From Clostridiaceae bacterium BRH_c20a (lineage in GTDB: Bacteria; Bacillota; Peptococcia; Peptococcales; BICA1-8): DNA of 64,000 bases. The notes below the pieces were generated by a model that ran no database searches, was not told the DNA's origin, and worked only from the letters and a program-made list of their open reading frames with translations. Position numbers and translations under genes: made by a program. This document shows positions 1 through 64,000 of the stretch, in pieces; position 1 is the stretch's first letter, and every line of letters starts with the position of its first letter. The stretch covers positions 1 through 64,000 of the forward strand of contig LADT01000001.1 of the NCBI GenBank assembly GCA_000961765.1, given 5' to 3'.

Positions 1-305
1 TCTAAAATATAGGCCTCGTCCTTTAGCCCTACTAAAGGCGCCATAGATAAGTACTCAAAATTATCCATATTATAGGCACTAATTACACAGTCCTTTACTT
101 CTTCTTCGGAATAATCACCAAGATAGAGGTTTAATATTATTTCTGCCAATTCTTGATATATATCCCCATCTATTTTATACAATTCTTCCATACTTATCAT
201 TGGTATGCTGTCGGGAACAAAAAGTCCCCCTTTAGGGACCATACCTAATTTTATCGCTTCAGAAGCTCTCGCCTTCTTATAATTACCCCTAGTACTTACA
301 TACAT
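1..305 (-). CDS. thrC: Threonine synthase, N-terminal part (runs off the window)
   Basis: Only about 101 N-terminal codons lie in the window; the reading frame is open to base 1. The protein starts MYVSTRGNYKKARASEAI and continues with MVPKGGLFVPDSIP, the typical N-terminal domain of PLP-dependent threonine synthase, which converts O-phosphohomoserine to threonine in the cytoplasm. The ATG at 303-305 has a good ribosome site (AAAGGAG) about 9 bases upstream. The PLP-lysine region is outside the window, so function rests on the N-terminal domain. The gene points away from the transketolase pair, with a repeat-filled spacer between them. Confidence 0.85.
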   Translation of the reverse strand, partial: MYVSTRGNYKKARASEAIKLGMVPKGGLFVPDSIPMISMEELYKIDGDIYQELAEIILNLYLGDYSEEEVKDCVISAYNMDNFEYLSMAPLVGLKDEAYIL

Positions 306-394
306 TATCCTGTACTCCTTTGTAGTTTATTGTAATTCTCTGATGATAATTATAATTTGATTTCTATAATTTATCAAACCTAATAATTAAAATT

Positions 395-600
395 GTCGAT
401 AGACTATTGACTATGGACTATAGACTATGGACTATAGACTTATACTTAAACATGGTAAAACTTTAAAAATTAAGATTGAGATTTCGCTTCGCTAGATTAA
501 GATTCCGCTTCGCTAGGTTAAGGTTAAGACTAACCACCAGTCACCAGTTACTAACAACTAGCCACTAGCCACTAACAACTAAGATTAAGATTAAGATTGT
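395..600. repeat. Short tandem-repeat spacer (GACTATR heptamers, TTAAGA-type hexamers)
   Basis: The spacer 306-738 has no gene. At 395-441 the heptamer GACTATG/GACTATA repeats about six times. It is followed by TTAAGATT-type hexamers interrupted by TTCGCTTCGCTAG, then CACTAACAACTAGC-type heptamers up to about 690. The same families recur in inverted orientation around 19.4-19.75 kb. No protein or known RNA is recognised here. Confidence 0.8.
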
Positions 601-738
601 TGATAATATCTTTTTTTCTGGGCACCGGTCACTGGGCAACCGGGCACAAACCCAATAATTGTCCCAAGACTAGCCACTAACAACTAACAACTGTTATAAT
701 ATACCTAAATATCGCTTTGGCGAAAAGGAGTTGATAAT

Positions 739-1584
739 TTGGTTTTTTTTAGTGTAGATAAACTTGAACCAATATGCAAGGACATTAGAGCAGATATTTT
801 ACGCATGACGGAAGCGGCAGGCTCCGGTCATCCTGGGGGTAGCTTATCGGCTGTTGAATTAATGACTGTATTATATTTCAATGTCCTTAATCACCGCCCC
901 CAGGAACTTGAGTGGTCTGAGCGGGACCGTTTTATACTCTCTAAGGGTCACGCCTGCCCGGTAGTTTATGCTGTTATGGCTCGCAGCGGATATTTCCCCG
1001 TAGAAGAACTGCTTACACTTAGAAAGTTAGGTAGTAGACTACAGGGACATCCTAATATGAAATCCTTACCGGGTCTGGAATCTTCCAGTGGTTCTTTAGG
1101 ACAGGGCCTTTCAGTAGCTAATGGCCTGGCTTTAGCGGCAAAAATTGATAAAAGGGACTATCGGGTTTACTGTCTCATGGGTGACGGTGAATTACAGGAA
1201 GGTCAAATATGGGAAGCTGCAATGACAGCTGCCCATTATAAACTGGATAATGTCTGTGCCCTAGTTGATTATAATAATTTACAAATTGACGGAAAAGTAG
1301 AAGATGTTAAAGGTATTGCTCCTCTCAAAGAGAAATGGTTATCCTTTAACTGGCATGTTATTGAAATTGATGGTCATGATCTAGAACAAGTGGAAAAGGC
1401 TTATGCAGAAGCTAAACAAATTAAAGGAAAGCCAAGTATTATAATTGCAAAAACTATAAAAGGTAAAGGTGTCTCATTTATGGAGGATGTAGCAGGTTGG
1501 CACGGGAAAGCTCCTAACTCCGAAGAACTAGAGCAAGCATTAAAGGAGATATACGTTCAGGAGGGATCAACTTTAAAGAATTGA
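739..1584 (+). CDS. Transketolase, N-terminal subunit
   Basis: This 281-residue protein is the thiamine-diphosphate-binding half of a split transketolase, as in many Firmicutes and archaea. It shows the GSGHPGG motif near residue 28 and the TPP motif beginning GDGELQEG at residue 148 and ending at YNNLQIDG. The enzyme moves two-carbon units between sugar phosphates in the non-oxidative pentose phosphate pathway. The start is TTG at 739, chosen because AAAGGAG lies 8 bases upstream. The C-terminal subunit follows 68 bp downstream on the same strand, so the two are almost certainly co-transcribed and form one enzyme. Confidence 0.93.
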   Translation: MVFFSVDKLEPICKDIRADILRMTEAAGSGHPGGSLSAVELMTVLYFNVLNHRPQELEWSERDRFILSKGHACPVVYAVMARSGYFPVEELLTLRKLGSRLQGHPNMKSLPGLESSSGSLGQGLSVANGLALAAKIDKRDYRVYCLMGDGELQEGQIWEAAMTAAHYKLDNVCALVDYNNLQIDGKVEDVKGIAPLKEKWLSFNWHVIEIDGHDLEQVEKAYAEAKQIKGKPSIIIAKTIKGKGVSFMEDVAGWHGKAPNSEELEQALKEIYVQEGSTLKN

Positions 1585-1652
1585 AAGTTGATAAATTGAG
1601 AATTGAGAGTTAAAATTTTTTACTGAACATAGGGAAAGGAATGATAGTTAAA

Positions 1653-2600
1653 ATGAAGATGAAGCCAACCCGTGATGGTTATGGTGAAGGCTTGCTGGAG
1701 TTGGGTAAAACTAATCCCCTAGTACTAGTGCTGGATGCAGACCTATCAAAATCTACCCGTACAGACTGGTTTATGAAGGAATTTCCTGAGCGTTTTTTTG
1801 ATATTGGTATTGCTGAACAGGATATGCTAGGTACAGCAGCAGGACTGGCTCTAGCCGGTAAGATACCTTTTGTTACAACTTATGGTGTATTTGTTGCCGG
1901 AAGGGCTTGGGACCAAATCCGTACAACTATTGCTTATGCCGAGCTCAATGTTAAAATTGCCGGAGCTCATGGTGGTATTTCAGTAGGGCCAGACGGAGCT
2001 ACCCATCAAGCATTAGAAGAAATTACCTTGATGCGGGTGCTGCCTAATATGATTTTAGTTGTGCCCTGTGATGCAATAGAAACAAAAAAAGCAACTCTTG
2101 CATTAGCCTCTTTACAAGGCCCAGCTTATCTCCGGTTTACCCGGGAGGCAAGCCCTGTATTCACTAGTGAATCAGATATTTTTGAAATAGGTAAATCTAT
2201 AACTTTAAAAAAAGGAACAGATTTAACTCTTATTGGCTGTGGACCAATTGTATATGAGGCACTAATGGCTGCCGAAGAATTAAATAAATTAGGTATCTCA
2301 ACCAGGGTAATTAATATGCATACAATAAAGCCCTTGGATAAAGAAACAATCATCAAGGCTGCCTTGGAAACAGGGGCCATTGTTACTGTAGAAGAACATC
2401 AAGTTATGGGTGGCTTAGGGGGAGCAGTAGCAGAAATATTAGTACAGAATTCTCCCGTCCCAGTAGAAATGATAGGTATTCAAGATACCTTTGGTGAATC
2501 CGGCACACCGGAGGAGCTAGCAGAAAAGTATGGGCTTACTTCTAGACATATAATAGAAGCATCTAAAAAAGTGCTGAAGAGAAAAACCTGTCGTGCGTAA
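1653..2600 (+). CDS. Transketolase, C-terminal subunit
   Basis: This protein of about 315 residues carries the pyrimidine-binding and C-terminal domains of a split transketolase and pairs with the gene just upstream. It contains a DADLSKSTRT stretch near the start and the conserved FDIGIAEQDMLGTAAGLALAG segment with the TPP-activating glutamate. An ATG at 1641 directly abuts the AGGGAAAGGA site, so 1653 (12 bases away, giving MKMKPTRDGYGEGL) is preferred; 1641 cannot be excluded. The last seven codons and the stop lie inside a 20-bp perfect terminator hairpin. Confidence 0.92.
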   Translation: MKMKPTRDGYGEGLLELGKTNPLVLVLDADLSKSTRTDWFMKEFPERFFDIGIAEQDMLGTAAGLALAGKIPFVTTYGVFVAGRAWDQIRTTIAYAELNVKIAGAHGGISVGPDGATHQALEEITLMRVLPNMILVVPCDAIETKKATLALASLQGPAYLRFTREASPVFTSESDIFEIGKSITLKKGTDLTLIGCGPIVYEALMAAEELNKLGISTRVINMHTIKPLDKETIIKAALETGAIVTVEEHQVMGGLGGAVAEILVQNSPVPVEMIGIQDTFGESGTPEELAEKYGLTSRHIIEASKKVLKRKTCRA

Positions 2601-2620
2601 CGACAGGTTTTTCTCTTCAG
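2574..2620 (+). terminator. Intrinsic terminator of the transketolase operon
   Basis: A perfect 20-bp inverted repeat (2574-2593 and 2601-2620) encloses a 7-base loop TGCGTAA whose last three bases are the stop codon of the upstream gene. The right arm contains TTTTTCTC. Confidence 0.85.
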
Positions 2621-2730
2621 TGGGCGCGTGGGCGAGTGGGCGCGAAAACATCATGAATTATCCCGGTAGACGTTATTCTTTTTCATTATATTTATTTCCG
2701 CGCCCACGTGCTCACGCGCTCACGTAAAGA
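2621..2730. repeat. GC-rich inverted repeat (TGGGCGCG units)
   Basis: TGGGCGCGTGGGCGAGTGGG at 2620 is answered by CGCGCCCACGTGCTCACGCG at about 2699, so the two blocks can pair across a roughly 55-base AT-rich core. This GC-rich element contrasts sharply with its AT-rich surroundings. Confidence 0.6.
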
Positions 2731-2732
2731 CG

Positions 2733-2760
2733 TAAAAAATCACCTCACGGTGATTTTTTA
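2733..2760 (-). terminator. Terminator of the CBS-domain gene
   Basis: TAAAAAATCACC, loop TCAC, GGTGATTTTTTA forms a perfect 12-bp stem flanked by A and T runs, so it can work in both directions. It lies right at the end of the minus-strand gene. Confidence 0.85.
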
Positions 2761-3165
2761 AAGGTAGCAGCTTAAAAAGTATTCAATTATCTCTCTTCTC
2801 CGAACAATGCCAATAAATACATCATTATCATCTACAACAGGTACAAAATTCTGAGTTATTGCTAATTCAATCAAATCCTCCATCTTAGCGCTGATTTTCA
2901 CAGGTACATTTTGTACCCTTTGGGGAATATCTGTAATAGCTATTTTACTAGTATTCTCAAAGCTTTGGCCCGGAGTATTTTTCATCTTCCATAAAAAATC
3001 CCCTTCTGTAAGTGTCCCCACATATTTACCGCCATTATCTATTAGCGGAACAGCAGTATATCTGTGATACTCCATCTTTTCCATGGCCTGCCTCATCGTA
3101 GCATTAGTTGATAAATAAACTACATCCTGCTTTGGTATTAAAAAGAACGAAATGTTTTTTGTCAT
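2758..3165 (-). CDS. CBS-domain protein
   Basis: The 135-residue protein consists of little more than a pair of CBS domains (roughly residues 10-65 and 78-133), with typical segments such as YTAVPLIDNGGKYVGTLTEG and FVPVVDDNDVFIGIVRR. CBS pairs usually bind adenine nucleotides or S-adenosylmethionine and act as cytoplasmic regulators; no partner domain is fused here. The ATG has a GAGGAG site upstream. It is a single gene with its own terminator, and its partner is not evident. Confidence 0.85.
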   Translation of the reverse strand: MTKNISFFLIPKQDVVYLSTNATMRQAMEKMEYHRYTAVPLIDNGGKYVGTLTEGDFLWKMKNTPGQSFENTSKIAITDIPQRVQNVPVKISAKMEDLIELAITQNFVPVVDDNDVFIGIVRRREIIEYFLSCYL

Positions 3166-3233
3166 GTAGAAAACTCCTCAATAATAGTATAAAAATTTCC
3201 TCGTCTATATGTTATCACTAAATAAATTTGATG

Positions 3234-4130
3234 TTAACCTCTTTTTTCCCCAGAAATAAAGTTTAAAAACTGCTCCATAGCAGGTGTTGAATATTTTTTT
3301 GAGGTTGTAATAACATAAAATTTACGCATAATCTTTAACCCCTCTATTGTTAAAGCTTTTAAGGTTTTAAACTGCAGCTCTTTTTGAACAGTTTTTTCTG
3401 ATAAAATAGAAATACCAAGATTGGCCTCTACTGCTGATTTAACGGCCTCAGTACTCCCTAGCTCCATAATAACTGATAGGCTGTCCATATCCCAACCTGC
3501 CTTGGTTAAAGCATCCTCCATTATCTGTCGAGTTCCCGAGCCTTTTTCCCTAAGTACAAAAGGAAAAAGAGATAGTTGGTCAAATGTAACTGATTTTTGG
3601 ATAGCCAGTGGGTGAGTAGGATTAACAATTACCAATAATTCATCATCGAGAAATGGTTTTACAGTAAGACCTTCATGACCAATAGATCCTTCCACCAAGC
3701 CCAAATCTAAAGTCTGATCGTAAACAGACTTGATAATATGCTGAGTATTAAAAATAGCGATAGTAATATGCACAAGGGGGTAGAGCTCTTTAAAACTTCC
3801 AATGAATTTAGGAAGAAAATATTCCCCGATAGTTTGGCTGGCCCCTATAGCTAAGTTGCCTCTAACTACTCCGCTAAAATCACTTAGGCTTTTCTCAGCG
3901 TCTACAAAAAGACTACATATTTGAATTGCATAATTATATAATAATTTTCCTTCTTCTGTTAAAGAAACTTTACGGGTTGTACGGTTAAATAGCTTAACAC
4001 CTAGTTCATCCTCAAGAAGCTGAATTTGTTGGGAAATCGCCGGTTGGCTGATATGCAAAATCTCCGAAGCATGGGAAAAGCTCTTCTTCTCCGCAACTAC
4101 TTTAAATAACTCTAAATGATGTCTGTTCAA
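3234..4130 (-). CDS. LysR-family transcriptional regulator
   Basis: The protein has an N-terminal winged helix-turn-helix (SFSHASEILHISQPAISQQI) and a C-terminal type-2 periplasmic-binding-like effector domain, about 298 residues in all, the usual LysR length. The TTG at 4128-4130 is preferred because AGGAG (4139-4143) lies 8 bases upstream and the product then begins MNRHHLELF like other family members; the upstream GTG overlaps the ribosome site. It lies downstream of a permease and near SulP and TauE-like genes, so an anion or sulfur-compound ligand is possible but unproven. Confidence 0.9.
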   Translation of the reverse strand: MNRHHLELFKVVAEKKSFSHASEILHISQPAISQQIQLLEDELGVKLFNRTTRKVSLTEEGKLLYNYAIQICSLFVDAEKSLSDFSGVVRGNLAIGASQTIGEYFLPKFIGSFKELYPLVHITIAIFNTQHIIKSVYDQTLDLGLVEGSIGHEGLTVKPFLDDELLVIVNPTHPLAIQKSVTFDQLSLFPFVLREKGSGTRQIMEDALTKAGWDMDSLSVIMELGSTEAVKSAVEANLGISILSEKTVQKELQFKTLKALTIEGLKIMRKFYVITTSKKYSTPAMEQFLNFISGEKRG

Positions 4131-4157
4131 AAAATCCACTCCTGGAAAACTTTATTA

Positions 4158-4485
4158 TGAAAAAGGGCCACACCTCATCCCGAAACTCATTGGGGCCGTG
4201 GAATATCCCCAACGGAAGTCACCTGATGTAAGTTTCCCTTATACTATCTTAGTATTATATTTAGTAAATATAAATATCAAAAGATATAATAATTCTATAT
4301 GTTATTTATAGGTGATGCAGAATATATGGAAAGGGGACACACCTCGTTTTAGATATTAGATGTTCGATATTAGAGTTTGGACTCATGTTATACTTCGAAG
4401 CATTGCATTAATCTAACTTCTAATTTCTAACTTCGAACTTCTAGATTGAGGAATGTCCCCAACTTATGGAAAGGGGACACACCTG
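4158..4485. repeat. Hairpin repeat elements with GGGGACACACCT / GAATGTCCCC ends
   Basis: The gap 4131-4509 holds no gene. GGAAAGGGGACACACCT occurs at about 4328 and again at about 4468, with GAGGAATGTCCCC at 4448. Between them lie ATATTAGATGTTCGATATTAG and a complementary-looking set of TTCTAACTTCGAACTTCTAG heptamers that can fold back. A degenerate unit (GGGCCACACCTCATCCCG) lies at about 4164. The same end motifs occur at 22.1 kb and 46.3 kb. Confidence 0.7.
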
Positions 4486-4509
4486 CTGTGGACTCTTGAA
4501 ATTATACTA

Positions 4510-5913
4510 TTATATTAGGAACATTGCTACTATAGTTGTCACAATCAAACCAGTTACTACAGGTACTAAATTACGGCGGGCCAATTCAAAGGGATCTACT
4601 CCACATATTGCAGCTGCAGGTATTAAAGCCCAGGGTACCAAGGTACCTCCACCGACCCAAATGGCTGCTATTTGACCTAAGGCGGTCAAAGTTGCTATTC
4701 CTGAGCCAATAGCTACGGAAAATAGATGGGCTACAGAGCCGGCTAAGGAGATACCGGAAAAGCCAGAACCATCCAAACCTGTTATAGCTCCAACTGTAGT
4801 TAGAGTTACTGCTCCTACAGCCGCATTAAGAGGTACTGACTGGGCTAAAGCAACGCCCAGATCATTTACTAATCCTTGTGACCCTTTTGGAAGCAGGTCA
4901 CCAAATATGGAAAGAAAGCCAGCATCACCTAAATAAAAGAAGGCTGCGATAGGGATAACAGGGCCAAATACTCTAAAACCAAATTGGAATCCCTCTATTA
5001 AATAAGCTGTTATCTTTTCGAGTCCCTCATTTCTGTGAGCTAATAAGGCAATCAATATTAAAATAAATACACAAGTTCCCCCGATAAGGGCAGTTGCATC
5101 TCCACCTTGGAGATTTGCTTTAAACATAATAAGTACATCTGTAAAAAGTAGTACAGGTATTAAGACAGCTAAGCCTGTTTTCATTCTGGAGGACAGAACA
5201 TTAAAAATAGTTTCTTCTCCTTTATTTTCAAGTCGATTAAAATATTCTTCCCCCTCGACCTGTAAAGTTCCTCTTTGCATATCCCGTCTTAATAACCAAA
5301 AAGCAACCACAGTGGTAACTATACCCATAACAAAAACTAGCGGTACACTAGCAGCTATTACATCATGAACAGGTATACCCGCCGCATCAGCAGTTAATTT
5401 TGGTGCACCTTGAATTATGAAATCACCAGATAAAGCAATTCCGTGACCAAATAAATTCATCGCCATAGCTACACCTAAGGCCGGGAGCCCTACCCGTACT
5501 GCAACGGGTAGTAAGACCGCTCCCATCAGGGCAACTGCGGGAGAAGGCCAGAAAAACCAGGAAATAACCATCATTAAGATACCGATAACCCAGTAGGCTA
5601 ATGCAGGTGTTCTAATAAGGCCAGTAAAAGGCGCTACCATTTTTTCATTTACACCGGTTGCTGCTAAAACCTTACTCATGGCAACAATAATAGAAATAAT
5701 CAAGATAGTTCCTAAGAGTTCAGAAATTGCGTAAATAAAACTATTGAAAACACCCATAACCGATTGAAAAATTGAGCTGGTAGCTAAGAGACCTAGAATA
5801 AAAATACCGACAACACAGATAAAAGATGTATCCCGGCGTTTTATCATAAAACCCATGACCAAGATAATAAAAAGAACATATACCCAATGCAAGGCTGTTA
5901 ATTGAATACCCAC
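4510..5913 (-). CDS. Multi-pass permease of the ion-transporter type
   Basis: The 467-residue protein is almost entirely hydrophobic, with about 12 membrane segments. It has repeated half-motifs such as FFWPSPAVALMGAVLLP and VPLNAAVGAVTLTTVGAITG, reminiscent of the GntP/CitM/NhaC-type ion-transporter superfamily. I do not recognise a specific family or substrate. The GTG start at 5913 is preceded by GGAGAGTGA. The gene ends upstream of the LysR gene across a repeat-containing 380-bp gap and follows a SulP gene on the same strand. Confidence 0.7.
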   Translation of the reverse strand: MGIQLTALHWVYVLFIILVMGFMIKRRDTSFICVVGIFILGLLATSSIFQSVMGVFNSFIYAISELLGTILIISIIVAMSKVLAATGVNEKMVAPFTGLIRTPALAYWVIGILMMVISWFFWPSPAVALMGAVLLPVAVRVGLPALGVAMAMNLFGHGIALSGDFIIQGAPKLTADAAGIPVHDVIAASVPLVFVMGIVTTVVAFWLLRRDMQRGTLQVEGEEYFNRLENKGEETIFNVLSSRMKTGLAVLIPVLLFTDVLIMFKANLQGGDATALIGGTCVFILILIALLAHRNEGLEKITAYLIEGFQFGFRVFGPVIPIAAFFYLGDAGFLSIFGDLLPKGSQGLVNDLGVALAQSVPLNAAVGAVTLTTVGAITGLDGSGFSGISLAGSVAHLFSVAIGSGIATLTALGQIAAIWVGGGTLVPWALIPAAAICGVDPFELARRNLVPVVTGLIVTTIVAMFLI

Positions 5914-6005
5914 TTAAATCACTCTCCAGTACTAAAAAGTGTATTACAAATATATGCAATACTGTGATTAAATGTGTATGGTATATGTTCCCTATAATTT
6001 CTAGC

Positions 6006-7511
6006 CTAGGCGTTTAGCTGAGAGATTGCTAGTTGTTTGGCGTAGCTAATGGCCTGTGCTATCCTGCCTAAATTTATTGTTTTTTCATACCCATCCAAAA
6101 TATTTAGCTTTATAAATTGTTCATAGGTGCCTTCTTTCATTCCAGTAATTATTAATTTTTTACCCATTTGTTCCAGCTGTTCCTTAATTCTACCTAAAAC
6201 TATAATTCCAGTAGTATCAATAGCCGGTGAATTCATTAAATTAATTACTATAATATCTGCACCCTTACTTTTGAGTTCAATGGTAGTAACAATAGCATCA
6301 GATACACCGAAAAATAACGAGCCCTCTATGGTAAAGGATTTTATCCTTTTATCAAAACCATTACAATCTACTGGATATTCCTTGAGATAACTATTACCAA
6401 GATTAAACATCAATATAACAGCTGATAATAATGTACCAATGGCAACAGCCGTTGTCAGATCGGTTATAACCGTTAGTATAGTAGTAACTGTTATGACCGC
6501 TAATGCTTCCTTCGAGGCAGAAGCAAGTCGATAGGTTTCTCTATATTCAATCATTTTAACAGAGGTGGCCATTAAAATCCCGCCTAGAACTGCTAATGGA
6601 ATAGTGCTAGCCAAGGGACCGAATTTTAAAATCATTAATAATAACACCAGACCGTGTATTATACCTGAGAGCCTTCCTCTTCCTCCTGCATTAACATTTA
6701 CTACCGAACGTACTATCGCACCTGTACCAATCAAATTACCAAAAATAGCTGCCACAAAATTAGCTATTCCCTGTCCAATAATTTCACGGTCACTATCATG
6801 TTTAGTATGGGTCATTTCATCAACTATCAAGGAAGCTAGTAAAGACTCAATTGAACCTAACAGTGCTAGGACAACGGCAGCCTTGGTGATATCAACCATG
6901 TTTAGAGCTCCGAAGTTAGGAATATAAATCTGGGGAAAAACCAAAGGAATCTCTCCTACCACAAGCTCTGTAGGCAGCCAACCCTTTGCAACAATAGTTC
7001 CTATTATTAAGGCTACGATTGCATAAGGAATTTTCTTATTTATCAAAGGTAGTCCAAACATCAGTGCAATAACTAACAGAGCCAGAATAGGACTATCCTT
7101 TAAATATACAATTTGCTTCAAAAAAATAAGTATCCCTATTCCATTGGTAAAACCAATTATTGTGGGATGAGGTATCAGCCGTATATATTTTCCCAGCTTA
7201 AATATACCCATGAGAATCTGGATTAGCCCAGCTAATATCATAGCGGCGAAAAGTCCATCAAGACCGTACTTATTAAACATTTCAACTAATACTACAGTCA
7301 TTGCTCCCGTAGGGCCTGATATTTGAGCTTTTGTACCACCAAACATTGGGGCTAAAATACCAGTAAAGATTGCTCCATATAAACCAGCTGCAGCACCTGC
7401 TCCTGACAGAACACCAAAGCTTAAAGCAAGGGGAAGTGCTACAAAGGAGACCGTGATGCCTCCAATCACGTCACCTTTCAGTTTCTGCCATGTTTCTCCA
7501 TTTAGCTCCAT
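6006..7511 (-). CDS. SulP-family anion permease with STAS domain
   Basis: The 501-residue protein has a SulP transporter core (GGITVSFVALPLALSFG near the N-terminus, then PTGAMTVVLVEM and GNLIGTGAIVRSVVNVNAGG) and a C-terminal STAS domain from about residue 400 (NLMNSPAIDTTGIIVLG). The family moves sulfate, bicarbonate or other anions across the cytoplasmic membrane. The ATG at 7511 is chosen because GAGGAG lies 9 bases upstream; a 14-codon longer frame begins before this site. The ion carried cannot be read from the sequence. Confidence 0.9.
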   Translation of the reverse strand: MELNGETWQKLKGDVIGGITVSFVALPLALSFGVLSGAGAAAGLYGAIFTGILAPMFGGTKAQISGPTGAMTVVLVEMFNKYGLDGLFAAMILAGLIQILMGIFKLGKYIRLIPHPTIIGFTNGIGILIFLKQIVYLKDSPILALLVIALMFGLPLINKKIPYAIVALIIGTIVAKGWLPTELVVGEIPLVFPQIYIPNFGALNMVDITKAAVVLALLGSIESLLASLIVDEMTHTKHDSDREIIGQGIANFVAAIFGNLIGTGAIVRSVVNVNAGGRGRLSGIIHGLVLLLMILKFGPLASTIPLAVLGGILMATSVKMIEYRETYRLASASKEALAVITVTTILTVITDLTTAVAIGTLLSAVILMFNLGNSYLKEYPVDCNGFDKRIKSFTIEGSLFFGVSDAIVTTIELKSKGADIIVINLMNSPAIDTTGIIVLGRIKEQLEQMGKKLIITGMKEGTYEQFIKLNILDGYEKTINLGRIAQAISYAKQLAISQLNA

Positions 7512-7727
7512 ATAAATTTTCTCCTCTAATATTTTTAGTAAAATTTTGAACAATGAGTAAATTATACTCCTCTAAAATTTACTTAGCTACAATAGAATTT
7601 ATGGATACTGCTAAAAATATGAGAAAGTTTGTCGTTATATGGGATTTACTATCCAATACTTTTAAATAGCTTCAAATATCTGCAAATGGCTGCGTATTTC
7701 ATTTGTATTACGTATATTCTAATCAAA

Positions 7728-7752
7728 AAATCACCTGTGCACAGATGATTTC
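7728..7752 (-). terminator. Possible terminator after the TauE-like gene
   Basis: AAATCACCTGTG and CACAGATGATTT form an imperfect stem with one mismatch, followed on the minus strand by a short T run (TTTTTTGATT). Confidence 0.55.
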
Positions 7753-7767
7753 TTAAATAAGTATTAT

Positions 7768-8496
7768 TTAAAAAATTTTATATAAGGAATAAACTGCAGA
7801 AACTAACACTAATATAGGTACCCCTTTTTGGAAATGCCTTTGGGATATTCGTGGGAAAATATAATTACCTAATGCACTACCTATAAACCCCATGGGTACT
7901 AACGTCAATGCTCTAATAATTATTAATTTATTAATCGCACCTAAAGACAATAAAAATAGTATACTAAAAACGTATACTAAAGCATTATAACAGGCAAAAG
8001 TTGCTCTAAATTGGTCTTTTGGTATTCCTCGATTATTTAAGCACAGAACTATTGGGGGTCCGGGCATACCAATGCTAGCAGTCATTACCCCCGATATACT
8101 GCCCACAATCCGGTCAGCCCAGTCATTTTGAGCAAATTCAAAATGGTAGCCGGAAATAAGGATAATGCTTAGCAAAATAACCACGATACTTATCATTATC
8201 TTTAAATTATTTTGGTTAAAATTATAAAATATATAGATACCAAAGGGTATCCCAACTAGTGCTCCGGCCAATAAATTAAATACTATTGAACGCATTATTG
8301 ATTTGCGAACTTTAAAAGATAGAGCTGAAACTGTAAAAAAAGAAATTATCATGCTTAATCCAACTGCTGTCTTTGCATCAAAGACCAATAAAAACAAAGG
8401 TACTGCTAAAAGTGCAAATCCAAAACCGGTAACCGACTGCAAACAAGCTGCTAAAATAACTATGACTGCAGCAATAATAAAGGGAAAATCGAACAT
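7768..8496 (-). CDS. TauE/SafE (TSUP) family membrane transporter
   Basis: The 242-residue protein has seven to eight membrane segments and the family signature QSVTGFGFALLAVPLFLL near residue 20, with a second repeat IGMPGPPIVLCLNNRGIP. TSUP proteins export sulfite, sulfoacetate or other anions; the substrate here is unknown. The ATG at 8496 is preceded by AGGAGA. It lies next to the SulP gene on the same strand, with a 250-bp gap, so it may have its own promoter. Confidence 0.88.
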   Translation of the reverse strand: MFDFPFIIAAVIVILAACLQSVTGFGFALLAVPLFLLVFDAKTAVGLSMIISFFTVSALSFKVRKSIMRSIVFNLLAGALVGIPFGIYIFYNFNQNNLKIMISIVVILLSIILISGYHFEFAQNDWADRIVGSISGVMTASIGMPGPPIVLCLNNRGIPKDQFRATFACYNALVYVFSILFLLSLGAINKLIIIRALTLVPMGFIGSALGNYIFPRISQRHFQKGVPILVLVSAVYSLYKIF

Positions 8497-8651
8497 ATTA
8501 AGTCATCTCCTAAGAACTTTTGCGGATATATCAGACTGTATAAATATTTCATACTTTAATTAATATTCTAGCAAACTTTTCTTTTTACATAAACCCCAAA
8601 TATAATTTTAGTACCTTAAAAAATATTTTTTATAAATTTTTCTCCACATTA

Positions 8652-8680
8652 TTGACATAAAGTAAAAACGATTTTATACT
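8652..8680 (+). promoter_or_regulatory. Sigma-A promoter of speD
   Basis: TTGACA at 8652-8657 and TATACT at 8675-8680 are separated by exactly 17 bases. Transcription would begin near 8687, leaving a leader of about 130 bases before the speD start. Confidence 0.75.
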
Positions 8681-8739
8681 TATATCTATCGTGCAGAAAT
8701 TTAATTGAATATTGTAGATCTTAGGTCTGCTAATACACC

Positions 8740-8770
8740 TTAAAGGGTTGGGTAAAATACCCGACTTTAA
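8740..8770 (+). promoter_or_regulatory. Hairpin in the speD leader
   Basis: TTAAAG...GGGTA, loop AAA, TACCC...CTTTAA gives a two-part stem 50 bases before the speD start codon, followed by CCCCCGTGGG. No T run follows, so it is not an ordinary terminator. It matches no riboswitch I know. Confidence 0.45.
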
Positions 8771-8820
8771 CCCCCGTGGGTGTATAAGAATAAATAATAT
8801 TATGAAAGGGGGAGGCCATA

Positions 8821-9219
8821 ATGGGTTTTTCAACATTTGGTCGACATGTAATTGCTGATTTCCACGGAGTATCTGAAGAGGTTTTAAATGATTTTGATTT
8901 TCTGAGGAGTGCACTACATGAGGCCGCTATCGCTTGTGGTGCTACTGTAGTAGGAGAACAGTTCAACAAGTTTGAACCACAAGGAGTAACGGGGGTTTTA
9001 GTTCTAGCGGAAAGCCATTTATCAATTCATACCTATCCAGAACACGGTTTTTGTGCCATTGATTGCTATACATGTGGCACTGAAGTAAACCCAGAAAAAG
9101 CCTATAAGCATCTAGTTAGTCTACTTAAGCCCAAAAGGGCTTACGAAAGAGGATTAATGCGAGGCACGGGAGAAATCACTAATTTATCTAAAAAGGAACT
9201 CAAAGTTGTAAATTCATAA
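8821..9219 (+). CDS. speD: S-adenosylmethionine decarboxylase, short prokaryotic class
   Basis: The 132-residue proenzyme makes decarboxylated AdoMet, the aminopropyl donor for spermidine. It has the self-cleavage site LAESHLSIHTYPE, in which Glu64-Ser65 is the bond cut to create the pyruvoyl group. His70 and Cys85 (in CYTCG) correspond to the processing and catalytic residues of the Thermotoga type. The ATG has a strong GGGGGAGG site. It is a single gene with its own promoter, leader hairpin and terminator. A second, longer-class SpeD lies at 14.4 kb, and no spermidine synthase gene is in the window. Confidence 0.95.
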   Translation: MGFSTFGRHVIADFHGVSEEVLNDFDFLRSALHEAAIACGATVVGEQFNKFEPQGVTGVLVLAESHLSIHTYPEHGFCAIDCYTCGTEVNPEKAYKHLVSLLKPKRAYERGLMRGTGEITNLSKKELKVVNS

Positions 9220-9248
9220 TGATTCTATATGAAAATATAGATAAAAGT

Positions 9249-9275
9249 AAAACCGCCTTTATCAGGCGGTTTTTT
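9249..9275. terminator. Bidirectional terminator between speD and the MoaD-like gene
   Basis: AAAACCGCC, loop TTTATCA, GGCGGTTTTTT is a perfect GC-rich stem with a T run. It serves speD on the plus strand and, by symmetry, the converging minus-strand gene. Confidence 0.9.
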
Positions 9276-9314
9276 AATTAAAAATTGACTTACAAACAAA
9301 TTAAAAATACATAT

Positions 9315-9602
9315 TCACTTTTCTTCCAGCTTAACCATCCCCAAAAGAGCCCTGTATGGCCCTGGAGTGCCTGGCGGAATAAAAGCGACCCTATCACCAG
9401 GTTTTATTACTCCATCTTCCACTGGCGAAGCCAGGCCATTAATAAAAACCGCTTCTATCATTTCCTTGGGCAGGTCTAGTTTCTCGGCCAACTCCAAGGC
9501 AGTACATTGATCCTTTAGTTCGTAATAAAAAGGGAACTCCCAATGTCTTTCATCACAGACTTTCTTTAAAAAGGAAAAGCATCTAACTTCTATCTTAGCC
9601 AC
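9315..9602 (-). CDS. MoaD/ThiS-like ubiquitin-fold protein
   Basis: The 95-residue protein has the beta-grasp pattern of MoaD/ThiS (segments TALELAEKL, VFINGLASPVEDGVIKPGDRVAF). The usual C-terminal Gly-Gly is absent: the chain goes on through PPGTPGPYRALLG to end VKLEEK. It may therefore act as a binding or scaffold protein rather than a sulfur carrier, or need trimming. The start is GTG at 9602 behind GGGGGTG. No molybdopterin or thiamine gene is adjacent. Confidence 0.7.
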   Translation of the reverse strand: MAKIEVRCFSFLKKVCDERHWEFPFYYELKDQCTALELAEKLDLPKEMIEAVFINGLASPVEDGVIKPGDRVAFIPPGTPGPYRALLGMVKLEEK

Positions 9603-9675
9603 TTAAAAAAACACCCCCAACATTTTATTATCTAGTATGTATTTTTCCACCATATATACAAAAATCCTGCAAAAA

Positions 9676-9707
9676 GAAAAAAAGCACTCCCAAAATTGAG
9701 AGTACTT
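9676..9707 (-). terminator. Terminator of the 145-residue unknown gene
   Basis: On the minus strand AAGTACTC...GAGTGCTT makes an 8-bp stem with one G-T pair, followed by a run of seven T. Confidence 0.75.
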
Positions 9708-9716
9708 CATAGTCAA

Positions 9717-10154
9717 TTATATATTGACAATCTTTGCTTCACTATTTTCCGATAATTTTTCTTCAATAGCTGTAGAATCGAAGATAAAACCTCTATCGTA
9801 AGAAATAACCGGTCTAAAAGGAAGCTTTTCTCCAAAATAATTTTCCATCGATGTAATAACTATTTTTGGATTGTATACTGCAAAATTTGCACTTAACATA
9901 TTCATTGCTTTTGCTGAAATTTGTCTCGGTACAGCTACCCACAGGAATTTTTGGTCTTCACCTAAATAAACACTAAAACTGCGTTGACCAATCCAACGGT
10001 TGCTATTTTCCTTGATATTTTTCAGCCCAACCAAAATCAAATCTTTAATCTCTTTTTTTGCATTTTTGTTTAACTCTTCTTTGGAAAGTCCCCAGCATAC
10101 AAAATATTGTTTTCCTTCTACCTCTGGATATAGATAAAATATTTTGTTGTTCAT
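9717..10154 (-). CDS. Unknown cytoplasmic protein, 145 residues
   Basis: I do not recognise this family. The protein is soluble, has no signal peptide or membrane segment, and mixes strands and helices (MNNKIFYLYPEVEGKQYFVC, later WVAVPRQISAKAMNMLSA). The ATG at 10154 is preferred because AAAAGGAG lies 8 bases upstream; the frame is open 16 codons further. It is flanked by its own terminator downstream and a hairpin upstream, so it is probably transcribed alone. Confidence 0.7.
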   Translation of the reverse strand: MNNKIFYLYPEVEGKQYFVCWGLSKEELNKNAKKEIKDLILVGLKNIKENSNRWIGQRSFSVYLGEDQKFLWVAVPRQISAKAMNMLSANFAVYNPKIVITSMENYFGEKLPFRPVISYDRGFIFDSTAIEEKLSENSEAKIVNI

Positions 10155-10202
10155 AATAATCGCTCCTTTTTTAATAAAATATATTTGTCTATATAAAGCC
10201 AA

Positions 10203-10220
10203 AGGCGGCTAATAGCCGCC
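10203..10220. terminator. GC-rich hairpin between the unknown gene and clpB
   Basis: GGCGGCT, loop AAT, AGCCGCC is a perfect 7-bp stem. It lies downstream of clpB in its direction of transcription. The following bases on the minus strand are TTTGGCTTT, so it is only a weak intrinsic terminator. Confidence 0.5.
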
Positions 10221-10302
10221 AGATACTTTTATTGCAGCACACTTGAACTATATTAATATATCCAAGTGATTATTGCAATAGAAATTTATTCAAATATTAA
10301 TT

Positions 10303-10402
10303 AATATGGCAAATAGCCAAATTTGTCATCCTGAGCGATAGCGAAGGATCTTACGTAGTGAAGAATCTTAAGATCCTTCGGTCGTTCCTCCCTCAGGATG
10401 AC
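10303..10402. mobile_element. Internal part of a MITE-like repeat (third copy, ends missing)
   Basis: TAATATGGCAAATAGCCAAA and TGTCATCCTGAGCGATAGCG match the inner part of the repeat at 63410-63564. The copy is closed by CTCAGGATGACA, so it forms a long inverted repeat. The CACTGAAAAAG terminal repeats found at 48.5 and 63.4 kb are not present. It lies just past the clpB stop codon. Confidence 0.7.
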
Positions 10403-10419
10403 ACAGCAACAATCAATAC

Positions 10420-13038
10420 TTATGGATTTAAATTTTCCAAATTTAATTTTAATCCTTCATCATTATATTCTATAATTAATTTGGCACCATCACTAATTTG
10501 CCCCCCTATTAAAGCTCTTGCAATTAATGTCTCTACATTTCTCTGTAAAAAGCGCTTTAAAGGTCTAGCCCCAAAGATAGGGTCATATCCCTCCTTGGCA
10601 ATGTACAATTTAGCTTCTTGCGTAAGCTCTAAAGTAATACGACGGTCTTCTAATCTTTTTCTCAGATCTTCTATTAATAGCTCAACAATCTCTGCAATTT
10701 CTTTATTAGTTAATGGAGTAAACAGCACCAAGTCATCTACCCGGTTCAAAAACTCCGGACGGAAATGCTGCCTTAGTTCATTCATTACCTGTTCTCTAAC
10801 CGGTTCTTTTAGTTCACCCTTCTCGCTGATGCCTTCTAATAAATGGTTGGAGCCAATGTTAGAGGTCATAATTATGATAGTGTTTTTAAAGTCAATAGTC
10901 CTTCCTTGAGAATCAGTGATTCTTCCATCATCTAGCACCTGTAAAAGAATATTGAAAACATCATGATGGGCCTTTTCTATCTCATCGAGGAGTACAACTG
11001 AGTATGGTTTTCTTCTTACTGCTTCAGTAAGCTGCCCGCCTTCCTCATAACCAACATAGCCGGGCGGAGCACCAATTAATCGGGAAACAGCATGTCTCTC
11101 CATATATTCGCTCATATCAATACGAATCATATTCTCTTCTGAATCGAAAAGGGAGCTAGCTAGGGTCTTTGCTAATTCTGTTTTGCCTACACCAGTTGGA
11201 CCTAAGAAAATAAAGGAGCCAATAGGACGTCTAGGGTCCTTTATCCCTGCCCTAGCTCTAAGAATAGCATCACTTACTCTCTCTACTGCTTCTCCTTGGC
11301 CTATAACTCGCTGATGTAATATCTCCTCTAATTTTAATAATTTATCCCTCTCACCTTCAACAAGCTTAGCCAAGGGTATTCCGGTCCAGCGGGAAATTAT
11401 CTGAGTTATTTCTTCATCAGTAACCTCTTCCCTTAATAAAGAATTCTCAGTGCGTTTTTCTGTAAGCTTTGTTTCTTCTTCGTGCAGCCTTTTTTGAATA
11501 ACTGGCAGGTTTCCATATTTTAATTCTGCTGCTTTGTTTAAGTTATATTCCCTTTCAGCCTTTTCAATTTCCTGATGGATTAGTTCTAAATCTTCCCTTA
11601 GCTTCCTTACGGATTGAATAGCAGCTTTTTCATTCTCCCATTGGGCTCTCATGCTAGCAAGTTGTTCTTTTAGATCCGCCAGCTCCTTTTGCAAATTTTC
11701 TAAGCGTTCCCGGCTGGCTTTATCCTTTTCACCTTTTAATGCTGCCTCTTCAATTTCCAACTGCATTACCCTGCGGGATACTTGATCCAACTCTGAAGGC
11801 ATAGAATCTATCTCAGTTCTAATCAAAGCACATGCTTCATCAACTAGGTCAATTGCCTTATCAGGCAAAAATCGATCAGTTATATATCTATCGGATAAGA
11901 TAGCAGCGGAAACTAAAGCTTTATCATGGATTTTTACACCATGGAAAACTGCAAAACGTTCTTTTAATCCTCTCAGAATGGAAATGGTATCCTCAACACT
12001 TGGTTCACCAACCATTACCGGCTGAAATCTTCTTTCTAAAGCGGCATCCTTTTCAATATACTTTCTATATTCATCAATAGTAGTAGCCCCAATACAATGC
12101 AGTTCACCTCTAGCTAGCATTGGTTTAAGCATATTTCCGGCATCCATTGAGCCTTCTGCCTTACCAGCACCGACAATAGTATGAATTTCATCGATAAAAA
12201 GTATAACTTGCCCTTCACTATTTTTCACTTCCTGCAATACAGCCTTTAATCTTTCTTCAAATTCACCTCTATATTTAGCACCTGCTACTAATGCACCCAT
12301 ATCCAAAGAGATAATTGTTTTTTCTTTTAAGCCCTCCGGAACATCGCCTCTAACAATTCTATGGGCTAAACCTTCAACAATGGCTGTTTTACCCACCCCA
12401 GGCTCACCTATCAATACAGGGTTATTCTTAGTTTTCCTTGAAAGAATTCGAATAACATGACGAATTTCACTATCTCTCCCGATTACAGGATCAAGTTTAT
12501 TAGTCCTAGCATCCCGTACTAAATCATGGCCGTATTTTTCTAAAGCCTCATAGGTAACCTCCGGATTATTGCTTGTTACTCTTTGATTACCACGAACATC
12601 AATTAAAACCTTTAAAAACCTGTCTCGAGTAAGCCCAAAACTCTTAAATTCTTTGCTTATTGGTGTATTATCTACTTCATCAATAATCGCCAAGAAAATA
12701 TGTTCTACTGAAACATATTCATCCTTTAACCTTTTAGCCTCACCTTCAGCTTTAATAAAAATACTACTAATTTTCTTGCTTACATATATTTTTCCAGGCT
12801 CTCGACCTGTCCCTGTTACCTTTGGTTTACTATTTAAGATAAATTCTATTTCTTTATGAATCCTCGCTACAGATATGTCCATCTTTATTAAGAGACGAGA
12901 GATCAACCCTTCCTCTTGTTCTAATAATGCTAAAAGTAAATGTTCTAAGTCTATTTCCGGATTTCCATAACTTAAGGCCTTATTCTCTGCTTGCTGTAAA
13001 GCCTCAAGGGATTTTTGAGTTAAAAGATTTAGGTTCAT
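10420..13038 (-). CDS. clpB: ATP-dependent disaggregase ClpB
   Basis: The 872-residue Hsp100 chaperone rescues aggregated proteins in the cytoplasm together with DnaK/DnaJ. It has an N-terminal Clp repeat domain (1-145), a first AAA+ module with Walker A GEPGVGKT at 211-218, a long charged coiled-coil middle domain (about 405-525), and a second AAA+ module with GPTGVGKT near 610. The pore motif [10 protein letters not shown] and the C-terminal domain are present, so it looks complete. The ATG has AAGGAGG upstream. A DnaJ/CbpA-type gene lies upstream on the same strand, a fitting partner. No CIRCE element was seen. Confidence 0.96.
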
Positions 13039-13110
13039 AAAAACCTCCTTATTTAGTTACTGGTGACATTACCAGTGCTCAGTGTCCAGTGCCCAGGAAA
13101 ATATTTAATC

Positions 13111-13151
13111 TAACCACGGGCCCCTCCGGGGCACACGGATAAACACGGTAA
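13111..13151. repeat. Left copy of an inverted repeat flanking the dnaJ-type gene
   Basis: TAACCACGGGCCCCTCCGGGG continues into CACACGGATAAACACGGTA. The same roughly 38-bp sequence, with one base indel, lies in opposite orientation at 14331-14368. Each copy has its own small CCCCTCCGGGG hairpin. Just upstream (13055-13097) is a degenerate CCAGTG-type repeat. Confidence 0.8.
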
Positions 13152-13165
13152 TTTCATACAAATAT

Positions 13166-14122
13166 TTAAACAAATACATGGTTATCTGTCCGAGGAGTAA
13201 AAGAGGATTTCTCGGCTAATTGCTCCACTAGCTTCTTTTCTTCACTGGAAATAACCTTAGGGATAACAATCTTTGTAACTATATATAGGTTTCCCGGTCC
13301 TGATTTGGCGGGAATTCCTTTCCCCCGTAGCCGAAGCCTTTGTTCACTTTGAGTTCCAGGGGGTATGTTCATTTTTATCTTACCATTTATTGTCGGAACA
13401 TAAACCTTAGTACCTAAGATAGCCTCCCATGGACTTATTTTAATCTGAGTTATTAGGTCAGCACCATCTATCTGAAAATTTTCATGAGGAGCAATATTAA
13501 GGTTTAGGTATAGGTCACCCGCTGGTCCTCCGCCTATTCCCGGACTTCCTTGGCCTTTTAATCGGATTTTACTGCCGTCTAATGAGCCTTTAGGAATTTT
13601 GATATCATACTGTTTTTGAGCCTGCTTTAAGCGACCATTAGACCCTTCTTCAAGAACATGGAGACCAATATTTTTTGAAGTACCATTATAGGCCTCTTCT
13701 AAGGTAATAGTTAAGTCTGCCTCTCTATCCTCACCTTTAAAGGAGGAGTTACCCCCAAAACCTTGAGTCCCTCTAAAGAGATCACTAAAATCAAAACCAT
13801 CGAAATTAGAGTTTGTTGAATAATAGAAGTTTCCGGATCCTTCTTTCCTTTGAAAAGCATCATCCCAACCTGGATATTTTTGAGAATCCTGGCCTGACTG
13901 CCAATTAGAACCAAATTGGTCATAAAGCTTTCTTTTTTCCGAATCCTTTAAAACTTCATAAGCTTCATTTAGAAGCTTAAATTTTTCCTCTGCCTCCGGG
14001 GATTTATTCACATCAGGGTGGTATTTGCGGGCAGCTTTCCGAAAAGAAGATTGGATTTCTTTATTTGATGCATCCCGGGATACCCCTAAGATTTGATAAT
14101 AGTCCTGATACTTTACGCTCAT
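13166..14122 (-). CDS. DnaJ-class co-chaperone, CbpA-like
   Basis: The 318-residue protein has an N-terminal J domain with the HPD motif at 35-37 that stimulates DnaK ATPase. A Gly/Phe/Ser-rich linker (about 75-125) follows, then two DnaJ C-terminal beta domains (from about 135). The four CxxCxGxG zinc motifs of true DnaJ are missing, so it belongs to the zinc-less CbpA/DjlA-type group. The ATG is preceded by GGGAGG. It lies upstream of clpB in the same direction, with 127 bp between, and is flanked by a pair of 38-bp inverted repeats. Confidence 0.9.
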
Positions 14123-14261
14123 GGTAACACCTCCCTAAAGATTAATCCTACACTTAAAACTAAGGATAGAATTACCTTATTAACCATACCTAAATTTCTT
14201 TGGTCAACAAAGGTCAGGCAGGGCTTTAATTGCATTATATTACATTGATCAGTAAAGGTCA

Positions 14262-14322
14262 ATAGGTCAAAATAGGTCAATAAAAGCGCCTGCTTTTAGC
14301 AGCCGCTTTTATTGACCTATTG
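14262..14322. repeat. Long hairpin built from AGGTCAATA units
   Basis: AATAGGTCAATAAAAGCG at 14271-14288 is exactly complementary to CGCTTTTATTGACCTATT at 14304-14321. An inner CTGCT/AGCAG stem lies in the loop. Extra AGGTCAA units lie before it (14205-14270). It could end transcription of the minus-strand speD-type gene. Confidence 0.65.
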
Positions 14323-14330
14323 AATATTTT

Positions 14331-14368
14331 AACCGTGTTTATCCGTGTGCCCCGAGGGGCCCGTGGTT
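14331..14368. repeat. Right copy of the inverted repeat flanking the dnaJ-type gene
   Basis: AACCGTGTTTATCCGTGTGC continues into CCCGAGGGGCCCGTGGTT. It is the reverse complement of 13111-13151 apart from one base. Confidence 0.8.
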
Positions 14369-14382
14369 AAATAATAATGATT

Positions 14383-15195
14383 TCACTGCATTTTTGGAAT
14401 ATTTCTGCCATAGAAAATCTCTAGCATTTCTTTCTTAATCCGCTGTTTTATCTTTCTTTTATCCCAGGCTTTCAAATCCTTTTTGGCAGTCCCAAAAAGA
14501 TACGTATCCAAGTCAAATTCTTTAAGAATCATTTTGGTGTGAAATATATTATCTTGAAAGACATTGACATCAATCATTTGATATCGCTCTCTTGTTTTTC
14601 CAGATATATAATTTTGAATAGAGTTGATTTTATGGTCAATATATAGCTTTTTTCCATTAACATCTCTTGTAAAACCTCGTACACGATAATCCATGATAGC
14701 AATATCAGGCTCAAAACTGTTAATCAAGTAGTTTAATGCTTTTAGAGGAGAAATGTGTCCACAGGTTGACACATCAATATCTGCTCGAAAGGTACTAATC
14801 CCCTGATCGGGATGGCTCTCCGGATAGGTATGGACAGTAATATGACTCTTATCTAGATGCCCAACTATGGCCTCTGGATGAGGTCCTGGGCTTTCGCTAT
14901 CATCAATTTCTTTGGAAATAAATTCATTTTCCGAAACCAGCATAGTAACACTGGCCCCTTGAGGCTCATAGTCCTGATTAGCTATGTTTAAAATATTAGC
15001 ACCAATTATCTTGGTTACGTCAGTTAAAATATTTGATAAACGTTCAGCATTATATTCTTCATCAATATATTGAATATAATCATTTCTGCTTTCGGGGGTT
15101 TTAGAATAACAGATATCATATAAATTGAAACTTAAAGTTTTAGTAAGATTATTAAAGCCATAAAGCTTTAACTTTTTTATAGGTTTTATCTCCAT
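14383..15195 (-). CDS. speD: S-adenosylmethionine decarboxylase, long (E. coli-type) class
   Basis: The 270-residue proenzyme matches the long bacterial class of AdoMet decarboxylase. The cleavage site is [14 protein letters not shown], with Lys116-Ser117 in place of the Glu-Ser of the short class. Cys145 in DVSTCGH corresponds to the catalytic cysteine of E. coli SpeD. The product supplies aminopropyl groups for spermidine. The start ATG is at 15195, with GGAAGGAG upstream. Having both classes within 6 kb is unusual. No speE lies beside it; the flanking genes are glnS and the chaperone gene. Confidence 0.93.
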
Positions 15196-15330
15196 AATGT
15201 ACTCCTTCCCGCTGATTACTTGTCAAAAGTATTTTGTGTAAGATATAGTCCATTATACATAAGTTGTTTGTTACTGTTCATTATCAATTCTTTAAAAAAG
15301 CAGTAATTCTTTAGGTTAACTATTTTTTCC

Positions 15331-17040
15331 CTAAGTTTTTTTTATTTTAGACCAGGTATCCCTCAAGCTAACTATTCTATTGAAAACAAGCTTGTCTTGG
15401 TCAGAATCTCTATCAACACAAAAATATCCATTTCTCATAAACTGAAACCGTTGACTAGATCTTGAATTTATTAAGCTTGGCTCAATATAGGACGTTAGTT
15501 TTTCTAGGGACTTAGGGTTTAAAACCATAGTCTTTTCTTCATCTTCTATAGTTTCCTGCTGCTCAATAAACAAATAGTCATAAAGTCTTACCTCTGCTTT
15601 TAGAGCATGTTGAACAGAAACCCAGTGCAATGTTCCTTTAACCTTTTTACCGCTAGTATCTTCGCCGCTTTTAGTTGTTGGGTCATAGCTGCAGCGCAGC
15701 TCGATTACCTCTCCGGTTTTTTCATCTTTGATGACCTGCTCGCATTTAATAATATATGCATGTTTTAGCCTGACCTCGTTACCAGGTGCCAAACGAAAAA
15801 ACTTTTTGGGTGGCTCCTCCATAAAATCATCCTGCTCAATATAAATAACTCGGGAAAAGGGCATTTTTCTTGTACCCATACCGGGATTTTCCGGATTATT
15901 CTCAGCTTCTAGTTCTTCAACTTTTCCCTCTGGGTAATTTTCAATTATTACCTTTAAAGGACGTAATACAGCCATAACCCTAGGGGCTTTGGCATTTAAA
16001 TCCTCTCTAATACAATGCTCCAATAAAGCGACATCGACTGTACTGTTGCTTTTAGCTACTCCAATTCTCTCACAGAAGTCTTTTATAGCATCAGGAGTAT
16101 ATCCTCTTCTTCTTAAACCTGAAATTGTTGGCATTCTAGGGTCATCCCACCCTTTCACATGCCCTTCTTCTACCAATTCTCTTAATTTCCGTTTACTCAT
16201 TACTGTATTAGTCAGATTTAAGCGGGCAAATTCTATTTGCAGTGGTCTGGATTTAAAATCCTTAATTTTTCCTATTAAAGAATCAATCAGCCAATTATAG
16301 AGAGGTCTGTGATCTTCGAACTCAAGAGTACATATAGAATGGGTAATTCCTTCTATGGCATCTGAAATAGGATGGGCATAATCATACATAGGATAAATGC
16401 ACCATTCATCGCCAGTTCTATGATGATGAGCCCGCATAATCCTGTATAATATTGGGTCCCGCATATTGATGTTAGGAGAAGTCATATCAATTTTTGCCCT
16501 TAGTACCTTTGCACCATCAGGATATTCACCACTTCTCATTTTTTGAAACAAATCCAAGTTTTCTTCGCTGGAGCGATCACGATAAGGGCTATTTTTACCA
16601 GGTTCTGTTAAGGTCCCCCTGTATTGTCTTATTTCTTCAGGACTCAAATCATCCACATATGCTTTATCATCCCTAATAAGCTGTACTGCATATAGATAAA
16701 GCTTTTCAAAATAATCTGAAGCATAAAATAGCCTGTCTTCCCAGCTAAAGCCCAGCCACTTTACATCTTCTTGAATTGACTCCACATATTCAACATCTTC
16801 TTTACTGGGGTTTGTATCGTCAAATCTCAAATTACATAGACCCTGATAACTCTCTGCAATACCAAAGTTTAAGCAGATGGATTTAGCATGTCCAATATGT
16901 AAATAACCATTTGGTTCCGGTGGGAAACGGGTATGTACTTTATTGTTATTTTTGTTTAACTTTAGGTCTTCATTAATAATATTTTCAATGAAGTTTGTAG
17001 AGCTAGGATTGTTTTTATTTTCCGAAAGGTTTTCAGTCAT
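15331..17040 (-). CDS. glnS: Glutaminyl-tRNA synthetase
   Basis: The 569-residue class I synthetase charges tRNA-Gln directly. It shows HIGH at 48-51 in [12 protein letters not shown] and the second nucleotide-binding motif VMSKR at about 280-284, followed by the two beta-barrel anticodon-binding domains. The length matches bacterial GlnRS (about 550), with a 25-residue polar N-terminal extension. Many Clostridia lack GlnRS and use GatCAB instead, so this is probably an acquired gene. No T-box leader is seen upstream. The ATG has GGAGG in front. Confidence 0.95.
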
Positions 17041-17172
17041 AAATTTTTTCCTCCTTAAATACTGACGCCAAGCTTGTTTTTGAATTATATTATAACCATG
17101 CCCGAAAGAATAATAAACTTTTAATTTTCTTATAGTTAATTTTACCTAATATTTAAATATTGTAAAGTCTAA

Positions 17173-17200
17173 AGGGCAAGTTGACTATGCAACCTGCCCT
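17173..17200 (-). terminator. Terminator of the subtilase gene
   Basis: AGGGCA(G)GTTGC / CAAC(T)TGCCCT forms an 11-bp imperfect stem just past the stop of the minus-strand protease gene. Confidence 0.65.
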
Positions 17201-17207
17201 ATTTATG

Positions 17208-18287
17208 TTAATAACTAAATTCTAAAGATTCTTTCTCTGAAAACTCAATAAACGCACCAGTTGCATTACCAAAAACAGCACCCGGAAGCCAAAAGTCTCC
17301 ATCAACTATATTTACTTCTTTTCCTAGCCGATATACTTCACCATTAATCCTGATATAGGAGCTTTTATTTGCCATCTGGATTTTCAACTCTAAGGGCTGT
17401 AAAGTACTAAAGCCGGTACCATATTCTCTGTCTGCCCCCTTAATCCCAAGGTCCTTGGTATTAAGTTTGATTGATTTCCATAAATAATCCTCTGAAATAT
17501 ATTCATTAAAGGCTGCTTTATACTTACTAGCTAAAAGGGCACCAACACCACTGACTATGGGCGTAGACATTGAAGTGCCACTCATGACGGCATAGCCCCC
17601 CTTATACCAGGCACTAACAACATCAACACCTACCTGACAAACATCAACATGGTCACCCATAGTTGAAAACATAGCTCTTTTTTGGGTAATATCAACTGCT
17701 CCAACACATATGACCTCATCAAAAGCAGCTGGATATCTAATTTCATCTTCACCGGTATTACCGGCGCTAACAATTACAGCTACATTATTATCCACCAATG
17801 TTTTAACAGCCATATGAAAACTTGTTTTTTCCTCTTCACTTAAATCACTATCAACAGATAGACTCATATTAACTGCCGACACTTTTGAATTATTTGTAGC
17901 ATTATACTGATTTATCCATTCTAAGCCAGCTATAAGATTTTCTAAAGTACCGTTTCCATCACCATCTAAAACTTTTACCGGCAGAATATTTGCTCTAGGT
18001 GCTATGCCTACATTCCCGCCAGCAATTGTACCTGCCACATGTGTTCCATGTCCATTGTCATCAAAAGTTCTGGGAGTATAATTAACAAAAGATTTACCAT
18101 TTAATAATCTTCCTCTTAATTCCGAATGTTGACTAACACCAGTATCAACAACGGCTACAATACTATCCTGCCCATAAATACCCTGGGTATAATATGATTT
18201 GCGACCGCTTAAATTTAAAAACCTTAAATCAGAATCGTTAATTGTTCTAAGATTATTAGTAACCTTAAAGTCATGCAGCTTTATCAT
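17208..18287 (-). CDS. Intracellular subtilisin-like serine protease (S8)
   Basis: The 359-residue protein has the complete catalytic triad of the subtilase family: Asp48 in VAVVDTGVS, His80 in NGHGTHVAGT and Ser239 in SGTSMSTP. There is no signal peptide and only a short N-terminal extension, so it resembles intracellular serine proteases. A 60-residue C-terminal beta segment follows the domain. The ATG is preceded by GAGGGT. A close paralogue at 35.4 kb has lost the middle of the domain. The physiological substrate is unknown. Confidence 0.92.
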   Translation of the reverse strand: MIKLHDFKVTNNLRTINDSDLRFLNLSGRKSYYTQGIYGQDSIVAVVDTGVSQHSELRGRLLNGKSFVNYTPRTFDDNGHGTHVAGTIAGGNVGIAPRANILPVKVLDGDGNGTLENLIAGLEWINQYNATNNSKVSAVNMSLSVDSDLSEEEKTSFHMAVKTLVDNNVAVIVSAGNTGEDEIRYPAAFDEVICVGAVDITQKRAMFSTMGDHVDVCQVGVDVVSAWYKGGYAVMSGTSMSTPIVSGVGALLASKYKAAFNEYISEDYLWKSIKLNTKDLGIKGADREYGTGFSTLQPLELKIQMANKSSYIRINGEVYRLGKEVNIVDGDFWLPGAVFGNATGAFIEFSEKESLEFSY

Positions 18288-18368
18288 CCTAACCCTCCTC
18301 TTTTTTTTAAAATACCTAATATAATATATGAAAAAAAAGTTAAGGAGGATATACCGTCTTTTAAATTG

Positions 18369-19397
18369 TTAAATTTTCTTCTTTAAACGGGGTGTTAGCT
18401 CGCCTGCAATATTAACCTGCATTAATCTTCTGATTTCGTGGACATTATACCCCCGACTGAAAAGATAGTACATTTTTGTAAGAGCTGCCTCGGTTGTCAT
18501 ATCAAAACCACTAATAACTCCAACCTTTTCTAAAATTGACCCCGCTTTATATGCACCTAAATCTACAGTTCCCCGTAAACATTGGGTGCAGGCTACTATA
18601 ACCAGACCCTGTGCACAAGCTTTTTGCAATACCGCTATTAAAGCCTCATTTTGATCAGGGATATTTCCGACACCATAGGTTTCAATCACTATTCCTTCTA
18701 GAGGAGGCTTTAGGATATTCTCAACTACATCAGCTCTAATACCCGGAAAAAGTCTTAGTGTGCCAATAGAATGCTGAGCAAATTCATGGATAGTTATCTT
18801 CTCTTTATTATCCCAATGCATTAAGTCCCAATTTATTTTTATATCAACTCCAACAGTACCTAATGGAGAGTAGTTAGGTGAATCAAAAGCATCAAGCTCG
18901 TCGGCACTTATCTTAACAGTTCTATTACCTCTTAATAACCGATCACCAAAGTATAGACATACTTCAGGAATATTATAATTGCCCGCAATAAGAATAGCTG
19001 TAATTAAATTGCCCCGGGCATCATTACGTATTTCACAGATAGGAATTTGCGAACCTGTTATGATTACAGGTTTATTTAACCCTTCTAACATAAAGGATAA
19101 GGCTGATGCAGTATATGCCATAGTATCAGTTCCATGTAAAACTACGAACCCGTCATAATCATGATAATTATCAGCAATATCCTGAGCAATAGCTGCCCAT
19201 TTATCAGGAGTCATGTTAGCAGAATCCAAGAGAGGATTATATTCATTAATTGTATATTCTGGCATCATACCACTTTTTAGTTCCAATATATTTTCCATCT
19301 GCATTTTTAAATAACCCGGTGCCGGACTATACCCTTCTTTAGATAGAGTCATACCGATAGTCCCACCCGTATATGCAATATAAACTCGTTTACGCAT
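18369..19397 (-). CDS. ansA: L-asparaginase, type I
   Basis: The 342-residue enzyme hydrolyses asparagine to aspartate in the cytoplasm. Both catalytic threonine regions are present: Thr13 in YTGGTIGM and the HGTDTMAYTASALSF block near residue 89. The start is placed at the ATG 19397 because the longer TTG frame would translate through the ribosome site GAGGAGGAGA itself. No signal peptide is seen, which fits the cytoplasmic type. It appears to be a single gene. Confidence 0.93.
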   Translation of the reverse strand: MRKRVYIAYTGGTIGMTLSKEGYSPAPGYLKMQMENILELKSGMMPEYTINEYNPLLDSANMTPDKWAAIAQDIADNYHDYDGFVVLHGTDTMAYTASALSFMLEGLNKPVIITGSQIPICEIRNDARGNLITAILIAGNYNIPEVCLYFGDRLLRGNRTVKISADELDAFDSPNYSPLGTVGVDIKINWDLMHWDNKEKITIHEFAQHSIGTLRLFPGIRADVVENILKPPLEGIVIETYGVGNIPDQNEALIAVLQKACAQGLVIVACTQCLRGTVDLGAYKAGSILEKVGVISGFDMTTEAALTKMYYLFSRGYNVHEIRRLMQVNIAGELTPRLKKKI

Positions 19398-19434
19398 TTG
19401 TCTCCTCCTCAATAGTAATGCTAAACATTACTAA

Positions 19435-19750
19435 GGCTAAGATTTCGTTTCACTAGGTTAAGGTTGAGTTTGAAAAAATAATTAGAAACAAAGATTCCAC
19501 TTCGTTAGATTAAGATTTCACTACATTTCATTTCGTTAGATTTTTTTAAAAAAGTTTTTTTAAATCTAGCGAAGCGAAATCTTAATCTTAATCTTAATCT
19601 TAACCTTAACCTTAACCTTAATCTTAATCTTAACCTTAACCTTAATTATAGATTATTCTTTTTCTTGCCCACTGACAAGTGCTCAAGTACAGAGACAATG
19701 GGCAATGGTCGATAGTCTATGGTCTATGGTCTATGGTTTATCGACTATCT
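19435..19750. repeat. Hexamer (TTAAYC) and heptamer (TCTATGG) tandem-repeat spacer
   Basis: The gap 19398-19841 has no gene up to the small ORF at its end. TTAATC/TTAACC hexamers repeat about eleven times at 19580-19646, a telomere-like pattern. Before them lie copies of TTCGTTAGATT and the complementary AATCTAGCGAAGCGAAATCT, which can pair. At 19708-19750 GGTCTAT heptamers follow GTCGATAG. All these families also occur, inverted, at 395-600. Confidence 0.8.
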
Positions 19751-19841
19751 TCCGTTAATTTTTTGCTCTTGTTAGTAATATTTCAGCTTTCATATGCATA
19801 TTTTCATTAATAAAGTGGACAAACAAGGGAGCGATAATATT

Positions 19842-20015
19842 ATGGGTGATAAAAAAAACAGCATTCACTTTATCAATGCTAAAGACATTGAACAGCTTAT
19901 TTTGAACTATCTAGATGAAAAAGCAGAGATGGTAAAAGCAACAAACCCTTATAATTTCGTCCGGTTAAATGAAATACACTGTGAGTTAAAAAGGATCTTT
20001 TTAGAAAACGGCTAA
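19842..20015 (+). CDS. Small unknown protein, 57 residues
   Basis: MGDKKNSIHFINAKDIEQLI and the following residues describe a small charged, mostly helical cytoplasmic protein. I do not recognise the family. The ATG at 19842 has GGGAG about 10 bases upstream. The stop codon TAA is the loop of an 8-bp perfect terminator hairpin, a compact gene-plus-terminator design that supports real expression. Confidence 0.6.
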   Translation: MGDKKNSIHFINAKDIEQLILNYLDEKAEMVKATNPYNFVRLNEIHCELKRIFLENG

Positions 20016-20023
20016 GCCGTTTT
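20005..20023 (+). terminator. Terminator whose loop is the stop codon
   Basis: AAAACGGC, loop TAA, GCCGTTTT. The three loop bases are the stop codon of the preceding small gene. Confidence 0.75.
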
Positions 20024-20026
20024 GTG

Positions 20027-20073
20027 GCTACAGTTCTACAGTTCTACAGTGCTACAGTGCTACAGTGCTACAG
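20027..20073. repeat. 8-bp tandem repeat (TGCTACAG / TTCTACAG)
   Basis: Five consecutive octamers: TTCTACAG twice, then TGCTACAG three times. A closely related array (TGTTACAG) lies at 61.65 kb. There are no spacers, so it is not a CRISPR array. Confidence 0.85.
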
Positions 20074-20104
20074 AAAAAACCTTAATCTTTACGTTCCTAT
20101 TAAA

Positions 20105-20145
20105 AAAAATGCCCTTCCCAAATAAATACTGGGAAAGGCATTTTA
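20105..20145 (-). terminator. Terminator of the cupin gene
   Basis: AAATGCC(C)TTCCCA and TGGGAA(A)GGCATTT form a 13-bp stem; the minus strand continues with a long T run. Confidence 0.8.
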
Positions 20146-20201
20146 ATATTTTCACCTTTTCACTATTCCACTCTAGCACTTTTCCACTATTTTTATCATT
20201 C

Positions 20202-20555
20202 TTAATTAAATAAAATTAAAGCGATAAACTCTAAATCAGTTGTTCCAGTATTCTCTAAAGAGTGGCTCTCACCATGAGGGGTATAAACCAAATCACCTGC
20301 TTGAACTACTTTTATAGTACCATTATCATTAACTGTGCCTTCACCACTTAAAATATAGTAAGTTTCTGCATCTCCCTCATGCTTATGAAAACCTATTGAA
20401 GCACCAGGCTTTAAGGTATTTCTAGCGAAAAGCCTCCCTTTACCATTAAACTCATTTTTATCTACTTCCAATAAATGAATTAGTTCAACTTCACCCTTTC
20501 CGCCTTTTAAACACTGAATAACTTCTCTCTTTAAATCAGAGCCTTTCTTAAGCAT
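20202..20555 (-). CDS. Single-domain cupin protein
   Basis: The 117-residue protein is one cupin barrel with both motifs: GASIGFHKHEGDAETYYILSG (metal ligands His-His-Glu) and a second GDLVYTPHGESHSLENTG with His. Such proteins bind a metal and act as small enzymes or sensors; the substrate cannot be predicted. The ATG follows GGAGG. It is a single gene with its own terminator. Confidence 0.85.
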   Translation of the reverse strand: MLKKGSDLKREVIQCLKGGKGEVELIHLLEVDKNEFNGKGRLFARNTLKPGASIGFHKHEGDAETYYILSGEGTVNDNGTIKVVQAGDLVYTPHGESHSLENTGTTDLEFIALILFN

Positions 20556-20710
20556 ACAATCATCCTCCTCAAACCGTAGTTAATTATTAATTCTCTAGAA
20601 TTTTAAAGAATTCCTTCAATTACAAAAAAAATTGATTTCGAATTCTTCCCGTTTACCAAGTATTTATTGTATTATTTTACTTAGACATTCAAACAAAGAG
20701 GCGAACCATT

Positions 20711-22075
20711 ATGCAAATCTACCTTAATAGGCTTCGTAGCATCCTAACTTTACTTTTTATTTTCCTATATTTCGCAAATATTTTTATGGAATCATCTACT
20801 ATCAATACTAGTATCGCCTTGATAGTGATTTTTCTTTTACTTATCAACCTGCCCTTTCTGACAGGGGTTAATAAATATGTCTCCTTGATTCTGTTTTTAG
20901 GTGGTTTAGTTCTATTAATATATTTTAAAGGTGATATAACCCATTGGATAAGTGCCTTTACCAAAAATGCGGGTTTAATATGCCTTTTGATCACCGTCCC
21001 TCTCTTAGCAATTCCTTTAGCCTTCGAGGATTTTCAGCAGGCTATTAGTAGCAGTACCCAAAAGTATTTAAATGACTCACAAAGCTTTTATTTAATTACA
21101 AATATTTTAGCCTATTCTATGGGTATGCTTATAAACGTAGCAGGTATTTCTATAGTTTATCAACTCTTATACAAATCCGCAGAACAATACCCCAGAAGCC
21201 TATTCATCACTGCTCTTACCCGTGGCTACGGCTGCTGTGTATTTTGGTCCCCTAATTTTATCTCCGTTGCGGTCATTCTGCACTATCTTGATTTGCCTTG
21301 GATTAGTATTGCCCCCTGGGGATTTGTTTTTGCAGGTATTAGTATCTTTGTTGCATATGTACTACAAAAATTCTCATCCTTACCCAATGCCAATGATAAC
21401 ATTTCTGATTTAAACTTTGTCTCTATGGATAAAGAAAATACAAAGATCCTCCGCAAACTGATAATGTTAGGTTCATTTCTTCTATTTCTAATCGTTATCC
21501 TAGAATACTTTACAGGTAAAAGTGTGCTTGTTATTGTCCCACTGGTTGCGGTAATTTTCCCCTTTGTTGTTGCTATACTTTGGAAAAAACAATTTATTTA
21601 CTTTCAAGCTCTATTTAATTATTACAACACCTCCTTACCCAAAATGAAAAATGAAATTGTCTTATTTACCGTTGCAGGTTTCTTTGGTCAGGCTTTAACA
21701 ATAGCCGGAATAGGGGAACTTTTGCCCAAAGCAATATCCAATTCGGGTATTGAACACAGCTTTTTATACATACTTTTAATCATTGCTATTATGGTTTTCC
21801 CGTCATTAATAGGTATCCATCCGGTAGTAAGCGGTTCTACTATTGCCGTTACTTTACCTGTTTCAATGTTACCCTTAATGCCTATCCAGTATGCTATGAC
21901 CTTATTAACGGGCTGGACATTAGCTATATTGCTTTCACCCTTCTCAGGAACCGTTTTAGTAACAGCGGCCGTAACCAATGAGACACCTTTTAATGTAGGC
22001 ATGGTCTGGAACTGGCGCTATGCGTTAATACTTTCTGCAGTTTATATTTTAATCCTGCCATTTATCCCCATTTAG
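20711..22075 (+). CDS. Polytopic membrane protein, probably a transporter
   Basis: The 454-residue protein has about 11-12 membrane segments with little soluble sequence. It begins MQIYLNRLRSILTLLFIFLY. Its C-terminal half has IGIHPVVSGSTIAVTLPVSM and LSPFSGTVLVTAAVTNETPF, a pattern seen in ion-transporter superfamily carriers, where such re-entrant Ser/Thr/Gly loops form the binding site. I cannot name the substrate. A GAGG site precedes the ATG. It stands alone, followed by a repeat element. Confidence 0.65.
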   Translation: MQIYLNRLRSILTLLFIFLYFANIFMESSTINTSIALIVIFLLLINLPFLTGVNKYVSLILFLGGLVLLIYFKGDITHWISAFTKNAGLICLLITVPLLAIPLAFEDFQQAISSSTQKYLNDSQSFYLITNILAYSMGMLINVAGISIVYQLLYKSAEQYPRSLFITALTRGYGCCVFWSPNFISVAVILHYLDLPWISIAPWGFVFAGISIFVAYVLQKFSSLPNANDNISDLNFVSMDKENTKILRKLIMLGSFLLFLIVILEYFTGKSVLVIVPLVAVIFPFVVAILWKKQFIYFQALFNYYNTSLPKMKNEIVLFTVAGFFGQALTIAGIGELLPKAISNSGIEHSFLYILLIIAIMVFPSLIGIHPVVSGSTIAVTLPVSMLPLMPIQYAMTLLTGWTLAILLSPFSGTVLVTAAVTNETPFNVGMVWNWRYALILSAVYILILPFIPI

Positions 22076-22077
22076 AG

Positions 22078-22192
22078 GATAGGCGACACACGTTCAAGAG
22101 GCAAGAAGTAAGAAGCAAGAAGCATGAATAGTTTTATCCTGCTTCTTGTCTCCTGCATCCTGCTTCCTGTAGTCAGGAATGTCCCCACAAAT
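22078..22192. repeat. Hairpin repeat element (GCGACACACG / GAATGTCCCC ends, GCAAGAA heptamers)
   Basis: AGGCAAGAAGTAAGAAGCAA near the left end pairs with a CTTCTTGTCTCCTGCATCCTGCTTCCTG-type block on the right. The ends AGGCGACACACG and AGGAATGTCCCC match those of the elements at 4.3 and 46.3 kb. Confidence 0.7.
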
Positions 22193-22196
22193 ATAA

Positions 22197-23324
22197 CTAA
22201 ATGCCAAATCTTTTAGGACAATTTCTGCATTCCTCTGGAAGAGGGTTTTGTAGGAGAGTCTCAGAATACTGTTTTTCAGCATTTTTAATTCTGGTCAAGT
22301 TGGGTTCATAATCTGTGTAAGATGATATTAACTTTTGGTAGGCCTGGGCTCTTCTAATAAAAGGTCGTCTGAAATCTTGATAGGATTCCTTATTCCAGAT
22401 ATCCAAAAAATCCTCGCAATGAATATTACCAAAGGTTTTCCGGGATATATTTTGTATTTGTTTTTTATAATATCTTGGGTTAATAAACCTGCCTAAATAG
22501 GTACAAGGTGCAACTTCTCCACTAGAGCTAATGAATACCATTTTGGCTGGATTCATATCACAGAATACCTTTTCCTCAGCTGGCTTTAAAGGGTAAGACC
22601 TAAAGGGGAAGTCCCTAGCTAAAGCATATTCTTCCGCTTTTTTGATGATCTGCTCATACTCAAGTGAATCTTCATTTTCCCAGGAGAATATCTTGCTGTC
22701 ATTAGCATCCTGACTAAAAACATAGTCTAGATTAGTTGTATAAAAATCATCTACCCCTAAAGAATGAGCCAATTCTAATGCTCTTAAAAGTTCATGGATG
22801 CTTTCTTTTGTAAGCATATAGGATAGGGTTATTAATGGAAATTTCTTTTGAGACCGCTCTTTAGCTTTAACTAAGCGCTTTACACTATCGATAATATTTG
22901 AAAAGTTCGAATTCACCCTTAGCTTTTCATGGGTTTCTGCACTAGCCCCAGCAATTGAAGTCGAAACTAAATCCACATTAAAGAGAATTAACCTATCAAT
23001 AACCTCCTCTTTTAGCAAAGTACCATTTGTTGTAAACCCAACCTTACTTCCTGCCTCTTTAACAATACTGACCATATCCCAAATATCTCTGTTGATAAGG
23101 GGTTCACCCCACCCCTGCAAATAGACCCACTGTGTCAATTTAAAATAAGGCTCTAACTTTTTAAAAGTAGATAAGGTCAGAAATTTTTGTTCATCTTTAC
23201 TGTTCAGATAGGTTGTTGGGCAGAATTTACACTTGAGGTTACAAGCGGCACTTACTTCTATTTGGATGGCATCAAAAAGCTTATTATCCTTTTTACTTTT
23301 GAGGACTTTCCAAATATTCTTCAT
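22197..23324 (-). CDS. Radical SAM protein with SPASM-like C-terminus
   Basis: The 375-residue protein has the radical SAM cluster motif CNLKCKFC (Cys28, Cys32, Cys35), which binds the 4Fe-4S cluster that cleaves AdoMet. The C-terminal part carries further cysteines (CDMNP, CTYLG, and CRNCPKR at the end), as in SPASM/twitch proteins that hold extra clusters. Relatives include MoaA-like and peptide-modifying enzymes. No precursor peptide, molybdopterin or partner gene lies beside it, so its reaction is unknown. The ATG is at 23324. Confidence 0.85.
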   Translation of the reverse strand: MKNIWKVLKSKKDNKLFDAIQIEVSAACNLKCKFCPTTYLNSKDEQKFLTLSTFKKLEPYFKLTQWVYLQGWGEPLINRDIWDMVSIVKEAGSKVGFTTNGTLLKEEVIDRLILFNVDLVSTSIAGASAETHEKLRVNSNFSNIIDSVKRLVKAKERSQKKFPLITLSYMLTKESIHELLRALELAHSLGVDDFYTTNLDYVFSQDANDSKIFSWENEDSLEYEQIIKKAEEYALARDFPFRSYPLKPAEEKVFCDMNPAKMVFISSSGEVAPCTYLGRFINPRYYKKQIQNISRKTFGNIHCEDFLDIWNKESYQDFRRPFIRRAQAYQKLISSYTDYEPNLTRIKNAEKQYSETLLQNPLPEECRNCPKRFGI

Positions 23325-23504
23325 ATTTCCCTACTCCTTATGGGATCTAGAATTTAATATAATTATAAGCCAATAAATTCGAAAAGTATCCCATAATTAT
23401 GCTTTTATATATATATTTAAATAAATTTAAAATACCATTGTCCCTTTCCTTCCCACTTATTTTTATGTTATATTAATTGATATGCTAAATAGAGAGGGTT
23501 AAAT

Positions 23505-25106
23505 ATGGAGAAAATAAACCAAACATTAAAAAACGAAGTTGCCAAAAGAAAAACTTTTGCTATTATATCTCACCCTGACGCAGGAAAAACAACATTAACA
23601 GAAAAACTGCTTCTCTTTGGTGGAGCTATAAGGTTAGCCGGTACAGTCAAAGGAAGAAAATCAAAAAAATTTGCTACCTCTGACTGGATGGAAATCGAAA
23701 AGCAAAGAGGCATATCTGTTACATCAAGTGCTCTTCAATTTTCCTATAAAGGATTCCATATTAATATCCTTGATACCCCCGGACACCAGGATTTTAGTGA
23801 AGATACTTACCGCACCTTAGCAGCTGCTGATAGTGCCGTCATGTTAATAGACGCTGCCAAAGGAGTAGAGGTCCAAACCATAAAGCTTTTTAAGGTCTGC
23901 CGGATGCGGGGTATTCCCATCTTCACCTTTATAAATAAAATGGATCGACATGGAAAAGATCCTCTTGAGCTTTTGGAGGAATTAGAGCATGTATTAGGTA
24001 TCCGTTCTTGCCCGATGAATTGGCCAATTGGTATGGGTAGTGATTTTGCAGGTATCTATAATAGACAAAATGATACCCTTGAGCTCTATCAGGACAAAGA
24101 GAAACAGGAATTAATCTCTGCTGACCCTAGAGGAATTGAAGACCCGACAATTGCTGCGTCACTTAACCAAGCCCAATATACTAAGCTTTTTGAGGATATT
24201 ACTTTGCTGGAAATCGCCGGAGACCCCTTTGATCAGGAAAAAATCCAACAAGGAACATTAACACCTGTATTTTTTGGAAGTGCTATTTCTAATTTTGGTG
24301 TTCAAACTTTTTTAGATAGTTTTTTAGAAATGGCTCCCTCGCCTAGAGCACAAAAAAGTAATATTGGCTTAATAGAAACGACCGAAAAACCTTTTTCTGG
24401 ATTTATTTTCAAAATACAGGCTAATATGAATCCTACCCATCGAGATCGTTTTGCATTTCTAAGAATTTGCTCCGGAAAATTTGAACGGGGAATGACAGTT
24501 AAACATGTACGTTCAGGTAAAGAAATTAGGCTGGCTCAGCCTCAACAATTTCTAGCCCAGGATCGAAATATTATTGATGAAGCATACCCTGGAGATATCA
24601 TTGGTATTTTTGACCCGGGGATTTTCCGTATTGGGGATACTTTATGTTTAGAGGATTCCTTTGAATTCGAAAGAATTCCCCAATTTCCACCAGAGCATTT
24701 TGCTCGAGTAACAAACCGAGATCCTATGAAGTATAAACAATTTCAAAAAGGTATTAATCAATTGGTAGAGGAAGGAACTATTCAAGTCTACCATACCTTT
24801 TTAAACCGCACCGATGATATTATCCTCGGTGTAGTTGGTGAGCTGCAATTTGAAGTTTTCGAGCATAGACTCAGAGCCGAATACGGAGTCAATATTTTAC
24901 TAGACCGCCTGCACTACCAATTTGCTAGATGGATTAAGGTTGAAGGCGACCTTGATTTAAATCGTATCAACAGCAGCACTACCCTTTGTGTGAAAGACCA
25001 GGAGGATCGTTTGGTTGTACTTTTTGAAAGCGAATTTGCTCAAAGATGGGTAGAAAAAAATATGCAGGGTCTTCACTTCTATATATCCCCAGATGAAGTG
25101 GAGTAA
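23505..25106 (+). CDS. prfC: Peptide chain release factor 3
   Basis: The 533-residue translational GTPase recycles RF1 and RF2 from the ribosome. G-domain motifs are clear: G1 SHPDAGKTTLT (from residue 22), G3 DTPGHQDFSEDTYR and G4 NKMD. Domains II and III follow. The DFSEDTYR form of G3 distinguishes RF3 from EF-G. The ATG lies behind AGAGGG. It is a single gene with a strong terminator. Confidence 0.95.
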   Translation: MEKINQTLKNEVAKRKTFAIISHPDAGKTTLTEKLLLFGGAIRLAGTVKGRKSKKFATSDWMEIEKQRGISVTSSALQFSYKGFHINILDTPGHQDFSEDTYRTLAAADSAVMLIDAAKGVEVQTIKLFKVCRMRGIPIFTFINKMDRHGKDPLELLEELEHVLGIRSCPMNWPIGMGSDFAGIYNRQNDTLELYQDKEKQELISADPRGIEDPTIAASLNQAQYTKLFEDITLLEIAGDPFDQEKIQQGTLTPVFFGSAISNFGVQTFLDSFLEMAPSPRAQKSNIGLIETTEKPFSGFIFKIQANMNPTHRDRFAFLRICSGKFERGMTVKHVRSGKEIRLAQPQQFLAQDRNIIDEAYPGDIIGIFDPGIFRIGDTLCLEDSFEFERIPQFPPEHFARVTNRDPMKYKQFQKGINQLVEEGTIQVYHTFLNRTDDIILGVVGELQFEVFEHRLRAEYGVNILLDRLHYQFARWIKVEGDLDLNRINSSTTLCVKDQEDRLVVLFESEFAQRWVEKNMQGLHFYISPDEVE

Positions 25107-25107
25107 T

Positions 25108-25145
25108 AAAAATGACCGGATTATATCAGTAATCCGGTCATTTTA
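25108..25145. terminator. Bidirectional terminator after prfC
   Basis: AAATGACCGGATTA and TAATCCGGTCATTT form a 14-bp perfect stem flanked by A and T runs. It serves prfC and the converging DUF401-type gene. Confidence 0.92.
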
Positions 25146-25151
25146 TTCTTC

Positions 25152-26357
25152 TTAAATATTAATCAAGATTATGTACATAACCCATGACGAGATAAACATT
25201 ACCGGTAAAGTAATTTTATATTCTTTATAAAGCTCTCTAAGGGGTACTCGAAAATATTCAACAGTTAAGGCCTGGCACATATGGATAGGAGAAATCAAAT
25301 ATGCTCCGTATGCCGTAATAAAAATCAGCATAGCTAAAGCAACCGTATTTTCAACAGGTGCTAACGGTAACACTATGGGGTAGAGCAAACTGACAACCAA
25401 GGATACATTAGCAGCGATATAGGCTATAACTAATGTAATTCCTACAGCAAGAAGTTCAAGGGGTATCCCCAGACCAATAATATCTTGCACAAGGATGTTT
25501 AATTCAGGGATATTTTCCAATATACTTTTAAAGATCATAACCCCGGCCGCCGCATATACCATAGGCAGAGTTTTATATGTAACTACAGTTTTAATTATCT
25601 CAAAGCTCTTTACCCGCAATAAATAGCTCAAGAGACATCCCACAAATAAGGCTGCATAAAAAGGTATCCAGAAGACTAAGACCAGACAAACTAAAATTGG
25701 CGAAGTATAAAGAAATGCTTTAGTGATAGCTCCTTTATCTTCCCTCTCAATACTTTCTGCTATCGGGACATCCTTTAGAGGTTTGAGATAAACCAGATAT
25801 GCTGCGATAAAGCAGGCCAATGTAATCGGTATATTTACTATTATTAATTTAGCAATGGGAATTTCGGAAACAAAGGAAGCATTAATAAGGTGAATGGAAA
25901 TAGGTAATATGAAATACCAGGTATGCCGTACATATAGGTTTATTGCCGACTTTCTGGCATTACTCATCCCGATTTTATCCCCCAAGCCATCAAGCATAGG
26001 TGCTGCAACAATAGCACTGCCTGTGGCATTAAAAGCAGATATTATCGAGGGGATAACAAAGATAAGAGTTTTAGTATTTTTAAAGACCTTACTCAGATAT
26101 TCTACCATTTTATCCATCATTCCGCCGTTCTGCATCATACTGCTTAGGGCAGCTATCATAGCAACAGCCAGAATATATTCCACAGTCTTTTTTTCAACCA
26201 ATGCTAAACCTATAATCCTTAAAATCTCTAGGGGACTTAATCCTGCAAATAAAGATAGAACTATTCCTCCGCTTACTACAGCAATACCTATGGGTATTTT
26301 ACGATTAGCCAAAATAATAATTAAGGAAAACGAGACTAATAAACCAGCTATTAACAA
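25152..26357 (-). CDS. DUF401-type permease
   Basis: The roughly 401-residue protein has about 11 membrane segments and matches the DUF401 group of anion-permease-like membrane proteins (segments SIISAFNATGSAIVAAPMLD and NLYVRHTWYFILPIS). The substrate is unknown. The TTG at 26357 is preferred since GGAGG (26367-26371) lies 9 bases upstream; the GTG at 26366 touches the ribosome site. It converges on prfC with a shared terminator. Confidence 0.75.
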   Translation of the reverse strand: MLIAGLLVSFSLIIILANRKIPIGIAVVSGGIVLSLFAGLSPLEILRIIGLALVEKKTVEYILAVAMIAALSSMMQNGGMMDKMVEYLSKVFKNTKTLIFVIPSIISAFNATGSAIVAAPMLDGLGDKIGMSNARKSAINLYVRHTWYFILPISIHLINASFVSEIPIAKLIIVNIPITLACFIAAYLVYLKPLKDVPIAESIEREDKGAITKAFLYTSPILVCLVLVFWIPFYAALFVGCLLSYLLRVKSFEIIKTVVTYKTLPMVYAAAGVMIFKSILENIPELNILVQDIIGLGIPLELLAVGITLVIAYIAANVSLVVSLLYPIVLPLAPVENTVALAMLIFITAYGAYLISPIHMCQALTVEYFRVPLRELYKEYKITLPVMFISSWVMYIILINI

Positions 26358-26472
26358 ATTTTGCACCCTCCAAATCTGAAAAGCCCCAAAATAATTTGAT
26401 AAATCTAGTGTAAACTCTAAAGCTACTTTTATAAAGGGTTATTTTTTATAATTTCAGCTTAACACATTTACA

Positions 26473-26507
26473 AAGGCTCTACCCCCTGAAAATGAGGCAG
26501 AGCCTTA
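26473..26507 (-). terminator. Terminator of the glucosaminidase gene
   Basis: AAGGCTCT and AGAGCCTT arms, extended by CCCC/GGGG-type pairs, form a strong stem downstream of the minus-strand gene. Confidence 0.8.
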
Positions 26508-26539
26508 AAATAACCAAATTATAAAACTACTACTAAGAG

Positions 26540-28654
26540 CTAAATACCTTTTTCATCTAACTGGTGAAGGTTGTACCGTTTAATTATATCTATTAGTTTC
26601 AATGGATACTTAGAATCGGTGGCATAACCAGTCCGTTTTAATGCCCAGGCCCCCTGGGTACTATTATGCATGACGGCACGATATGGCTCATATCTGTTGG
26701 AGGTTAGCAGAAGTCTCTTATGATCCAGCCAGCTTTCTTCCGGTTTTTGATAAGCGCGAAACTGGGCATCTACCCGAAAGGCATTACCATTATATTCTTC
26801 CCAGGTATTAGAAGTTACAGAACCCGCAGGTCCCTTTCCTTTAATACCAAAAAGATTGTAAGAACGTTGCCCTGTATATTTATCTACCGGTGTTTGCTGG
26901 CCCCAGCCTGTCTCTAGTATTGCCTGAGCAGTCTGGAGGGCAGCAGACATCCCTGTTGTCCCTTGAGAGTTAAGAGCCAGGTTAGAAGCAAACTCCAGAA
27001 ACTTATCTTTTACTATAATCGGTGTAGCTTTATGAATAGTACCCAGATACACCCTAATTGGTACTGCATCACTGATTACCTGCTCACCGGAAATAGTAAC
27101 TCCTACCGCTTGAATCTTACCAAATCCTACATCCTTCTTTTCTGGTGTCCAAGTGTACTCCGCACCTCCATCACTTCCTCCTGCCAACCTACTTTTAAAC
27201 TTATTATCGGTAGTAAGCATTCGGTATTCGATAGAGCTAAGAGGTACATTTGCCTTGGATTTTAGCTTCAGAGTTTCAGTCACAACCTGATTAGGAGCAA
27301 CTGCTTCAAGAAGTAGTTTGGGAGCTCCGGTAACCTGAATAACGATAGGATTACTGGTGTAACTATTACCTACAGTGTCATAAACCCTGGCCAACACCTC
27401 CCATGTCCCTGCTTGTTCAGGTCCGGGAAACCACCCATAGCTCGAATAACCATTAAATCGGGCTAACATTCTTTCTTCACCTGTACTAACATTTTTCATT
27501 AGATATTCAACCTGAGTAACAGGAAAATTTCGAGAAAGCCAAAGGGTAACCGGCTTTTCAACCACTGTGCCGGCAGCTATGCCTCTAAGCTCTAATTTGC
27601 GCTCTACCAAGGACTTTATATTTATCTGGGAGCTAGTATAAACTTGACCGAGACGGTCATAGGCCAATGCTCGAAAAGCCATATTACCATTGTCAGCTAA
27701 CTGAGGAGTCCAAGAATATGCCCCCTGAGGGTCCATCTCTTCTGATACTATTACTTTTCCCGTATCAAGATGGGTTATCTCATACTTAACATACTCAGCC
27801 AGAAAGTTTGCATTAACACCAATAGAAAGTGTTCCACTGACCTGTTGAGCTTCAGCTATTCCCGTTAATGTCACTTGAGGGTTTACTGTTATTTGGACAG
27901 GAGTTACAGTCCCTGCCAGAAAACGGCCTTCTTGGTCATAAAGCCCTGCAGCTAAGAGCCGTAATCCGCTATAAGCGGGGTCAGGCAGCCAAGGATAGAC
28001 ACCGTTTGCATTAATACCCCTGGCAATAACGGGTCCTTGTCCCGTATTTGGATCTAATAATTGAAAACTCACTTGTGCTGTATTAGAGGGCAAGCCGCTT
28101 ACAGAATGTAGCTGTAGATGGGTCAAGCCAGTTATATTCTGACCGGGCTTTACTGATGGCAAAGTTATATCAAAAAATGGCGAAAAATCCACAGATTCTT
28201 TAGAATTTATATAAATTGTTCTACTATTTCCATCCCAATCAATGGATACTCCTAAAGCATTACTAACAAGCCTTAAAGGTACAAAGGTACGATCACCGAT
28301 AAGCTTTGGCGCAACATCAGCCAAGCTATAAATGGATGTAACCTCCCGAAAGTCAATCAGTCGGTTATCTAACCTTAAAAGTACTGAACGTTCTCCTTTT
28401 TGAATATGTATAGTCCTATTATCTTGATCCCAGTTAACTATAGCCCCTAGTTTCTCCGAAATTAAACGAATGGGGACAAGTGTACGACCGTTATCAATTA
28501 TTGGAGCTGGAGTTATTTCAACCTGCTCTTGGTCAATAATCAATTTAATATTTTCCGACGCCATACTTTGGAGAGGAAATGCCATAATAAAAAGTAGTGC
28601 CGTAAAAATTATGGCACCTACCATCCAAGTTAAACTAATAAATCTTTTTTCCAT
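26540..28654 (-). CDS. Secreted wall hydrolase: copper-amine-oxidase-N domain, repeats, glucosaminidase
   Basis: The 704-residue exported protein starts with a signal peptide (hydrophobic stretch MVGAIIFTALLFIMAFPLQ, cleavage near SMASEN). A copper amine oxidase N-terminal domain follows (two NGRTLVPIRLISEKLGA-like motifs, about 45-150). Then come four beta repeats of about 90 residues (about 165-540), each with a YxWxP-type motif. A C-terminal glucosaminidase domain (from about 550) contains QTAQAILETGWGQ with the catalytic glutamate and YNLFGIKG. It should cut peptidoglycan. The ATG at 28654 is chosen behind GGGTGGGG. It is probably a single gene. Confidence 0.9.
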   Translation of the reverse strand: MEKRFISLTWMVGAIIFTALLFIMAFPLQSMASENIKLIIDQEQVEITPAPIIDNGRTLVPIRLISEKLGAIVNWDQDNRTIHIQKGERSVLLRLDNRLIDFREVTSIYSLADVAPKLIGDRTFVPLRLVSNALGVSIDWDGNSRTIYINSKESVDFSPFFDITLPSVKPGQNITGLTHLQLHSVSGLPSNTAQVSFQLLDPNTGQGPVIARGINANGVYPWLPDPAYSGLRLLAAGLYDQEGRFLAGTVTPVQITVNPQVTLTGIAEAQQVSGTLSIGVNANFLAEYVKYEITHLDTGKVIVSEEMDPQGAYSWTPQLADNGNMAFRALAYDRLGQVYTSSQINIKSLVERKLELRGIAAGTVVEKPVTLWLSRNFPVTQVEYLMKNVSTGEERMLARFNGYSSYGWFPGPEQAGTWEVLARVYDTVGNSYTSNPIVIQVTGAPKLLLEAVAPNQVVTETLKLKSKANVPLSSIEYRMLTTDNKFKSRLAGGSDGGAEYTWTPEKKDVGFGKIQAVGVTISGEQVISDAVPIRVYLGTIHKATPIIVKDKFLEFASNLALNSQGTTGMSAALQTAQAILETGWGQQTPVDKYTGQRSYNLFGIKGKGPAGSVTSNTWEEYNGNAFRVDAQFRAYQKPEESWLDHKRLLLTSNRYEPYRAVMHNSTQGAWALKRTGYATDSKYPLKLIDIIKRYNLHQLDEKGI

Positions 28655-28894
28655 AATTAGCCCCACCCTTCAGTTGTTTTAATAATATTCGAAATAGCCT
28701 TGTAAATATTGACGTTTTAAAAGCTAAAAGGTTTCAATATGACAGCTATTCCTTAATTTTTATTCTTTACCTGGTTTTTTCCAGAGAAATAAAATATGTC
28801 TTAAAAAGGTATACTGTATACATTCCTAGAACAGATGATATTTAACGGTAATTGTTGTATAATAGAAATAAATATTAATGAGGAGATGACAATT

Positions 28895-29023
28895 ATGAAA
28901 AATAAACTAAGTAACTTTGTAAATTCTCCTGAATATCTTATGCTTTCTAGTGAGGAAAGAAGAAGAAAAGAAGAAGAACTAAGAAATGCAGGAACTACTC
29001 AAGAAGCTGACGACAATAATTAA
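28895..29023 (+). CDS. Small charged protein, 42 residues
   Basis: MKNKLSNFVNSPEYLMLSSE is followed by a run rich in Glu, Arg and Lys and an acidic tail ending ADDNN. It is hydrophilic and helical, with no known family. The ATG at 28895 has GAGGAG about 8 bases upstream and a terminator follows at once, so it is probably expressed. Confidence 0.65.
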   Translation: MKNKLSNFVNSPEYLMLSSEERRRKEEELRNAGTTQEADDNN

Positions 29024-29031
29024 ATAATACC

Positions 29032-29063
29032 AAAGAGGGGTCACGATGTAATCCCTCTTTTTC
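29032..29063 (+). terminator. Terminator of the 42-residue gene
   Basis: AAAGAGGG, a 13-base loop, CCCTCTTT followed by TTCT. Confidence 0.75.
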
Positions 29064-29228
29064 TGTATTATGTTTAATCATCTAAATAAAATAATAGAAA
29101 TTTTATTTATTTTGTTGTATATTAATATTAATTAAAGTATTTATATATAATACTTCAGCCTTTAATCTAAGGATAGTATCCAGATGGAGCTAAACCTTTA
29201 TAAGATTATCCAACAATTTAATATGTTA

Positions 29229-29260
29229 TTTCGCTCTGAGCCAATAGGACCGAGACGAAA
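29229..29260 (+). promoter_or_regulatory. Candidate pan RNA motif in the panC leader
   Basis: A hairpin closes from TTTCGCTC to GAGACGAAA with the tetraloop AATA. Inside the stem, A29239 and A29249 bulge on opposite strands next to G-C pairs, and A29255 bulges below. The published pan motif lies upstream of pantothenate genes in Firmicutes and is described as a stem-loop with two conserved bulged adenosines, so position and shape fit. I could not compare it with the covariance model. Confidence 0.6.
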
Positions 29261-29328
29261 GGAATAGTTAATTATAGATCCTTACCTTTTTTTGAAACAT
29301 GAAAGGTTTTGTTTTAATTATTACCTTA

Positions 29329-29370
29329 ATGCCTCTTTGAGTCTTTCGTCTCAAAGAGGCATAATTATTT
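29329..29370 (+). terminator. Attenuator terminator before panC
   Basis: ATGCCTCTTTGAG (29329-29341) and CTCAAAGAGGCAT (29350-29362) form a perfect 13-bp stem, followed by AATTATTTTT, 25 bases before the panC start. CTTTCGTCTC (29343-29352), covering its loop and 3' arm, is exactly complementary to GAGACGAAAG at 29252-29261, so the leader can fold in two ways. Confidence 0.85.
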
Positions 29371-29386
29371 TTAGGGGGGCAAGAAA

Positions 29387-30232
29387 ATGTTGCTTCAAAA
29401 TATTAAAGAAACAAGGCTATATCTAAAGGAACAAAAAAGACTAGGTAAAAGTATCGGATTAGTTCCTACAATGGGGTACTTGCACGAAGGACATCTCTCC
29501 TTAATTAAAAAAGCTAAGGATGAAAACAATATAGTTGTTGTCACTATTTTCGTAAACCCCATTCAGTTTGGCCCTAATGATGATTTTGAAAAGTATCCAC
29601 GGGATTTAAAGCGAGACTATAACCTCGCCTTAAACGCAGGAGCGGATCTGATATTTAATCCTTCAGTTGAAGAAATGTATCCTGAAAAATCCAAAAGTTT
29701 TGTCGTAGTGCAGGAATTAACCGATAACCTTTGTGGATTATCAAGACCTGGGCATTTTCAAGGAGTTACAACTGTTGTAAGTAAACTCTTTAATATTATC
29801 CCAGCCGACCGGGCTTATTTTGGTTTGAAAGATGCCCAACAGGTTGCTGTCATAACCCAGATGGTAAAAGATTTAAACTTTGATATCGAAATAGTGCCCT
29901 GCCCCATTATCAGAGAGGAAGACGGCTTAGCTCTCAGTTCTAGAAATGTCTACCTTAATTCTAACGAAAGGCAATCCGCCCTTCTTCTATCCCAATCCTT
30001 ATGTAAAGCTGAAGAATTAATTAAAATGGGAGAAAATAATGCTGAAAAAATTGTAGATTCAATTATAGCTTCTCTTGAAAGAGACTCCAACTGTAATATT
30101 GAATACGTCAAGATCGTTGATTTTAATACTTTAAAGGATTTAAAGATTTTAAAAAATAAGTTTTTAATAGCTTTAGCAGTAAAAATAGGGAAAACCCGAC
30201 TTATTGATAACATTGTAATGGAGGTTGATTAA
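29387..30232 (+). CDS. panC: Pantothenate synthetase
   Basis: The 281-residue enzyme joins pantoate and beta-alanine with ATP to form pantothenate, the coenzyme A precursor. It has the HIGH-like loop [12 protein letters not shown] near residue 28, the [16 protein letters not shown] pantoate region and the KMSKS-like LSSRNVYL. The ATG follows AGGGGGG. It forms an operon with panD, whose start lies 2 bases after the panC stop. Transcription is probably controlled by the attenuator and pan-like hairpin in the leader. panB is not in the window. Confidence 0.96.
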
Positions 30233-30233
30233 T

Positions 30234-30629
30234 GTGTTGGTAAACATGTTTAAAGGGAAAATCCATAAAGCCAGAGTTACGGAAGCCAACCTGAATTATG
30301 TGGGAAGCATCACGGTTGACCAGGATTTGTTGGATGCAGCAGGAATACTTCCAAATGAAAAAGTACAAGTGGTTAATAATAATAATGGTGCCCGGCTAGA
30401 AACTTATACAATACCTGGTGAAAGAGGAAGTGGCGTGGTCTGTCTAAACGGTGCTGCCGCCAGACTTGTCCATCCAGGGGATATTGTAATTATCATATCT
30501 TATACCTGGCTTGATGAAAAAGAGGCAAGACAGCACAAACCTAAAGTAATCTTAGTTGATGAAAACAATAAAATAGCAGCTATGATTGATGAAGAAAAAC
30601 CCGGGAAGTCGTCAGCTTCATATTTATAA
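30234..30629 (+). CDS. panD: Aspartate 1-decarboxylase
   Basis: The 131-residue proenzyme makes beta-alanine from aspartate for pantothenate. The self-cleavage site is Gly24-Ser25 in [10 protein letters not shown], giving the pyruvoyl cofactor; the downstream segment [17 protein letters not shown] is also typical. The GTG at 30234 is chosen because it gives [15 protein letters not shown] like other PanD proteins and lies 9 bases after GGAGG; a TTG at 30225 abuts that site. It is translationally linked to panC, and together they supply both steps from aspartate and pantoate. Confidence 0.95.
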
Positions 30630-30718
30630 ATTTTATAGCCAAAATTATGTAGGTTTAAATTCCCTAAGTGCAGAGCATTATAAAAATAATAATGCCCATA
30701 TTTAGAGGTGAATTAAAC

Positions 30719-31321
30719 TTGTTAAAAGATAAATTAATGCTAGGTGCAATAATTGGTTTATTATCTGATGCTGTTAAACTAACCTCAAACTATGCTATGT
30801 ATAAACTAGGGTGGACTAATGTAGTTTTTTGGCAAATCGTTGCTTCTCGTTTTCTTGAAAAAAACGACCTAAATAAGCCAGCTGCATTGCTTGTTGGAGC
30901 AGTTGCAGATCTGACAGTTTCAGCTGTTTTAGGAGTAATATTTGTATTATTTATATCTTTATTCGGAGGAAAGTACTTATTTTTTAAGGGAATTGGATAT
31001 GGTATGTTTATCTGGGTAGGTATATTAGGTACATTACTTGATCAATCGGTCCAGGGTAAATTACCTCAAACCCTATCAGGAATAATTGTCACTATGATTG
31101 CACATTTTATTTTTGGGTTATCTATAGCTGTATTTACTAAGCTATTAGCCAAAGACTTGACCTTAAGCGACAAATTAACAGATAAAATAAAATCATATAG
31201 AATGAATTTTCCTTTAGCACCAAAACCTGCCAGTAAACCAACATGCTTTCGAATAAAGAATCAAAATAGCCTTAGCAAGCCTATTAAGCTTAAACCAAGA
31301 AAATTAATAAATAGCAATTGA
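30719..31321 (+). CDS. Membrane protein of unknown function, 200 residues
   Basis: The protein has about four membrane segments (for example LMLGAIIGLLSDAVKLTSNY and KYLFFKGIGYGMFIWVGILG) and a basic, Pro/Lys-rich C-terminal tail of about 45 residues. The TTG at 30719 is chosen with GAGGTG 8 bases upstream. The gene at 32424 on the other strand has the same general plan, so the two may be distant relatives. No function is evident. Confidence 0.65.
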   Translation: MLKDKLMLGAIIGLLSDAVKLTSNYAMYKLGWTNVVFWQIVASRFLEKNDLNKPAALLVGAVADLTVSAVLGVIFVLFISLFGGKYLFFKGIGYGMFIWVGILGTLLDQSVQGKLPQTLSGIIVTMIAHFIFGLSIAVFTKLLAKDLTLSDKLTDKIKSYRMNFPLAPKPASKPTCFRIKNQNSLSKPIKLKPRKLINSN

Positions 31322-31357
31322 AAAGAATGGTCTGGTTAAAATCCCCAGGCCATTCTT
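31320..31357 (+). terminator. Hairpin after the 200-residue membrane protein gene
   Basis: AAAGAATGG and CCATTCTTT with an inner CTGG/CCAG extension form a strong imperfect stem. Only a short T tract follows. Confidence 0.6.
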
Positions 31358-31545
31358 TATATCAAAAAAACCATTTAAAGAATTTAATTATAAGGACAAC
31401 AAAATAGGTTGAATATGACATTTATCACATTCTACTAAATATGATGGATTTTTTTTATTTCTTTCATAAATTTAATATTATTATTAAAGGGAACACACAA
31501 TATATATAGAATAAATAGCAATACTTTGTCAAATGGAGGATTTTC

Positions 31546-32427
31546 ATGAAATTACTAAACATTTTACAAGACAACCAATACAGCATAGGAATTCAAACAG
31601 AATCAGGAATTCTTAATCTAAAAAAAGCTAGTGAAAAATTCAATACACAAATACATACAAATATAATGGACCTAATAAGTAATTGGGATATACAATATAA
31701 ATCGGTCCAGACCATACTTGAATTAGCCTTAAATGAGCCATCCGATCTTTTCTATGATGAGGAAAATTTAGTCTATGGGCCATGCGTAACTAACCCAGAA
31801 AAAATATTATGTGTGGGACTTAATTATAGACAACACGCAGAAGAGTCTAACATGGCCATACCCACTTCTCCCCTGCTATTCAATAAATTTAATAACTCTC
31901 TAGCAGCTTATGGAGAAACAATCAAAATCCCCAGGGTTGTTCAAAAGATGGATTACGAAGTTGAACTAGTTATTGTTATGGGACAAGAGGCTCAAAATGT
32001 TAGTGAAGAAGAAGCCTTGTCAAAAGTATTTGGTTATTGTACAGGAAATGATTTATCTGCCCGTGATCTTCAATTTAAAACAAGCCAATGGTTATTGGGA
32101 AAAGCTCTTGATAGCTTCGCTCCTATTGGGAAATATTTGGTAACAGCCGATGAAGTGGGTGATCCAAATAATTTATATCTGGAAACCCAAGTAAATGGCG
32201 AAATAAGACAATCCTCAAATACTAATGATATGGTCTTTAATTGTGCCCAGTTAGTAAGTTATATCTCCCAATACATAACATTACGTCCCGGGGATATCAT
32301 CTTTACAGGTACCCCCCAGGGGGTTATTATGGGGTATCCTGAGGATAAGCAGATTTGGTTAAAACCTGGCGATGAGGTAATAACAAAAATCGAAAAGCTA
32401 GGAGAATTAAAAATTACCCTAGCTTAG
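31546..32427 (+). CDS. Fumarylacetoacetate hydrolase family protein
   Basis: The 293-residue protein has the FAH catalytic domain from about residue 80: ILCVGLNYRQHAEE, the metal-binding segment DYEVELVIVMG and TGNDLSARDLQ, then PGDIIFTGTPQGV near the end. Members hydrolyse or decarboxylate acylpyruvates, oxaloacetate or aromatic ring-cleavage products with a divalent metal. No degradation pathway genes adjoin it, so housekeeping oxaloacetate or acylpyruvate activity is as likely as any. The ATG lies behind GGAGG. Confidence 0.88.
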   Translation: MKLLNILQDNQYSIGIQTESGILNLKKASEKFNTQIHTNIMDLISNWDIQYKSVQTILELALNEPSDLFYDEENLVYGPCVTNPEKILCVGLNYRQHAEESNMAIPTSPLLFNKFNNSLAAYGETIKIPRVVQKMDYEVELVIVMGQEAQNVSEEEALSKVFGYCTGNDLSARDLQFKTSQWLLGKALDSFAPIGKYLVTADEVGDPNNLYLETQVNGEIRQSSNTNDMVFNCAQLVSYISQYITLRPGDIIFTGTPQGVIMGYPEDKQIWLKPGDEVITKIEKLGELKITLA

Positions 32428-32870
32428 TATAATACTTCCCTACTATCTAAATATTTTAATATTATAACTGTAGTGACACCCCAAATAATCCCTCCCACAA
32501 TGTCAGTAACTGCAGTACCTAAAGTGACATTTCTTAACGCGTTCATTTTAAAAAGAGCAGGAACACAATATATTATAAAGCTAGCCATAAAACCAAATAG
32601 CGCACCCTTAAATATAAACCCTCTAGAAGTCATTAGTGTAAAAGCAAAAGCAACAAAAACCCCTAAAAAGCCTGTCCAAATTAACTGTGACATCTGAGCA
32701 ATAAATAAATGCGCCAAACTATTTGCTTTGTACCCAAAAATCATTATAGATGACCAATCAACATAACGTATATCAGTAAAATTTAAAATATAAAAAGAAA
32801 AGTAACTCCATATATTCATTAAAATAGCTCCTATAAAGCCTGCAGTAAAGCCGCGAAAAGTTCTATCCAT
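32424..32870 (-). CDS. Small membrane protein, 148 residues
   Basis: The protein has four membrane helices and few charged residues, starting MDRTFRGFTAGFIGAILMNI. The ATG at 32870 has GGAG 7 bases upstream. It converges on the FAH gene with a 4-base overlap of stop regions. I do not recognise a family, but its layout (entry helix, two central helices, VTTVIILKYL tail) resembles the gene at 30719. Confidence 0.65.
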   Translation of the reverse strand: MDRTFRGFTAGFIGAILMNIWSYFSFYILNFTDIRYVDWSSIMIFGYKANSLAHLFIAQMSQLIWTGFLGVFVAFAFTLMTSRGFIFKGALFGFMASFIIYCVPALFKMNALRNVTLGTAVTDIVGGIIWGVTTVIILKYLDSREVLY

Positions 32871-33134
32871 TTTTCCACTCCTATACTTGTTTGAATTAAT
32901 CAAATCTATTATTTCCAAAGTATTTTTTTATATTATTTTAACTATAAATAACGGATATAAATTGTTTAGATTTATATCCATTACATTTTTTAAATCTTCA
33001 ATTGTCATAACTTCAAGCCTTATTTTGATTTTTTCTAATATTCTCCGAACTGTTTTGATTAGTCAATATCTATTAGATTAGTATCTAATTAGGGTAAAAC
33101 CGGAAAAGCCTTACCCAATTATTTTAAAACTCTC

Positions 33135-33290
33135 TTAATATGCATGATTAAAGCCAAATAGCCACCTTAAGAGCCAAATTATAATGATAATCATTAAAAG
33201 GGTTTCAAAAAATGCTTCATTGGCAAACACTCCGGTACCACCACCAAATAACCCCCCTAATAAACCGCCACCTGCTGATTTTTCTGTCAT
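33135..33290 (-). CDS. Gly-rich/hydrophobic micro-protein 1 (51 residues)
   Basis: MTEKSAGGGLLGGLFGGGTG is followed by FFETLLMIIIIIWLLRWLFG and ends FNHAY. It has a short polar start, a Gly-rich linker, then one very hydrophobic helix closed by the WLLRWLFGF motif. A strong GGAGG site lies 9 bases before the ATG. It is one of five paralogues between 33.1 and 36.3 kb. It is presumably membrane-bound; the family and function are not recognised. Confidence 0.75.
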   Translation of the reverse strand: MTEKSAGGGLLGGLFGGGTGVFANEAFFETLLMIIIIIWLLRWLFGFNHAY

Positions 33291-33388
33291 AAAATTTTTT
33301 CCTCCTTCACAAATATATATTTTGAGGTTATCCCCATAAGTAGTATATGAAGGGATATAAAAAAATGTTTGTATTGTTAAAATAATTA

Positions 33389-33414
33389 GGGGCAAGACTT
33401 TTTAGTCTTACCCC
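33389..33414 (-). terminator. Terminator of micro-protein 2
   Basis: GGGG(C)AAGAC, loop TTTTA, GTCTT(A)CCCC; 9 of 10 pairs match. It lies just downstream of the minus-strand gene. Confidence 0.75.
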
Positions 33415-33430
33415 TTAAGATAATCATGTT

Positions 33431-33577
33431 TTAGCAGCCGTAACCGTAGCCGAATCCAAACAGCCATCTCAACAACCACATTATAACAATCACCATTAGC
33501 AATGCTTCAAAGAATTGCTCATTGAAAAATATCCCACCACCACCATAGCCATATTCAGCGGTAACTTGGTCTGTCAT
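33431..33577 (-). CDS. Gly-rich/hydrophobic micro-protein 2 (48 residues)
   Basis: The translation begins MTDQVTAEYGYGGGGIFFNE, continues QFFEALLMVIVIMWLLRWLF and ends GFGYGYGC. It shares the EYG-Gly-FF and WLLRWLFGF signatures with its neighbours and has a terminal cysteine like micro-protein 3. The ATG at 33577 has GGAGGGAGG upstream, and it has its own terminator. Confidence 0.75.
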   Translation of the reverse strand: MTDQVTAEYGYGGGGIFFNEQFFEALLMVIVIMWLLRWLFGFGYGYGC

Positions 33578-33719
33578 TAAAATGCCTCCCTCCAGTTTTA
33601 TTTTGTTAATTTCCTTATACTATCTCGCCTAGAATATATTTGTATCACAATGACTACTATGATTTAGTTAGATACATATACTGGTGATTGAAAACTATTA
33701 TATCTTGTAATGGTTAGCT

Positions 33720-33827
33720 TTAATAAGGACCTCCATGAAACGGTCCACCGAAAAATGGTCCTCCATGGAATGGTCCTCCGAAAAACGGTCTTCTTATTTC
33801 AACTGGTGTATTTGCATTCCGATACAT
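33720..33827 (-). CDS. Phe-Gly-Gly-Pro repeat peptide (35 residues)
   Basis: MYRNANTPVEIRRPFF is followed by three GGPFHGGP/GGPFFGGP-type repeats ending GGPY. The codons of the repeats differ, so this is not just a recent tandem DNA duplication. AGGGGGG lies 7 bases before the ATG. Such Gly/Pro/His/Phe-rich peptides are often structural (for example coat-associated), but this is inference only. The gene heads the minus-strand side of the micro-protein cluster. Confidence 0.6.
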   Translation of the reverse strand: MYRNANTPVEIRRPFFGGPFHGGPFFGGPFHGGPY

Positions 33828-34007
33828 TAATTTCCCCCCTTTTCTTGGTTAATACATTTTATGCTTATTTCTACTTATATGGGGTTATTAAAACTATTTT
33901 AATTAAAAAAATCACATACTTTATCCAGTTATTGCCCAAGGTTCGATCTTTATTGACAAGTATACCAATTAAAATTATCATGACTTAAATCTGCATTAGG
34001 TTGATAA

Positions 34008-34375
34008 CTAAATGGAGTCATACCCATCATTAACAAAGGGAACAGAAATAAAATCATGGGGTATATCCTCATAGGAAATTAACATCCATTTCTTCAATAA
34101 ATCTCCCTTTTCTATTTTTCCATCCAATTTATTAAACTCATTACTATTTAAGACTTCATTTAAACTAGAGTATTTTTCATTGGGATCATAGTAAAAACCA
34201 TGGTATTGATGGGCCTCTTGCCCTACATCAATGGACAACCTTACTTGTTGTATTTAAAGGGCGTTCATCTTTATATTTCGCATTCATAAATTCTTCCATT
34301 CCATCACCTTCATTTACTAAAAGATATCTATCTCTAGCAGTATATTCATGTTTATAAATAGCTGTGAATTTAAGT
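34008..34375 (-). pseudogene. Frameshifted fragment of an unknown gene
   Basis: Two consecutive frames give coding-like sequence: DRYLLVNEGDGMEEFMNAKY up to SKVV, then, after a one-base shift near 34235, DVGQEAHQYHGFYYDPNEKY to the stop. No start codon with a ribosome site fits the first part. It looks like the remains of a soluble protein of at least 115 residues; the family is not recognised. Confidence 0.45.
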
Positions 34376-34534
34376 GTTTAAACTTATTTTCTATGTTGTT
34401 GAAGGTATCCCCTAAGGTAAGTTTGTATATTAGAAAATAATATTTTTTTAAATGAAAAGGCAAATACTTTTTTATTTACATAGGATATTAGTGAAGGGTA
34501 ATAACCCAAATAAAAAATTAAGGAGGAATATAAA

Positions 34535-34690
34535 ATGGCAGATAAAGTTGCTGAATACGGTGGTGGACTAGGTGGCGGAGGGTTATTTTTTAATAACATA
34601 TTCTTCGAAACACTGCTAATGGTAATCATCATCATATGGCTCTTGAGATGGCTATTTGGTTTTGGATATGGTGCTGGCTGTATCTACTAA
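34535..34690 (+). CDS. Gly-rich/hydrophobic micro-protein 3 (51 residues)
   Basis: MADKVAEYGGGLGGGGLFFN, then NIFFETLLMVIIIIWLLRWL, ending FGFGYGAGCIY. It has the same plan as the other paralogues, with one helix of about 20 hydrophobic residues. AAGGAGG lies 8 bases before the ATG at 34535. It is followed by its own terminator. Confidence 0.75.
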   Translation: MADKVAEYGGGLGGGGLFFNNIFFETLLMVIIIIWLLRWLFGFGYGAGCIY

Positions 34691-34707
34691 GCTAGAACCA
34701 CTTAATG

Positions 34708-34737
34708 GGGTAAAGTATGAGACTCCATGCTTTACCC
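34708..34737 (+). terminator. Terminator of micro-protein 3
   Basis: GGGTAAAG and CTTTACCC form an 8-bp stem around a 14-base loop, followed by TTAAT. Confidence 0.65.
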
Positions 34738-34820
34738 TTAATCAAATAACAAAATCCTCATGACCTTTTATATTTTCAACTAATACTACATTTGTGCATG
34801 TCTTTGAAAGGAGATTTAAC

Positions 34821-35114
34821 ATGCCTGAAGATATTGATAAACAAAATATTGAAGATATATCTAATCAAAAAAAAGTAGGTGATCTTAATATTATAGAGAA
34901 CATTGGAAGCGGTAATTTTCCAACTAAGAACATTTATTCAAGGAGTTTAGTACGGACCGTAAGTACTCTTAGAGATAAAACTAATAATATTCGAACTTTT
35001 GCCAATGGACTTGAGGAGTTTTTGGATTCTATCGAAAGATTCACACCACACCTTGAAATGTTGCTAAGGGGAGGTGCCTTGCTTTTAGGAGGAACTAAGA
35101 AAAAAATCAAATAA
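34821..35114 (+). CDS. Small unknown protein, 97 residues
   Basis: The protein starts MPEDIDKQNIEDISNQKK, has a basic/helical middle (RTVSTLRDKTNNIRTFANGL) and a hydrophobic C-terminal stretch MLLRGGALLLGG ending KKKIK. That end may lie on a membrane. The ATG at 34821 follows AAGGAG. It is embedded among the micro-protein genes on the same strand. The family is not recognised. Confidence 0.65.
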   Translation: MPEDIDKQNIEDISNQKKVGDLNIIENIGSGNFPTKNIYSRSLVRTVSTLRDKTNNIRTFANGLEEFLDSIERFTPHLEMLLRGGALLLGGTKKKIK

Positions 35115-35205
35115 TCTTTGTTTCTTAAAAAACGTACCCTAAATAATTTCCACTCATAAAATGATAATGTAAGAATAAAAATTAGGCTTCAGGAGGAAAT
35201 ATAAA

Positions 35206-35283
35206 GTGGCAGATAATACAACAGCCGAATATGGATATGGTGGGTTTGGTTTCGGAGGTTATTGGTGGATTAAAAGGCGGTAA
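35206..35283 (+). CDS. Truncated micro-protein 4 (25 residues)
   Basis: The translation MADNTTAEYGYGGFGFGGYW ends WIKRR. It has the polar-EYG-Gly head of the family but lacks the hydrophobic helix. The GTG start at 35206 has AGGAGG 8 bases upstream, as in the full paralogues, so it is either a short functional variant or a remnant. Confidence 0.5.
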   Translation: MADNTTAEYGYGGFGFGGYWWIKRR

Positions 35284-35355
35284 TTTGGTAATCAACCATT
35301 TTACCGTTTTTCTAAAATGTAAGGTTAAAAATATTCAAAAAGGGAGGTGAATAAT

Positions 35356-36086
35356 GTGATTAAGCTTCATGAATTTAATGTCAATCAAACCTTAAGAGAA
35401 TTAAACCCTACTGATATAAGCTTTTTAAATTTGAGTGGGTATAAATGTTACCATACTCAAGGGATTAATGGACAAAATACTACTATTGCAGTTATTGACA
35501 CCGGCGTTTCTCCCCACATAGAGTTGAGGGGCAAATTACTCCAAGGTAGATCGTTTGTTGATTATACCCGCAGACCTTTTGATGATAATGGTCATGGAAC
35601 CCACGTTGCCGGTACTATAGCCGGTGCCAATGTAGGGGCTGCTCCCGGAGCCCAAATTCTACCTGTTAAAGTTCTAGATGCCGATGGTAATGGTACTCTT
35701 ATGCTTCTATGACTGGAACTTCGATGTCTACTCCTATTGTTTCAGGCATTGCCGCTCTACAGGCAGCAAAATATAAGATAACCTTTAAAGAGCAAATCAG
35801 CGAAGACCAATTGTGGAAATTGATTAAATACAACACTAAAGATCTAGGGATACCGGGTGCTGATAGGGAATACGGGACTGGCTTTGCAACCCTTCAGCCA
35901 CTAGAACTTAAGCTTGAAGCAAAAAACAACGACGATTATTTAAAGATAAATAATGAAATTTATAATCTTGATTCTAAATTCAGCTTTAATGATGGGGTAT
36001 TTGTATTGCCGGGAGGATTAATTGGCAATGTAACAGGAGCTTATATCCAGTACAATGATAAAGATATATTAACATTTGAGTATTAG
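35356..36086 (+). pseudogene. Subtilase paralogue with an internal deletion
   Basis: The first part (from the GTG at 35356) matches the 17.2-kb subtilase through Asp (VIDTGVS), His (NGHGTHVAGT) and DADGNGTL. The reading then stops a few codons later. From about 35700 the frame one base over gives YASMTGTSMSTP with the catalytic serine and a full C-terminal part to 36086. About 117 codons between them are missing and the frame is shifted, so a protease cannot be made in one piece. The N-terminal 118 codons could still be translated. Confidence 0.85.
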
Positions 36087-36172
36087 GCAAATTTATCATC
36101 ACCCTAATTTCCTTTTTTCATATTATGTAGTGTAACTTTTCAAAATACAGTATGAAAGGAGGCAAATAATTA

Positions 36173-36310
36173 ATGGCTGATAATGTTACTGATCAATATG
36201 GTGGTGGAGGGTTGTTTTTTAATAACATATTCTTCGAAACACTATTAATGATTATCATTATTTACTGGTTATTAAGATGGCTCTTTGGTTTTAATGCCTA
36301 TCAATATTAA
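36173..36310 (+). CDS. Gly-rich/hydrophobic micro-protein 5 (45 residues)
   Basis: The sequence MADNVTDQYGGGGLFFNNIF runs into FETLLMIIIIYWLLRWLFGF and ends NAYQY. Its DNA shares a long near-identical stretch with micro-protein 3 (the FFNNIFFETLL codons), which points to recent duplication. AAAGGAGG lies upstream of the ATG at 36173 and a terminator follows. Confidence 0.75.
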   Translation: MADNVTDQYGGGGLFFNNIFFETLLMIIIIYWLLRWLFGFNAYQY

Positions 36311-36332
36311 AATCAAGGTAATCGAAAACAAG

Positions 36333-36358
36333 AGGTAGGCTCAAGCCTTACCTTTTCT
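36333..36358 (+). terminator. Terminator of micro-protein 5
   Basis: AGGTAGGC, loop TCAA, GCC(T)TACCT, then TTTTCTTTT. Confidence 0.75.
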
Positions 36359-36398
36359 TTTATTTCGTCTATTTTTTTATATATTTCTCTTAATGTTT

Positions 36399-37373
36399 TT
36401 ATATTTTATTGCATAAATCATGCCAGAATTTTGCCCTAGTTTTATCAGTATCAGCCTTAGCAGTAAAATTATCTCCAACCCAATATCTTTTTATCCATGC
36501 CTTTGTTTCAGATAAATCATAACCGTCTGCTAGAGAAACTAGATAAGGTATTTGCTGATATTCATCTAGAGATATTGTTTTTGATAGTTCTGGGTTTAAA
36601 CGATAAAACCTATCTTTTAAAATTTGATAGCTAAAGTATGAATCCGCCTCCACCGATCCTTCAAACATTATTGTCTCTAGGGGTAATGGTGGGTTTGAGT
36701 TAAAAAACCATTGTAATAGTCCCCATCTAGTTGTGTCTCCTGTTAATTTATGGGGGTTAAAGCCGGTACCAATGGATAATAGGCAAATATTATCACAAAT
36801 TTCATCGGCAAAATATGGGTCGGAAGCTATAGATATTGCCGCTGTACAAGGATTATTTGCTATTAGTCCGCCATCAATATGATACTTATAGGATGGAAAG
36901 TAAATTGGTGCTGCACTACTTGACATTGCTGCATCAATTAGGGAAACATTTTTTGTATTGGAATCAGGGAAATTATTAAAAAAGATTGGACTCCAGCTTT
37001 CATCCCGTGAACCAGTTATCCTAAATGCTGGGATTACAACGTATTTCTTTAAATCCTTCAGTGTAAGGTCTTTGGGAAATACCCTCAAAAGTACTTCCTT
37101 TAACCTTGTATTACTGTATTTGGGACTTAACAACCCTAAACCCTTGGGAGAAAAAATGTATTTCCCATTTTCTATGGAATATAAATCAATAATATCTTCA
37201 ATTGTTAAACCATAGGCTAAACCTAGTGCTATTAATGACCCCGTTGAGGTGCCGGCAAATAGGTTGGTTTCTTCTATTAATGAATAATCTTTAGCTATTC
37301 TTTTTAATAAATTTATTGATAAAGCTCCCCTAATACCCCCACCGTCAAAACTTAATATTCTGAATTTACTCAT
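36399..37373 (-). CDS. Patatin-like phospholipase
   Basis: The 324-residue protein has all patatin elements: oxyanion loop DGGGIRG at 10-16, nucleophile Ser43 in GTSTG, and catalytic Asp167 in HIDGG. It should hydrolyse acyl lipids using the Ser-Asp dyad. There is no signal peptide. The ATG at 37373 is chosen, with AGGTG 7 bases upstream; the GTG at 37382 is inside that site. It borders the micro-protein cluster on the opposite strand, but a link is not shown. Confidence 0.9.
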   Translation of the reverse strand: MSKFRILSFDGGGIRGALSINLLKRIAKDYSLIEETNLFAGTSTGSLIALGLAYGLTIEDIIDLYSIENGKYIFSPKGLGLLSPKYSNTRLKEVLLRVFPKDLTLKDLKKYVVIPAFRITGSRDESWSPIFFNNFPDSNTKNVSLIDAAMSSSAAPIYFPSYKYHIDGGLIANNPCTAAISIASDPYFADEICDNICLLSIGTGFNPHKLTGDTTRWGLLQWFFNSNPPLPLETIMFEGSVEADSYFSYQILKDRFYRLNPELSKTISLDEYQQIPYLVSLADGYDLSETKAWIKRYWVGDNFTAKADTDKTRAKFWHDLCNKI

Positions 37374-37535
37374 TATCATCACCTAACTAAATAATCTTTC
37401 TTTATAATATGATTGGTGAAGATGGGGAGTGAGCAAAAGTAAATGCTGTTAGTGATACTATTTATTAATGCATCAATAATCTAAGAAGCACAAGACTTAT
37501 CTTTTTGCTCTAATTGATGATTGAACACGGGTCGA

Positions 37536-38213
37536 CTAAGCAAATTTTTCTTTATACAAATCCTTATCATATTGAGCCTTACGCCCTGGGCACTTTTCCC
37601 GTGAGCAGAGCTGGCAGTTTTCAAAATTCACTTCCGTAGGGAACCGGAAGCCTGAAACTGATTTAATCGGGTACATTAAGGAACTCTGAGAAAGATTAAC
37701 CCCCACTAACTCAGGTTTGCCTAAAATTGCAAAAAGCTTTGACTGCTCTTGAATTGGCCAATCTTGAAGGGAGCCTGGATTCATTGAAGAGGTATTTCCC
37801 CCGTAAGAGTTTTCTTTAAAGTGTTGAAGAAAGGTCTGTATTGCGACACGCAAAGCCATCTCCTTTATGGCGTCAACCCAAAACTTTTCCAGCATATCCT
37901 CAATTCCCTTTGACCATTCTTCTATTTCCACACCTGAAGTAGCAACATAGGGGAATATCCTATAGGCATCGTTTAAATTAACTCTGAGTACTCTGCTGGT
38001 CAAGGTGATGCCGTCGACAATTACATAATCGTTGCCTCTTTCATCAATAAAAGCCTCTCGATACATTGCCTTAGGCCTGGCAATGCTTTGTGCCTCAGCA
38101 ACCAATATTGTGGCTCTTTCAGCATAGCCGGGTTTATCAGTTACTCGAATGAGCTTCAAAAACTGCTCCAAATTTACCTCAAAAGAGATGCTATCTAATA
38201 CAGTTGGCTCCAT
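37536..38213 (-). CDS. B12-dependent methionine synthase activation-domain-like protein
   Basis: The 225-residue protein resembles the stand-alone activation domain of cobalamin methionine synthase: it has MNPGSLQDWPIQEQSKLFAI and SSLMYPIKSVSGFRF. It ends in a Cys motif CQLCSREKCPGR that could hold a metal or cluster. Such proteins occur in methylamine-type corrinoid clusters, where they may help reductive activation or substrate methyl transfer. The ATG at 38213 follows AGGAGG and overlaps the end of the upstream corrinoid gene, so they are co-translated. Confidence 0.8.
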   Translation of the reverse strand: MEPTVLDSISFEVNLEQFLKLIRVTDKPGYAERATILVAEAQSIARPKAMYREAFIDERGNDYVIVDGITLTSRVLRVNLNDAYRIFPYVATSGVEIEEWSKGIEDMLEKFWVDAIKEMALRVAIQTFLQHFKENSYGGNTSSMNPGSLQDWPIQEQSKLFAILGKPELVGVNLSQSSLMYPIKSVSGFRFPTEVNFENCQLCSREKCPGRKAQYDKDLYKEKFA

Positions 38214-38857
38214 GACTTTACCTCCTGACTCATACATTTATTTACCAAATTAACTGCACTCCTGGCATCAGCCGCATACCCGTCTGCTTTAATCGACTTA
38301 CTATAATCATGGGTAACAGGTCCGCCGCCAACAATTACTTTTACCTGATTCCTAATATTTGCCTGTTCTAGAAGTTTAACTGTGCTTGCCATAATGGGCA
38401 TAGTAGTGGTCAATAGTGCAGACATCCCCAGAACCTGAGGCTTTTGCAGCAAAACAGCTTCCACAAATTCCTCAGGATGAACATCTATTCCCAAATCCAC
38501 AACCTCATAGCCCCTTGATCTAAGAAAAATAATCACCAGATTCTTGCCGATGTCATGTAAATCGCCGGCTACCGTACCAATAGCAATTTTACCTTCTATC
38601 TGTGCAAAGTTTTCTAATAATAACGGCCTGACTACTCGCATCCCGGCATGAACAGCTCGGGAAGAAATTAATACGTCTGGAACATAAAATTCTTCATTAC
38701 TAAAGCGTGCACTAACAATATCCATTCCTACGATTAACCCATGATATAGTATATCAGATGGAGTAGTACCATCAGCCAGTGCTTCATCGACTAGCATTTT
38801 GACCAATGCCGCCTGACCCTCTACCACTGCAACAGCAATTTGTTTTAAATCTCCCAT
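38195..38857 (-). CDS. Corrinoid protein (MtbC/MttC type)
   Basis: The 220-residue protein has the B12-binding helical cap (1-85) and the Rossmann-like domain with DLHDIGKNL, where His101 is the lower cobalt ligand. It carries the methyl group on cobalt between the substrate methyltransferase and the second methyltransferase. It overlaps the activation-domain gene by 19 bases and follows the PocR/AraC regulator. A second corrinoid protein lies at 50.3 kb. Confidence 0.93.
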   Translation of the reverse strand: MGDLKQIAVAVVEGQAALVKMLVDEALADGTTPSDILYHGLIVGMDIVSARFSNEEFYVPDVLISSRAVHAGMRVVRPLLLENFAQIEGKIAIGTVAGDLHDIGKNLVIIFLRSRGYEVVDLGIDVHPEEFVEAVLLQKPQVLGMSALLTTTMPIMASTVKLLEQANIRNQVKVIVGGGPVTHDYSKSIKADGYAADARSAVNLVNKCMSQEVKSWSQLY

Positions 38858-38903
38858 ACTTTTCCCTCCCCTTAAGGACCACAGTTGTCTTGAATGAAAA
38901 TAA

Positions 38904-40223
38904 TTACAATGCGTTTTCCCGATACTGGCTGGGAGTAATCCCTTCGTGTTTTTTAAAAACTTTGGTAAAATAACCGGGATCTTTAAAACCCAAATCGTCG
39001 GCCACTTGAATTACACTATACTTTGGATCATGCAAAAGCTTTTTAGCTTCTTCGATTCTGACTTTAGTCAAAAATTCAATAATCGTGCAGTCCAATTCCT
39101 GTTTAAAAATCTTACTGATATGGCAGGGGCTAAGAAAAACAGCTTTGGCAACATCCTCCACTGTAATCTTCTTTCGGTAATTACTGCGTATAAAATAGCC
39201 TGCTTTTTGGACTACCTGTGAATTACGTACATCTTTTCCTTCCTCCATGCTGTCAATGAAACCTTGAGTAACATGAACTATCCAATGACACAGGTCCTCA
39301 ATGGTATCTAGCTGTGTAAATTCTTCTACATACTGCAAATTTAACGGTAAAAGGGTTTTTAGAACAACACCTCCCTCTACCGGCGCCCTGGAAATTATCA
39401 CCAATAATTGCAAAATCCTAGCTTTTACCTCTTTTGTATCCCCGGAATAACGCTGCAGAATCTCTGCTAAAATTTCGTTTAGCACCCTATATGCCGCTGA
39501 TTTATCACCTTTTCTTACCTGGCAAACTAGCTCCTGCTCTTTTTCCAGGGAATAACCCCTGACGGAGAGATTATCAATTTTCTTAAAAGCCTCTTCTAAT
39601 ATTTTTCTAGCACGTATCTCTTCACCTAACTTTGCCTGCTGCTCACTGATAGCCCTGCGTTGCTTGAGGGTAATCATTCCCGTTTTCGTAACATGATTAG
39701 CAACGAGAAACAGCAAATCTGCAGCTGCTTGGACTCTTTGAGCCGAAAGCACCTCCAGTTTTTTAGCATAATCTATTAACAATTTAACCTCAAGTCCCAA
39801 TCCACGGGTCATATCTTCAATTTCTTCCCAGAAAAAATCCTCTGGCTCCCACATTAAGACCTGCCCACAAACTATTGCACCTAAAAAATCTTCGTCAACA
39901 AGTAAAGGGGCAGCCCAGACAATCAAACCTGCATGACATCTGAAAATATAGGGCTTTCCATATTTACTCGCTTCAATTCCAGCACGGGTATAAGAACGTT
40001 TACATTTAAAAACCCCGTTCTGAGTAGCCCTGACAAGATGGCAAAACTCACAGTACTCCTCTTTGTCGTCAGGTTTAACAAGTAATTCACCCTGAGAATC
40101 TACAATAAATGCCCGCAACCCTGTGGCTTTGGTAAATGAGAACAAAATTTGTTTCAAAATATTTATTTCAGTTATTTCCTGAAGTTTAAGCACACTAACC
40201 TTGTTGATAAACCCTTGTTGCAT
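38904..40223 (-). CDS. PocR-domain AraC-family regulator
   Basis: The 439-residue protein begins with a PocR sensory domain (about 15-180; Cys-rich EEYCEFCHLV and FKCKRSY), found in regulators of corrinoid pathways and propanediol use. It ends with an AraC DNA-binding domain (VEDVAKAVFLSPCHISKIFK and DDLGFKDPGYFTKVFKKHEG). It probably senses the methyl substrate or a related small molecule and controls the surrounding cluster. The ATG at 40223 is preferred, behind AAGAGGTG. All cluster genes share its strand. Confidence 0.9.
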   Translation of the reverse strand: MQQGFINKVSVLKLQEITEINILKQILFSFTKATGLRAFIVDSQGELLVKPDDKEEYCEFCHLVRATQNGVFKCKRSYTRAGIEASKYGKPYIFRCHAGLIVWAAPLLVDEDFLGAIVCGQVLMWEPEDFFWEEIEDMTRGLGLEVKLLIDYAKKLEVLSAQRVQAAADLLFLVANHVTKTGMITLKQRRAISEQQAKLGEEIRARKILEEAFKKIDNLSVRGYSLEKEQELVCQVRKGDKSAAYRVLNEILAEILQRYSGDTKEVKARILQLLVIISRAPVEGGVVLKTLLPLNLQYVEEFTQLDTIEDLCHWIVHVTQGFIDSMEEGKDVRNSQVVQKAGYFIRSNYRKKITVEDVAKAVFLSPCHISKIFKQELDCTIIEFLTKVRIEEAKKLLHDPKYSVIQVADDLGFKDPGYFTKVFKKHEGITPSQYRENAL

Positions 40224-40320
40224 ATCAAACACCTCTTGGCAGGATTCTCATTCCTTAAAAGCTTGCTCATTTCGAATTAATATACATATTCACCACTTCT
40301 TGGAAAAAACCTTTTAAAGT

Positions 40321-40374
40321 AAAAAAAATCACCAATTGGTGGCCGGGAGGAGGTAAACTAGCGCCTCTTCCCGG
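40321..40374 (-). terminator. Terminator of the BCCT gene
   Basis: GCCGGGAGGAGG (40341-40352) and CCTCTTCCCGGC (40363-40374) form a 12-bp stem with one mismatch. On the minus strand it is followed by the palindrome CACCAATTGGTG and seven T. Confidence 0.85.
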
Positions 40375-40392
40375 CAGGTTTTATGCTTTTAT

Positions 40393-41943
40393 TTACATGG
40401 AAACGCCAGGTGATTCCGTTTTTATTGCCTTTTCATTAACTATAATAATCTGCTCATTATTAAATGCCTTCACTAAGGAATAGCACATTAAAACCATAAC
40501 AATCATAAATGGGAATGCAGAGACGATAGAAGCCGTTTGCAGGGCCCCAAGCCCTCCTGCTGCCAGTAATACTGCAGCTACTGCACCTTCGGTGACACCC
40601 CAGAAAACCTTCAAACCCGTTTTTGGTTCCAAGTCCCCACCTGAGGTAAGCATACCCATGACAAAGGTAGCAGAGTCTGCAGACGTTATAAAGAAGGTAG
40701 CAATCAGGAACATTGCCATGGTAGAAATCAGACCTGCCAGCGGTAAGTTATGCAGCATGGCAAATAGCGCTGTAGACATGTTTTCAGAAACCGCTTTAGC
40801 TATTTCAGCCGCGCTGGATACTTCCAAAGAAACAGCTGTTCCTCCCATAATAGAAAGCCAAATAAAGCTCAAAAGAGTTGGAGCAATCAGAACTCCCAGG
40901 ATAAACTCGCGTACGGTCCTACCTTTGGATATCCTGGCAATAAACGCTCCCACAAAAGGTCCCCAGGCAATCCACCAAGCCCAGTAGAAAATTGTCCAAC
41001 CACCGACCCAACCAGGATTGGCACCAAAGGGGTCAGTCCAGAAACTCATCTGGACAATGTTTTGGAGGTAAGTACCCATAGTGTCAGTAAAGATATTAAG
41101 AATATCCCTGGTTGGTCCTAAAAAAAGAACAAAGAGCATAATTATTCCTGCTAAATACATGTTAATATTACTTAAGAGTCTAATCCCTTTATTGATTCCC
41201 GTTACCGCCGAAATAATGAATAAAACTGTCATTACTCCTATAATAACAATAGTTGCACCAGTTGATTCCACAATATTGTAGACATAGTTCAAACCGCTGT
41301 TTATCTGCATCGCACCAAGACCCAAGGAGGTAGCTACCCCGAAAAGTGTGGCAAAAACCGCCAAAATATCCACTGCTTTTCCAATGGGTCCTTTAATTCC
41401 TTCATCACCTAGCAATGGGTGCAGTGTCGAGCTAATTAGAGCAGGAAGCCGTTTGCGAAACTGGAAATATGCAAGGGCCATACCGACTACTCCATAAATA
41501 GCCCAGGGGTGTAACCCCCAATGAAGGAAAACGTAACGCATTGCCATCCCGGCCGATCCAAGAGTATTGCCTTCGCCAAAGGGCGGGCTCGCATAATGAT
41601 ACATGGGTTCAGCAACACTCCAAAATACCAATCCGATACCCATCCCAGCGCTGAATAGCATCGCAAACCAGGACCAAGTACTGTATTCTGGAACATCGTC
41701 GTCTTTACCCAACTTTATTCTGCCATATTTGCTCCATGCCACGACAATGCAAAAAACCAAAAATAGGGCAACAATCAGCATATAAGACCAACCGAAATTG
41801 TCGGTAAAAAATGCCATAGCGGCTCCAAAGGCTTTACCCGCTTGTTCTGGAATTAACGCACCCCACAGCACAAAAACCATAGCGATTATGGCGGAAATAC
41901 CGAAAATGCTCTTGTCAATCTTTCCAAAGAAGCTATTTTTCAT
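40393..41943 (-). CDS. BCCT-family betaine/carnitine/choline transporter
   Basis: The 516-residue carrier has 12 membrane segments and the BCCT hallmark in the middle, GWTIFYWAWWIAWGPFVGAF, with the aromatic box that binds trimethylammonium groups. The GMGIGLVFWSVAEP segment is also typical. It most likely brings in glycine betaine, carnitine, choline or a similar compound that the neighbouring MttB-family enzymes demethylate. The long hydrophilic tail of osmosensing BetP-like carriers is absent, which fits a nutritional role. The ATG follows AAGGAGG. Confidence 0.94.
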   Translation of the reverse strand: MKNSFFGKIDKSIFGISAIIAMVFVLWGALIPEQAGKAFGAAMAFFTDNFGWSYMLIVALFLVFCIVVAWSKYGRIKLGKDDDVPEYSTWSWFAMLFSAGMGIGLVFWSVAEPMYHYASPPFGEGNTLGSAGMAMRYVFLHWGLHPWAIYGVVGMALAYFQFRKRLPALISSTLHPLLGDEGIKGPIGKAVDILAVFATLFGVATSLGLGAMQINSGLNYVYNIVESTGATIVIIGVMTVLFIISAVTGINKGIRLLSNINMYLAGIIMLFVLFLGPTRDILNIFTDTMGTYLQNIVQMSFWTDPFGANPGWVGGWTIFYWAWWIAWGPFVGAFIARISKGRTVREFILGVLIAPTLLSFIWLSIMGGTAVSLEVSSAAEIAKAVSENMSTALFAMLHNLPLAGLISTMAMFLIATFFITSADSATFVMGMLTSGGDLEPKTGLKVFWGVTEGAVAAVLLAAGGLGALQTASIVSAFPFMIVMVLMCYSLVKAFNNEQIIIVNEKAIKTESPGVSM

Positions 41944-42067
41944 AATCTCAACCTCCTTAATTTTTTAAATTTTCTAAATATTCCTCTTGGAATTATGCAC
42001 TAACTTATCTTCCAGCACCTCAAACCTCGCCTCACCTCCTTTTTGCTATTGGGCATTACCCTGCAAG

Positions 42068-43912
42068 CTAAAATTTCCTCTCCTGCCCGAATTGCGGAAA
42101 ATAGATAGCCTCCATAAATTTATCCTGAAAATCTTTCCGTGCTGAAAGTTCAATGTATTTAACGCCATTGGCTATCTCCCAGGCTCTCTCTCTTGCCTCT
42201 TCGGAGATGAGGACAAGCTGAGAACCAACACCTGCGGCATTACCTACAGCTCGAATTCTCTCTAGATCTAAATTAGGAACAAGTCCAATTCGCCATGCAC
42301 TTTCCTTCCTGATGTATGTGCCAAATGCACCTGCTAGCAAAATCTCGGTAATGTCTTGTTCTCGAACACCCAGCTCTTCCAGAAGCACTTGAATTCCTGC
42401 CAGGATAGCGCCTTTTGCTAACTGCAGTTCCCGAATATCCTTTTGGGTAATTAACAGGTCTTCATCCAATCCATTTCCTTCGCGATAGTCCAGAACAAAA
42501 TCAAACCCGCTGGCTCCTGGGATAATACGCTTCCGAATTTGAACCGGAAGATCATTATCCCCTTTCGGATCGGTAATCCTACCAGTATAATCGATTATAC
42601 CTGCCTTGAGCATTTCCGCCACTGCATCAATCAATCCCGAACCACAAATACCTACACTAGGTAATGAATTAATTGTCTGCAGCACTACATCTCCGGTAAT
42701 GTCAACTCTCTCAATTGCACCAGGCGCTGCACGCATCCCGAATTTGATTTGGGCACCTTCAAAGGCTGGTCCCGCTGCGGTTGAACAAGCATAAAGTCCT
42801 TTTTCGGAACCCAATACCAATTCCCCATTTGTACCGATATCTATCGCTAATCTCAGCTCCCTACTTTTGTCCAAACCCGTAGCCAGTATAACTCCTACAG
42901 TATCAGCACCTACAAAACCCGCAATATTGGGAACAATAACACAGTAACCTTCCGGGTTGATCTTTAAGCCCAATTCCTGAGCCCTGATGTCTGCCACTGT
43001 TTTAAAAGCAGGTACGTACGGAGCTCTAGCTAGATAAACTGGACTAACCCCAAGCAGTAAGTGGGTCATTGTCGTATTACCTACTATAGTAATTTCATAT
43101 ATACTTTCCTTTTTTATTCCTGCATCTTCTGACAGCTTGGTAACTATCCCATTTAAAGCAGTTATTACCTTGGACTGTAATGTATAGAGCCCCTGATCCT
43201 CATTATCTACATAGGATATGCGGGAAATAACATCTGCACCATAAACCCGCTGGGGATTTCCCTCCGATTGAGTTGCCAAAACCTCTCCAGTCAAAAGATT
43301 AATGAGGGAACCAACAAGGGTGGTCGTTCCAATGTCGAAAGCAATTCCATACAGCTCAAGGGTGGTATCCCCTGCTTTGAGGGCCACTATTTCGCCCTTA
43401 CGGGCAACCACTGTAACCATGTGTTTATTTTTACGAAGCAAATCAGGGAGCATGCGTAATATTTCAACCTTCATGGGGTAGGAAGCACTCTCATGCAAAG
43501 CACTCCATAATCTTTCCTGGTCGGAAGCCGGCTTTTCCAAAGATGGTACCGGAACTGTAACAGTAAACTTCAAAAGCCTGCCCCGGCGCTCATAGCTTGC
43601 TAATTCTGTTTGCAGCAAACTTTTACGGCTTTCGTCTACTTTAGCTTGTGGGACTATCACTACCATATCCCGATCTACTTCCAGACGACAGGCCAATTTA
43701 CTCTCGCCTTTAATTTCACTGGTTCCGTCAGGATTTATTTCTTGAGAATCAGGATTAGCCACTTCAATTTTACATTTACCACAGGTACCACGGCCGCCAC
43801 AGGGTCCTTCTATATAAATGCCAGCTTCAATCAATGCTTTCATCAAAGTATTGCCTTGGGTTACAGACATTTCTATACCTATAGGCAGAACCTTTACTTT
43901 ATAATTTTTCAT
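42068..43912 (-). CDS. RamA-like corrinoid-activation protein (ferredoxin domain + ASKHA ATPase)
   Basis: The 614-residue protein starts with a 2Fe-2S ferredoxin-like domain (Cys38, Cys44, Cys47 in PCGGRGTCGKC and Cys75). An actin-fold ATPase region with AFDIGTTTLVGSL and AIDIGTNGEL follows, then a C-terminal DUF4445-type domain with LAGAFGTYI. Such proteins reduce inactive Co(II) corrinoid proteins back to Co(I) using ATP. It sits directly beside the MttB, corrinoid and methyl-THF transferase genes. The ATG is at 43912. Confidence 0.93.
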   Translation of the reverse strand: MKNYKVKVLPIGIEMSVTQGNTLMKALIEAGIYIEGPCGGRGTCGKCKIEVANPDSQEINPDGTSEIKGESKLACRLEVDRDMVVIVPQAKVDESRKSLLQTELASYERRGRLLKFTVTVPVPSLEKPASDQERLWSALHESASYPMKVEILRMLPDLLRKNKHMVTVVARKGEIVALKAGDTTLELYGIAFDIGTTTLVGSLINLLTGEVLATQSEGNPQRVYGADVISRISYVDNEDQGLYTLQSKVITALNGIVTKLSEDAGIKKESIYEITIVGNTTMTHLLLGVSPVYLARAPYVPAFKTVADIRAQELGLKINPEGYCVIVPNIAGFVGADTVGVILATGLDKSRELRLAIDIGTNGELVLGSEKGLYACSTAAGPAFEGAQIKFGMRAAPGAIERVDITGDVVLQTINSLPSVGICGSGLIDAVAEMLKAGIIDYTGRITDPKGDNDLPVQIRKRIIPGASGFDFVLDYREGNGLDEDLLITQKDIRELQLAKGAILAGIQVLLEELGVREQDITEILLAGAFGTYIRKESAWRIGLVPNLDLERIRAVGNAAGVGSQLVLISEEARERAWEIANGVKYIELSARKDFQDKFMEAIYFPQFGQERKF

Positions 43913-43929
43913 GGCTAACCCGCCCCTCG

Positions 43930-44010
43930 GAATTATAATGGAGAATTGAGATTAGATAATTGAGAATGGAGAATGACTAATTTATTAATTCTCAATTTTC
44001 AATTTTCAAT
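43930..44010. repeat. AATTGAGAATGG repeats in the operon spacer
   Basis: GGAGAATTGAGA-type units on the left are answered by AATTCTCAATTTTCAATT on the right, so the spacer between the activase gene and the first MttB gene can fold into a hairpin. A similar AATTGAGAATTGAGAG stretch lies between the two transketolase genes (1590-1612). Confidence 0.7.
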
Positions 44011-45420
44011 TGCTTTAATAAAGGCTTGAAGGCTTCTGTCAATACTTACATCAAGCTGGGGTGGCTGGTATTCGTCCAAAATCTGCCGGTATTTCTTTCC
44101 ACTCTCCTCAAGGGCTGTGGGTGACCCTTTCATTTTCCAGTGGTCGTATGTGCCTCTATGACTAATACCTGGTCTCCAAAATTCCCTCTTGTATGTATGT
44201 AAAGTATGATCCTGATCGAGAAAATGCCCTCCTGGGCCAACCTTTTCTATTACTGGTAAAGCCAGAGAAGCTTCGTTAACTTCAATTCCATTTTTTATTC
44301 TTAAAACCATACCGCATAATTCATCATCCATGATGAATTTTTCGTAGGACATGGTCATGTAATATTCGAGTATACCTGCAGCATGCAGTACAAAATTGAT
44401 ACCGCTCTTCACTGTTGTTAACAGGTTCATCATTGATTCCCAACCGGACTGGGCATCAGGAATTTTAGAATCAGTAATCGCTCCCCCGCCCCTAGAGGGT
44501 AAGCCATAATATGCAGCTAACTGTGCTGATCCACTGGTGATTAATGAAGTTTCGGGTGCTCCAATGGCAAGAGAACCGTATCTCATTTCCGTAATAGAGG
44601 AGGCCGCCCCATAGACCACCGGAGCCCCAGGTCTGACCAACTGCACCAGCACTATACCGGTTAGGATTTCTGCATTTTGCATGGCTAAAGTACCGGCAAG
44701 AGATGAAGGAGAGGTAGCCCCAGCCATACCTAGAGATGCAACAATCACAGCTTGCCCTGATTTTGCATATTCCATTAAGGCACCTAACATCCGTTCATCA
44801 AGAATCAACGGTGTAATAGTATTAATTAAACTTATTAGAGCCGGTTTTTCTATTATAGAATGCTCAGGTCCAAACAAAATCTGTACCATGCCGATACTCT
44901 CGTGAGCTTTCTGTGCACCTGAAGCACTGCCCATAAAGCATTTGTCCGAATTTTTGATACATGCATAAATCATTTTGGCAGCTCTGATTTCATTAGGAAG
45001 GTCATTAGGCTCGACTAATACCCCACCTGTCATACTCAGATTTGGACTTGCACCGGCTAATTTGGAAAAATTCTCGTAATCATGAAAGGTGGCTTTGCGC
45101 TTGCCTTTTTCCTGATCAGTCACGAAGGGTGCTCCGTAACCTGGGACAAGAACAGTGTGGGCACCGCCAATTTTCACATTTTTTGCCGGGTTACGGGCAT
45201 GTAAAGTAAATTGCTTTGGTGCATTTTTAAGCTCAGTCTCCATTAATTTTGATGACAAGAAAACACGCTGCCCCTCTACCCGGGCACCTGCTTTTTTAAA
45301 AGTCTCTAAAGCTGGTTCATACCGGACTTCAATCCCAGTGTTTTTTAAAATAGCTAATGTAGTCTCATGTATTAATTCAATATCTTTTTCCGCTAACACT
45401 CTCCAGCAAGGTACAGGCAT
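43999..45420 (-). CDS. MttB-family (trimethylamine/betaine-type) methyltransferase A
   Basis: The 473-residue protein belongs to the MttB superfamily, whose members transfer a methyl group from quaternary amines to a corrinoid protein. It has the conserved KVGPGGHFLDQDHTL segment near residue 405. No in-frame amber codon interrupts it, so it lacks pyrrolysine and groups with MtgB-like enzymes (glycine betaine and related). It differs clearly from the two MttB genes at 48.8 and 51 kb. The ATG follows GGAGGGG. The methyl-THF transferase gene lies 17 bp upstream. Confidence 0.92.
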   Translation of the reverse strand: MPVPCWRVLAEKDIELIHETTLAILKNTGIEVRYEPALETFKKAGARVEGQRVFLSSKLMETELKNAPKQFTLHARNPAKNVKIGGAHTVLVPGYGAPFVTDQEKGKRKATFHDYENFSKLAGASPNLSMTGGVLVEPNDLPNEIRAAKMIYACIKNSDKCFMGSASGAQKAHESIGMVQILFGPEHSIIEKPALISLINTITPLILDERMLGALMEYAKSGQAVIVASLGMAGATSPSSLAGTLAMQNAEILTGIVLVQLVRPGAPVVYGAASSITEMRYGSLAIGAPETSLITSGSAQLAAYYGLPSRGGGAITDSKIPDAQSGWESMMNLLTTVKSGINFVLHAAGILEYYMTMSYEKFIMDDELCGMVLRIKNGIEVNEASLALPVIEKVGPGGHFLDQDHTLHTYKREFWRPGISHRGTYDHWKMKGSPTALEESGKKYRQILDEYQPPQLDVSIDRSLQAFIKAIEN

Positions 45421-45437
45421 TCTAGCCCCTCCTTCTA

Positions 45438-46247
45438 TTACCCACAGGAAACTTCAAAAAGTCCACTACGATGGGCAGTAAGATACTTCATACAGTACTC
45501 ATCCTTACCCAGCAGCGCTTGGGAAGCATAGACAAACCCCATCATCACTTTGTCCAGCGGATCTAAAATATACGCATCCATCCCCATGGCCATGGTTTGA
45601 ATCATGAAAGCCTGATTTAAAATTTTTCTGTTGGGCAAGCCATAGGAGATATTACTTAAACCGCAAATACAGTGAACATTGGGATACATTTTTTTAATTC
45701 CATAAATTGTTTCAAGAACTTCCATCCCAGCTTTATCACCGGTGCTGACCGGTTTAACTAGAGGGTCAAGATAAATGTCGTCTTCTGTCACTCCCGCACT
45801 AGTTAAATCTCCCACCAGCTTTTTGGCAATTTTCAACCGATCCTCTGCTGATTCCGGCATGCCAGAATCATCCATACATAAAGCCACAATTTTAGTCTTA
45901 TACTTGGTTACCAAAGGGAGAATCTGCTGAAACCGTTCTTTCTCCGCCGTAATCGAGTTAATCATGGGCTGTCCGTACTTCACCAAGGATAATCCAACCT
46001 CGATGGCCTTGGGATTGGGGCTGTCTAAACACAACGGTGTGGTAACCTGGGACTGAATAGTTTCCACTAGCCAAGCCATGGTTTCCGGCTCATTAAAAAC
46101 CATCGTACCGCAATTGACGTCAACATAGTTAGCACCCGCAGCTACTTGTTTCTGGGCCATTTCCTTAATAAAAGCTTCGTCCTTACTCTCTACGGCCGGT
46201 TTAATAGCTTTTCTACTGGTATTGATCAATTCACCAACTATGATCAT
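45438..46247 (-). CDS. Methyltetrahydrofolate:corrinoid methyltransferase
   Basis: The 269-residue TIM-barrel protein matches pterin-binding methyltransferases of the AcsE/MtvA/MtgA type: it has IIVGELINTSRK, GANYVDVNCGT, PLCLDSPNP and CGLSNISYGLP. It moves methyl groups between corrinoid proteins and tetrahydrofolate, linking demethylation to the Wood-Ljungdahl pathway. The ATG at 46247 has GAGGAG upstream. It directly precedes MttB-family gene A, forming an A/B pair of methyltransferases. Confidence 0.93.
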   Translation of the reverse strand: MIIVGELINTSRKAIKPAVESKDEAFIKEMAQKQVAAGANYVDVNCGTMVFNEPETMAWLVETIQSQVTTPLCLDSPNPKAIEVGLSLVKYGQPMINSITAEKERFQQILPLVTKYKTKIVALCMDDSGMPESAEDRLKIAKKLVGDLTSAGVTEDDIYLDPLVKPVSTGDKAGMEVLETIYGIKKMYPNVHCICGLSNISYGLPNRKILNQAFMIQTMAMGMDAYILDPLDKVMMGFVYASQALLGKDEYCMKYLTAHRSGLFEVSCG

Positions 46248-46269
46248 TTTATTGTCTCCTCCTCATACA

Positions 46270-46452
46270 TTCTTTGGGGACATCCTGATTGCAGGAAGCA
46301 GGAAGCAGGAGACAAGATGCAGGAAGAACCTATTCGTGTCGTGCCTCTTGCTTCTTGTTTCTTGCCTCATGAATGTGGTGTGTCCCCTTACATTCGTTGG
46401 GGACATTCCTCCAACCCAAGTTGAATCCTCCAATGGAGGTGTGTCCCCTTAC
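46270..46452. repeat. Hairpin repeat elements inside the methyl-transfer cluster
   Basis: TTTGGGGACATCCTG, GGTGTGTCCCCTTAC, GTTGGGGACATTCC and GGAGGTGTGTCCCC mark two tandem units in opposite orientation to those at 4.3 kb. The first contains GCAGGAAGCAGGAAGCAGG and a complementary CTTGCTTCTTGTTTCTTGCC block. Confidence 0.75.
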
Positions 46453-48441
46453 CTATTTAAAAAACTTTTCTTTTACCCCGTTGTCCTCCCATTTGGGACG
46501 CCCTATTGCAATTACTTCTATCCTTGTCTCAACATAGATATCCTGTTTCCAACTTGTACCTGCAGCAGTGTAAACATCATCACAGTTAACTATCAGTTGA
46601 TAATCGGCTGCCCCCGCCTTTTCAGCAGCCAAAATAGCTTTTTCTTTTGCTTGGGCTAGCCCATAATCGCTAGCATCTTTTAAATATATAAAACCCTTAC
46701 GTTGCCAAGGAGCGTGAAGGATAAACCCGCCCTCAGCCCCAGGCTTAATTAGAATTTTAACCTTTTCCACCACTTTACCGGTAGCTGCTCCAATAGCGTT
46801 AGCTATTTCCGCATGCTGTGGAATAATCAACTCAGTATGCAATTTTTCGGCGACTTGCGGCAGGTAAGCTTGGACAGGCGCACCGATTGCTATTATAGGA
46901 AATTTAACCTTAATACTAACCTCTACTGAGTTACATGTTTCAGGGTTTAAGACCTTTTCAACAAAATACATTGCGTCTGGACTGTTTTTAAGCCAGAGAT
47001 TCTTGCCTTCAAAGCTGATAACGCTTTGTATTACAGCCAGACATAGATTGTTAATTATGTTTTCCATTGCGAATTCCAGGAACTCTTTGGCACCTTTCCC
47101 CAGCCGTTTAGCCAAAATCTTTACTCCCAGCCGAGAGGCCTCTTGGTTCCACTCAATATAAGAACCGTTAGCATGGAGAATATCTGTAGGGGTTACCGAT
47201 ATTCTTGCCAACACACCAATATTAACCAGGCGCTCAGGGTTAATCAAATTTGGGTCCTTACCAAGCTTTTTAGCCAGGTAAAAAAGTGAATGGGGTGTTT
47301 TGAGAAGCTTGATAATTTCCTCTTCCGTAGATGTCAAGCTCTCCACTGCTGATTGTTTTAAAAGCATAAAACAGTCAGTAGGCTGGGCAGATAATAAATC
47401 CTGCTCATTTTCTTCTAGTTCCTGTAATTCAGCAACTAAATATGGATAACTAGAAGCCACAACTGACAATGGCCAGACCCTCTGGGGACCTATAATCAGC
47501 TTCTTATCTTTTGTGACTTGCAGATAACTATCCCCACCTAAACCATAGGTATTGATTTCCGCTGCCTGAACTCTTGTCAGCCAGCCGCCTACCATGGCGC
47601 CTTCCTTATTTACCCGCGGTACTCCTTCATGTAAGATTGCAATATCGGTAGTAGTTCCTCCCATATCCAATACTAAAGCTTCTTCCACTGCAGTAATAAA
47701 GGTAGCACCAATAATGCTGGCAGCCGGACCTGATAGGATAGTCTCAATTGGTTTTTCCCGCGCCATAGTTTCACTCATTAAACTGCCATCACCTTTAACA
47801 AGCATCAATGGCGCTTGGATACCCACTTCCTTTAATACTAGCTTGACGGATTCAATCAATTCAGCGATAATCGGGATTAATTTAGCATTAAGAACCGCTG
47901 TGACTGAGCGCTCATGAAAACCGAGGGATGTTGTAAGCTGGTGAGCACATACCACCGGCACTTCTAAAATCTCTTGAACCAAATCCCGTATTAATAATTC
48001 ATGTTCCGGGTTACGGATACTCAGGAAACCCGATACAGCCAACGCGCTGACTTCACCTCTAAAGCTGCTAATCGCCTCACGAGCTGCTTTTAAATCTAGA
48101 CTAGCCAGAGGCCTGCCCTTAATATCGTGCCCACCCCCCAAAACAGTATAATGTTGTACAGGGAGACTTTTAATTGGTTCATGGCCAATTAGTATTAAAC
48201 CAACTTCGGAGCCGCGGCCTTCTACGATAGCATTAGTCGCCAAAGTTGTTGAGAGCGCAACCATCTTGATCGACTTTAAATCTCCAAATCCTAAAGCCTT
48301 GATGCAGTTTCGGATACCAACGGTCAAATCTTCTCTAGTAGTCAATGCTTTAGCTTTTGTTTTAATTATTTGGCTCCCCGGTTCCAAAATTACACCGTCA
48401 GTATAGGTACCTCCTGTATCGATGCCCAACACTAATGACAT
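46453..48441 (-). CDS. Hydantoinase/oxoprolinase (HyuA) family protein
   Basis: The 662-residue protein has the HyuA N-terminal region (GIDTGGTYTDGVI), an actin-like ATPase core (LDMGGTTTDIAILHEG near 265) and a C-terminal domain. HyuA enzymes open hydantoin or oxoproline rings with ATP, usually with a HyuB partner, which is absent here. It sits between methyl-transfer genes, so it may process a cyclic or amide-linked methylated substrate, or serve as another actin-fold corrinoid activase. The ATG lies behind GGAGG. Confidence 0.85.
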   Translation of the reverse strand: MSLVLGIDTGGTYTDGVILEPGSQIIKTKAKALTTREDLTVGIRNCIKALGFGDLKSIKMVALSTTLATNAIVEGRGSEVGLILIGHEPIKSLPVQHYTVLGGGHDIKGRPLASLDLKAAREAISSFRGEVSALAVSGFLSIRNPEHELLIRDLVQEILEVPVVCAHQLTTSLGFHERSVTAVLNAKLIPIIAELIESVKLVLKEVGIQAPLMLVKGDGSLMSETMAREKPIETILSGPAASIIGATFITAVEEALVLDMGGTTTDIAILHEGVPRVNKEGAMVGGWLTRVQAAEINTYGLGGDSYLQVTKDKKLIIGPQRVWPLSVVASSYPYLVAELQELEENEQDLLSAQPTDCFMLLKQSAVESLTSTEEEIIKLLKTPHSLFYLAKKLGKDPNLINPERLVNIGVLARISVTPTDILHANGSYIEWNQEASRLGVKILAKRLGKGAKEFLEFAMENIINNLCLAVIQSVISFEGKNLWLKNSPDAMYFVEKVLNPETCNSVEVSIKVKFPIIAIGAPVQAYLPQVAEKLHTELIIPQHAEIANAIGAATGKVVEKVKILIKPGAEGGFILHAPWQRKGFIYLKDASDYGLAQAKEKAILAAEKAGAADYQLIVNCDDVYTAAGTSWKQDIYVETRIEVIAIGRPKWEDNGVKEKFFK

Positions 48442-48528
48442 GTTACTTCCTCCTAAGCATAACCTTATGATTTCATCCTAAATTCAGGACTTTTTCTATA
48501 TCCTAGGGTTGGAAAACCGGCTGTGATT

Positions 48529-48743
48529 GAAGGCACTGAAAAAGTCTAACAATATGAACAAATACCCAAGATTGTCATTAGGTAAAAAAACTAAGCGATG
48601 TAAACAAAATCGGAACACATGATTTTGATACCCTGCTTACCTGAGCGATAGCGAAGGATCTAGTATTTAAGCGACTTTCAAGATTCTTCATTCCACTTCG
48701 TTTCATTTAGAATGACACGAAATGGGGCTTTTTCAGTGGTCTC
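48529..48743. mobile_element. MITE-like repeat, copy A (215 bp)
   Basis: The ends GAAGGCACTGAAAAAGT and (reversed) GAGACCACTGAAAAAGC are terminal inverted repeats. The 8-bp CTGTGATT is duplicated on both sides (48521-48528 and 48744-48751). The core has GAGCGATAGCGAAGGATC and CATTTAGAATGACACG, related to the copies at 10.3 and 63.4 kb. It codes for nothing and fills most of the gap 48442-48793. Confidence 0.85.
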
Positions 48744-48793
48744 CTGTGATTAAGGGTTGCCAAAAAAGCAGGCAACCACTTAATCCTTTTACC

Positions 48794-50260
48794 TTATACA
48801 ACCGAATTCAGTTTACTTTCTGCCCGCTCAACAACGGCTCTGATCTTTTGTTGAATATCTTTTGGAAGGGGATCTGGTTCATAATTTAAGATAATATCTT
48901 TTACCTTCTCGTTAGCTACTTCAGTCAAAGTCTTACTGCCGGCAGACTGCCACATTTCATAGCGCTGCCTGTTAATGAGCTTAGGATACCAGGTTTCGGT
49001 CTTAAAATGCTTTAAGGTATGATTTTCTGCCAGGAAGTGTCCTCCCGGACCAACCTTATCAATCAAATCAATAGCTAATGTTTCATCATCGACCCGAATC
49101 CCCCGGACTAATCTTCTGGCCATACCAATAATATCATCTGAAATAGTCAAAAGTTCCAGGCTTGCTGTAGACCCATATTCCACGTAACCCACATCGTGGT
49201 TTAAGTTTGGTCCCGACAAGGCGGTCATGGCAATAGACAACGCCGCTTCAATCCCGGCTTGTTCGTCGCAAATACACGAATCAGTGCAACCGGCAGTACC
49301 AAACATGGGTAGCTTTAGATAATGGGCCATATCAGCCAGAGCAGACATCAGCAGGTTGAATTCCGGTGAGCCATAGGAGAAAATAGTAGTACTCATATCC
49401 ATTACGGTAAATACACCGCCCATGATAAAAGGTGCGCCTTCACGGGTGTTTTGGTGTAAAACCAATCCGCTGAGGCTTTCTGCCAAGCCGTTGGTCAATA
49501 CCCCTGCCATTGTTGAAGGAACTGTACCTCCTGCCATAACGCAGGGGGTGTATACTACAGGAAGGGCCTTTTTAGCGGCCAATATTAATTTGGAAGCAGC
49601 TTCCCAAGCATGCTGCAAAGGTGAAATCGGTTCTGCATAAAGGGTCATAATTGGATTTTTACGCAGTTCTTCTTCTCCGCCGGCAATGATTTCACACATT
49701 TCGATAATGTCAGCAAAACCATAAATATCGTGGGCTGTGGTAACAATGGGCTTACCGGTGTTTAATACCTGTGTTTCGAATTGATACCTATCAGAAATCA
49801 ATAAAGGAACATTTTGGACAATCCCCAAAGACATGACAAAATCAAGGTTGGGTAGTGCATCAATAACTTTACATGCCCATCCTACAGATTCTTTAGTAGA
49901 ACGCTTTCTTTCACCGGTAAATGGGTCAATGGTAAAAGGAGTGTCGGAACCTGTACCGAAATAGGCGTTATTACCTTCCAAAAGCACATCTCGGGAACCA
50001 GTACGACTGTTACACAAAGTTACTCTGTGAGGTACGGTCCTCAATGCCCGGTCAACCAGATAAGACGGAATCCTAACTCGATTTCCATCTACATAGCAAC
50101 CGGCTTTTTTCATTATTTGTAAAGCCTCATCATCATGATAAGTAACACCAGTACGCTCCAGTACCTCCTGAGCAGCCAAAAATATCTCTTCACACTGACT
50201 AGGGGAGAGAATGCTTAACATGGTACTGGCATTTGCTTTATAGTTACTTCTAGTTCTCAC
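48794..50260 (-). CDS. MttB-family methyltransferase B
   Basis: The 488-residue protein is a second MttB-superfamily enzyme. It carries DKVGPGGHFLAENHTLKHFK near residue 410 and ALSGPNLNHDVGYVEYGST. There is no amber codon, so it is of the non-pyrrolysine type. It resembles enzyme C (50951) far more than enzyme A. The upstream corrinoid gene lies 28 bp away, so B, its corrinoid protein and C form one block. The ATG is at 50260 behind AAAGGAGAG. Confidence 0.92.
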   Translation of the reverse strand: MRTRSNYKANASTMLSILSPSQCEEIFLAAQEVLERTGVTYHDDEALQIMKKAGCYVDGNRVRIPSYLVDRALRTVPHRVTLCNSRTGSRDVLLEGNNAYFGTGSDTPFTIDPFTGERKRSTKESVGWACKVIDALPNLDFVMSLGIVQNVPLLISDRYQFETQVLNTGKPIVTTAHDIYGFADIIEMCEIIAGGEEELRKNPIMTLYAEPISPLQHAWEAASKLILAAKKALPVVYTPCVMAGGTVPSTMAGVLTNGLAESLSGLVLHQNTREGAPFIMGGVFTVMDMSTTIFSYGSPEFNLLMSALADMAHYLKLPMFGTAGCTDSCICDEQAGIEAALSIAMTALSGPNLNHDVGYVEYGSTASLELLTISDDIIGMARRLVRGIRVDDETLAIDLIDKVGPGGHFLAENHTLKHFKTETWYPKLINRQRYEMWQSAGSKTLTEVANEKVKDIILNYEPDPLPKDIQQKIRAVVERAESKLNSVV

Positions 50261-50288
50261 TTAAATCTCTCCTTTCTTACCCATAAGT

Positions 50289-50921
50289 TTAGCTAATGAG
50301 TCGTTTACAGAGGTCCGTAGCTGAAGCTGCATCAGGAGCAAATCCGTCAGCGCCAATTTCCTCAGCAAAATCATTGGAGATAGGTGCTCCACCAACGATT
50401 ACTTTCACTTTATCTCTCAGACCCTCTTCCTTTAATACCTCAATTGTATCCTTCATGGAAAGCATGGTTGTGGTCAAAAGTGCTGACATTGCAATAATAT
50501 CAGGATTATGATCTTTTACCGCCTGAACAAATTTTTCCGGTGAAACATCCACACCTAAGTTGATAACTACAATTCCCGCACTCTCCATCAGCATACCCAC
50601 CAGATTCTTACCGATATCATGGAGGTCACCTTTGACAGTGCCTATAACTACCTTGCCCGCTGAAGGAATGTCACACTCGGCAATCAGAGGCTTAACTATT
50701 GCCAGACCAGCATTCATAGCCCGTGCCGACATTAATACTTCAGGCACATACATTTCGCCGCTTTTAAAACGCACACCAACAACACCCATGCCTCCAATTA
50801 GACCCTTATTTATAATGTCCAGGGGATCAATACCACTGTCTATATAGTTTTTGGTTAAATCTTTTACTTGCGCTTCATTACCAGTGATCACACTATTGGA
50901 CAATTGTTCAAAGTTAGCCAT
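50289..50921 (-). CDS. Corrinoid protein 2 (MttC type)
   Basis: The 210-residue protein shows the same helical cap and B12 domain as the one at 38.2 kb: DLHDIGKNLVGM with His101 as cobalt ligand and VIVGGAPIS near the nucleotide tail. It lies between two MttB-family genes with short gaps (28 and 29 bp) and is probably their methyl acceptor. The ATG follows GGAGG. Its 3' coding end (DAASATDL) recurs as a remnant at 52.45 kb. Confidence 0.93.
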   Translation of the reverse strand: MANFEQLSNSVITGNEAQVKDLTKNYIDSGIDPLDIINKGLIGGMGVVGVRFKSGEMYVPEVLMSARAMNAGLAIVKPLIAECDIPSAGKVVIGTVKGDLHDIGKNLVGMLMESAGIVVINLGVDVSPEKFVQAVKDHNPDIIAMSALLTTTMLSMKDTIEVLKEEGLRDKVKVIVGGAPISNDFAEEIGADGFAPDAASATDLCKRLIS

Positions 50922-50950
50922 TATTTTTCCTCCATTTCAATTGTTATTTC

Positions 50951-52432
50951 CTATCTTTTTTTGGCAGCTTCCCTAACCTCCGCTCTTTCAATGATAGCCT
51001 TAATTTCTGCCAGTGTTTTTTCCGGTAAGGGTTCTGCTCTGTGGTTATTAATAATATCCTGAGTCTTTTCCTTGACTCGTTGTCCTAAAGTCTTACTTCC
51101 GGTAGCTTTCCACTCATCGTAACGTATCCTGCTTATCAGAGTCGGCCACCAGGTTTCAGTTTTGAAATGTTTCATGGTATGGGCCTCACCCAGGAAATGA
51201 CCTCCTGGTCCAACATTGTCTATAACATCCACAGCCAAGGTTTCATCATTTACTTCAATTCCACGTAAAATCCGCTTGACCATGCCGATAATCTCATCAT
51301 CCATCACCATCAATTCCAGAGAACCGGTAGCTCCATACTCCATATAGTTGCAGTCATGAATAATGTTGGCTCCACTGAGCCCGCCAACCAATATAGAAAA
51401 AGCCGCTTCCAGTGACATCTGAGCATCAATAACCTTTGAATCAGTGCAACCACCGGTGCTAAAGCTTGGAATGTGTAAATAACGAGCAACATTGGACAAC
51501 CCAGCCGACATTAAACTCAACTCGGGTGCTCCATAAGCTAAAATGCTGCTGGACATATCCATGGTTGAGATCAGACCGCCCATAATGAAGCCTGAGCCTT
51601 CACGGACCAATTGCCCCGCGACCAGACCTACTAAACTGTCAGCGACAGAGATTAAAATAGAACCGGCCATTGTGGCAGGGGCTACACCGCCGGCAAAAGT
51701 ACAGGGAGTATAAATTATTGGAATATCATTTCTCGCTGCAAAGATGGCTTTATCGATAGCTTCATCAGAATGACGCAGCGGAGGACTAGATTCTGAATAG
51801 AGAATAATAAACGGGTTATTCTGCAGTTCCTTTATACCACCCCGAACTGCTGCCGCCATATCCACAATATCCTGGTACTGGTCAACTCCGAAACCCCAGT
51901 GGATAATCGGCTTGGTGGTATTAGTTACCAAAGCCTCAAAACCATGTACGTCAGCCAGAGTAGGCGTCACGTCCATAGGAGTACCATTATCCATTGCGTA
52001 ATCAATATTGGGAAGTGCATCACAAACAATACCTGCCCGAACTGTATCAGATATTTTAGGTCTCCTTCTCTCACCGGTAAACGGGTCAAGGGTATAAGTG
52101 TTGGTAGGCCCAGGACCATAATAAACATTATTTCCTTCTAAAAACATTGAGCGTTTCCCATTACGGTCACTAATAGCAATCCGAGAAGGAGCAGTTCTTA
52201 CCGCCCATTCCACCAAACGCGAAGGAAAACGAACCCTGTTACCCTCTACACGACAACCGCCCTTAGCAAATAGCTCCAATGCTTCTTTGCTGTAAACGTC
52301 CGCACCGGTTCTTTCCAAAGCTTCAAGGGCACCATTATAAATTTCCTCACACTGAGCATCACTTAACACCTTAAACTGAGGAGTCTGGTTCACTTCGAAA
52401 TTTGCCCTGACATATGAACTTTGACTAGTCAA
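50951..52432 (-). CDS. MttB-family methyltransferase C
   Basis: The 493-residue protein is a third MttB-superfamily enzyme, close to B (both have ERTGAD/ERTGVT, TLDPFTGERRR/TIDPFTGERKR and NVGPGGHFLGEAHTMKHFK-type motifs). No amber codon is present. The likely start is TTG at 52432, with GGAG about 9 bases upstream. It begins the 15-kb run of minus-strand methyl-transfer genes. The substrate is unknown; B and C may act on the same class or form a pair on one corrinoid protein. Confidence 0.92.
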   Translation of the reverse strand: MTSQSSYVRANFEVNQTPQFKVLSDAQCEEIYNGALEALERTGADVYSKEALELFAKGGCRVEGNRVRFPSRLVEWAVRTAPSRIAISDRNGKRSMFLEGNNVYYGPGPTNTYTLDPFTGERRRPKISDTVRAGIVCDALPNIDYAMDNGTPMDVTPTLADVHGFEALVTNTTKPIIHWGFGVDQYQDIVDMAAAVRGGIKELQNNPFIILYSESSPPLRHSDEAIDKAIFAARNDIPIIYTPCTFAGGVAPATMAGSILISVADSLVGLVAGQLVREGSGFIMGGLISTMDMSSSILAYGAPELSLMSAGLSNVARYLHIPSFSTGGCTDSKVIDAQMSLEAAFSILVGGLSGANIIHDCNYMEYGATGSLELMVMDDEIIGMVKRILRGIEVNDETLAVDVIDNVGPGGHFLGEAHTMKHFKTETWWPTLISRIRYDEWKATGSKTLGQRVKEKTQDIINNHRAEPLPEKTLAEIKAIIERAEVREAAKKR

Positions 52433-52517
52433 CTGTTATCTCTCCTTTCTCAAACGCAGGTTTATGCTCTTGAACTGCTTGCAGTTCTGTAGCTGAAGCT
52501 GCATCCGCAGATAAACC
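52425..52517 (-). pseudogene. 3' remnant of a corrinoid-protein gene
   Basis: The frame GLSADAASATELQAVQEHKP ending ITVD and a stop matches the C-terminus GFAPDAASATDL of the corrinoid protein at 50.3 kb, and 17 bases (GATGCAGCTTCAGCTAC) are identical in both. The rest of the gene is gone. The remnant overlaps the start of MttB-family gene C and supplies its ribosome site. Confidence 0.55.
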
Positions 52518-52807
52518 AATAAATTAGCACATCTGCTTTAGTACAGCTAGGGTGTCTTTAATAAATCCCCTCCTTTTGATTTTTAGTATTAGGCTGAACA
52601 ATCAGACTAGATTAAAAATTCTGATAAATTAATCCCCATTTTTTGCCTTTTTCTTAACTTATTAAAAATCATTCTTCTTTTAATAAAGATTCCCCTATGT
52701 AAGATTCCATGATATCTGGTAATTTCCTATTCAAAAGCAAAAATATTACCATTAGTATCAACAAACCCCTTACTACCAAATTATTTAGTGCTTGTGACTT
52801 GATTCAA

Positions 52808-52838
52808 AAAAAACTACAAGTAAATTACTTGTAGTTTT
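52808..52838 (-). terminator. Terminator of the exported unknown protein gene
   Basis: AAAACTACAAG and CTTGTAGTTTT form a perfect stem with a small loop, flanked by A and T runs. Apart from this hairpin and the remnant at its start, the gap 52433-52901 shows nothing I recognise. Confidence 0.85.
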
Positions 52839-52901
52839 AAAAACAAAATTTGTGTCTTAGAACCCTTACTTAATAAGTAGATATGATTTTTATATTTATC
52901 T

Positions 52902-53657
52902 TCATTCAGTAAAGAACGCTTTGCACGACTCCTCAATTATATATAGCTGTACATATTTAGACGGTTCCCCGGCTGGTCCCATATACTTAACTTCCCGGAG
53001 AAATGCATCGATATCAACAGGTGTAGAACTAACCACCATTTTAAAATTAAAGAATTCTTCAATGGGATCGCCTTCTTTTCGTTGGGCTTCCGGTCTATTT
53101 TTATTCTCTTCTTCGAACTTTTCCTTTTCTTTTTCCTTTTCCAGCAAATCCTTAACACTTATTTTTCCTGCCATACTTTTTATAGGCATCCAGGCATCAA
53201 CATTAAGTGTTTTCGTACTTTGCGAATCAATTTTTACATTATAAGCTTCCTTATCCCAGATAGGAATACCCTCATAGTCCATTAAATAAAAATCATAGAA
53301 ATACAATTCGGAATTGCCGTTATTGGTAATATCTATCTGGAAATTTATAGGTATTAACTCTCCTTCCTGATTATGGACTTTCACTTCCGAAATAGAAACA
53401 TCTACTTGACTTGCAAAATCTTTTGCTTTTTCTCCCTGATGCATGTGTCTCACTGCTCCTGTTCCCATAAAGATACTACCTTTATACACAACATCCCATT
53501 CTTCTTTGCTGAGTCTAATTAATTTATCTTCATCCAATTTTTTACCAATTTCCGTTGGAACAGGCTTTACAATATCCTGATAGTTCGCTAAAGCCACACC
53601 GGTCAGCAATAAAAATACTAACACTATAAGCACAGTTGATTTTTTCAATTTACTCAC
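52902..53657 (-). CDS. Exported protein of unknown function, 251 residues
   Basis: A clear signal peptide (KKSTVLIVLVFLLLTGVALA, cleavage before NYQ) has no lipobox cysteine. The mature part is predicted to be beta-rich around residues 90-165 (VSISEVKVHNQEGELIPINF, NNGNSELYFYDFY), similar in look to secreted DUF4352-like or Ig-like domains. A highly charged EKEKEKEKFEEENK linker follows near 185. The family is not recognised. It lies 9 bp downstream of the PPC/metalloprotease-like gene and is probably co-transcribed with it. Confidence 0.75.
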   Translation of the reverse strand: MSKLKKSTVLIVLVFLLLTGVALANYQDIVKPVPTEIGKKLDEDKLIRLSKEEWDVVYKGSIFMGTGAVRHMHQGEKAKDFASQVDVSISEVKVHNQEGELIPINFQIDITNNGNSELYFYDFYLMDYEGIPIWDKEAYNVKIDSQSTKTLNVDAWMPIKSMAGKISVKDLLEKEKEKEKFEEENKNRPEAQRKEGDPIEEFFNFKMVVSSTPVDIDAFLREVKYMGPAGEPSKYVQLYIIEESCKAFFTE

Positions 53658-53666
53658 CTCTATTCT

Positions 53667-54974
53667 TTAATATTTATTTTTATTATTATAAATATCATTA
53701 ACACATAAAACATCCCAGTATTCAATAATTTGATTTAAAATACAATGAGTATCCTCGGGATGTCCATCATGGGTGCAGTAATATACATGGCTGGCTTCAT
53801 GCCGGGTTGTATCCCAATCAAATTCAAAATACTCTGTATCTTTTACAATCATTTCATCTGCCCCGGCATAGGGAACAAGTCCCACGTATCCGTCACTGGT
53901 AGTCTGAGTAGTAAATACCATTTTTACCTGTTCAGGTGCAGTAGTCTCTACGATAGCTTCCTGAAGAAGTTCTGATAAAGTTGTGAGGCTGTTATCAGAA
54001 TCCCAGGCTACGTAATAATTTACATTGTACTGTATTCCAAAGTCACTTTCAAAACCTTCACCAGCTTGACTGACCAATTCTGTAATTCTATTCTGCCAAT
54101 TATCACCATATCTTGTTCTGAATTCTTCATCGGCAACTGCTTGAACACTTACCGGAATTATACCTACCGGAGAAGATACTTTTGTTACCCCTAATTTATA
54201 CTGTGCAGTACCATTTGACCAGCTATAATTATTAACTAAAATTCTGTATGTACCGGTAGAATTTGCAGTATATGCTATTCGTTCGGCACTTGTCTGCCCG
54301 TTTATAGACCTATCAACAAAAACACCCGAGTCATCATATAAAAATAAGTCGTAGTCATCAGGTAAGCTATAAAGATCAATAAAAATTTTGTCGCCGCTAT
54401 TTATATCAAGTACATACCAATCATGGTCATATTCATTGTCTAAGGTTGCGGTATGTTGGGTATCTCCAGGTGTTAACTGATAAGCAAAATGCAAGCTGTC
54501 ATTAGGCTCATAATTATCATAGGAATATGAGTAATGTGTGTAGAGTCTATAATTTTCTGAAGGATTATAACCAGTATAAGTAACTATTCTGATAAAATAA
54601 AAACCTTCCGCATCTTCATGGCTCAAAACCTCATAATGGTCACCATTATAAAGAGAATAACTTTCCAAACTTAACGTAGTATCCTCCAGCTTATAAAAAT
54701 ATACATCATAATCACAACCTGATGGAATATTTTCTAAATATACAGTTAGCTTTCCAAAATCATCTGAATAAAAGTAGTACCAATCTTCATCTTCAGCAGT
54801 TCCAATATTCCCTTCTATCCAGTTTCCTATAGTAATATTTGTTGCGTTGCTCGGATCATCATTCGGTTCTGTTTCTGTAGAAGCTAAGGTAAAAAACTCC
54901 TGGGTTCTTTCATCCCCATCACCCCTTTCTCGTAAATTAAAAAAACGGAGGCAAAATGTACTAATGTCGTACAT
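53667..54974 (-). CDS. PPC-domain protein with metzincin-like zinc motif
   Basis: The 435-residue frame has two pre-peptidase C-terminal (PPC) beta domains (about 35-145 and 155-260; EPNDDPSNATNITIG and YEPNDSLHFAYQLTPGDTQH). The C-terminal domain carries HEASHVYYCTHD at 392-403, an HExxHxxxxxH zinc motif like metzincin proteases. PPC domains normally belong to secreted proteins, yet no signal peptide is encoded. The ATG at 54974 lies inside a terminator hairpin, with GGAGG 6 bases before it. The N-terminus is therefore doubtful and the gene may be 5'-truncated. Confidence 0.7.
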   Translation of the reverse strand: MYDISTFCLRFFNLRERGDGDERTQEFFTLASTETEPNDDPSNATNITIGNWIEGNIGTAEDEDWYYFYSDDFGKLTVYLENIPSGCDYDVYFYKLEDTTLSLESYSLYNGDHYEVLSHEDAEGFYFIRIVTYTGYNPSENYRLYTHYSYSYDNYEPNDSLHFAYQLTPGDTQHTATLDNEYDHDWYVLDINSGDKIFIDLYSLPDDYDLFLYDDSGVFVDRSINGQTSAERIAYTANSTGTYRILVNNYSWSNGTAQYKLGVTKVSSPVGIIPVSVQAVADEEFRTRYGDNWQNRITELVSQAGEGFESDFGIQYNVNYYVAWDSDNSLTTLSELLQEAIVETTAPEQVKMVFTTQTTSDGYVGLVPYAGADEMIVKDTEYFEFDWDTTRHEASHVYYCTHDGHPEDTHCILNQIIEYWDVLCVNDIYNNKNKY

Positions 54975-54988
54975 CTTAGCCTCCGTTT
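54941..54988 (-). terminator. Strong hairpin-T terminator after the DUF2292-like gene
   Basis: On the minus strand AAACGGAGGC...GCCTCCGTTT with an inner ATGTAC/GTACAT pair, followed by a T run. It stands between the small gene and the PPC-domain gene. Its left arm contains the GGAGG, and its inner stem the ATG, of the frame that follows. Confidence 0.85.
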
Positions 54989-54993
54989 CTCGG

Positions 54994-55167
54994 TCAGCTA
55001 ATACTTCTTCTTTTTTCTATAATATCGCAACCGACTAATTTACCTTTTTGAAAAACTAAACTTATTGTCCCATATTTTCCTTCATCCGAAAATTTCTTTA
55101 TCACATCTAAATATTCTTTAGGAATAACTTTCGTTAGCTTATCTATCTGATTTTCGGTAAAGTTCAT
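54994..55167 (-). CDS. Small DUF2292-like protein, 57 residues
   Basis: The protein starts MNFTENQIDKLTKVIPKEYL and ends with KYGTISLVFQKGKLVGCDII plus EKRRS. That is the pattern of DUF2292, a family of about 50-60 residues with a Gly-Ser/Thr-Ile...Gln-x-Gly-Lys core. The function of the family is unknown. The ATG at 55167 has GGAAGTGA upstream. It is the first gene behind the c-di-GMP-I riboswitch and its terminator, so its expression should depend on that signal. Confidence 0.7.
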   Translation of the reverse strand: MNFTENQIDKLTKVIPKEYLDVIKKFSDEGKYGTISLVFQKGKLVGCDIIEKRRSIS

Positions 55168-55193
55168 TTTAATCACTTCCAATCAGATAAAAT

Positions 55194-55230
55194 AAAACCT
55201 ACCTTTCGAGTAAACCAAAAGATAGGTTAT
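55194..55230 (-). terminator. Expression-platform terminator of the c-di-GMP riboswitch
   Basis: On the minus strand AACCTATCTTT and AAAGGTAGGTT form an 11-bp stem with one G-T pair, followed by TTATTTTAT. It lies about 20 bases past the aptamer and 27 bases before the first gene. Confidence 0.85.
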
Positions 55231-55249
55231 GTCACTTTTAGATATGATA

Positions 55250-55335
55250 TTCTTTCGGCAACCCGGCGACCATAGCTTTTGCTTTAGGCCCGTAGCTTTG
55301 CGTCCCTAGTTTTCACTAAGTTTGCCTTTTTCTTA
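55250..55335 (-). promoter_or_regulatory. Cyclic di-GMP-I (GEMM-I) riboswitch
   Basis: The minus strand reads GGCAAACTTAG, then GGGACGCAAAGC, GGGCCTAA and ATGGTCGCCGGGTTGCCG in the right order and spacing. These are the invariant blocks of the c-di-GMP-I aptamer, including the GAAA tetraloop side and its receptor. It controls the genes on the minus strand below it. The remainder of the gap up to 55541 shows nothing else I recognise. Confidence 0.95.
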
Positions 55336-55541
55336 AGATTAAAATAACATATTATAGGGTTTTTGTCTAGTATATTTTTGAATACTTGGAATAAAATAGT
55401 ATTTTGGTCCTATTTTATTATATCTAACGTCCTTTTTAATTGTTGAAATTCAGGAACTTGTTATATTATTACGCTTTTGAAAGCGCAGGAACGATTCTTA
55501 TGCTTCTATATTTTACTTTTTTGCTACCTCTTTTTCCCGCA

Positions 55542-56759
55542 TCAAATTACCTGACTTATATGCATTGCTTGGAATTTTCCCCCACTTCTTTGGGCAGCCT
55601 TACTCAGCTGCACAAGACACACAGGACATTCAGATACAACGATTTGGGCAGTAGTCTTTTCGATATTCAGTCTTTTCTTTTCCAGAATAGTATTTGCTAT
55701 GTCAGGATAGTCAATGTGAAAGGACCCAGCCCCTCCACAGCAAACGTCAGCACCTGACATTTCAACAAAATCTCCAGCCCCACTTAATAGCTCTCTTGGC
55801 TCTTTTTTTATTCCCTGACCACGTCCAAGATGGCAGGGTTCATGAAATGTTAACTTTGTCCCCATGCGCTGCCGCGGCTTGTATCCTGCCTTTAAAAGAA
55901 ACTCTGACAGACCCATTATCTTCTTGGTAAAAACCTCAGCTTTGACTTTCCATTCCGGGTCATCTGTAAAAAAGGCGGCAGTGTGTTTTAAAGTACCACT
56001 ACAGCTTGCACAGTCACTAACCACTACATCAACCTCTTGAAGTAAACTGATGTTCCGCTTTGCTAATTTTAGAAAATCCCCTCGGAGTCCATGGGATATG
56101 TGAGGTAATCCGCAGCACACGTTATCTACTAAATGTACCTTAGTGAGAGTATTTAAGATTTTGATGGTTTCCGAAACTGCCTCCGGAAATATCATCTGCA
56201 TACCACAACCCCGGAAATATGCTATCCTCGTATCTTTTAAAATAGGAACATTAGCTGACATGACTGCACCATTAAGGGCCGCAGGACCCGCAAAGCTGGC
56301 CAGGTAATCCTCCCGTGTAAACTTTCGTGGCGCCATTCCATAAGGAACAAGTCTGTTTAATCTTAATTTAATTTATGAGGCCAAGGGCACCTGTTATTAA
56401 CAAAGTTCTGTCTCTTAAAATTTTTCCCAAAACCTTGTATTTCGGTTTAGTACCACCTTGCCTATCAGCAATATGCTGACGTGCTCCCATCATTACTTCA
56501 TCGGTTTTCACCTTGTTTGGACATTGGTCTACACAAGTACGGCAAAGCAGGCAGATCAACCACATCCAATAACTAGGAATTAGGTTCAAGGCCACCCTCA
56601 ATAAGAGCTCGCAATGTTGTTTTTACCTCGCGCACTTGATAGCTCAATACCTTTAATACCAAAGAGTGGACAAACAGGCAGACAAGTTCCACAGCGATCA
56701 CACTTACTTACAATATGTTTGATTTCCTTTAAAACATCCTGTCTTTGATGCTCAATCAT
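55542..56759 (-). pseudogene. glcF: Glycolate oxidase-type iron-sulfur subunit, broken by frameshifts
   Basis: Three adjoining frames together spell a GlcF-like protein: MIEHQRQDVLKEIKHIVSKC with CDRCGTCLPVCP (start ATG 56759), then CLLCRTCVDQCPNKVKTDEV (the second ferredoxin-type cluster), then the CCG domains (FRGCGMQMIFPE and DVCCGGAGSFH). Shifts occur near 56610, 56577 and 56368. The intact subunit would pass electrons from a FAD-linked hydroxyacid dehydrogenase. Its flavoprotein gene upstream is broken as well, so the system is dead or dying. Confidence 0.88.
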
Positions 56760-56781
56760 ATCAAATCGCTCCTCAATATCA

Positions 56782-58094
56782 TCACCATATTTTTCCTGGA
56801 TTAAGAATACCCTTAGGATCAAATGCCTGTTTAACAGCTTTTATGGCTGCAACTCCGTCCTCACCCAATGCGTGTCCTATGTAATCACGTTTTGTTACTC
56901 CGATACCGTGTTCACCTGATAGGGTCCCGCCGACAGCAAGGGCTGCCATAAAGATTTCATCAACAGCTTTATGCACCCGTTCAGCCTCTCCAGCTTTAGG
57001 TAAATCACAAAGGATAGAAGGGTGAATATTGCCATCACCAGCATGGCCATATACTGCAATTGTCAGGTTATATTTTTCTGCTATGGTACGGATACGGCGT
57101 ACAACTTCGGGAAAGGTATCTCGGGACACTGAAATATCTTCACCAAGACGGTTGGGAGCCATTGCTGCAACCGCCGAGCTCAATCCGCGGCGGATGTTCC
57201 ATATTTCTTCAGCCTCAGCAGGGGACGCAGCAATTCGAACTTCAGCTACACCCAGACGACGAGCTATTGTTTCAATCTGTTTTGCCTGTTTTGTAAGATC
57301 AGTATGATCATCGCCATCTATTTTGATAATGACACATGCCTCTACTTCAGGATCAATTTCAAGCTTGCTATGCCGGGCCACAGCTTGAATACTGGTCTTA
57401 TCCATCAATTCGGCGGATGCAGGTACAACTCCGGACTGGAGAATAGTATGTATAGTAGAACACCCATCATCTAGGGAAATAAACATAAGCTGCAATGTGT
57501 TGCGCACCTTGGGCATAGGAATTAGGCGCAATAGTATCTTAGTTATGATTCCTAGTGTCCCTTCAGACCCGGTAAACAGACTGGTTAGATTATAGCCTGT
57601 GACATTTTTTATAGCTTTTCCACCGGTATGAATTGCCCTTCCATCAGCCAAGACAACCTCAAGACCCATAACGTAGTTATTAGTTACACCTATTTAACAG
57701 CCCTCATCCCACCTGCATTTTCTGCTACATTACCGCCTATAGTAGAAAATTTCCAGCCAGCCGGATCCGGTGGATAGAATAAACCCTTTGCTGCACAATA
57801 ATTATAAAGGTCAATTGTGCGCACACCGGGTTCTGTATTAATCATCATGTTTCGTTCGTCAAGTTCAATAATTTGAGGCTGCACCACGATAATCTCATGC
57901 TCATAAGCAATCTTCATAACAGCCGAAACCTCTTCCGTGGTCAGCGGACGAACAGCCAAATGGGGCTTATTTGCTGGCAGCAAAGGTACAAAGGATGAAT
58001 CATACGAGTAACTGAATAGATCTAGATTAGAGTCAAGTACATTTTCTTCGCCAACAATTGCTCGAATTTCATCTTTAATTTCGTTACTAATCAT
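56782..58094 (-). pseudogene. glcD: Glycolate oxidase-type FAD subunit, frameshifted and internally deleted
   Basis: The N-terminal frame (57690-58094) runs from MISNEIKDEIRAIVGEEN to AENAGGMRAVK and stops. One missing base restores YGVTNNYVMGLEVVLADG in the next frame (to 56782), which ends with FDPKGILNPGKIW. In addition the FAD loop normally reading PRGxGT...GG between residues 70 and 75 is absent: VVQPQIIELDE follows directly. Both lesions would prevent FAD binding. The ATG at 58094 still has AGGAGG. It is co-oriented with the broken glcF. Confidence 0.9.
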
Positions 58095-58228
58095 TCTATA
58101 GTCCTCCTATCTAGTCGCAAAACTTATGGCCTGTACTTTATGGCATAAATAAATTATCGATTATTAAAATATGTTTTTTCTAATGTGGTTGTCAATGTAA
58201 AATTAATCCACCCGCAATTAATGAAATG

Positions 58229-58263
58229 CAAAAAAACCCCACTATTGTGAGATTTTTGGGTTT
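58229..58263 (-). terminator. Terminator of the DUF362 gene
   Basis: AAACCC and GGGGTTT arms enclose a partly paired loop; seven T follow on the minus strand. Confidence 0.6.
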
Positions 58264-58298
58264 ACTTATGCTTCTATATTATACATTTTCACAAGGCT

Positions 58299-59201
58299 CT
58301 AATCTTTATTTAATATTTCTTTTAACTCCTCGGCATACTTTTTGCTTTTTATATCTTCAGTAACAAATTCGATTTCATCGGCTGAGCCTGCACCAAGTCC
58401 CAATTCTACAGCCCTTTTAATCTGGCCTTGATCAAAAATTGGTGTATTCATAATTAAATTATTAGAACCCATTTTCTTTAAAACCGCTAATCCGGCAGCA
58501 TCCAAAGCTACTCTATCTTTACTAGCTAAAATAACCTTTGCTTGTTTAACGCAACCTGTGGCAGGACCACCAGCGGTAAAGGCTTCCACACCATCCATTA
58601 GAGTTACGTCAGGTGTAAAGGCTGCATTTATTTCCGCGATCATTTCTCCCATCTGAAATGACTTATGGAGCTCCGGCATATATGGAAATCCCCGGCGCGG
58701 GACTAAACCAACTGCTAGTTTAAGACTCATGCTGATTACTCCTCCAAACCCATGGGTCTTTAAACAGCACGTATTTACTAGAGCTTCAGCTTCTTTTATT
58801 ACTTTGGGAATAATAAAACCGTTTTTCCAGTGGAGCCCTTCTTGATTAAAATGTATATAATCCTTTTCCGTTAATTCATCAAAATTTATTATGTTGAAGC
58901 CTAATTGGTCTTGTAGTTTATAGATGCCCTTTTCTTTTAAAACATCCACAGTAAGAGGTGGTCCACTACGCTCCGCTAGAGTCAGTTCTTCTGCTTCCTT
59001 TTCCTTAAGCCATTTAAAGATTGCTACTAAGGTATCATTATGGGTTGAAGCAGGTGTGGCATCAGCGGTGTTAAAATTTGGTTTAACAATAACCTTTTTA
59101 TCTTTAAAATCAAGCCCTTCAACCATTTCCAACGCTCGGCGGGTACCCACTATCCGGTTATCGGTGGACACAAGATATACTTTTGAGATATTGCCCTTCA
59201 T
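58299..59201 (-). CDS. DUF362-domain protein
   Basis: The 300-residue protein belongs to the DUF362 group, often near or fused to ferredoxin domains. It has VIVKPNFNTADATPASTHND, then VNTCCLKTHGFGGVISMSLK and LMDGVEAFTAGGPATGC. The ferredoxin part is missing. The ATG at 59201 is preferred with GGGGGT 7 bases upstream. The function is unknown; a redox or sulfur role is often suggested for the family. It lies upstream of the broken glcDF genes on the same strand. Confidence 0.82.
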   Translation of the reverse strand: MKGNISKVYLVSTDNRIVGTRRALEMVEGLDFKDKKVIVKPNFNTADATPASTHNDTLVAIFKWLKEKEAEELTLAERSGPPLTVDVLKEKGIYKLQDQLGFNIINFDELTEKDYIHFNQEGLHWKNGFIIPKVIKEAEALVNTCCLKTHGFGGVISMSLKLAVGLVPRRGFPYMPELHKSFQMGEMIAEINAAFTPDVTLMDGVEAFTAGGPATGCVKQAKVILASKDRVALDAAGLAVLKKMGSNNLIMNTPIFDQGQIKRAVELGLGAGSADEIEFVTEDIKSKKYAEELKEILNKD

Positions 59202-59437
59202 TACAGACCCCCATCCTTCCACTTTCAAAATGTCACAAGAAGTTTCATTATTTAATATCTATTTATCCTTTTCTTTTTCACTACTACAACTCAAATTCCT
59301 TCTTTTTCAAAAAAATTATCTGTAACTATTGTACTAGTAATATTTGCAGAAATGGATTTTATATTATTAGGGTGCTTGTGCATAAAAATGAAAATATAGT
59401 GAAAAAATAAAGAAAAAAAGGGAGGAAAAATAATAAA

Positions 59438-59686
59438 ATGAGTCAACATATTCATTGTATAGTCAATGACTGCCACTATTGGAAACAAGGAAATCTTTGT
59501 GTAGCAAATGAAATTCTGGTAGCTACTGATAAATTTGGTGCAAATCAGCCTGAAAACGTAGATGCAAGTATGTCAAATCAGCTTACTGCTCAATCTGCGG
59601 GAAGCTGTATGGAAACATGCTGTAAATCTTATATTCCAAAAGGTTCAAATAAAATTACACAAGATGGAGTTAACAAAATTTTTTAG
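59438..59686 (+). CDS. DUF1540-type small cysteine protein
   Basis: The 82-residue protein has the DUF1540 pattern: CIVNDCHYWKQGNLCVANEI with Cys7, Cys12 and Cys21, followed by GSCMETCCKSYIP. Proteins of this group are common in spore-forming Clostridia and may bind metal through their cysteines; the role is unknown. The ATG follows GGGAGG. It is a single gene with a strong terminator. Confidence 0.85.
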   Translation: MSQHIHCIVNDCHYWKQGNLCVANEILVATDKFGANQPENVDASMSNQLTAQSAGSCMETCCKSYIPKGSNKITQDGVNKIF

Positions 59687-59710
59687 CAGAAATTCCTTTT
59701 ATAAACTTAA

Positions 59711-59756
59711 AAAGAGAGTACCTGCTTGGGATTAAACCAAGCTGGTACTCTCTTTT
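59711..59756 (+). terminator. Terminator of the DUF1540 gene
   Basis: AAAGAGAGTACC(T)GCTTGG and CCAAGC(T)GGTACTCTCTTT form an 18-bp stem with one T-T mismatch, followed by T. Confidence 0.9.
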
Positions 59757-59772
59757 GATAATTATTACACCT

Positions 59773-60426
59773 TTATAAAGAACTATGTTGCCATTTTATA
59801 TCTTCATAAAAATTTGCTTTTGCTGCATGATAATAAGGCATAGCATATAAAAACCCTATCCCAAAAGTAAAAATACCTATAATAAACCAGCCTAAAAAAC
59901 TAAACCAAAGAGAAAATAGCCTTAATTTATTTCCATCCATCATTTCCTTACTTTTTGATATAGCTTCAATAGCACCAATTTCGGGGTGATCGTGCATAAT
60001 ATAAAATGCCATAGAATATTTAAGCAAGGCGATAAAACCAGGAATAATTAAAAGCAAGAACCATAAAAAAACAAAAATAATAATTAAAAGGTTCAGAATA
60101 AAATTCTTAAAGAAATATTTAAATCCACTAAATAGATCAGAAAATGCAGCAACTTGTTCCTTTCTTACTAACTTCAGGAAAAAAGCAGCAAGTCCAAAGT
60201 TTATTGGCCCTCCAACGATGAAACTCACCAACCCCCCAAACGAACTGGGGCCGTTATCTGCTCTTATGAGCTCACCATTTTGCCATACATAATCAGCAGC
60301 CTCTTTCCCGCCCTGACCGGTCAAAGCATCTGTCAAAATCCAGGCCACCAGCCATACTATAATTGCAGTAGGCCAATTTCCCCGGAGATTGTTTCTAGCT
60401 AGTTCTTTAAGTTCAATATTCTCCAT
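59773..60426 (-). CDS. DUF975-type membrane protein
   Basis: The 217-residue protein has four to five membrane helices and the family features LKELARNNLRGNWPTAI at the start, GFKYFFKNFILNLL in the middle and ISKSKEMMDGNKLRLFSLWF near the end. The function of the family is unknown. The ATG at 60426 is chosen behind GAGGA. It converges with the DUF1540 gene and shares the terminator region. Confidence 0.85.
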   Translation of the reverse strand: MENIELKELARNNLRGNWPTAIIVWLVAWILTDALTGQGGKEAADYVWQNGELIRADNGPSSFGGLVSFIVGGPINFGLAAFFLKLVRKEQVAAFSDLFSGFKYFFKNFILNLLIIIFVFLWFLLLIIPGFIALLKYSMAFYIMHDHPEIGAIEAISKSKEMMDGNKLRLFSLWFSFLGWFIIGIFTFGIGFLYAMPYYHAAKANFYEDIKWQHSSL

Positions 60427-60606
60427 TTCTTGTCCTCTAAAATGCAAAAATTTACCTGTATCTATTATACAGAATAAATAGGAATTAATGAATAAAAAAG
60501 ATAAAAAAGTGTTTTATACCACCTTTGTCACACTTTATATATTTTGAGAGATAATTGTATTATAATAGTTTAATAGTAATTATTCTTAATAAAAAGGATG
60601 TCGTTT

Positions 60607-61638
60607 ATGGAAAATGTTAAATTAACAGAATACAGCCATGGTGCTGGTTGTGGCTGTAAAATTTCTCCGGATATTTTAGAGTCTATATTAACAACTACCC
60701 ATAAATCAATCACTTATCCAGAACTACTTGTTGGAAACAGCAGTAACGATGATGCTGCTGCCTATGATTTGGGTAATGGAACCTCCGTTCTTAGTACCAC
60801 TGACTTTTTTATGCCAATCGTAGATGATCCACTAACTTTTGGTAAGATCGCTGCAACAAACGCCCTTAGTGACATCTATGCAATGGGTGGTAAACCACTA
60901 ATGGCTATTTCAATATTAGGATGGCCAATTAATGTTCTTTCTGCAGATATAGCTAGACAGGTTATTGATGGTGGTCGTGCAGTATGTGATGCCGCCGGGA
61001 TTCCTCTCGCAGGTGGACACTCCATTGATTCATCAGAGCCAATCTTTGGGCTGGCTGTTACGGGCATTGTTAATAATAAACAGCTTAAAAAGAACAATAC
61101 AGCAATTGCCGGCTGCCAAATATTTCTAACCAAACCCCTTGGCATTGGTATTTTAACAACAGCACAAAAAAGGAAAAAAATTGAGCCTGAACACATAGCT
61201 ATAGCAATCGAAGCCATGTGTACCCTTAACAAAATAGGTGCAGAGCTCTCAGCGTTAGAAGGTGTTGTTGCTTTAACTGATGTTACAGGTTTTGGATTAC
61301 TTGGTCATTTAGGTGAAATCTGTAAAGGTAGTGGTATTTCAGCTGTAATTCAATATGACCGTGTTCCATTATTACCAAATACAAAAAAATATCTTGAAAT
61401 GGATTGTGTACCAGGAGGAACAATAAATAACTTCAATAGCTATGGACACACCATTGAAGAAATGACCGAAGAACAAAAGTCCATCTTGTGTGATCCGCAA
61501 ACCTCTGGTGGACTAATTGCCATTGTTAAAAACGAGAGGGTCTCAGAATTTTTAGAAATAACAACAAGAGCTGGTTTATCACTAAAATCTATTGGCCAAA
61601 CCTGTGAACCTAGTGAGAAGTTAATCAAGGTAATATAA
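60607..61638 (+). CDS. selD: Selenide, water dikinase
   Basis: The 343-residue enzyme makes selenophosphate from selenide and ATP, the selenium donor for selenocysteine and 2-selenouridine. The active-site segment is HGAGCGCKI: Cys15 takes the place that is selenocysteine in some homologues, and Lys18 is the conserved lysine. The AIRS-type ATP-binding core follows ([23 protein letters not shown]). The ATG at 60607 is preferred; the ATG at 60598 overlaps the AAAAAGG site. It lies directly upstream of mnmH, so tRNA selenation is the likely use. Confidence 0.95.
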
Positions 61639-61642
61639 TAAT

Positions 61643-61686
61643 TCAGTACTACAGTGTTACAGTGTTACAGTGTTACAGTGTTACAG
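61643..61686. repeat. 8-bp tandem repeat (TGTTACAG) between selD and mnmH
   Basis: After CAGTACTACAG the octamer TGTTACAG repeats four times and ends CAGAAAAA, like the TGCTACAG array at 20.03 kb. There are no spacers. Confidence 0.85.
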
Positions 61687-61761
61687 AAAAACATTTATTT
61701 TCAACACTCTCTGTTGTTATTGGCAGAATACAAATTCCGTAAATTGGAAGTGTAAAATATT

Positions 61762-62868
61762 ATGACTAGTACATGTGATGATTTTGAGAGAATTGTTATC
61801 CACGAAATACCATTAATTGATGTCCGTGCACCTATAGAGTTTAAAAAAGGTGCCTTTTTAAATGCCATGAATTTACCACTAATGAACGATGACGAAAGAC
61901 ACTTAGTCGGAATCCAATATAAAGAAAAAGGAAATGAAGAAGCCGTTAAATTAGGACATCAATTAGTATCTGGTGAAAAACGACAAGCACGAGTTAACGC
62001 CTGGACTTCACACCTTAACAAGCATCCAAATAGTATGATTTACTGCTTTAGAGGAGGTATGCGCTCTAGAATAAGTCAAAAATGGATTTTTGAGGCAACC
62101 GGCAGGGAGGTTACTCGGCTAGAGGGTGGCTATAAAGCTTTTCGAAACTATCTCCTCAGTAAACTCAGCCCTTCAGAGCAGAATAGTACACCAATATTAC
62201 TTGGTGGTAATACTGGTTCTGGAAAAACGCTATTACTGAAAAACCTTGAGAATTCAATCGATCTTGAAGGAATTGCTCACCATCGAGGTTCGTCTTTTGG
62301 AAGATATGTTACACCACAGCCTACTCAAATAAACTTCGAAAATAACCTTGCCTATGCCCTTATTCAGCATAAACATAAAGCTTATCGCTATATGATACTG
62401 GAGGATGAAAGTCCAAATATCGGCAGATGTTTTATTCCAAAGCCTCTGGTTGAGTATTTTAGATGTGGACTTTTCGTACTTATAGACCTATCTATTAAGG
62501 AACGGGTAAATATTACTATGAATGAATATGTGATTCAATCACAAGCTTATTATCTTGAATTATTCGGTGAAGAACAGGGGCTGCTTGAGTGGGCCAACTA
62601 TATAAGGGATAGTATAAATCGAGTAAAAAAAAGAATCGGAGGCGATCTTTACAAGCGGGTCATGGATTCATTTGAGCTTGCCTATAAAGAACAAGGACTA
62701 TCAGGAAGCAATAGTATGCACAAAAACTGGATTGAAATACTACTAAAAGAATATTATGATCCGATGTATGAATATCAAATACAAAAAAATTCTAGGGAAA
62801 TCTTCTTTAGAGGCAATGCAGAAGAGGTTTTAGGGTACTTTAAAATCTCCCACTGCGGAAAGTTTTAA
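61762..62868 (+). CDS. mnmH: tRNA 2-selenouridine synthase
   Basis: The 368-residue protein replaces sulfur with selenium in the wobble uridine of certain tRNAs, using selenophosphate. It has an N-terminal rhodanese domain with active Cys95 in YCFRGGMRSR and a C-terminal P-loop domain with GGNTGSGKT at 148-156. The length matches E. coli MnmH (about 364). The ATG at 61762 follows GGAAGTG. With selD 123 bp upstream it forms a two-gene selenium module. Confidence 0.95.
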   Translation: MTSTCDDFERIVIHEIPLIDVRAPIEFKKGAFLNAMNLPLMNDDERHLVGIQYKEKGNEEAVKLGHQLVSGEKRQARVNAWTSHLNKHPNSMIYCFRGGMRSRISQKWIFEATGREVTRLEGGYKAFRNYLLSKLSPSEQNSTPILLGGNTGSGKTLLLKNLENSIDLEGIAHHRGSSFGRYVTPQPTQINFENNLAYALIQHKHKAYRYMILEDESPNIGRCFIPKPLVEYFRCGLFVLIDLSIKERVNITMNEYVIQSQAYYLELFGEEQGLLEWANYIRDSINRVKKRIGGDLYKRVMDSFELAYKEQGLSGSNSMHKNWIEILLKEYYDPMYEYQIQKNSREIFFRGNAEEVLGYFKISHCGKF

Positions 62869-62930
62869 GTATTACAAATAAATGTACATGTTAATTTCCT
62901 AGGAAATTTAACCTATGAGAAAGAAAAATT

Positions 62931-62955
62931 AGCCAGGTGATTATATCCACCGGCT
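62931..62955 (-). terminator. Terminator of the 49-residue gene
   Basis: AGCC(A)GGTG and CACCGGCT form an 8-bp stem with one bulge. On the minus strand it is followed by AATTTTTC. Confidence 0.7.
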
Positions 62956-62977
62956 ACTCTAGTTGCTATTTATCTCA

Positions 62978-63127
62978 TTATTTAGAAGGATCTACTTCAT
63001 CAAAAGAAAGTATTGTTACCTTTGTATAATTACCTTTTTTTATATCATTCTTGGAAGCATCCTTTTTTAAAAAACTATCTTCACCCGGCGCAATCTTAGA
63101 TCGTTGTTTTTGTTCTTTCTTTGCCAT
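62978..63127 (-). CDS. Small basic protein, 49 residues
   Basis: MAKKEQKQRSKIAPGEDSFL is followed by a Lys/Asn-rich stretch and VTILSFDEVDPSK. It is hydrophilic with a strongly basic start and an acidic end. The ATG at 63127 has GAGGTGA 6 bases upstream and a terminator follows. The family is not recognised. Confidence 0.65.
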   Translation of the reverse strand: MAKKEQKQRSKIAPGEDSFLKKDASKNDIKKGNYTKVTILSFDEVDPSK

Positions 63128-63180
63128 TTACTTCACCTCAGATTATCATTCTAATTATTATAAAAAGAACTTCCTCATAT

Positions 63181-63303
63181 TTAAGGTGTTTCCCGTAATT
63201 CTTCAGAAGTTATACTTTGTAACTCTCTGGAATTTGTATCTCTTAACTCGGCTGATAATGGCTGATTATTATTATCTTTTTGATTATCTATAGTTGGGCT
63301 CAC
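63181..63303 (-). CDS. Possible small hydrophilic protein, 40 residues
   Basis: The GTG frame gives MSPTIDNQKDNNNQPLSAEL and a tail rich in Ser, Glu and Leu ending ELRETP. It lies 53 bp upstream of the 49-residue gene on the same strand. The ribosome site is weak (AAGG about 12 bases upstream), so it may not be a real gene. Confidence 0.35.
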   Translation of the reverse strand: MSPTIDNQKDNNNQPLSAELRDTNSRELQSITSEELRETP

Positions 63304-63384
63304 CTTAATAAATCAACCTTAGGCTGGAACTTTTAACTTATTGTCAATTTTTCTTAACAAATACTTTATCTATAGTTTTTTGCA

Positions 63385-63590
63385 AACCAAAAAGAACCCA
63401 GTCAAAGGAGAAGGCACTGAAAAAGTTAAGTAATATGGCAAATAGCCAAACTTGTCATCCTGAGCGATAGTGAAGGATTTGAGCATTTACGAGGGCTTTA
63501 TAGATTCTTCATTACACTTCGTTTCATTCAGGATGACACGGAACTGGACTTTTTCAGTGGTCTCGTCAAAGGACCGGGTTCTTTTTGGTT
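63385..63590 (-). terminator. Terminator split by an inserted MITE
   Basis: AACCAAAAAGAACCC (63385-63399) and GGGTTCTTTTTGGTT (63576-63590) are perfect 15-base arms. They now stand 176 bases apart, because copy B of the MITE-like repeat, plus its 9-base target duplication, sits in what was a loop of about 12 bases. The right arm touches the stop codon of the minus-strand gene. Confidence 0.8.
63410..63564. mobile_element. MITE-like repeat, copy B (155 bp)
   Basis: The ends are GAAGGCACTGAAAAAGT and (reversed) GAGACCACTGAAAAAGT, 14 of 17 matching. GTCAAAGGA is duplicated at 63401-63409 and 63565-63573. Inside, TGTCATCCTGAGCGATAGTG and CATTCAGGATGACAC make an inner inverted repeat. No coding capacity. 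Confidence 0.9.
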
Positions 63591-64000
63591 AAATGGAAAA
63601 GTTAGTTTTTACAGCAGGAGTTGTTTTAGAATATCCAAGGTAATATATTTCTGCTTTGTAATTACCTTTTGGAAGCTCGGGCAGATAAATAAAACTATAA
63701 TACGGGCTTTTTGGGTAAAGTTCCCTAGTATAAGGAGATTGTGCAAATTTAATACCCTCTGAGAACTTCCATACAAAGCCGTTATTTCCTCTGACAATAA
63801 CTTCAACAATTTGGCTAGTCGGAAGCTGGAACTTCATTACTTGATTTGAGGTATTTTCTGCTGAGAAAACTAGTTTGGGTTTAGTTTGAGTACTATACCA
63901 GGCACTAAAACTCAAGCTATTTTTTGTAATTATCTTGTCAAGGCTTACTTTTATAGAAGCTGCTGGAATCTCTAGACCGTTTATACCATTGAAATAAGCT
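63589..64000 (-). CDS. C-terminal part of a BsuPI-domain protein (runs off the window)
   Basis: The frame is open from the window end (YFNGINGLEIPAASIKVSLD) to the stop at 63589. The last 100 residues match the BsuPI-type domain of intracellular proteinase inhibitors: LVFSAENTSNQVMKFQLPTS, GNNGFVWKFSEGIKFAQ and LPKGNYKAEIYYLG. The N-terminal part is unknown, so whether the protein is secreted or has other domains cannot be told. Its terminator has been split by a MITE. Confidence 0.75.
   Translation of the reverse strand, partial: AYFNGINGLEIPAASIKVSLDKIITKNSLSFSAWYSTQTKPKLVFSAENTSNQVMKFQLPTSQIVEVIVRGNNGFVWKFSEGIKFAQSPYTRELYPKSPYYSFIYLPELPKGNYKAEIYYLGYSKTTPAVKTNFSI

Follow-up and report, generated by a model that had tools for sequence, protein, structure and literature searches.

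A probable glycine betaine demethylation cluster with two uncharacterised MttB-superfamily proteins in Clostridiaceae bacterium BRH_c20a

Results and Discussion

Gene content and boundaries of the cluster

The window, by which we mean the whole 64,000-nucleotide stretch of DNA that was analysed (contig 36 in the 4.51 Mb genome of 92 contigs searched for profiles), carries a cluster of 11 minus-strand genes between positions 37536 and 52432. A preliminary description of the locus had counted twelve genes on the same strand; strand and coordinates hold, and the count is corrected to 11. Read from 52432 towards 37536, the features are as follows.

52810..52838, minus strand: intrinsic-terminator-like hairpin upstream of gene C, a stem of 13 pairs and then a T run; the cluster probably has its 5' boundary here
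50951..52432, minus strand: MttB-superfamily protein C, 493 aa, TTG start, first gene; PF06253, own clade, active-site columns
50289..50921, minus strand: corrinoid protein 1, 210 aa, between C and B; best NCBIfam match of MtgC type, GDLHDIG motif
48794..50260, minus strand: MttB-superfamily protein B, 488 aa, with C240, C325, H355 and D356; PF06253, clade, AlphaFold model
46453..48441, minus strand: hydantoinase/oxoprolinase-like ATPase (HydA-like), 662 aa, without a HyuB partner; PF05378 and PF01968
45438..46247, minus strand: methyl-THF:corrinoid methyltransferase of the MtgA/MeTr type, 269 aa; NF005719, PDB relatives 4o0q and 2yci
43999..45420, minus strand: MttB-superfamily protein A, 473 aa, MtgB clade; identity to MtgB, clade, Leu/Ile signature
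42068..43912, minus strand: reductive activator of corrinoid proteins, RACo/RamA type, 614 aa; RACo_C_ter, Raco_middle and Fer2, PDB 3zyy
40393..41943, minus strand: BCCT carrier of the glycine betaine uptake type, 516 aa; NF047988, PF02028
40233..40392, minus strand: probable terminator in the gap between the BCCT and PocR genes, a GC-rich hairpin followed by CACCAATTGGTG and T8; sequence and fold of the gap
38904..40232, minus strand: PocR-domain AraC-family regulator, 442 aa; PF10114 and PF12833
38195..38857, minus strand: corrinoid protein 2, 220 aa; PF02310 and PF02607, best match of MtgC type
37536..38237, minus strand: MetH-activation-domain-like protein, 233 aa, with a Cys-rich tail; PF02965 at 23 bits, below the cut-off of 25

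None of the three MttB genes is truncated, and they are the only genes in the genome to match PF06253 in the profile search, with full-length scores of 545.6 (A), 338.5 (C) and 338 bits (B) against a gathering cut-off of 25. Besides these three proteins, the preliminary description had listed two corrinoid proteins, one methyl-THF methyltransferase (NF005719, 373.9 bits, cut-off 259) and one each of a RamA-like activase, a BCCT carrier and a PocR/AraC regulator, and we recovered every one of them on the minus strand. Two further genes, those of the HydA-like ATPase and of the MetH-activation-domain-like protein, had not been named in it. The system had also been called pyrrolysine-free, as our searches bear out: there is no in-frame UAG at the pyrrolysine position of A, B or C, where Ile, Cys and Cys, respectively, occupy position 334, and no PylS scored above the cut-off in the genome (best 29 versus 178 bits).

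Because terminator-like hairpins are found both upstream of C and between the BCCT and PocR genes, the cluster is probably read as at least two transcripts rather than one. A gap of 352 bases between B and the HydA-like gene likewise speaks against a single transcript. Rfam gave no match inside the cluster, and we therefore rejected control by a riboswitch; the PocR/AraC protein is the likely regulator.

Both corrinoid proteins are nearest to the MtgC type but score below the cut-offs of the two MtgC models, NF047995 (244.6 and 228.7 bits for corrinoid proteins 1 and 2, cut-off 370) and NF047996 (222.2 and 157.9 bits, cut-off 310). The activase matches the RACo structure 3zyy with an E value of 1.7e-122. 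A homologue of the MetH-activation-like protein, 48% identical, adjoins a RamA gene at two other loci (L100, L112), and the protein is perhaps a partner in corrinoid reactivation.

Glycine betaine as the predicted substrate of the cluster

Protein A aligns with Desulfitobacterium hafniense MtgB (2QNE, 9YCE) over 585 bits with 55% identity, and falls inside a 27-row clade that includes MtgB 2QNE with a support of 100/100. The active-site cavity of MttB is surrounded by Met249, Pyl334 and Tyr364 (PMC9842639); at the first two of these positions A carries Leu and Ile, and MtgB carries Leu and Leu. By clade membership we assign A as an MtgB-type glycine betaine methyltransferase. The BCCT carrier scores 751 bits against the glycine betaine equivalog NF047988, whose curated cut-off is 650, and this, together with the MtgB-like character of A, identifies glycine betaine as the predicted natural first substrate. 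Like the D. hafniense MtgB/MtgA/MtgC system, the window also has an MTII enzyme and a corrinoid protein, but the D. hafniense cluster is reported as the MtgB half only, in which B and C have no counterpart.

The closest published parallel in gene order is the DCMF cluster of 'Ca. Formimonas warabiya' (Ga0180325_114734-114742), given as CoP-MTI485-CoP-MTI488-HydA668-MTII265-MTI471-BCCT-BCCT, all proteins of which stood at higher levels with glycine betaine than with dichloromethane (PMC9768040). In a comparison of gene order and protein lengths, the window order MTI-CoP-MTI-HydA-MTII-MTI plus BCCT matches that table, and the three MTIs are of nearly the same lengths. Compared with DCMF, the window lacks the corrinoid protein before the first MTI, has one BCCT gene instead of two, adds the RACo, PocR, downstream corrinoid protein and MetH-activation-like genes, and belongs to a genome without sarcosine reductase. 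Because glycine betaine induces a cluster with this gene order, the "unknown substrate" of the preliminary description no longer applies to A or to the cluster as a whole, and it stands for B and C individually. The core C-CoP-B-HydA-MtgA is repeated in most of the relatives that we fetched.

The cluster very probably lets this anaerobe import glycine betaine and strip its methyl groups. In the sequence of steps that we propose, the BCCT carrier would import glycine betaine and A would methylate a Co(I) corrinoid protein, leaving dimethylglycine. Conversion of this product to sarcosine via corrinoid protein 1 would then probably fall to B, with C either paired with it or partly redundant. The MtgA-type enzyme would hand the methyl groups to THF, from which they would enter the Wood-Ljungdahl pathway, and the RACo-type activase would re-reduce oxidised cobalt, perhaps aided by the MetH-activation-like protein. 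The route of import, demethylation and methyl-THF transfer had been suggested previously, and both the gene content and an acetyl-CoA synthase gene of the Wood-Ljungdahl pathway found in the genome support it. The full scheme, with two successive demethylations and delivery of both methyl groups to THF, is the one that we favour and consider reasonably likely.

B and C form a separate group with a cysteine pair in the predicted active site

A shares 31% identity with B and likewise with C. The latter two are 48.5% identical to one another, about 29% identical to MtgB and 30-33% identical to pyrrolysine-containing MttB. The preliminary description had placed A at a distance from the other two and had proposed a phylogeny with characterised members; in the tree, which had MtgB and pyrrolysine-MttB as its characterised anchors, A lies in the MtgB clade, and B and C are sister clades within a 51-row clade (100/100) outside both anchors. 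MtcB, MtyB, MtpB and MthB of Eubacterium limosum resemble B and C as non-pyrrolysine members of the superfamily that feed THF, but they act on different substrates.

In place of the Leu-Leu/Ile signature of the MtgB clade, B and C have Cys at the positions of both Met249 and Pyl334 (C240 and C325 in B), together with a His-Asp motif. In a wider alignment, with rows grouped as B-like or C-like by identity to the window proteins, 31 of the 40 B-like rows have both cysteines and 39 have His-Asp at 355/356; for the 36 C-like rows the corresponding numbers are 24 and 31. His355 was rejected as a feature specific to B and C, since careful alignment placed a His in all the non-pyrrolysine enzymes compared; the Asp that follows it is the B/C-specific residue, although a few others have it too. 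Residues at MttB 110/111 were dropped from consideration, as their alignment differs between methods. An AlphaFold model of B (pLDDT 91.8) matches the folds of MtgB and MttB with TM scores of 0.91-0.94, the value for Methanosarcina barkeri MttB (7XCL) being 0.94; B differs from the latter in lacking pyrrolysine, in its cysteines at 334 and 249 and in having His for Tyr364.

The enzyme type of A is already known. The group that contains B and C is uncharacterised and stands out by the unusual pair of cysteines in its predicted active site; in the literature searched, we found no biochemistry of Cys-Cys MttB-superfamily enzymes. It is conceivable, though we hold the idea only tentatively, that B (with C) is a pyrrolysine-independent methyltransferase for the tertiary amine dimethylglycine, in which activation of the amine would come from the cysteine pair and His-Asp motif of the pocket, located where pyrrolysine-MttB has Met249, Pyl334 and Tyr364, perhaps through a bound metal such as zinc. 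The identified substrates of the non-pyrrolysine MttB enzymes named in PMC12155760 are quaternary amines.

Evidence for and against a second demethylation

Anaerobic demethylation of dimethylglycine has been inferred from cultures, with the enzyme left open by the authors (PMC9768040). Per glycine betaine, 'Ca. Formimonas warabiya' forms about one monomethylamine and about 2.3 acetate, with trimethylamine, dimethylamine and sarcosine undetected, and it grows on dimethylglycine; the proposed pathway reaches sarcosine by two demethylations and then cleaves the sarcosine reductively (PMC8163858). We found GrdG/GrdF genes adjoining the B/C cluster in four genomes (G166, G367, G363 and G053), with sarcosine-type models giving the best or near-best match: the alpha subunit is closest to sarcosine-type GrdG and the beta subunit to sarcosine GrdF or the general family, all scores lying below the strict sarcosine cut-offs of NCBIfam. 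The preliminary description had foreseen either two substrates or a two-step demethylation, which the divergence of A from B and C and the sarcosine reductase linkage in other genomes support; the two-step idea is plausible, and it is the linkage that strengthens it.

The genome of the window itself has no match to GRDB, a model that hits 15 of the 30 genomes searched (it is missing from about half of the relatives too), nor does it have an FAO_M domain of the dimethylglycine dehydrogenase type, so that any sarcosine made there would have to be exported or enter some other route. The same two absences leave room for a single demethylation followed by export of dimethylglycine; A, B and C would then all be methyltransferases for glycine betaine, either redundant or serving as alternatives, for instance at different concentrations or with different corrinoid proteins. 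The authors of PMC9768040 label all three Formimonas MTIs as MtgB. They also report clusters of the order MTI-CoP-MTI-HydA-MTII in Sporomusa ovata and 'Ca. Frackibacter' (Fig. 5B), known to us from that paper alone, which by published synteny share the B/C half and the HydA-like gene with the window but have no MtgB half; because only this half is reported there, glycine betaine itself may be the substrate of B or C. However, the low identity of B and C to MtgB, their different residues at Met249/Pyl334, the sarcosine-type reductase linked to B/C clusters in four genomes and the Formimonas stoichiometry, which requires two demethylations (PMC8163858), all speak against a single step, and we regard it as rather unlikely.

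We also considered whether B and C act on another methylated compound (proline betaine, carnitine, choline phosphate or a tertiary amine such as trimethylamine) and are merely clustered with A. Their position outside every characterised clade in the tree (the MtgB and pyrrolysine-MttB anchors) would fit such a role, substrates are known to have diversified within the MttB superfamily (PMC8604678, PMC12155760), and some B/C clusters, as in G166, stand apart from A. Nevertheless, the whole syntenic cluster is induced by glycine betaine (PMC9768040), the carrier is of the glycine betaine class, no choline kinase occurs among the cluster genes, and MtgB-type relatives of A (47-62% identity) are present in nearly all B-bearing genomes, the exceptions seen being G055 and G383, which makes a different substrate quite improbable. 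On our preferred reading, with dimethylglycine as the second substrate, B would demethylate a tertiary amine without the use of pyrrolysine.

Pairing of B and C

B and C are mostly adjacent and have one corrinoid protein in common. In four loci (L071, L098, L100 and L101) the C relative has lost both cysteines and in a fifth (L084) the His-Asp motif, with the signature of the paired B intact each time; in G367 (L072) it is B that is degenerate and C that is intact. Loss of the signature in one member, usually C and once B, hints at partnership or redundancy. B and C could accordingly be the subunits of one heteromer that needs no more than one working active site, a variant compatible with two successive demethylations. 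We judge it unlikely, as B has no C next to it in the L091 and L092 clusters, MttB itself assembles as a homo-hexamer (PMC9842639), and the losses could reflect plain redundancy. The dimethylglycine step is assigned tentatively to B, and the enzymology of both proteins is the part of the cluster most open to testing.

The HydA-like ATPase

The model of the HydA-like ATPase resembles N-methylhydantoinase and acetone carboxylase beta with TM scores of about 0.6. Its gene occurs in 19 of the 22 genomes with B versus 7 of the 376 without (Fisher p about 7e-24 over 398 genomes that are related to each other). In G090, where the search with B gave no MttB match, a CoP-HydA-MtgA module adjoins the methanol methyltransferase MtaB, which suggests that the ATPase goes with the corrinoid/THF methyl-transfer module and not with one substrate. 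G135 and G236 have the module without an adjoining MttB, and some HydA copies are orphans. These cases weaken the possibility, which we had considered, of a substrate-activating ATPase specific to B and C. A role as a RACo-type activator was rejected on the grounds of the fold and of the RACo-type gene already present in the cluster. We propose, with low confidence, that the protein is an ATP-dependent helper of the corrinoid protein.

Significance and origin of the B/C cluster

Glycine betaine is a common salt-stress compound, its breakdown in anoxic sediment sets the methylamine supply to methanogens, and methylamine demethylation uses pyrrolysine. If the proposed chemistry is correct, B and C would represent a second answer to the chemical problem for which trimethylamine demethylation relies on pyrrolysine. 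With its conserved Cys-Cys-His-Asp signature and sarcosine reductase linkage, the B/C subfamily offers a concrete, assayable candidate for an anaerobic dimethylglycine demethylase.

A PF06253 gene is present in only 6 of the 46 genomes of the window's class, and the closest relatives of B and C sit in other lineages; for these reasons the B/C cluster was likely acquired horizontally. The closest named relatives of gene C belong to Acididesulfobacillus, Desulfosporosinus and Peptococcaceae, with the nearest of all in G166 (86%), and B groups with G166 (92%) and Desulfosporosinus. This nearest relative, G166, is also among the four genomes with the Grd linkage.

Related loci in other genomes

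The C-type MttB proteins of L071, L098, L100 and L101, loci in other genomes, have lost both active-site cysteines as well as the aspartate, and an intact B-type gene adjoins each of these C-type genes. It is possible that such C-type proteins are non-catalytic partners. In the nearest relative, G166, the cluster version (loci L083 and L152; G166 1884001-1917000) is rearranged relative to that of the window and is immediately adjoined by sarcosine-type reductase genes, and the MtgB-type gene of G166 lies about 47 kb away from it. Genome G090 carries a locus (L155, 8293-17851) with genes for a corrinoid protein, a HydA-like protein, an MtgA-type protein, the methanol methyltransferase MtaB, PocR, a second corrinoid protein and a RamA-type protein; no MttB match was found in G090 using B as the query.

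Repeats, broken genes and RNA motifs in the window

The interval 46248-46452, which separates the HydA-like gene from the MtgA-type one, contains short repeats in direct and inverted orientation (GTAAGGGGACACACC, GGGGACAT) that may represent a small repetitive element. Outside the cluster, genes for the FAD and Fe-S (CCG) subunits of a glycolate-oxidase-like enzyme (55542-58400, minus strand) look decayed, being split over several frames, and a subtilase gene (35347-36086, plus strand) lies in two pieces in different frames. Two RNA motifs were located. A c-di-GMP-I riboswitch scoring 85.3 bits lies on the minus strand at 55254-55336, and the gene at 53667-54974, downstream of it, is predicted to encode an M12-type metallopeptidase that carries a PPC domain. 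On the plus strand, the Rfam 'pan' motif matches at 29170-29262 with 54.3 bits, and an ORF at 29387 lies downstream of this motif.
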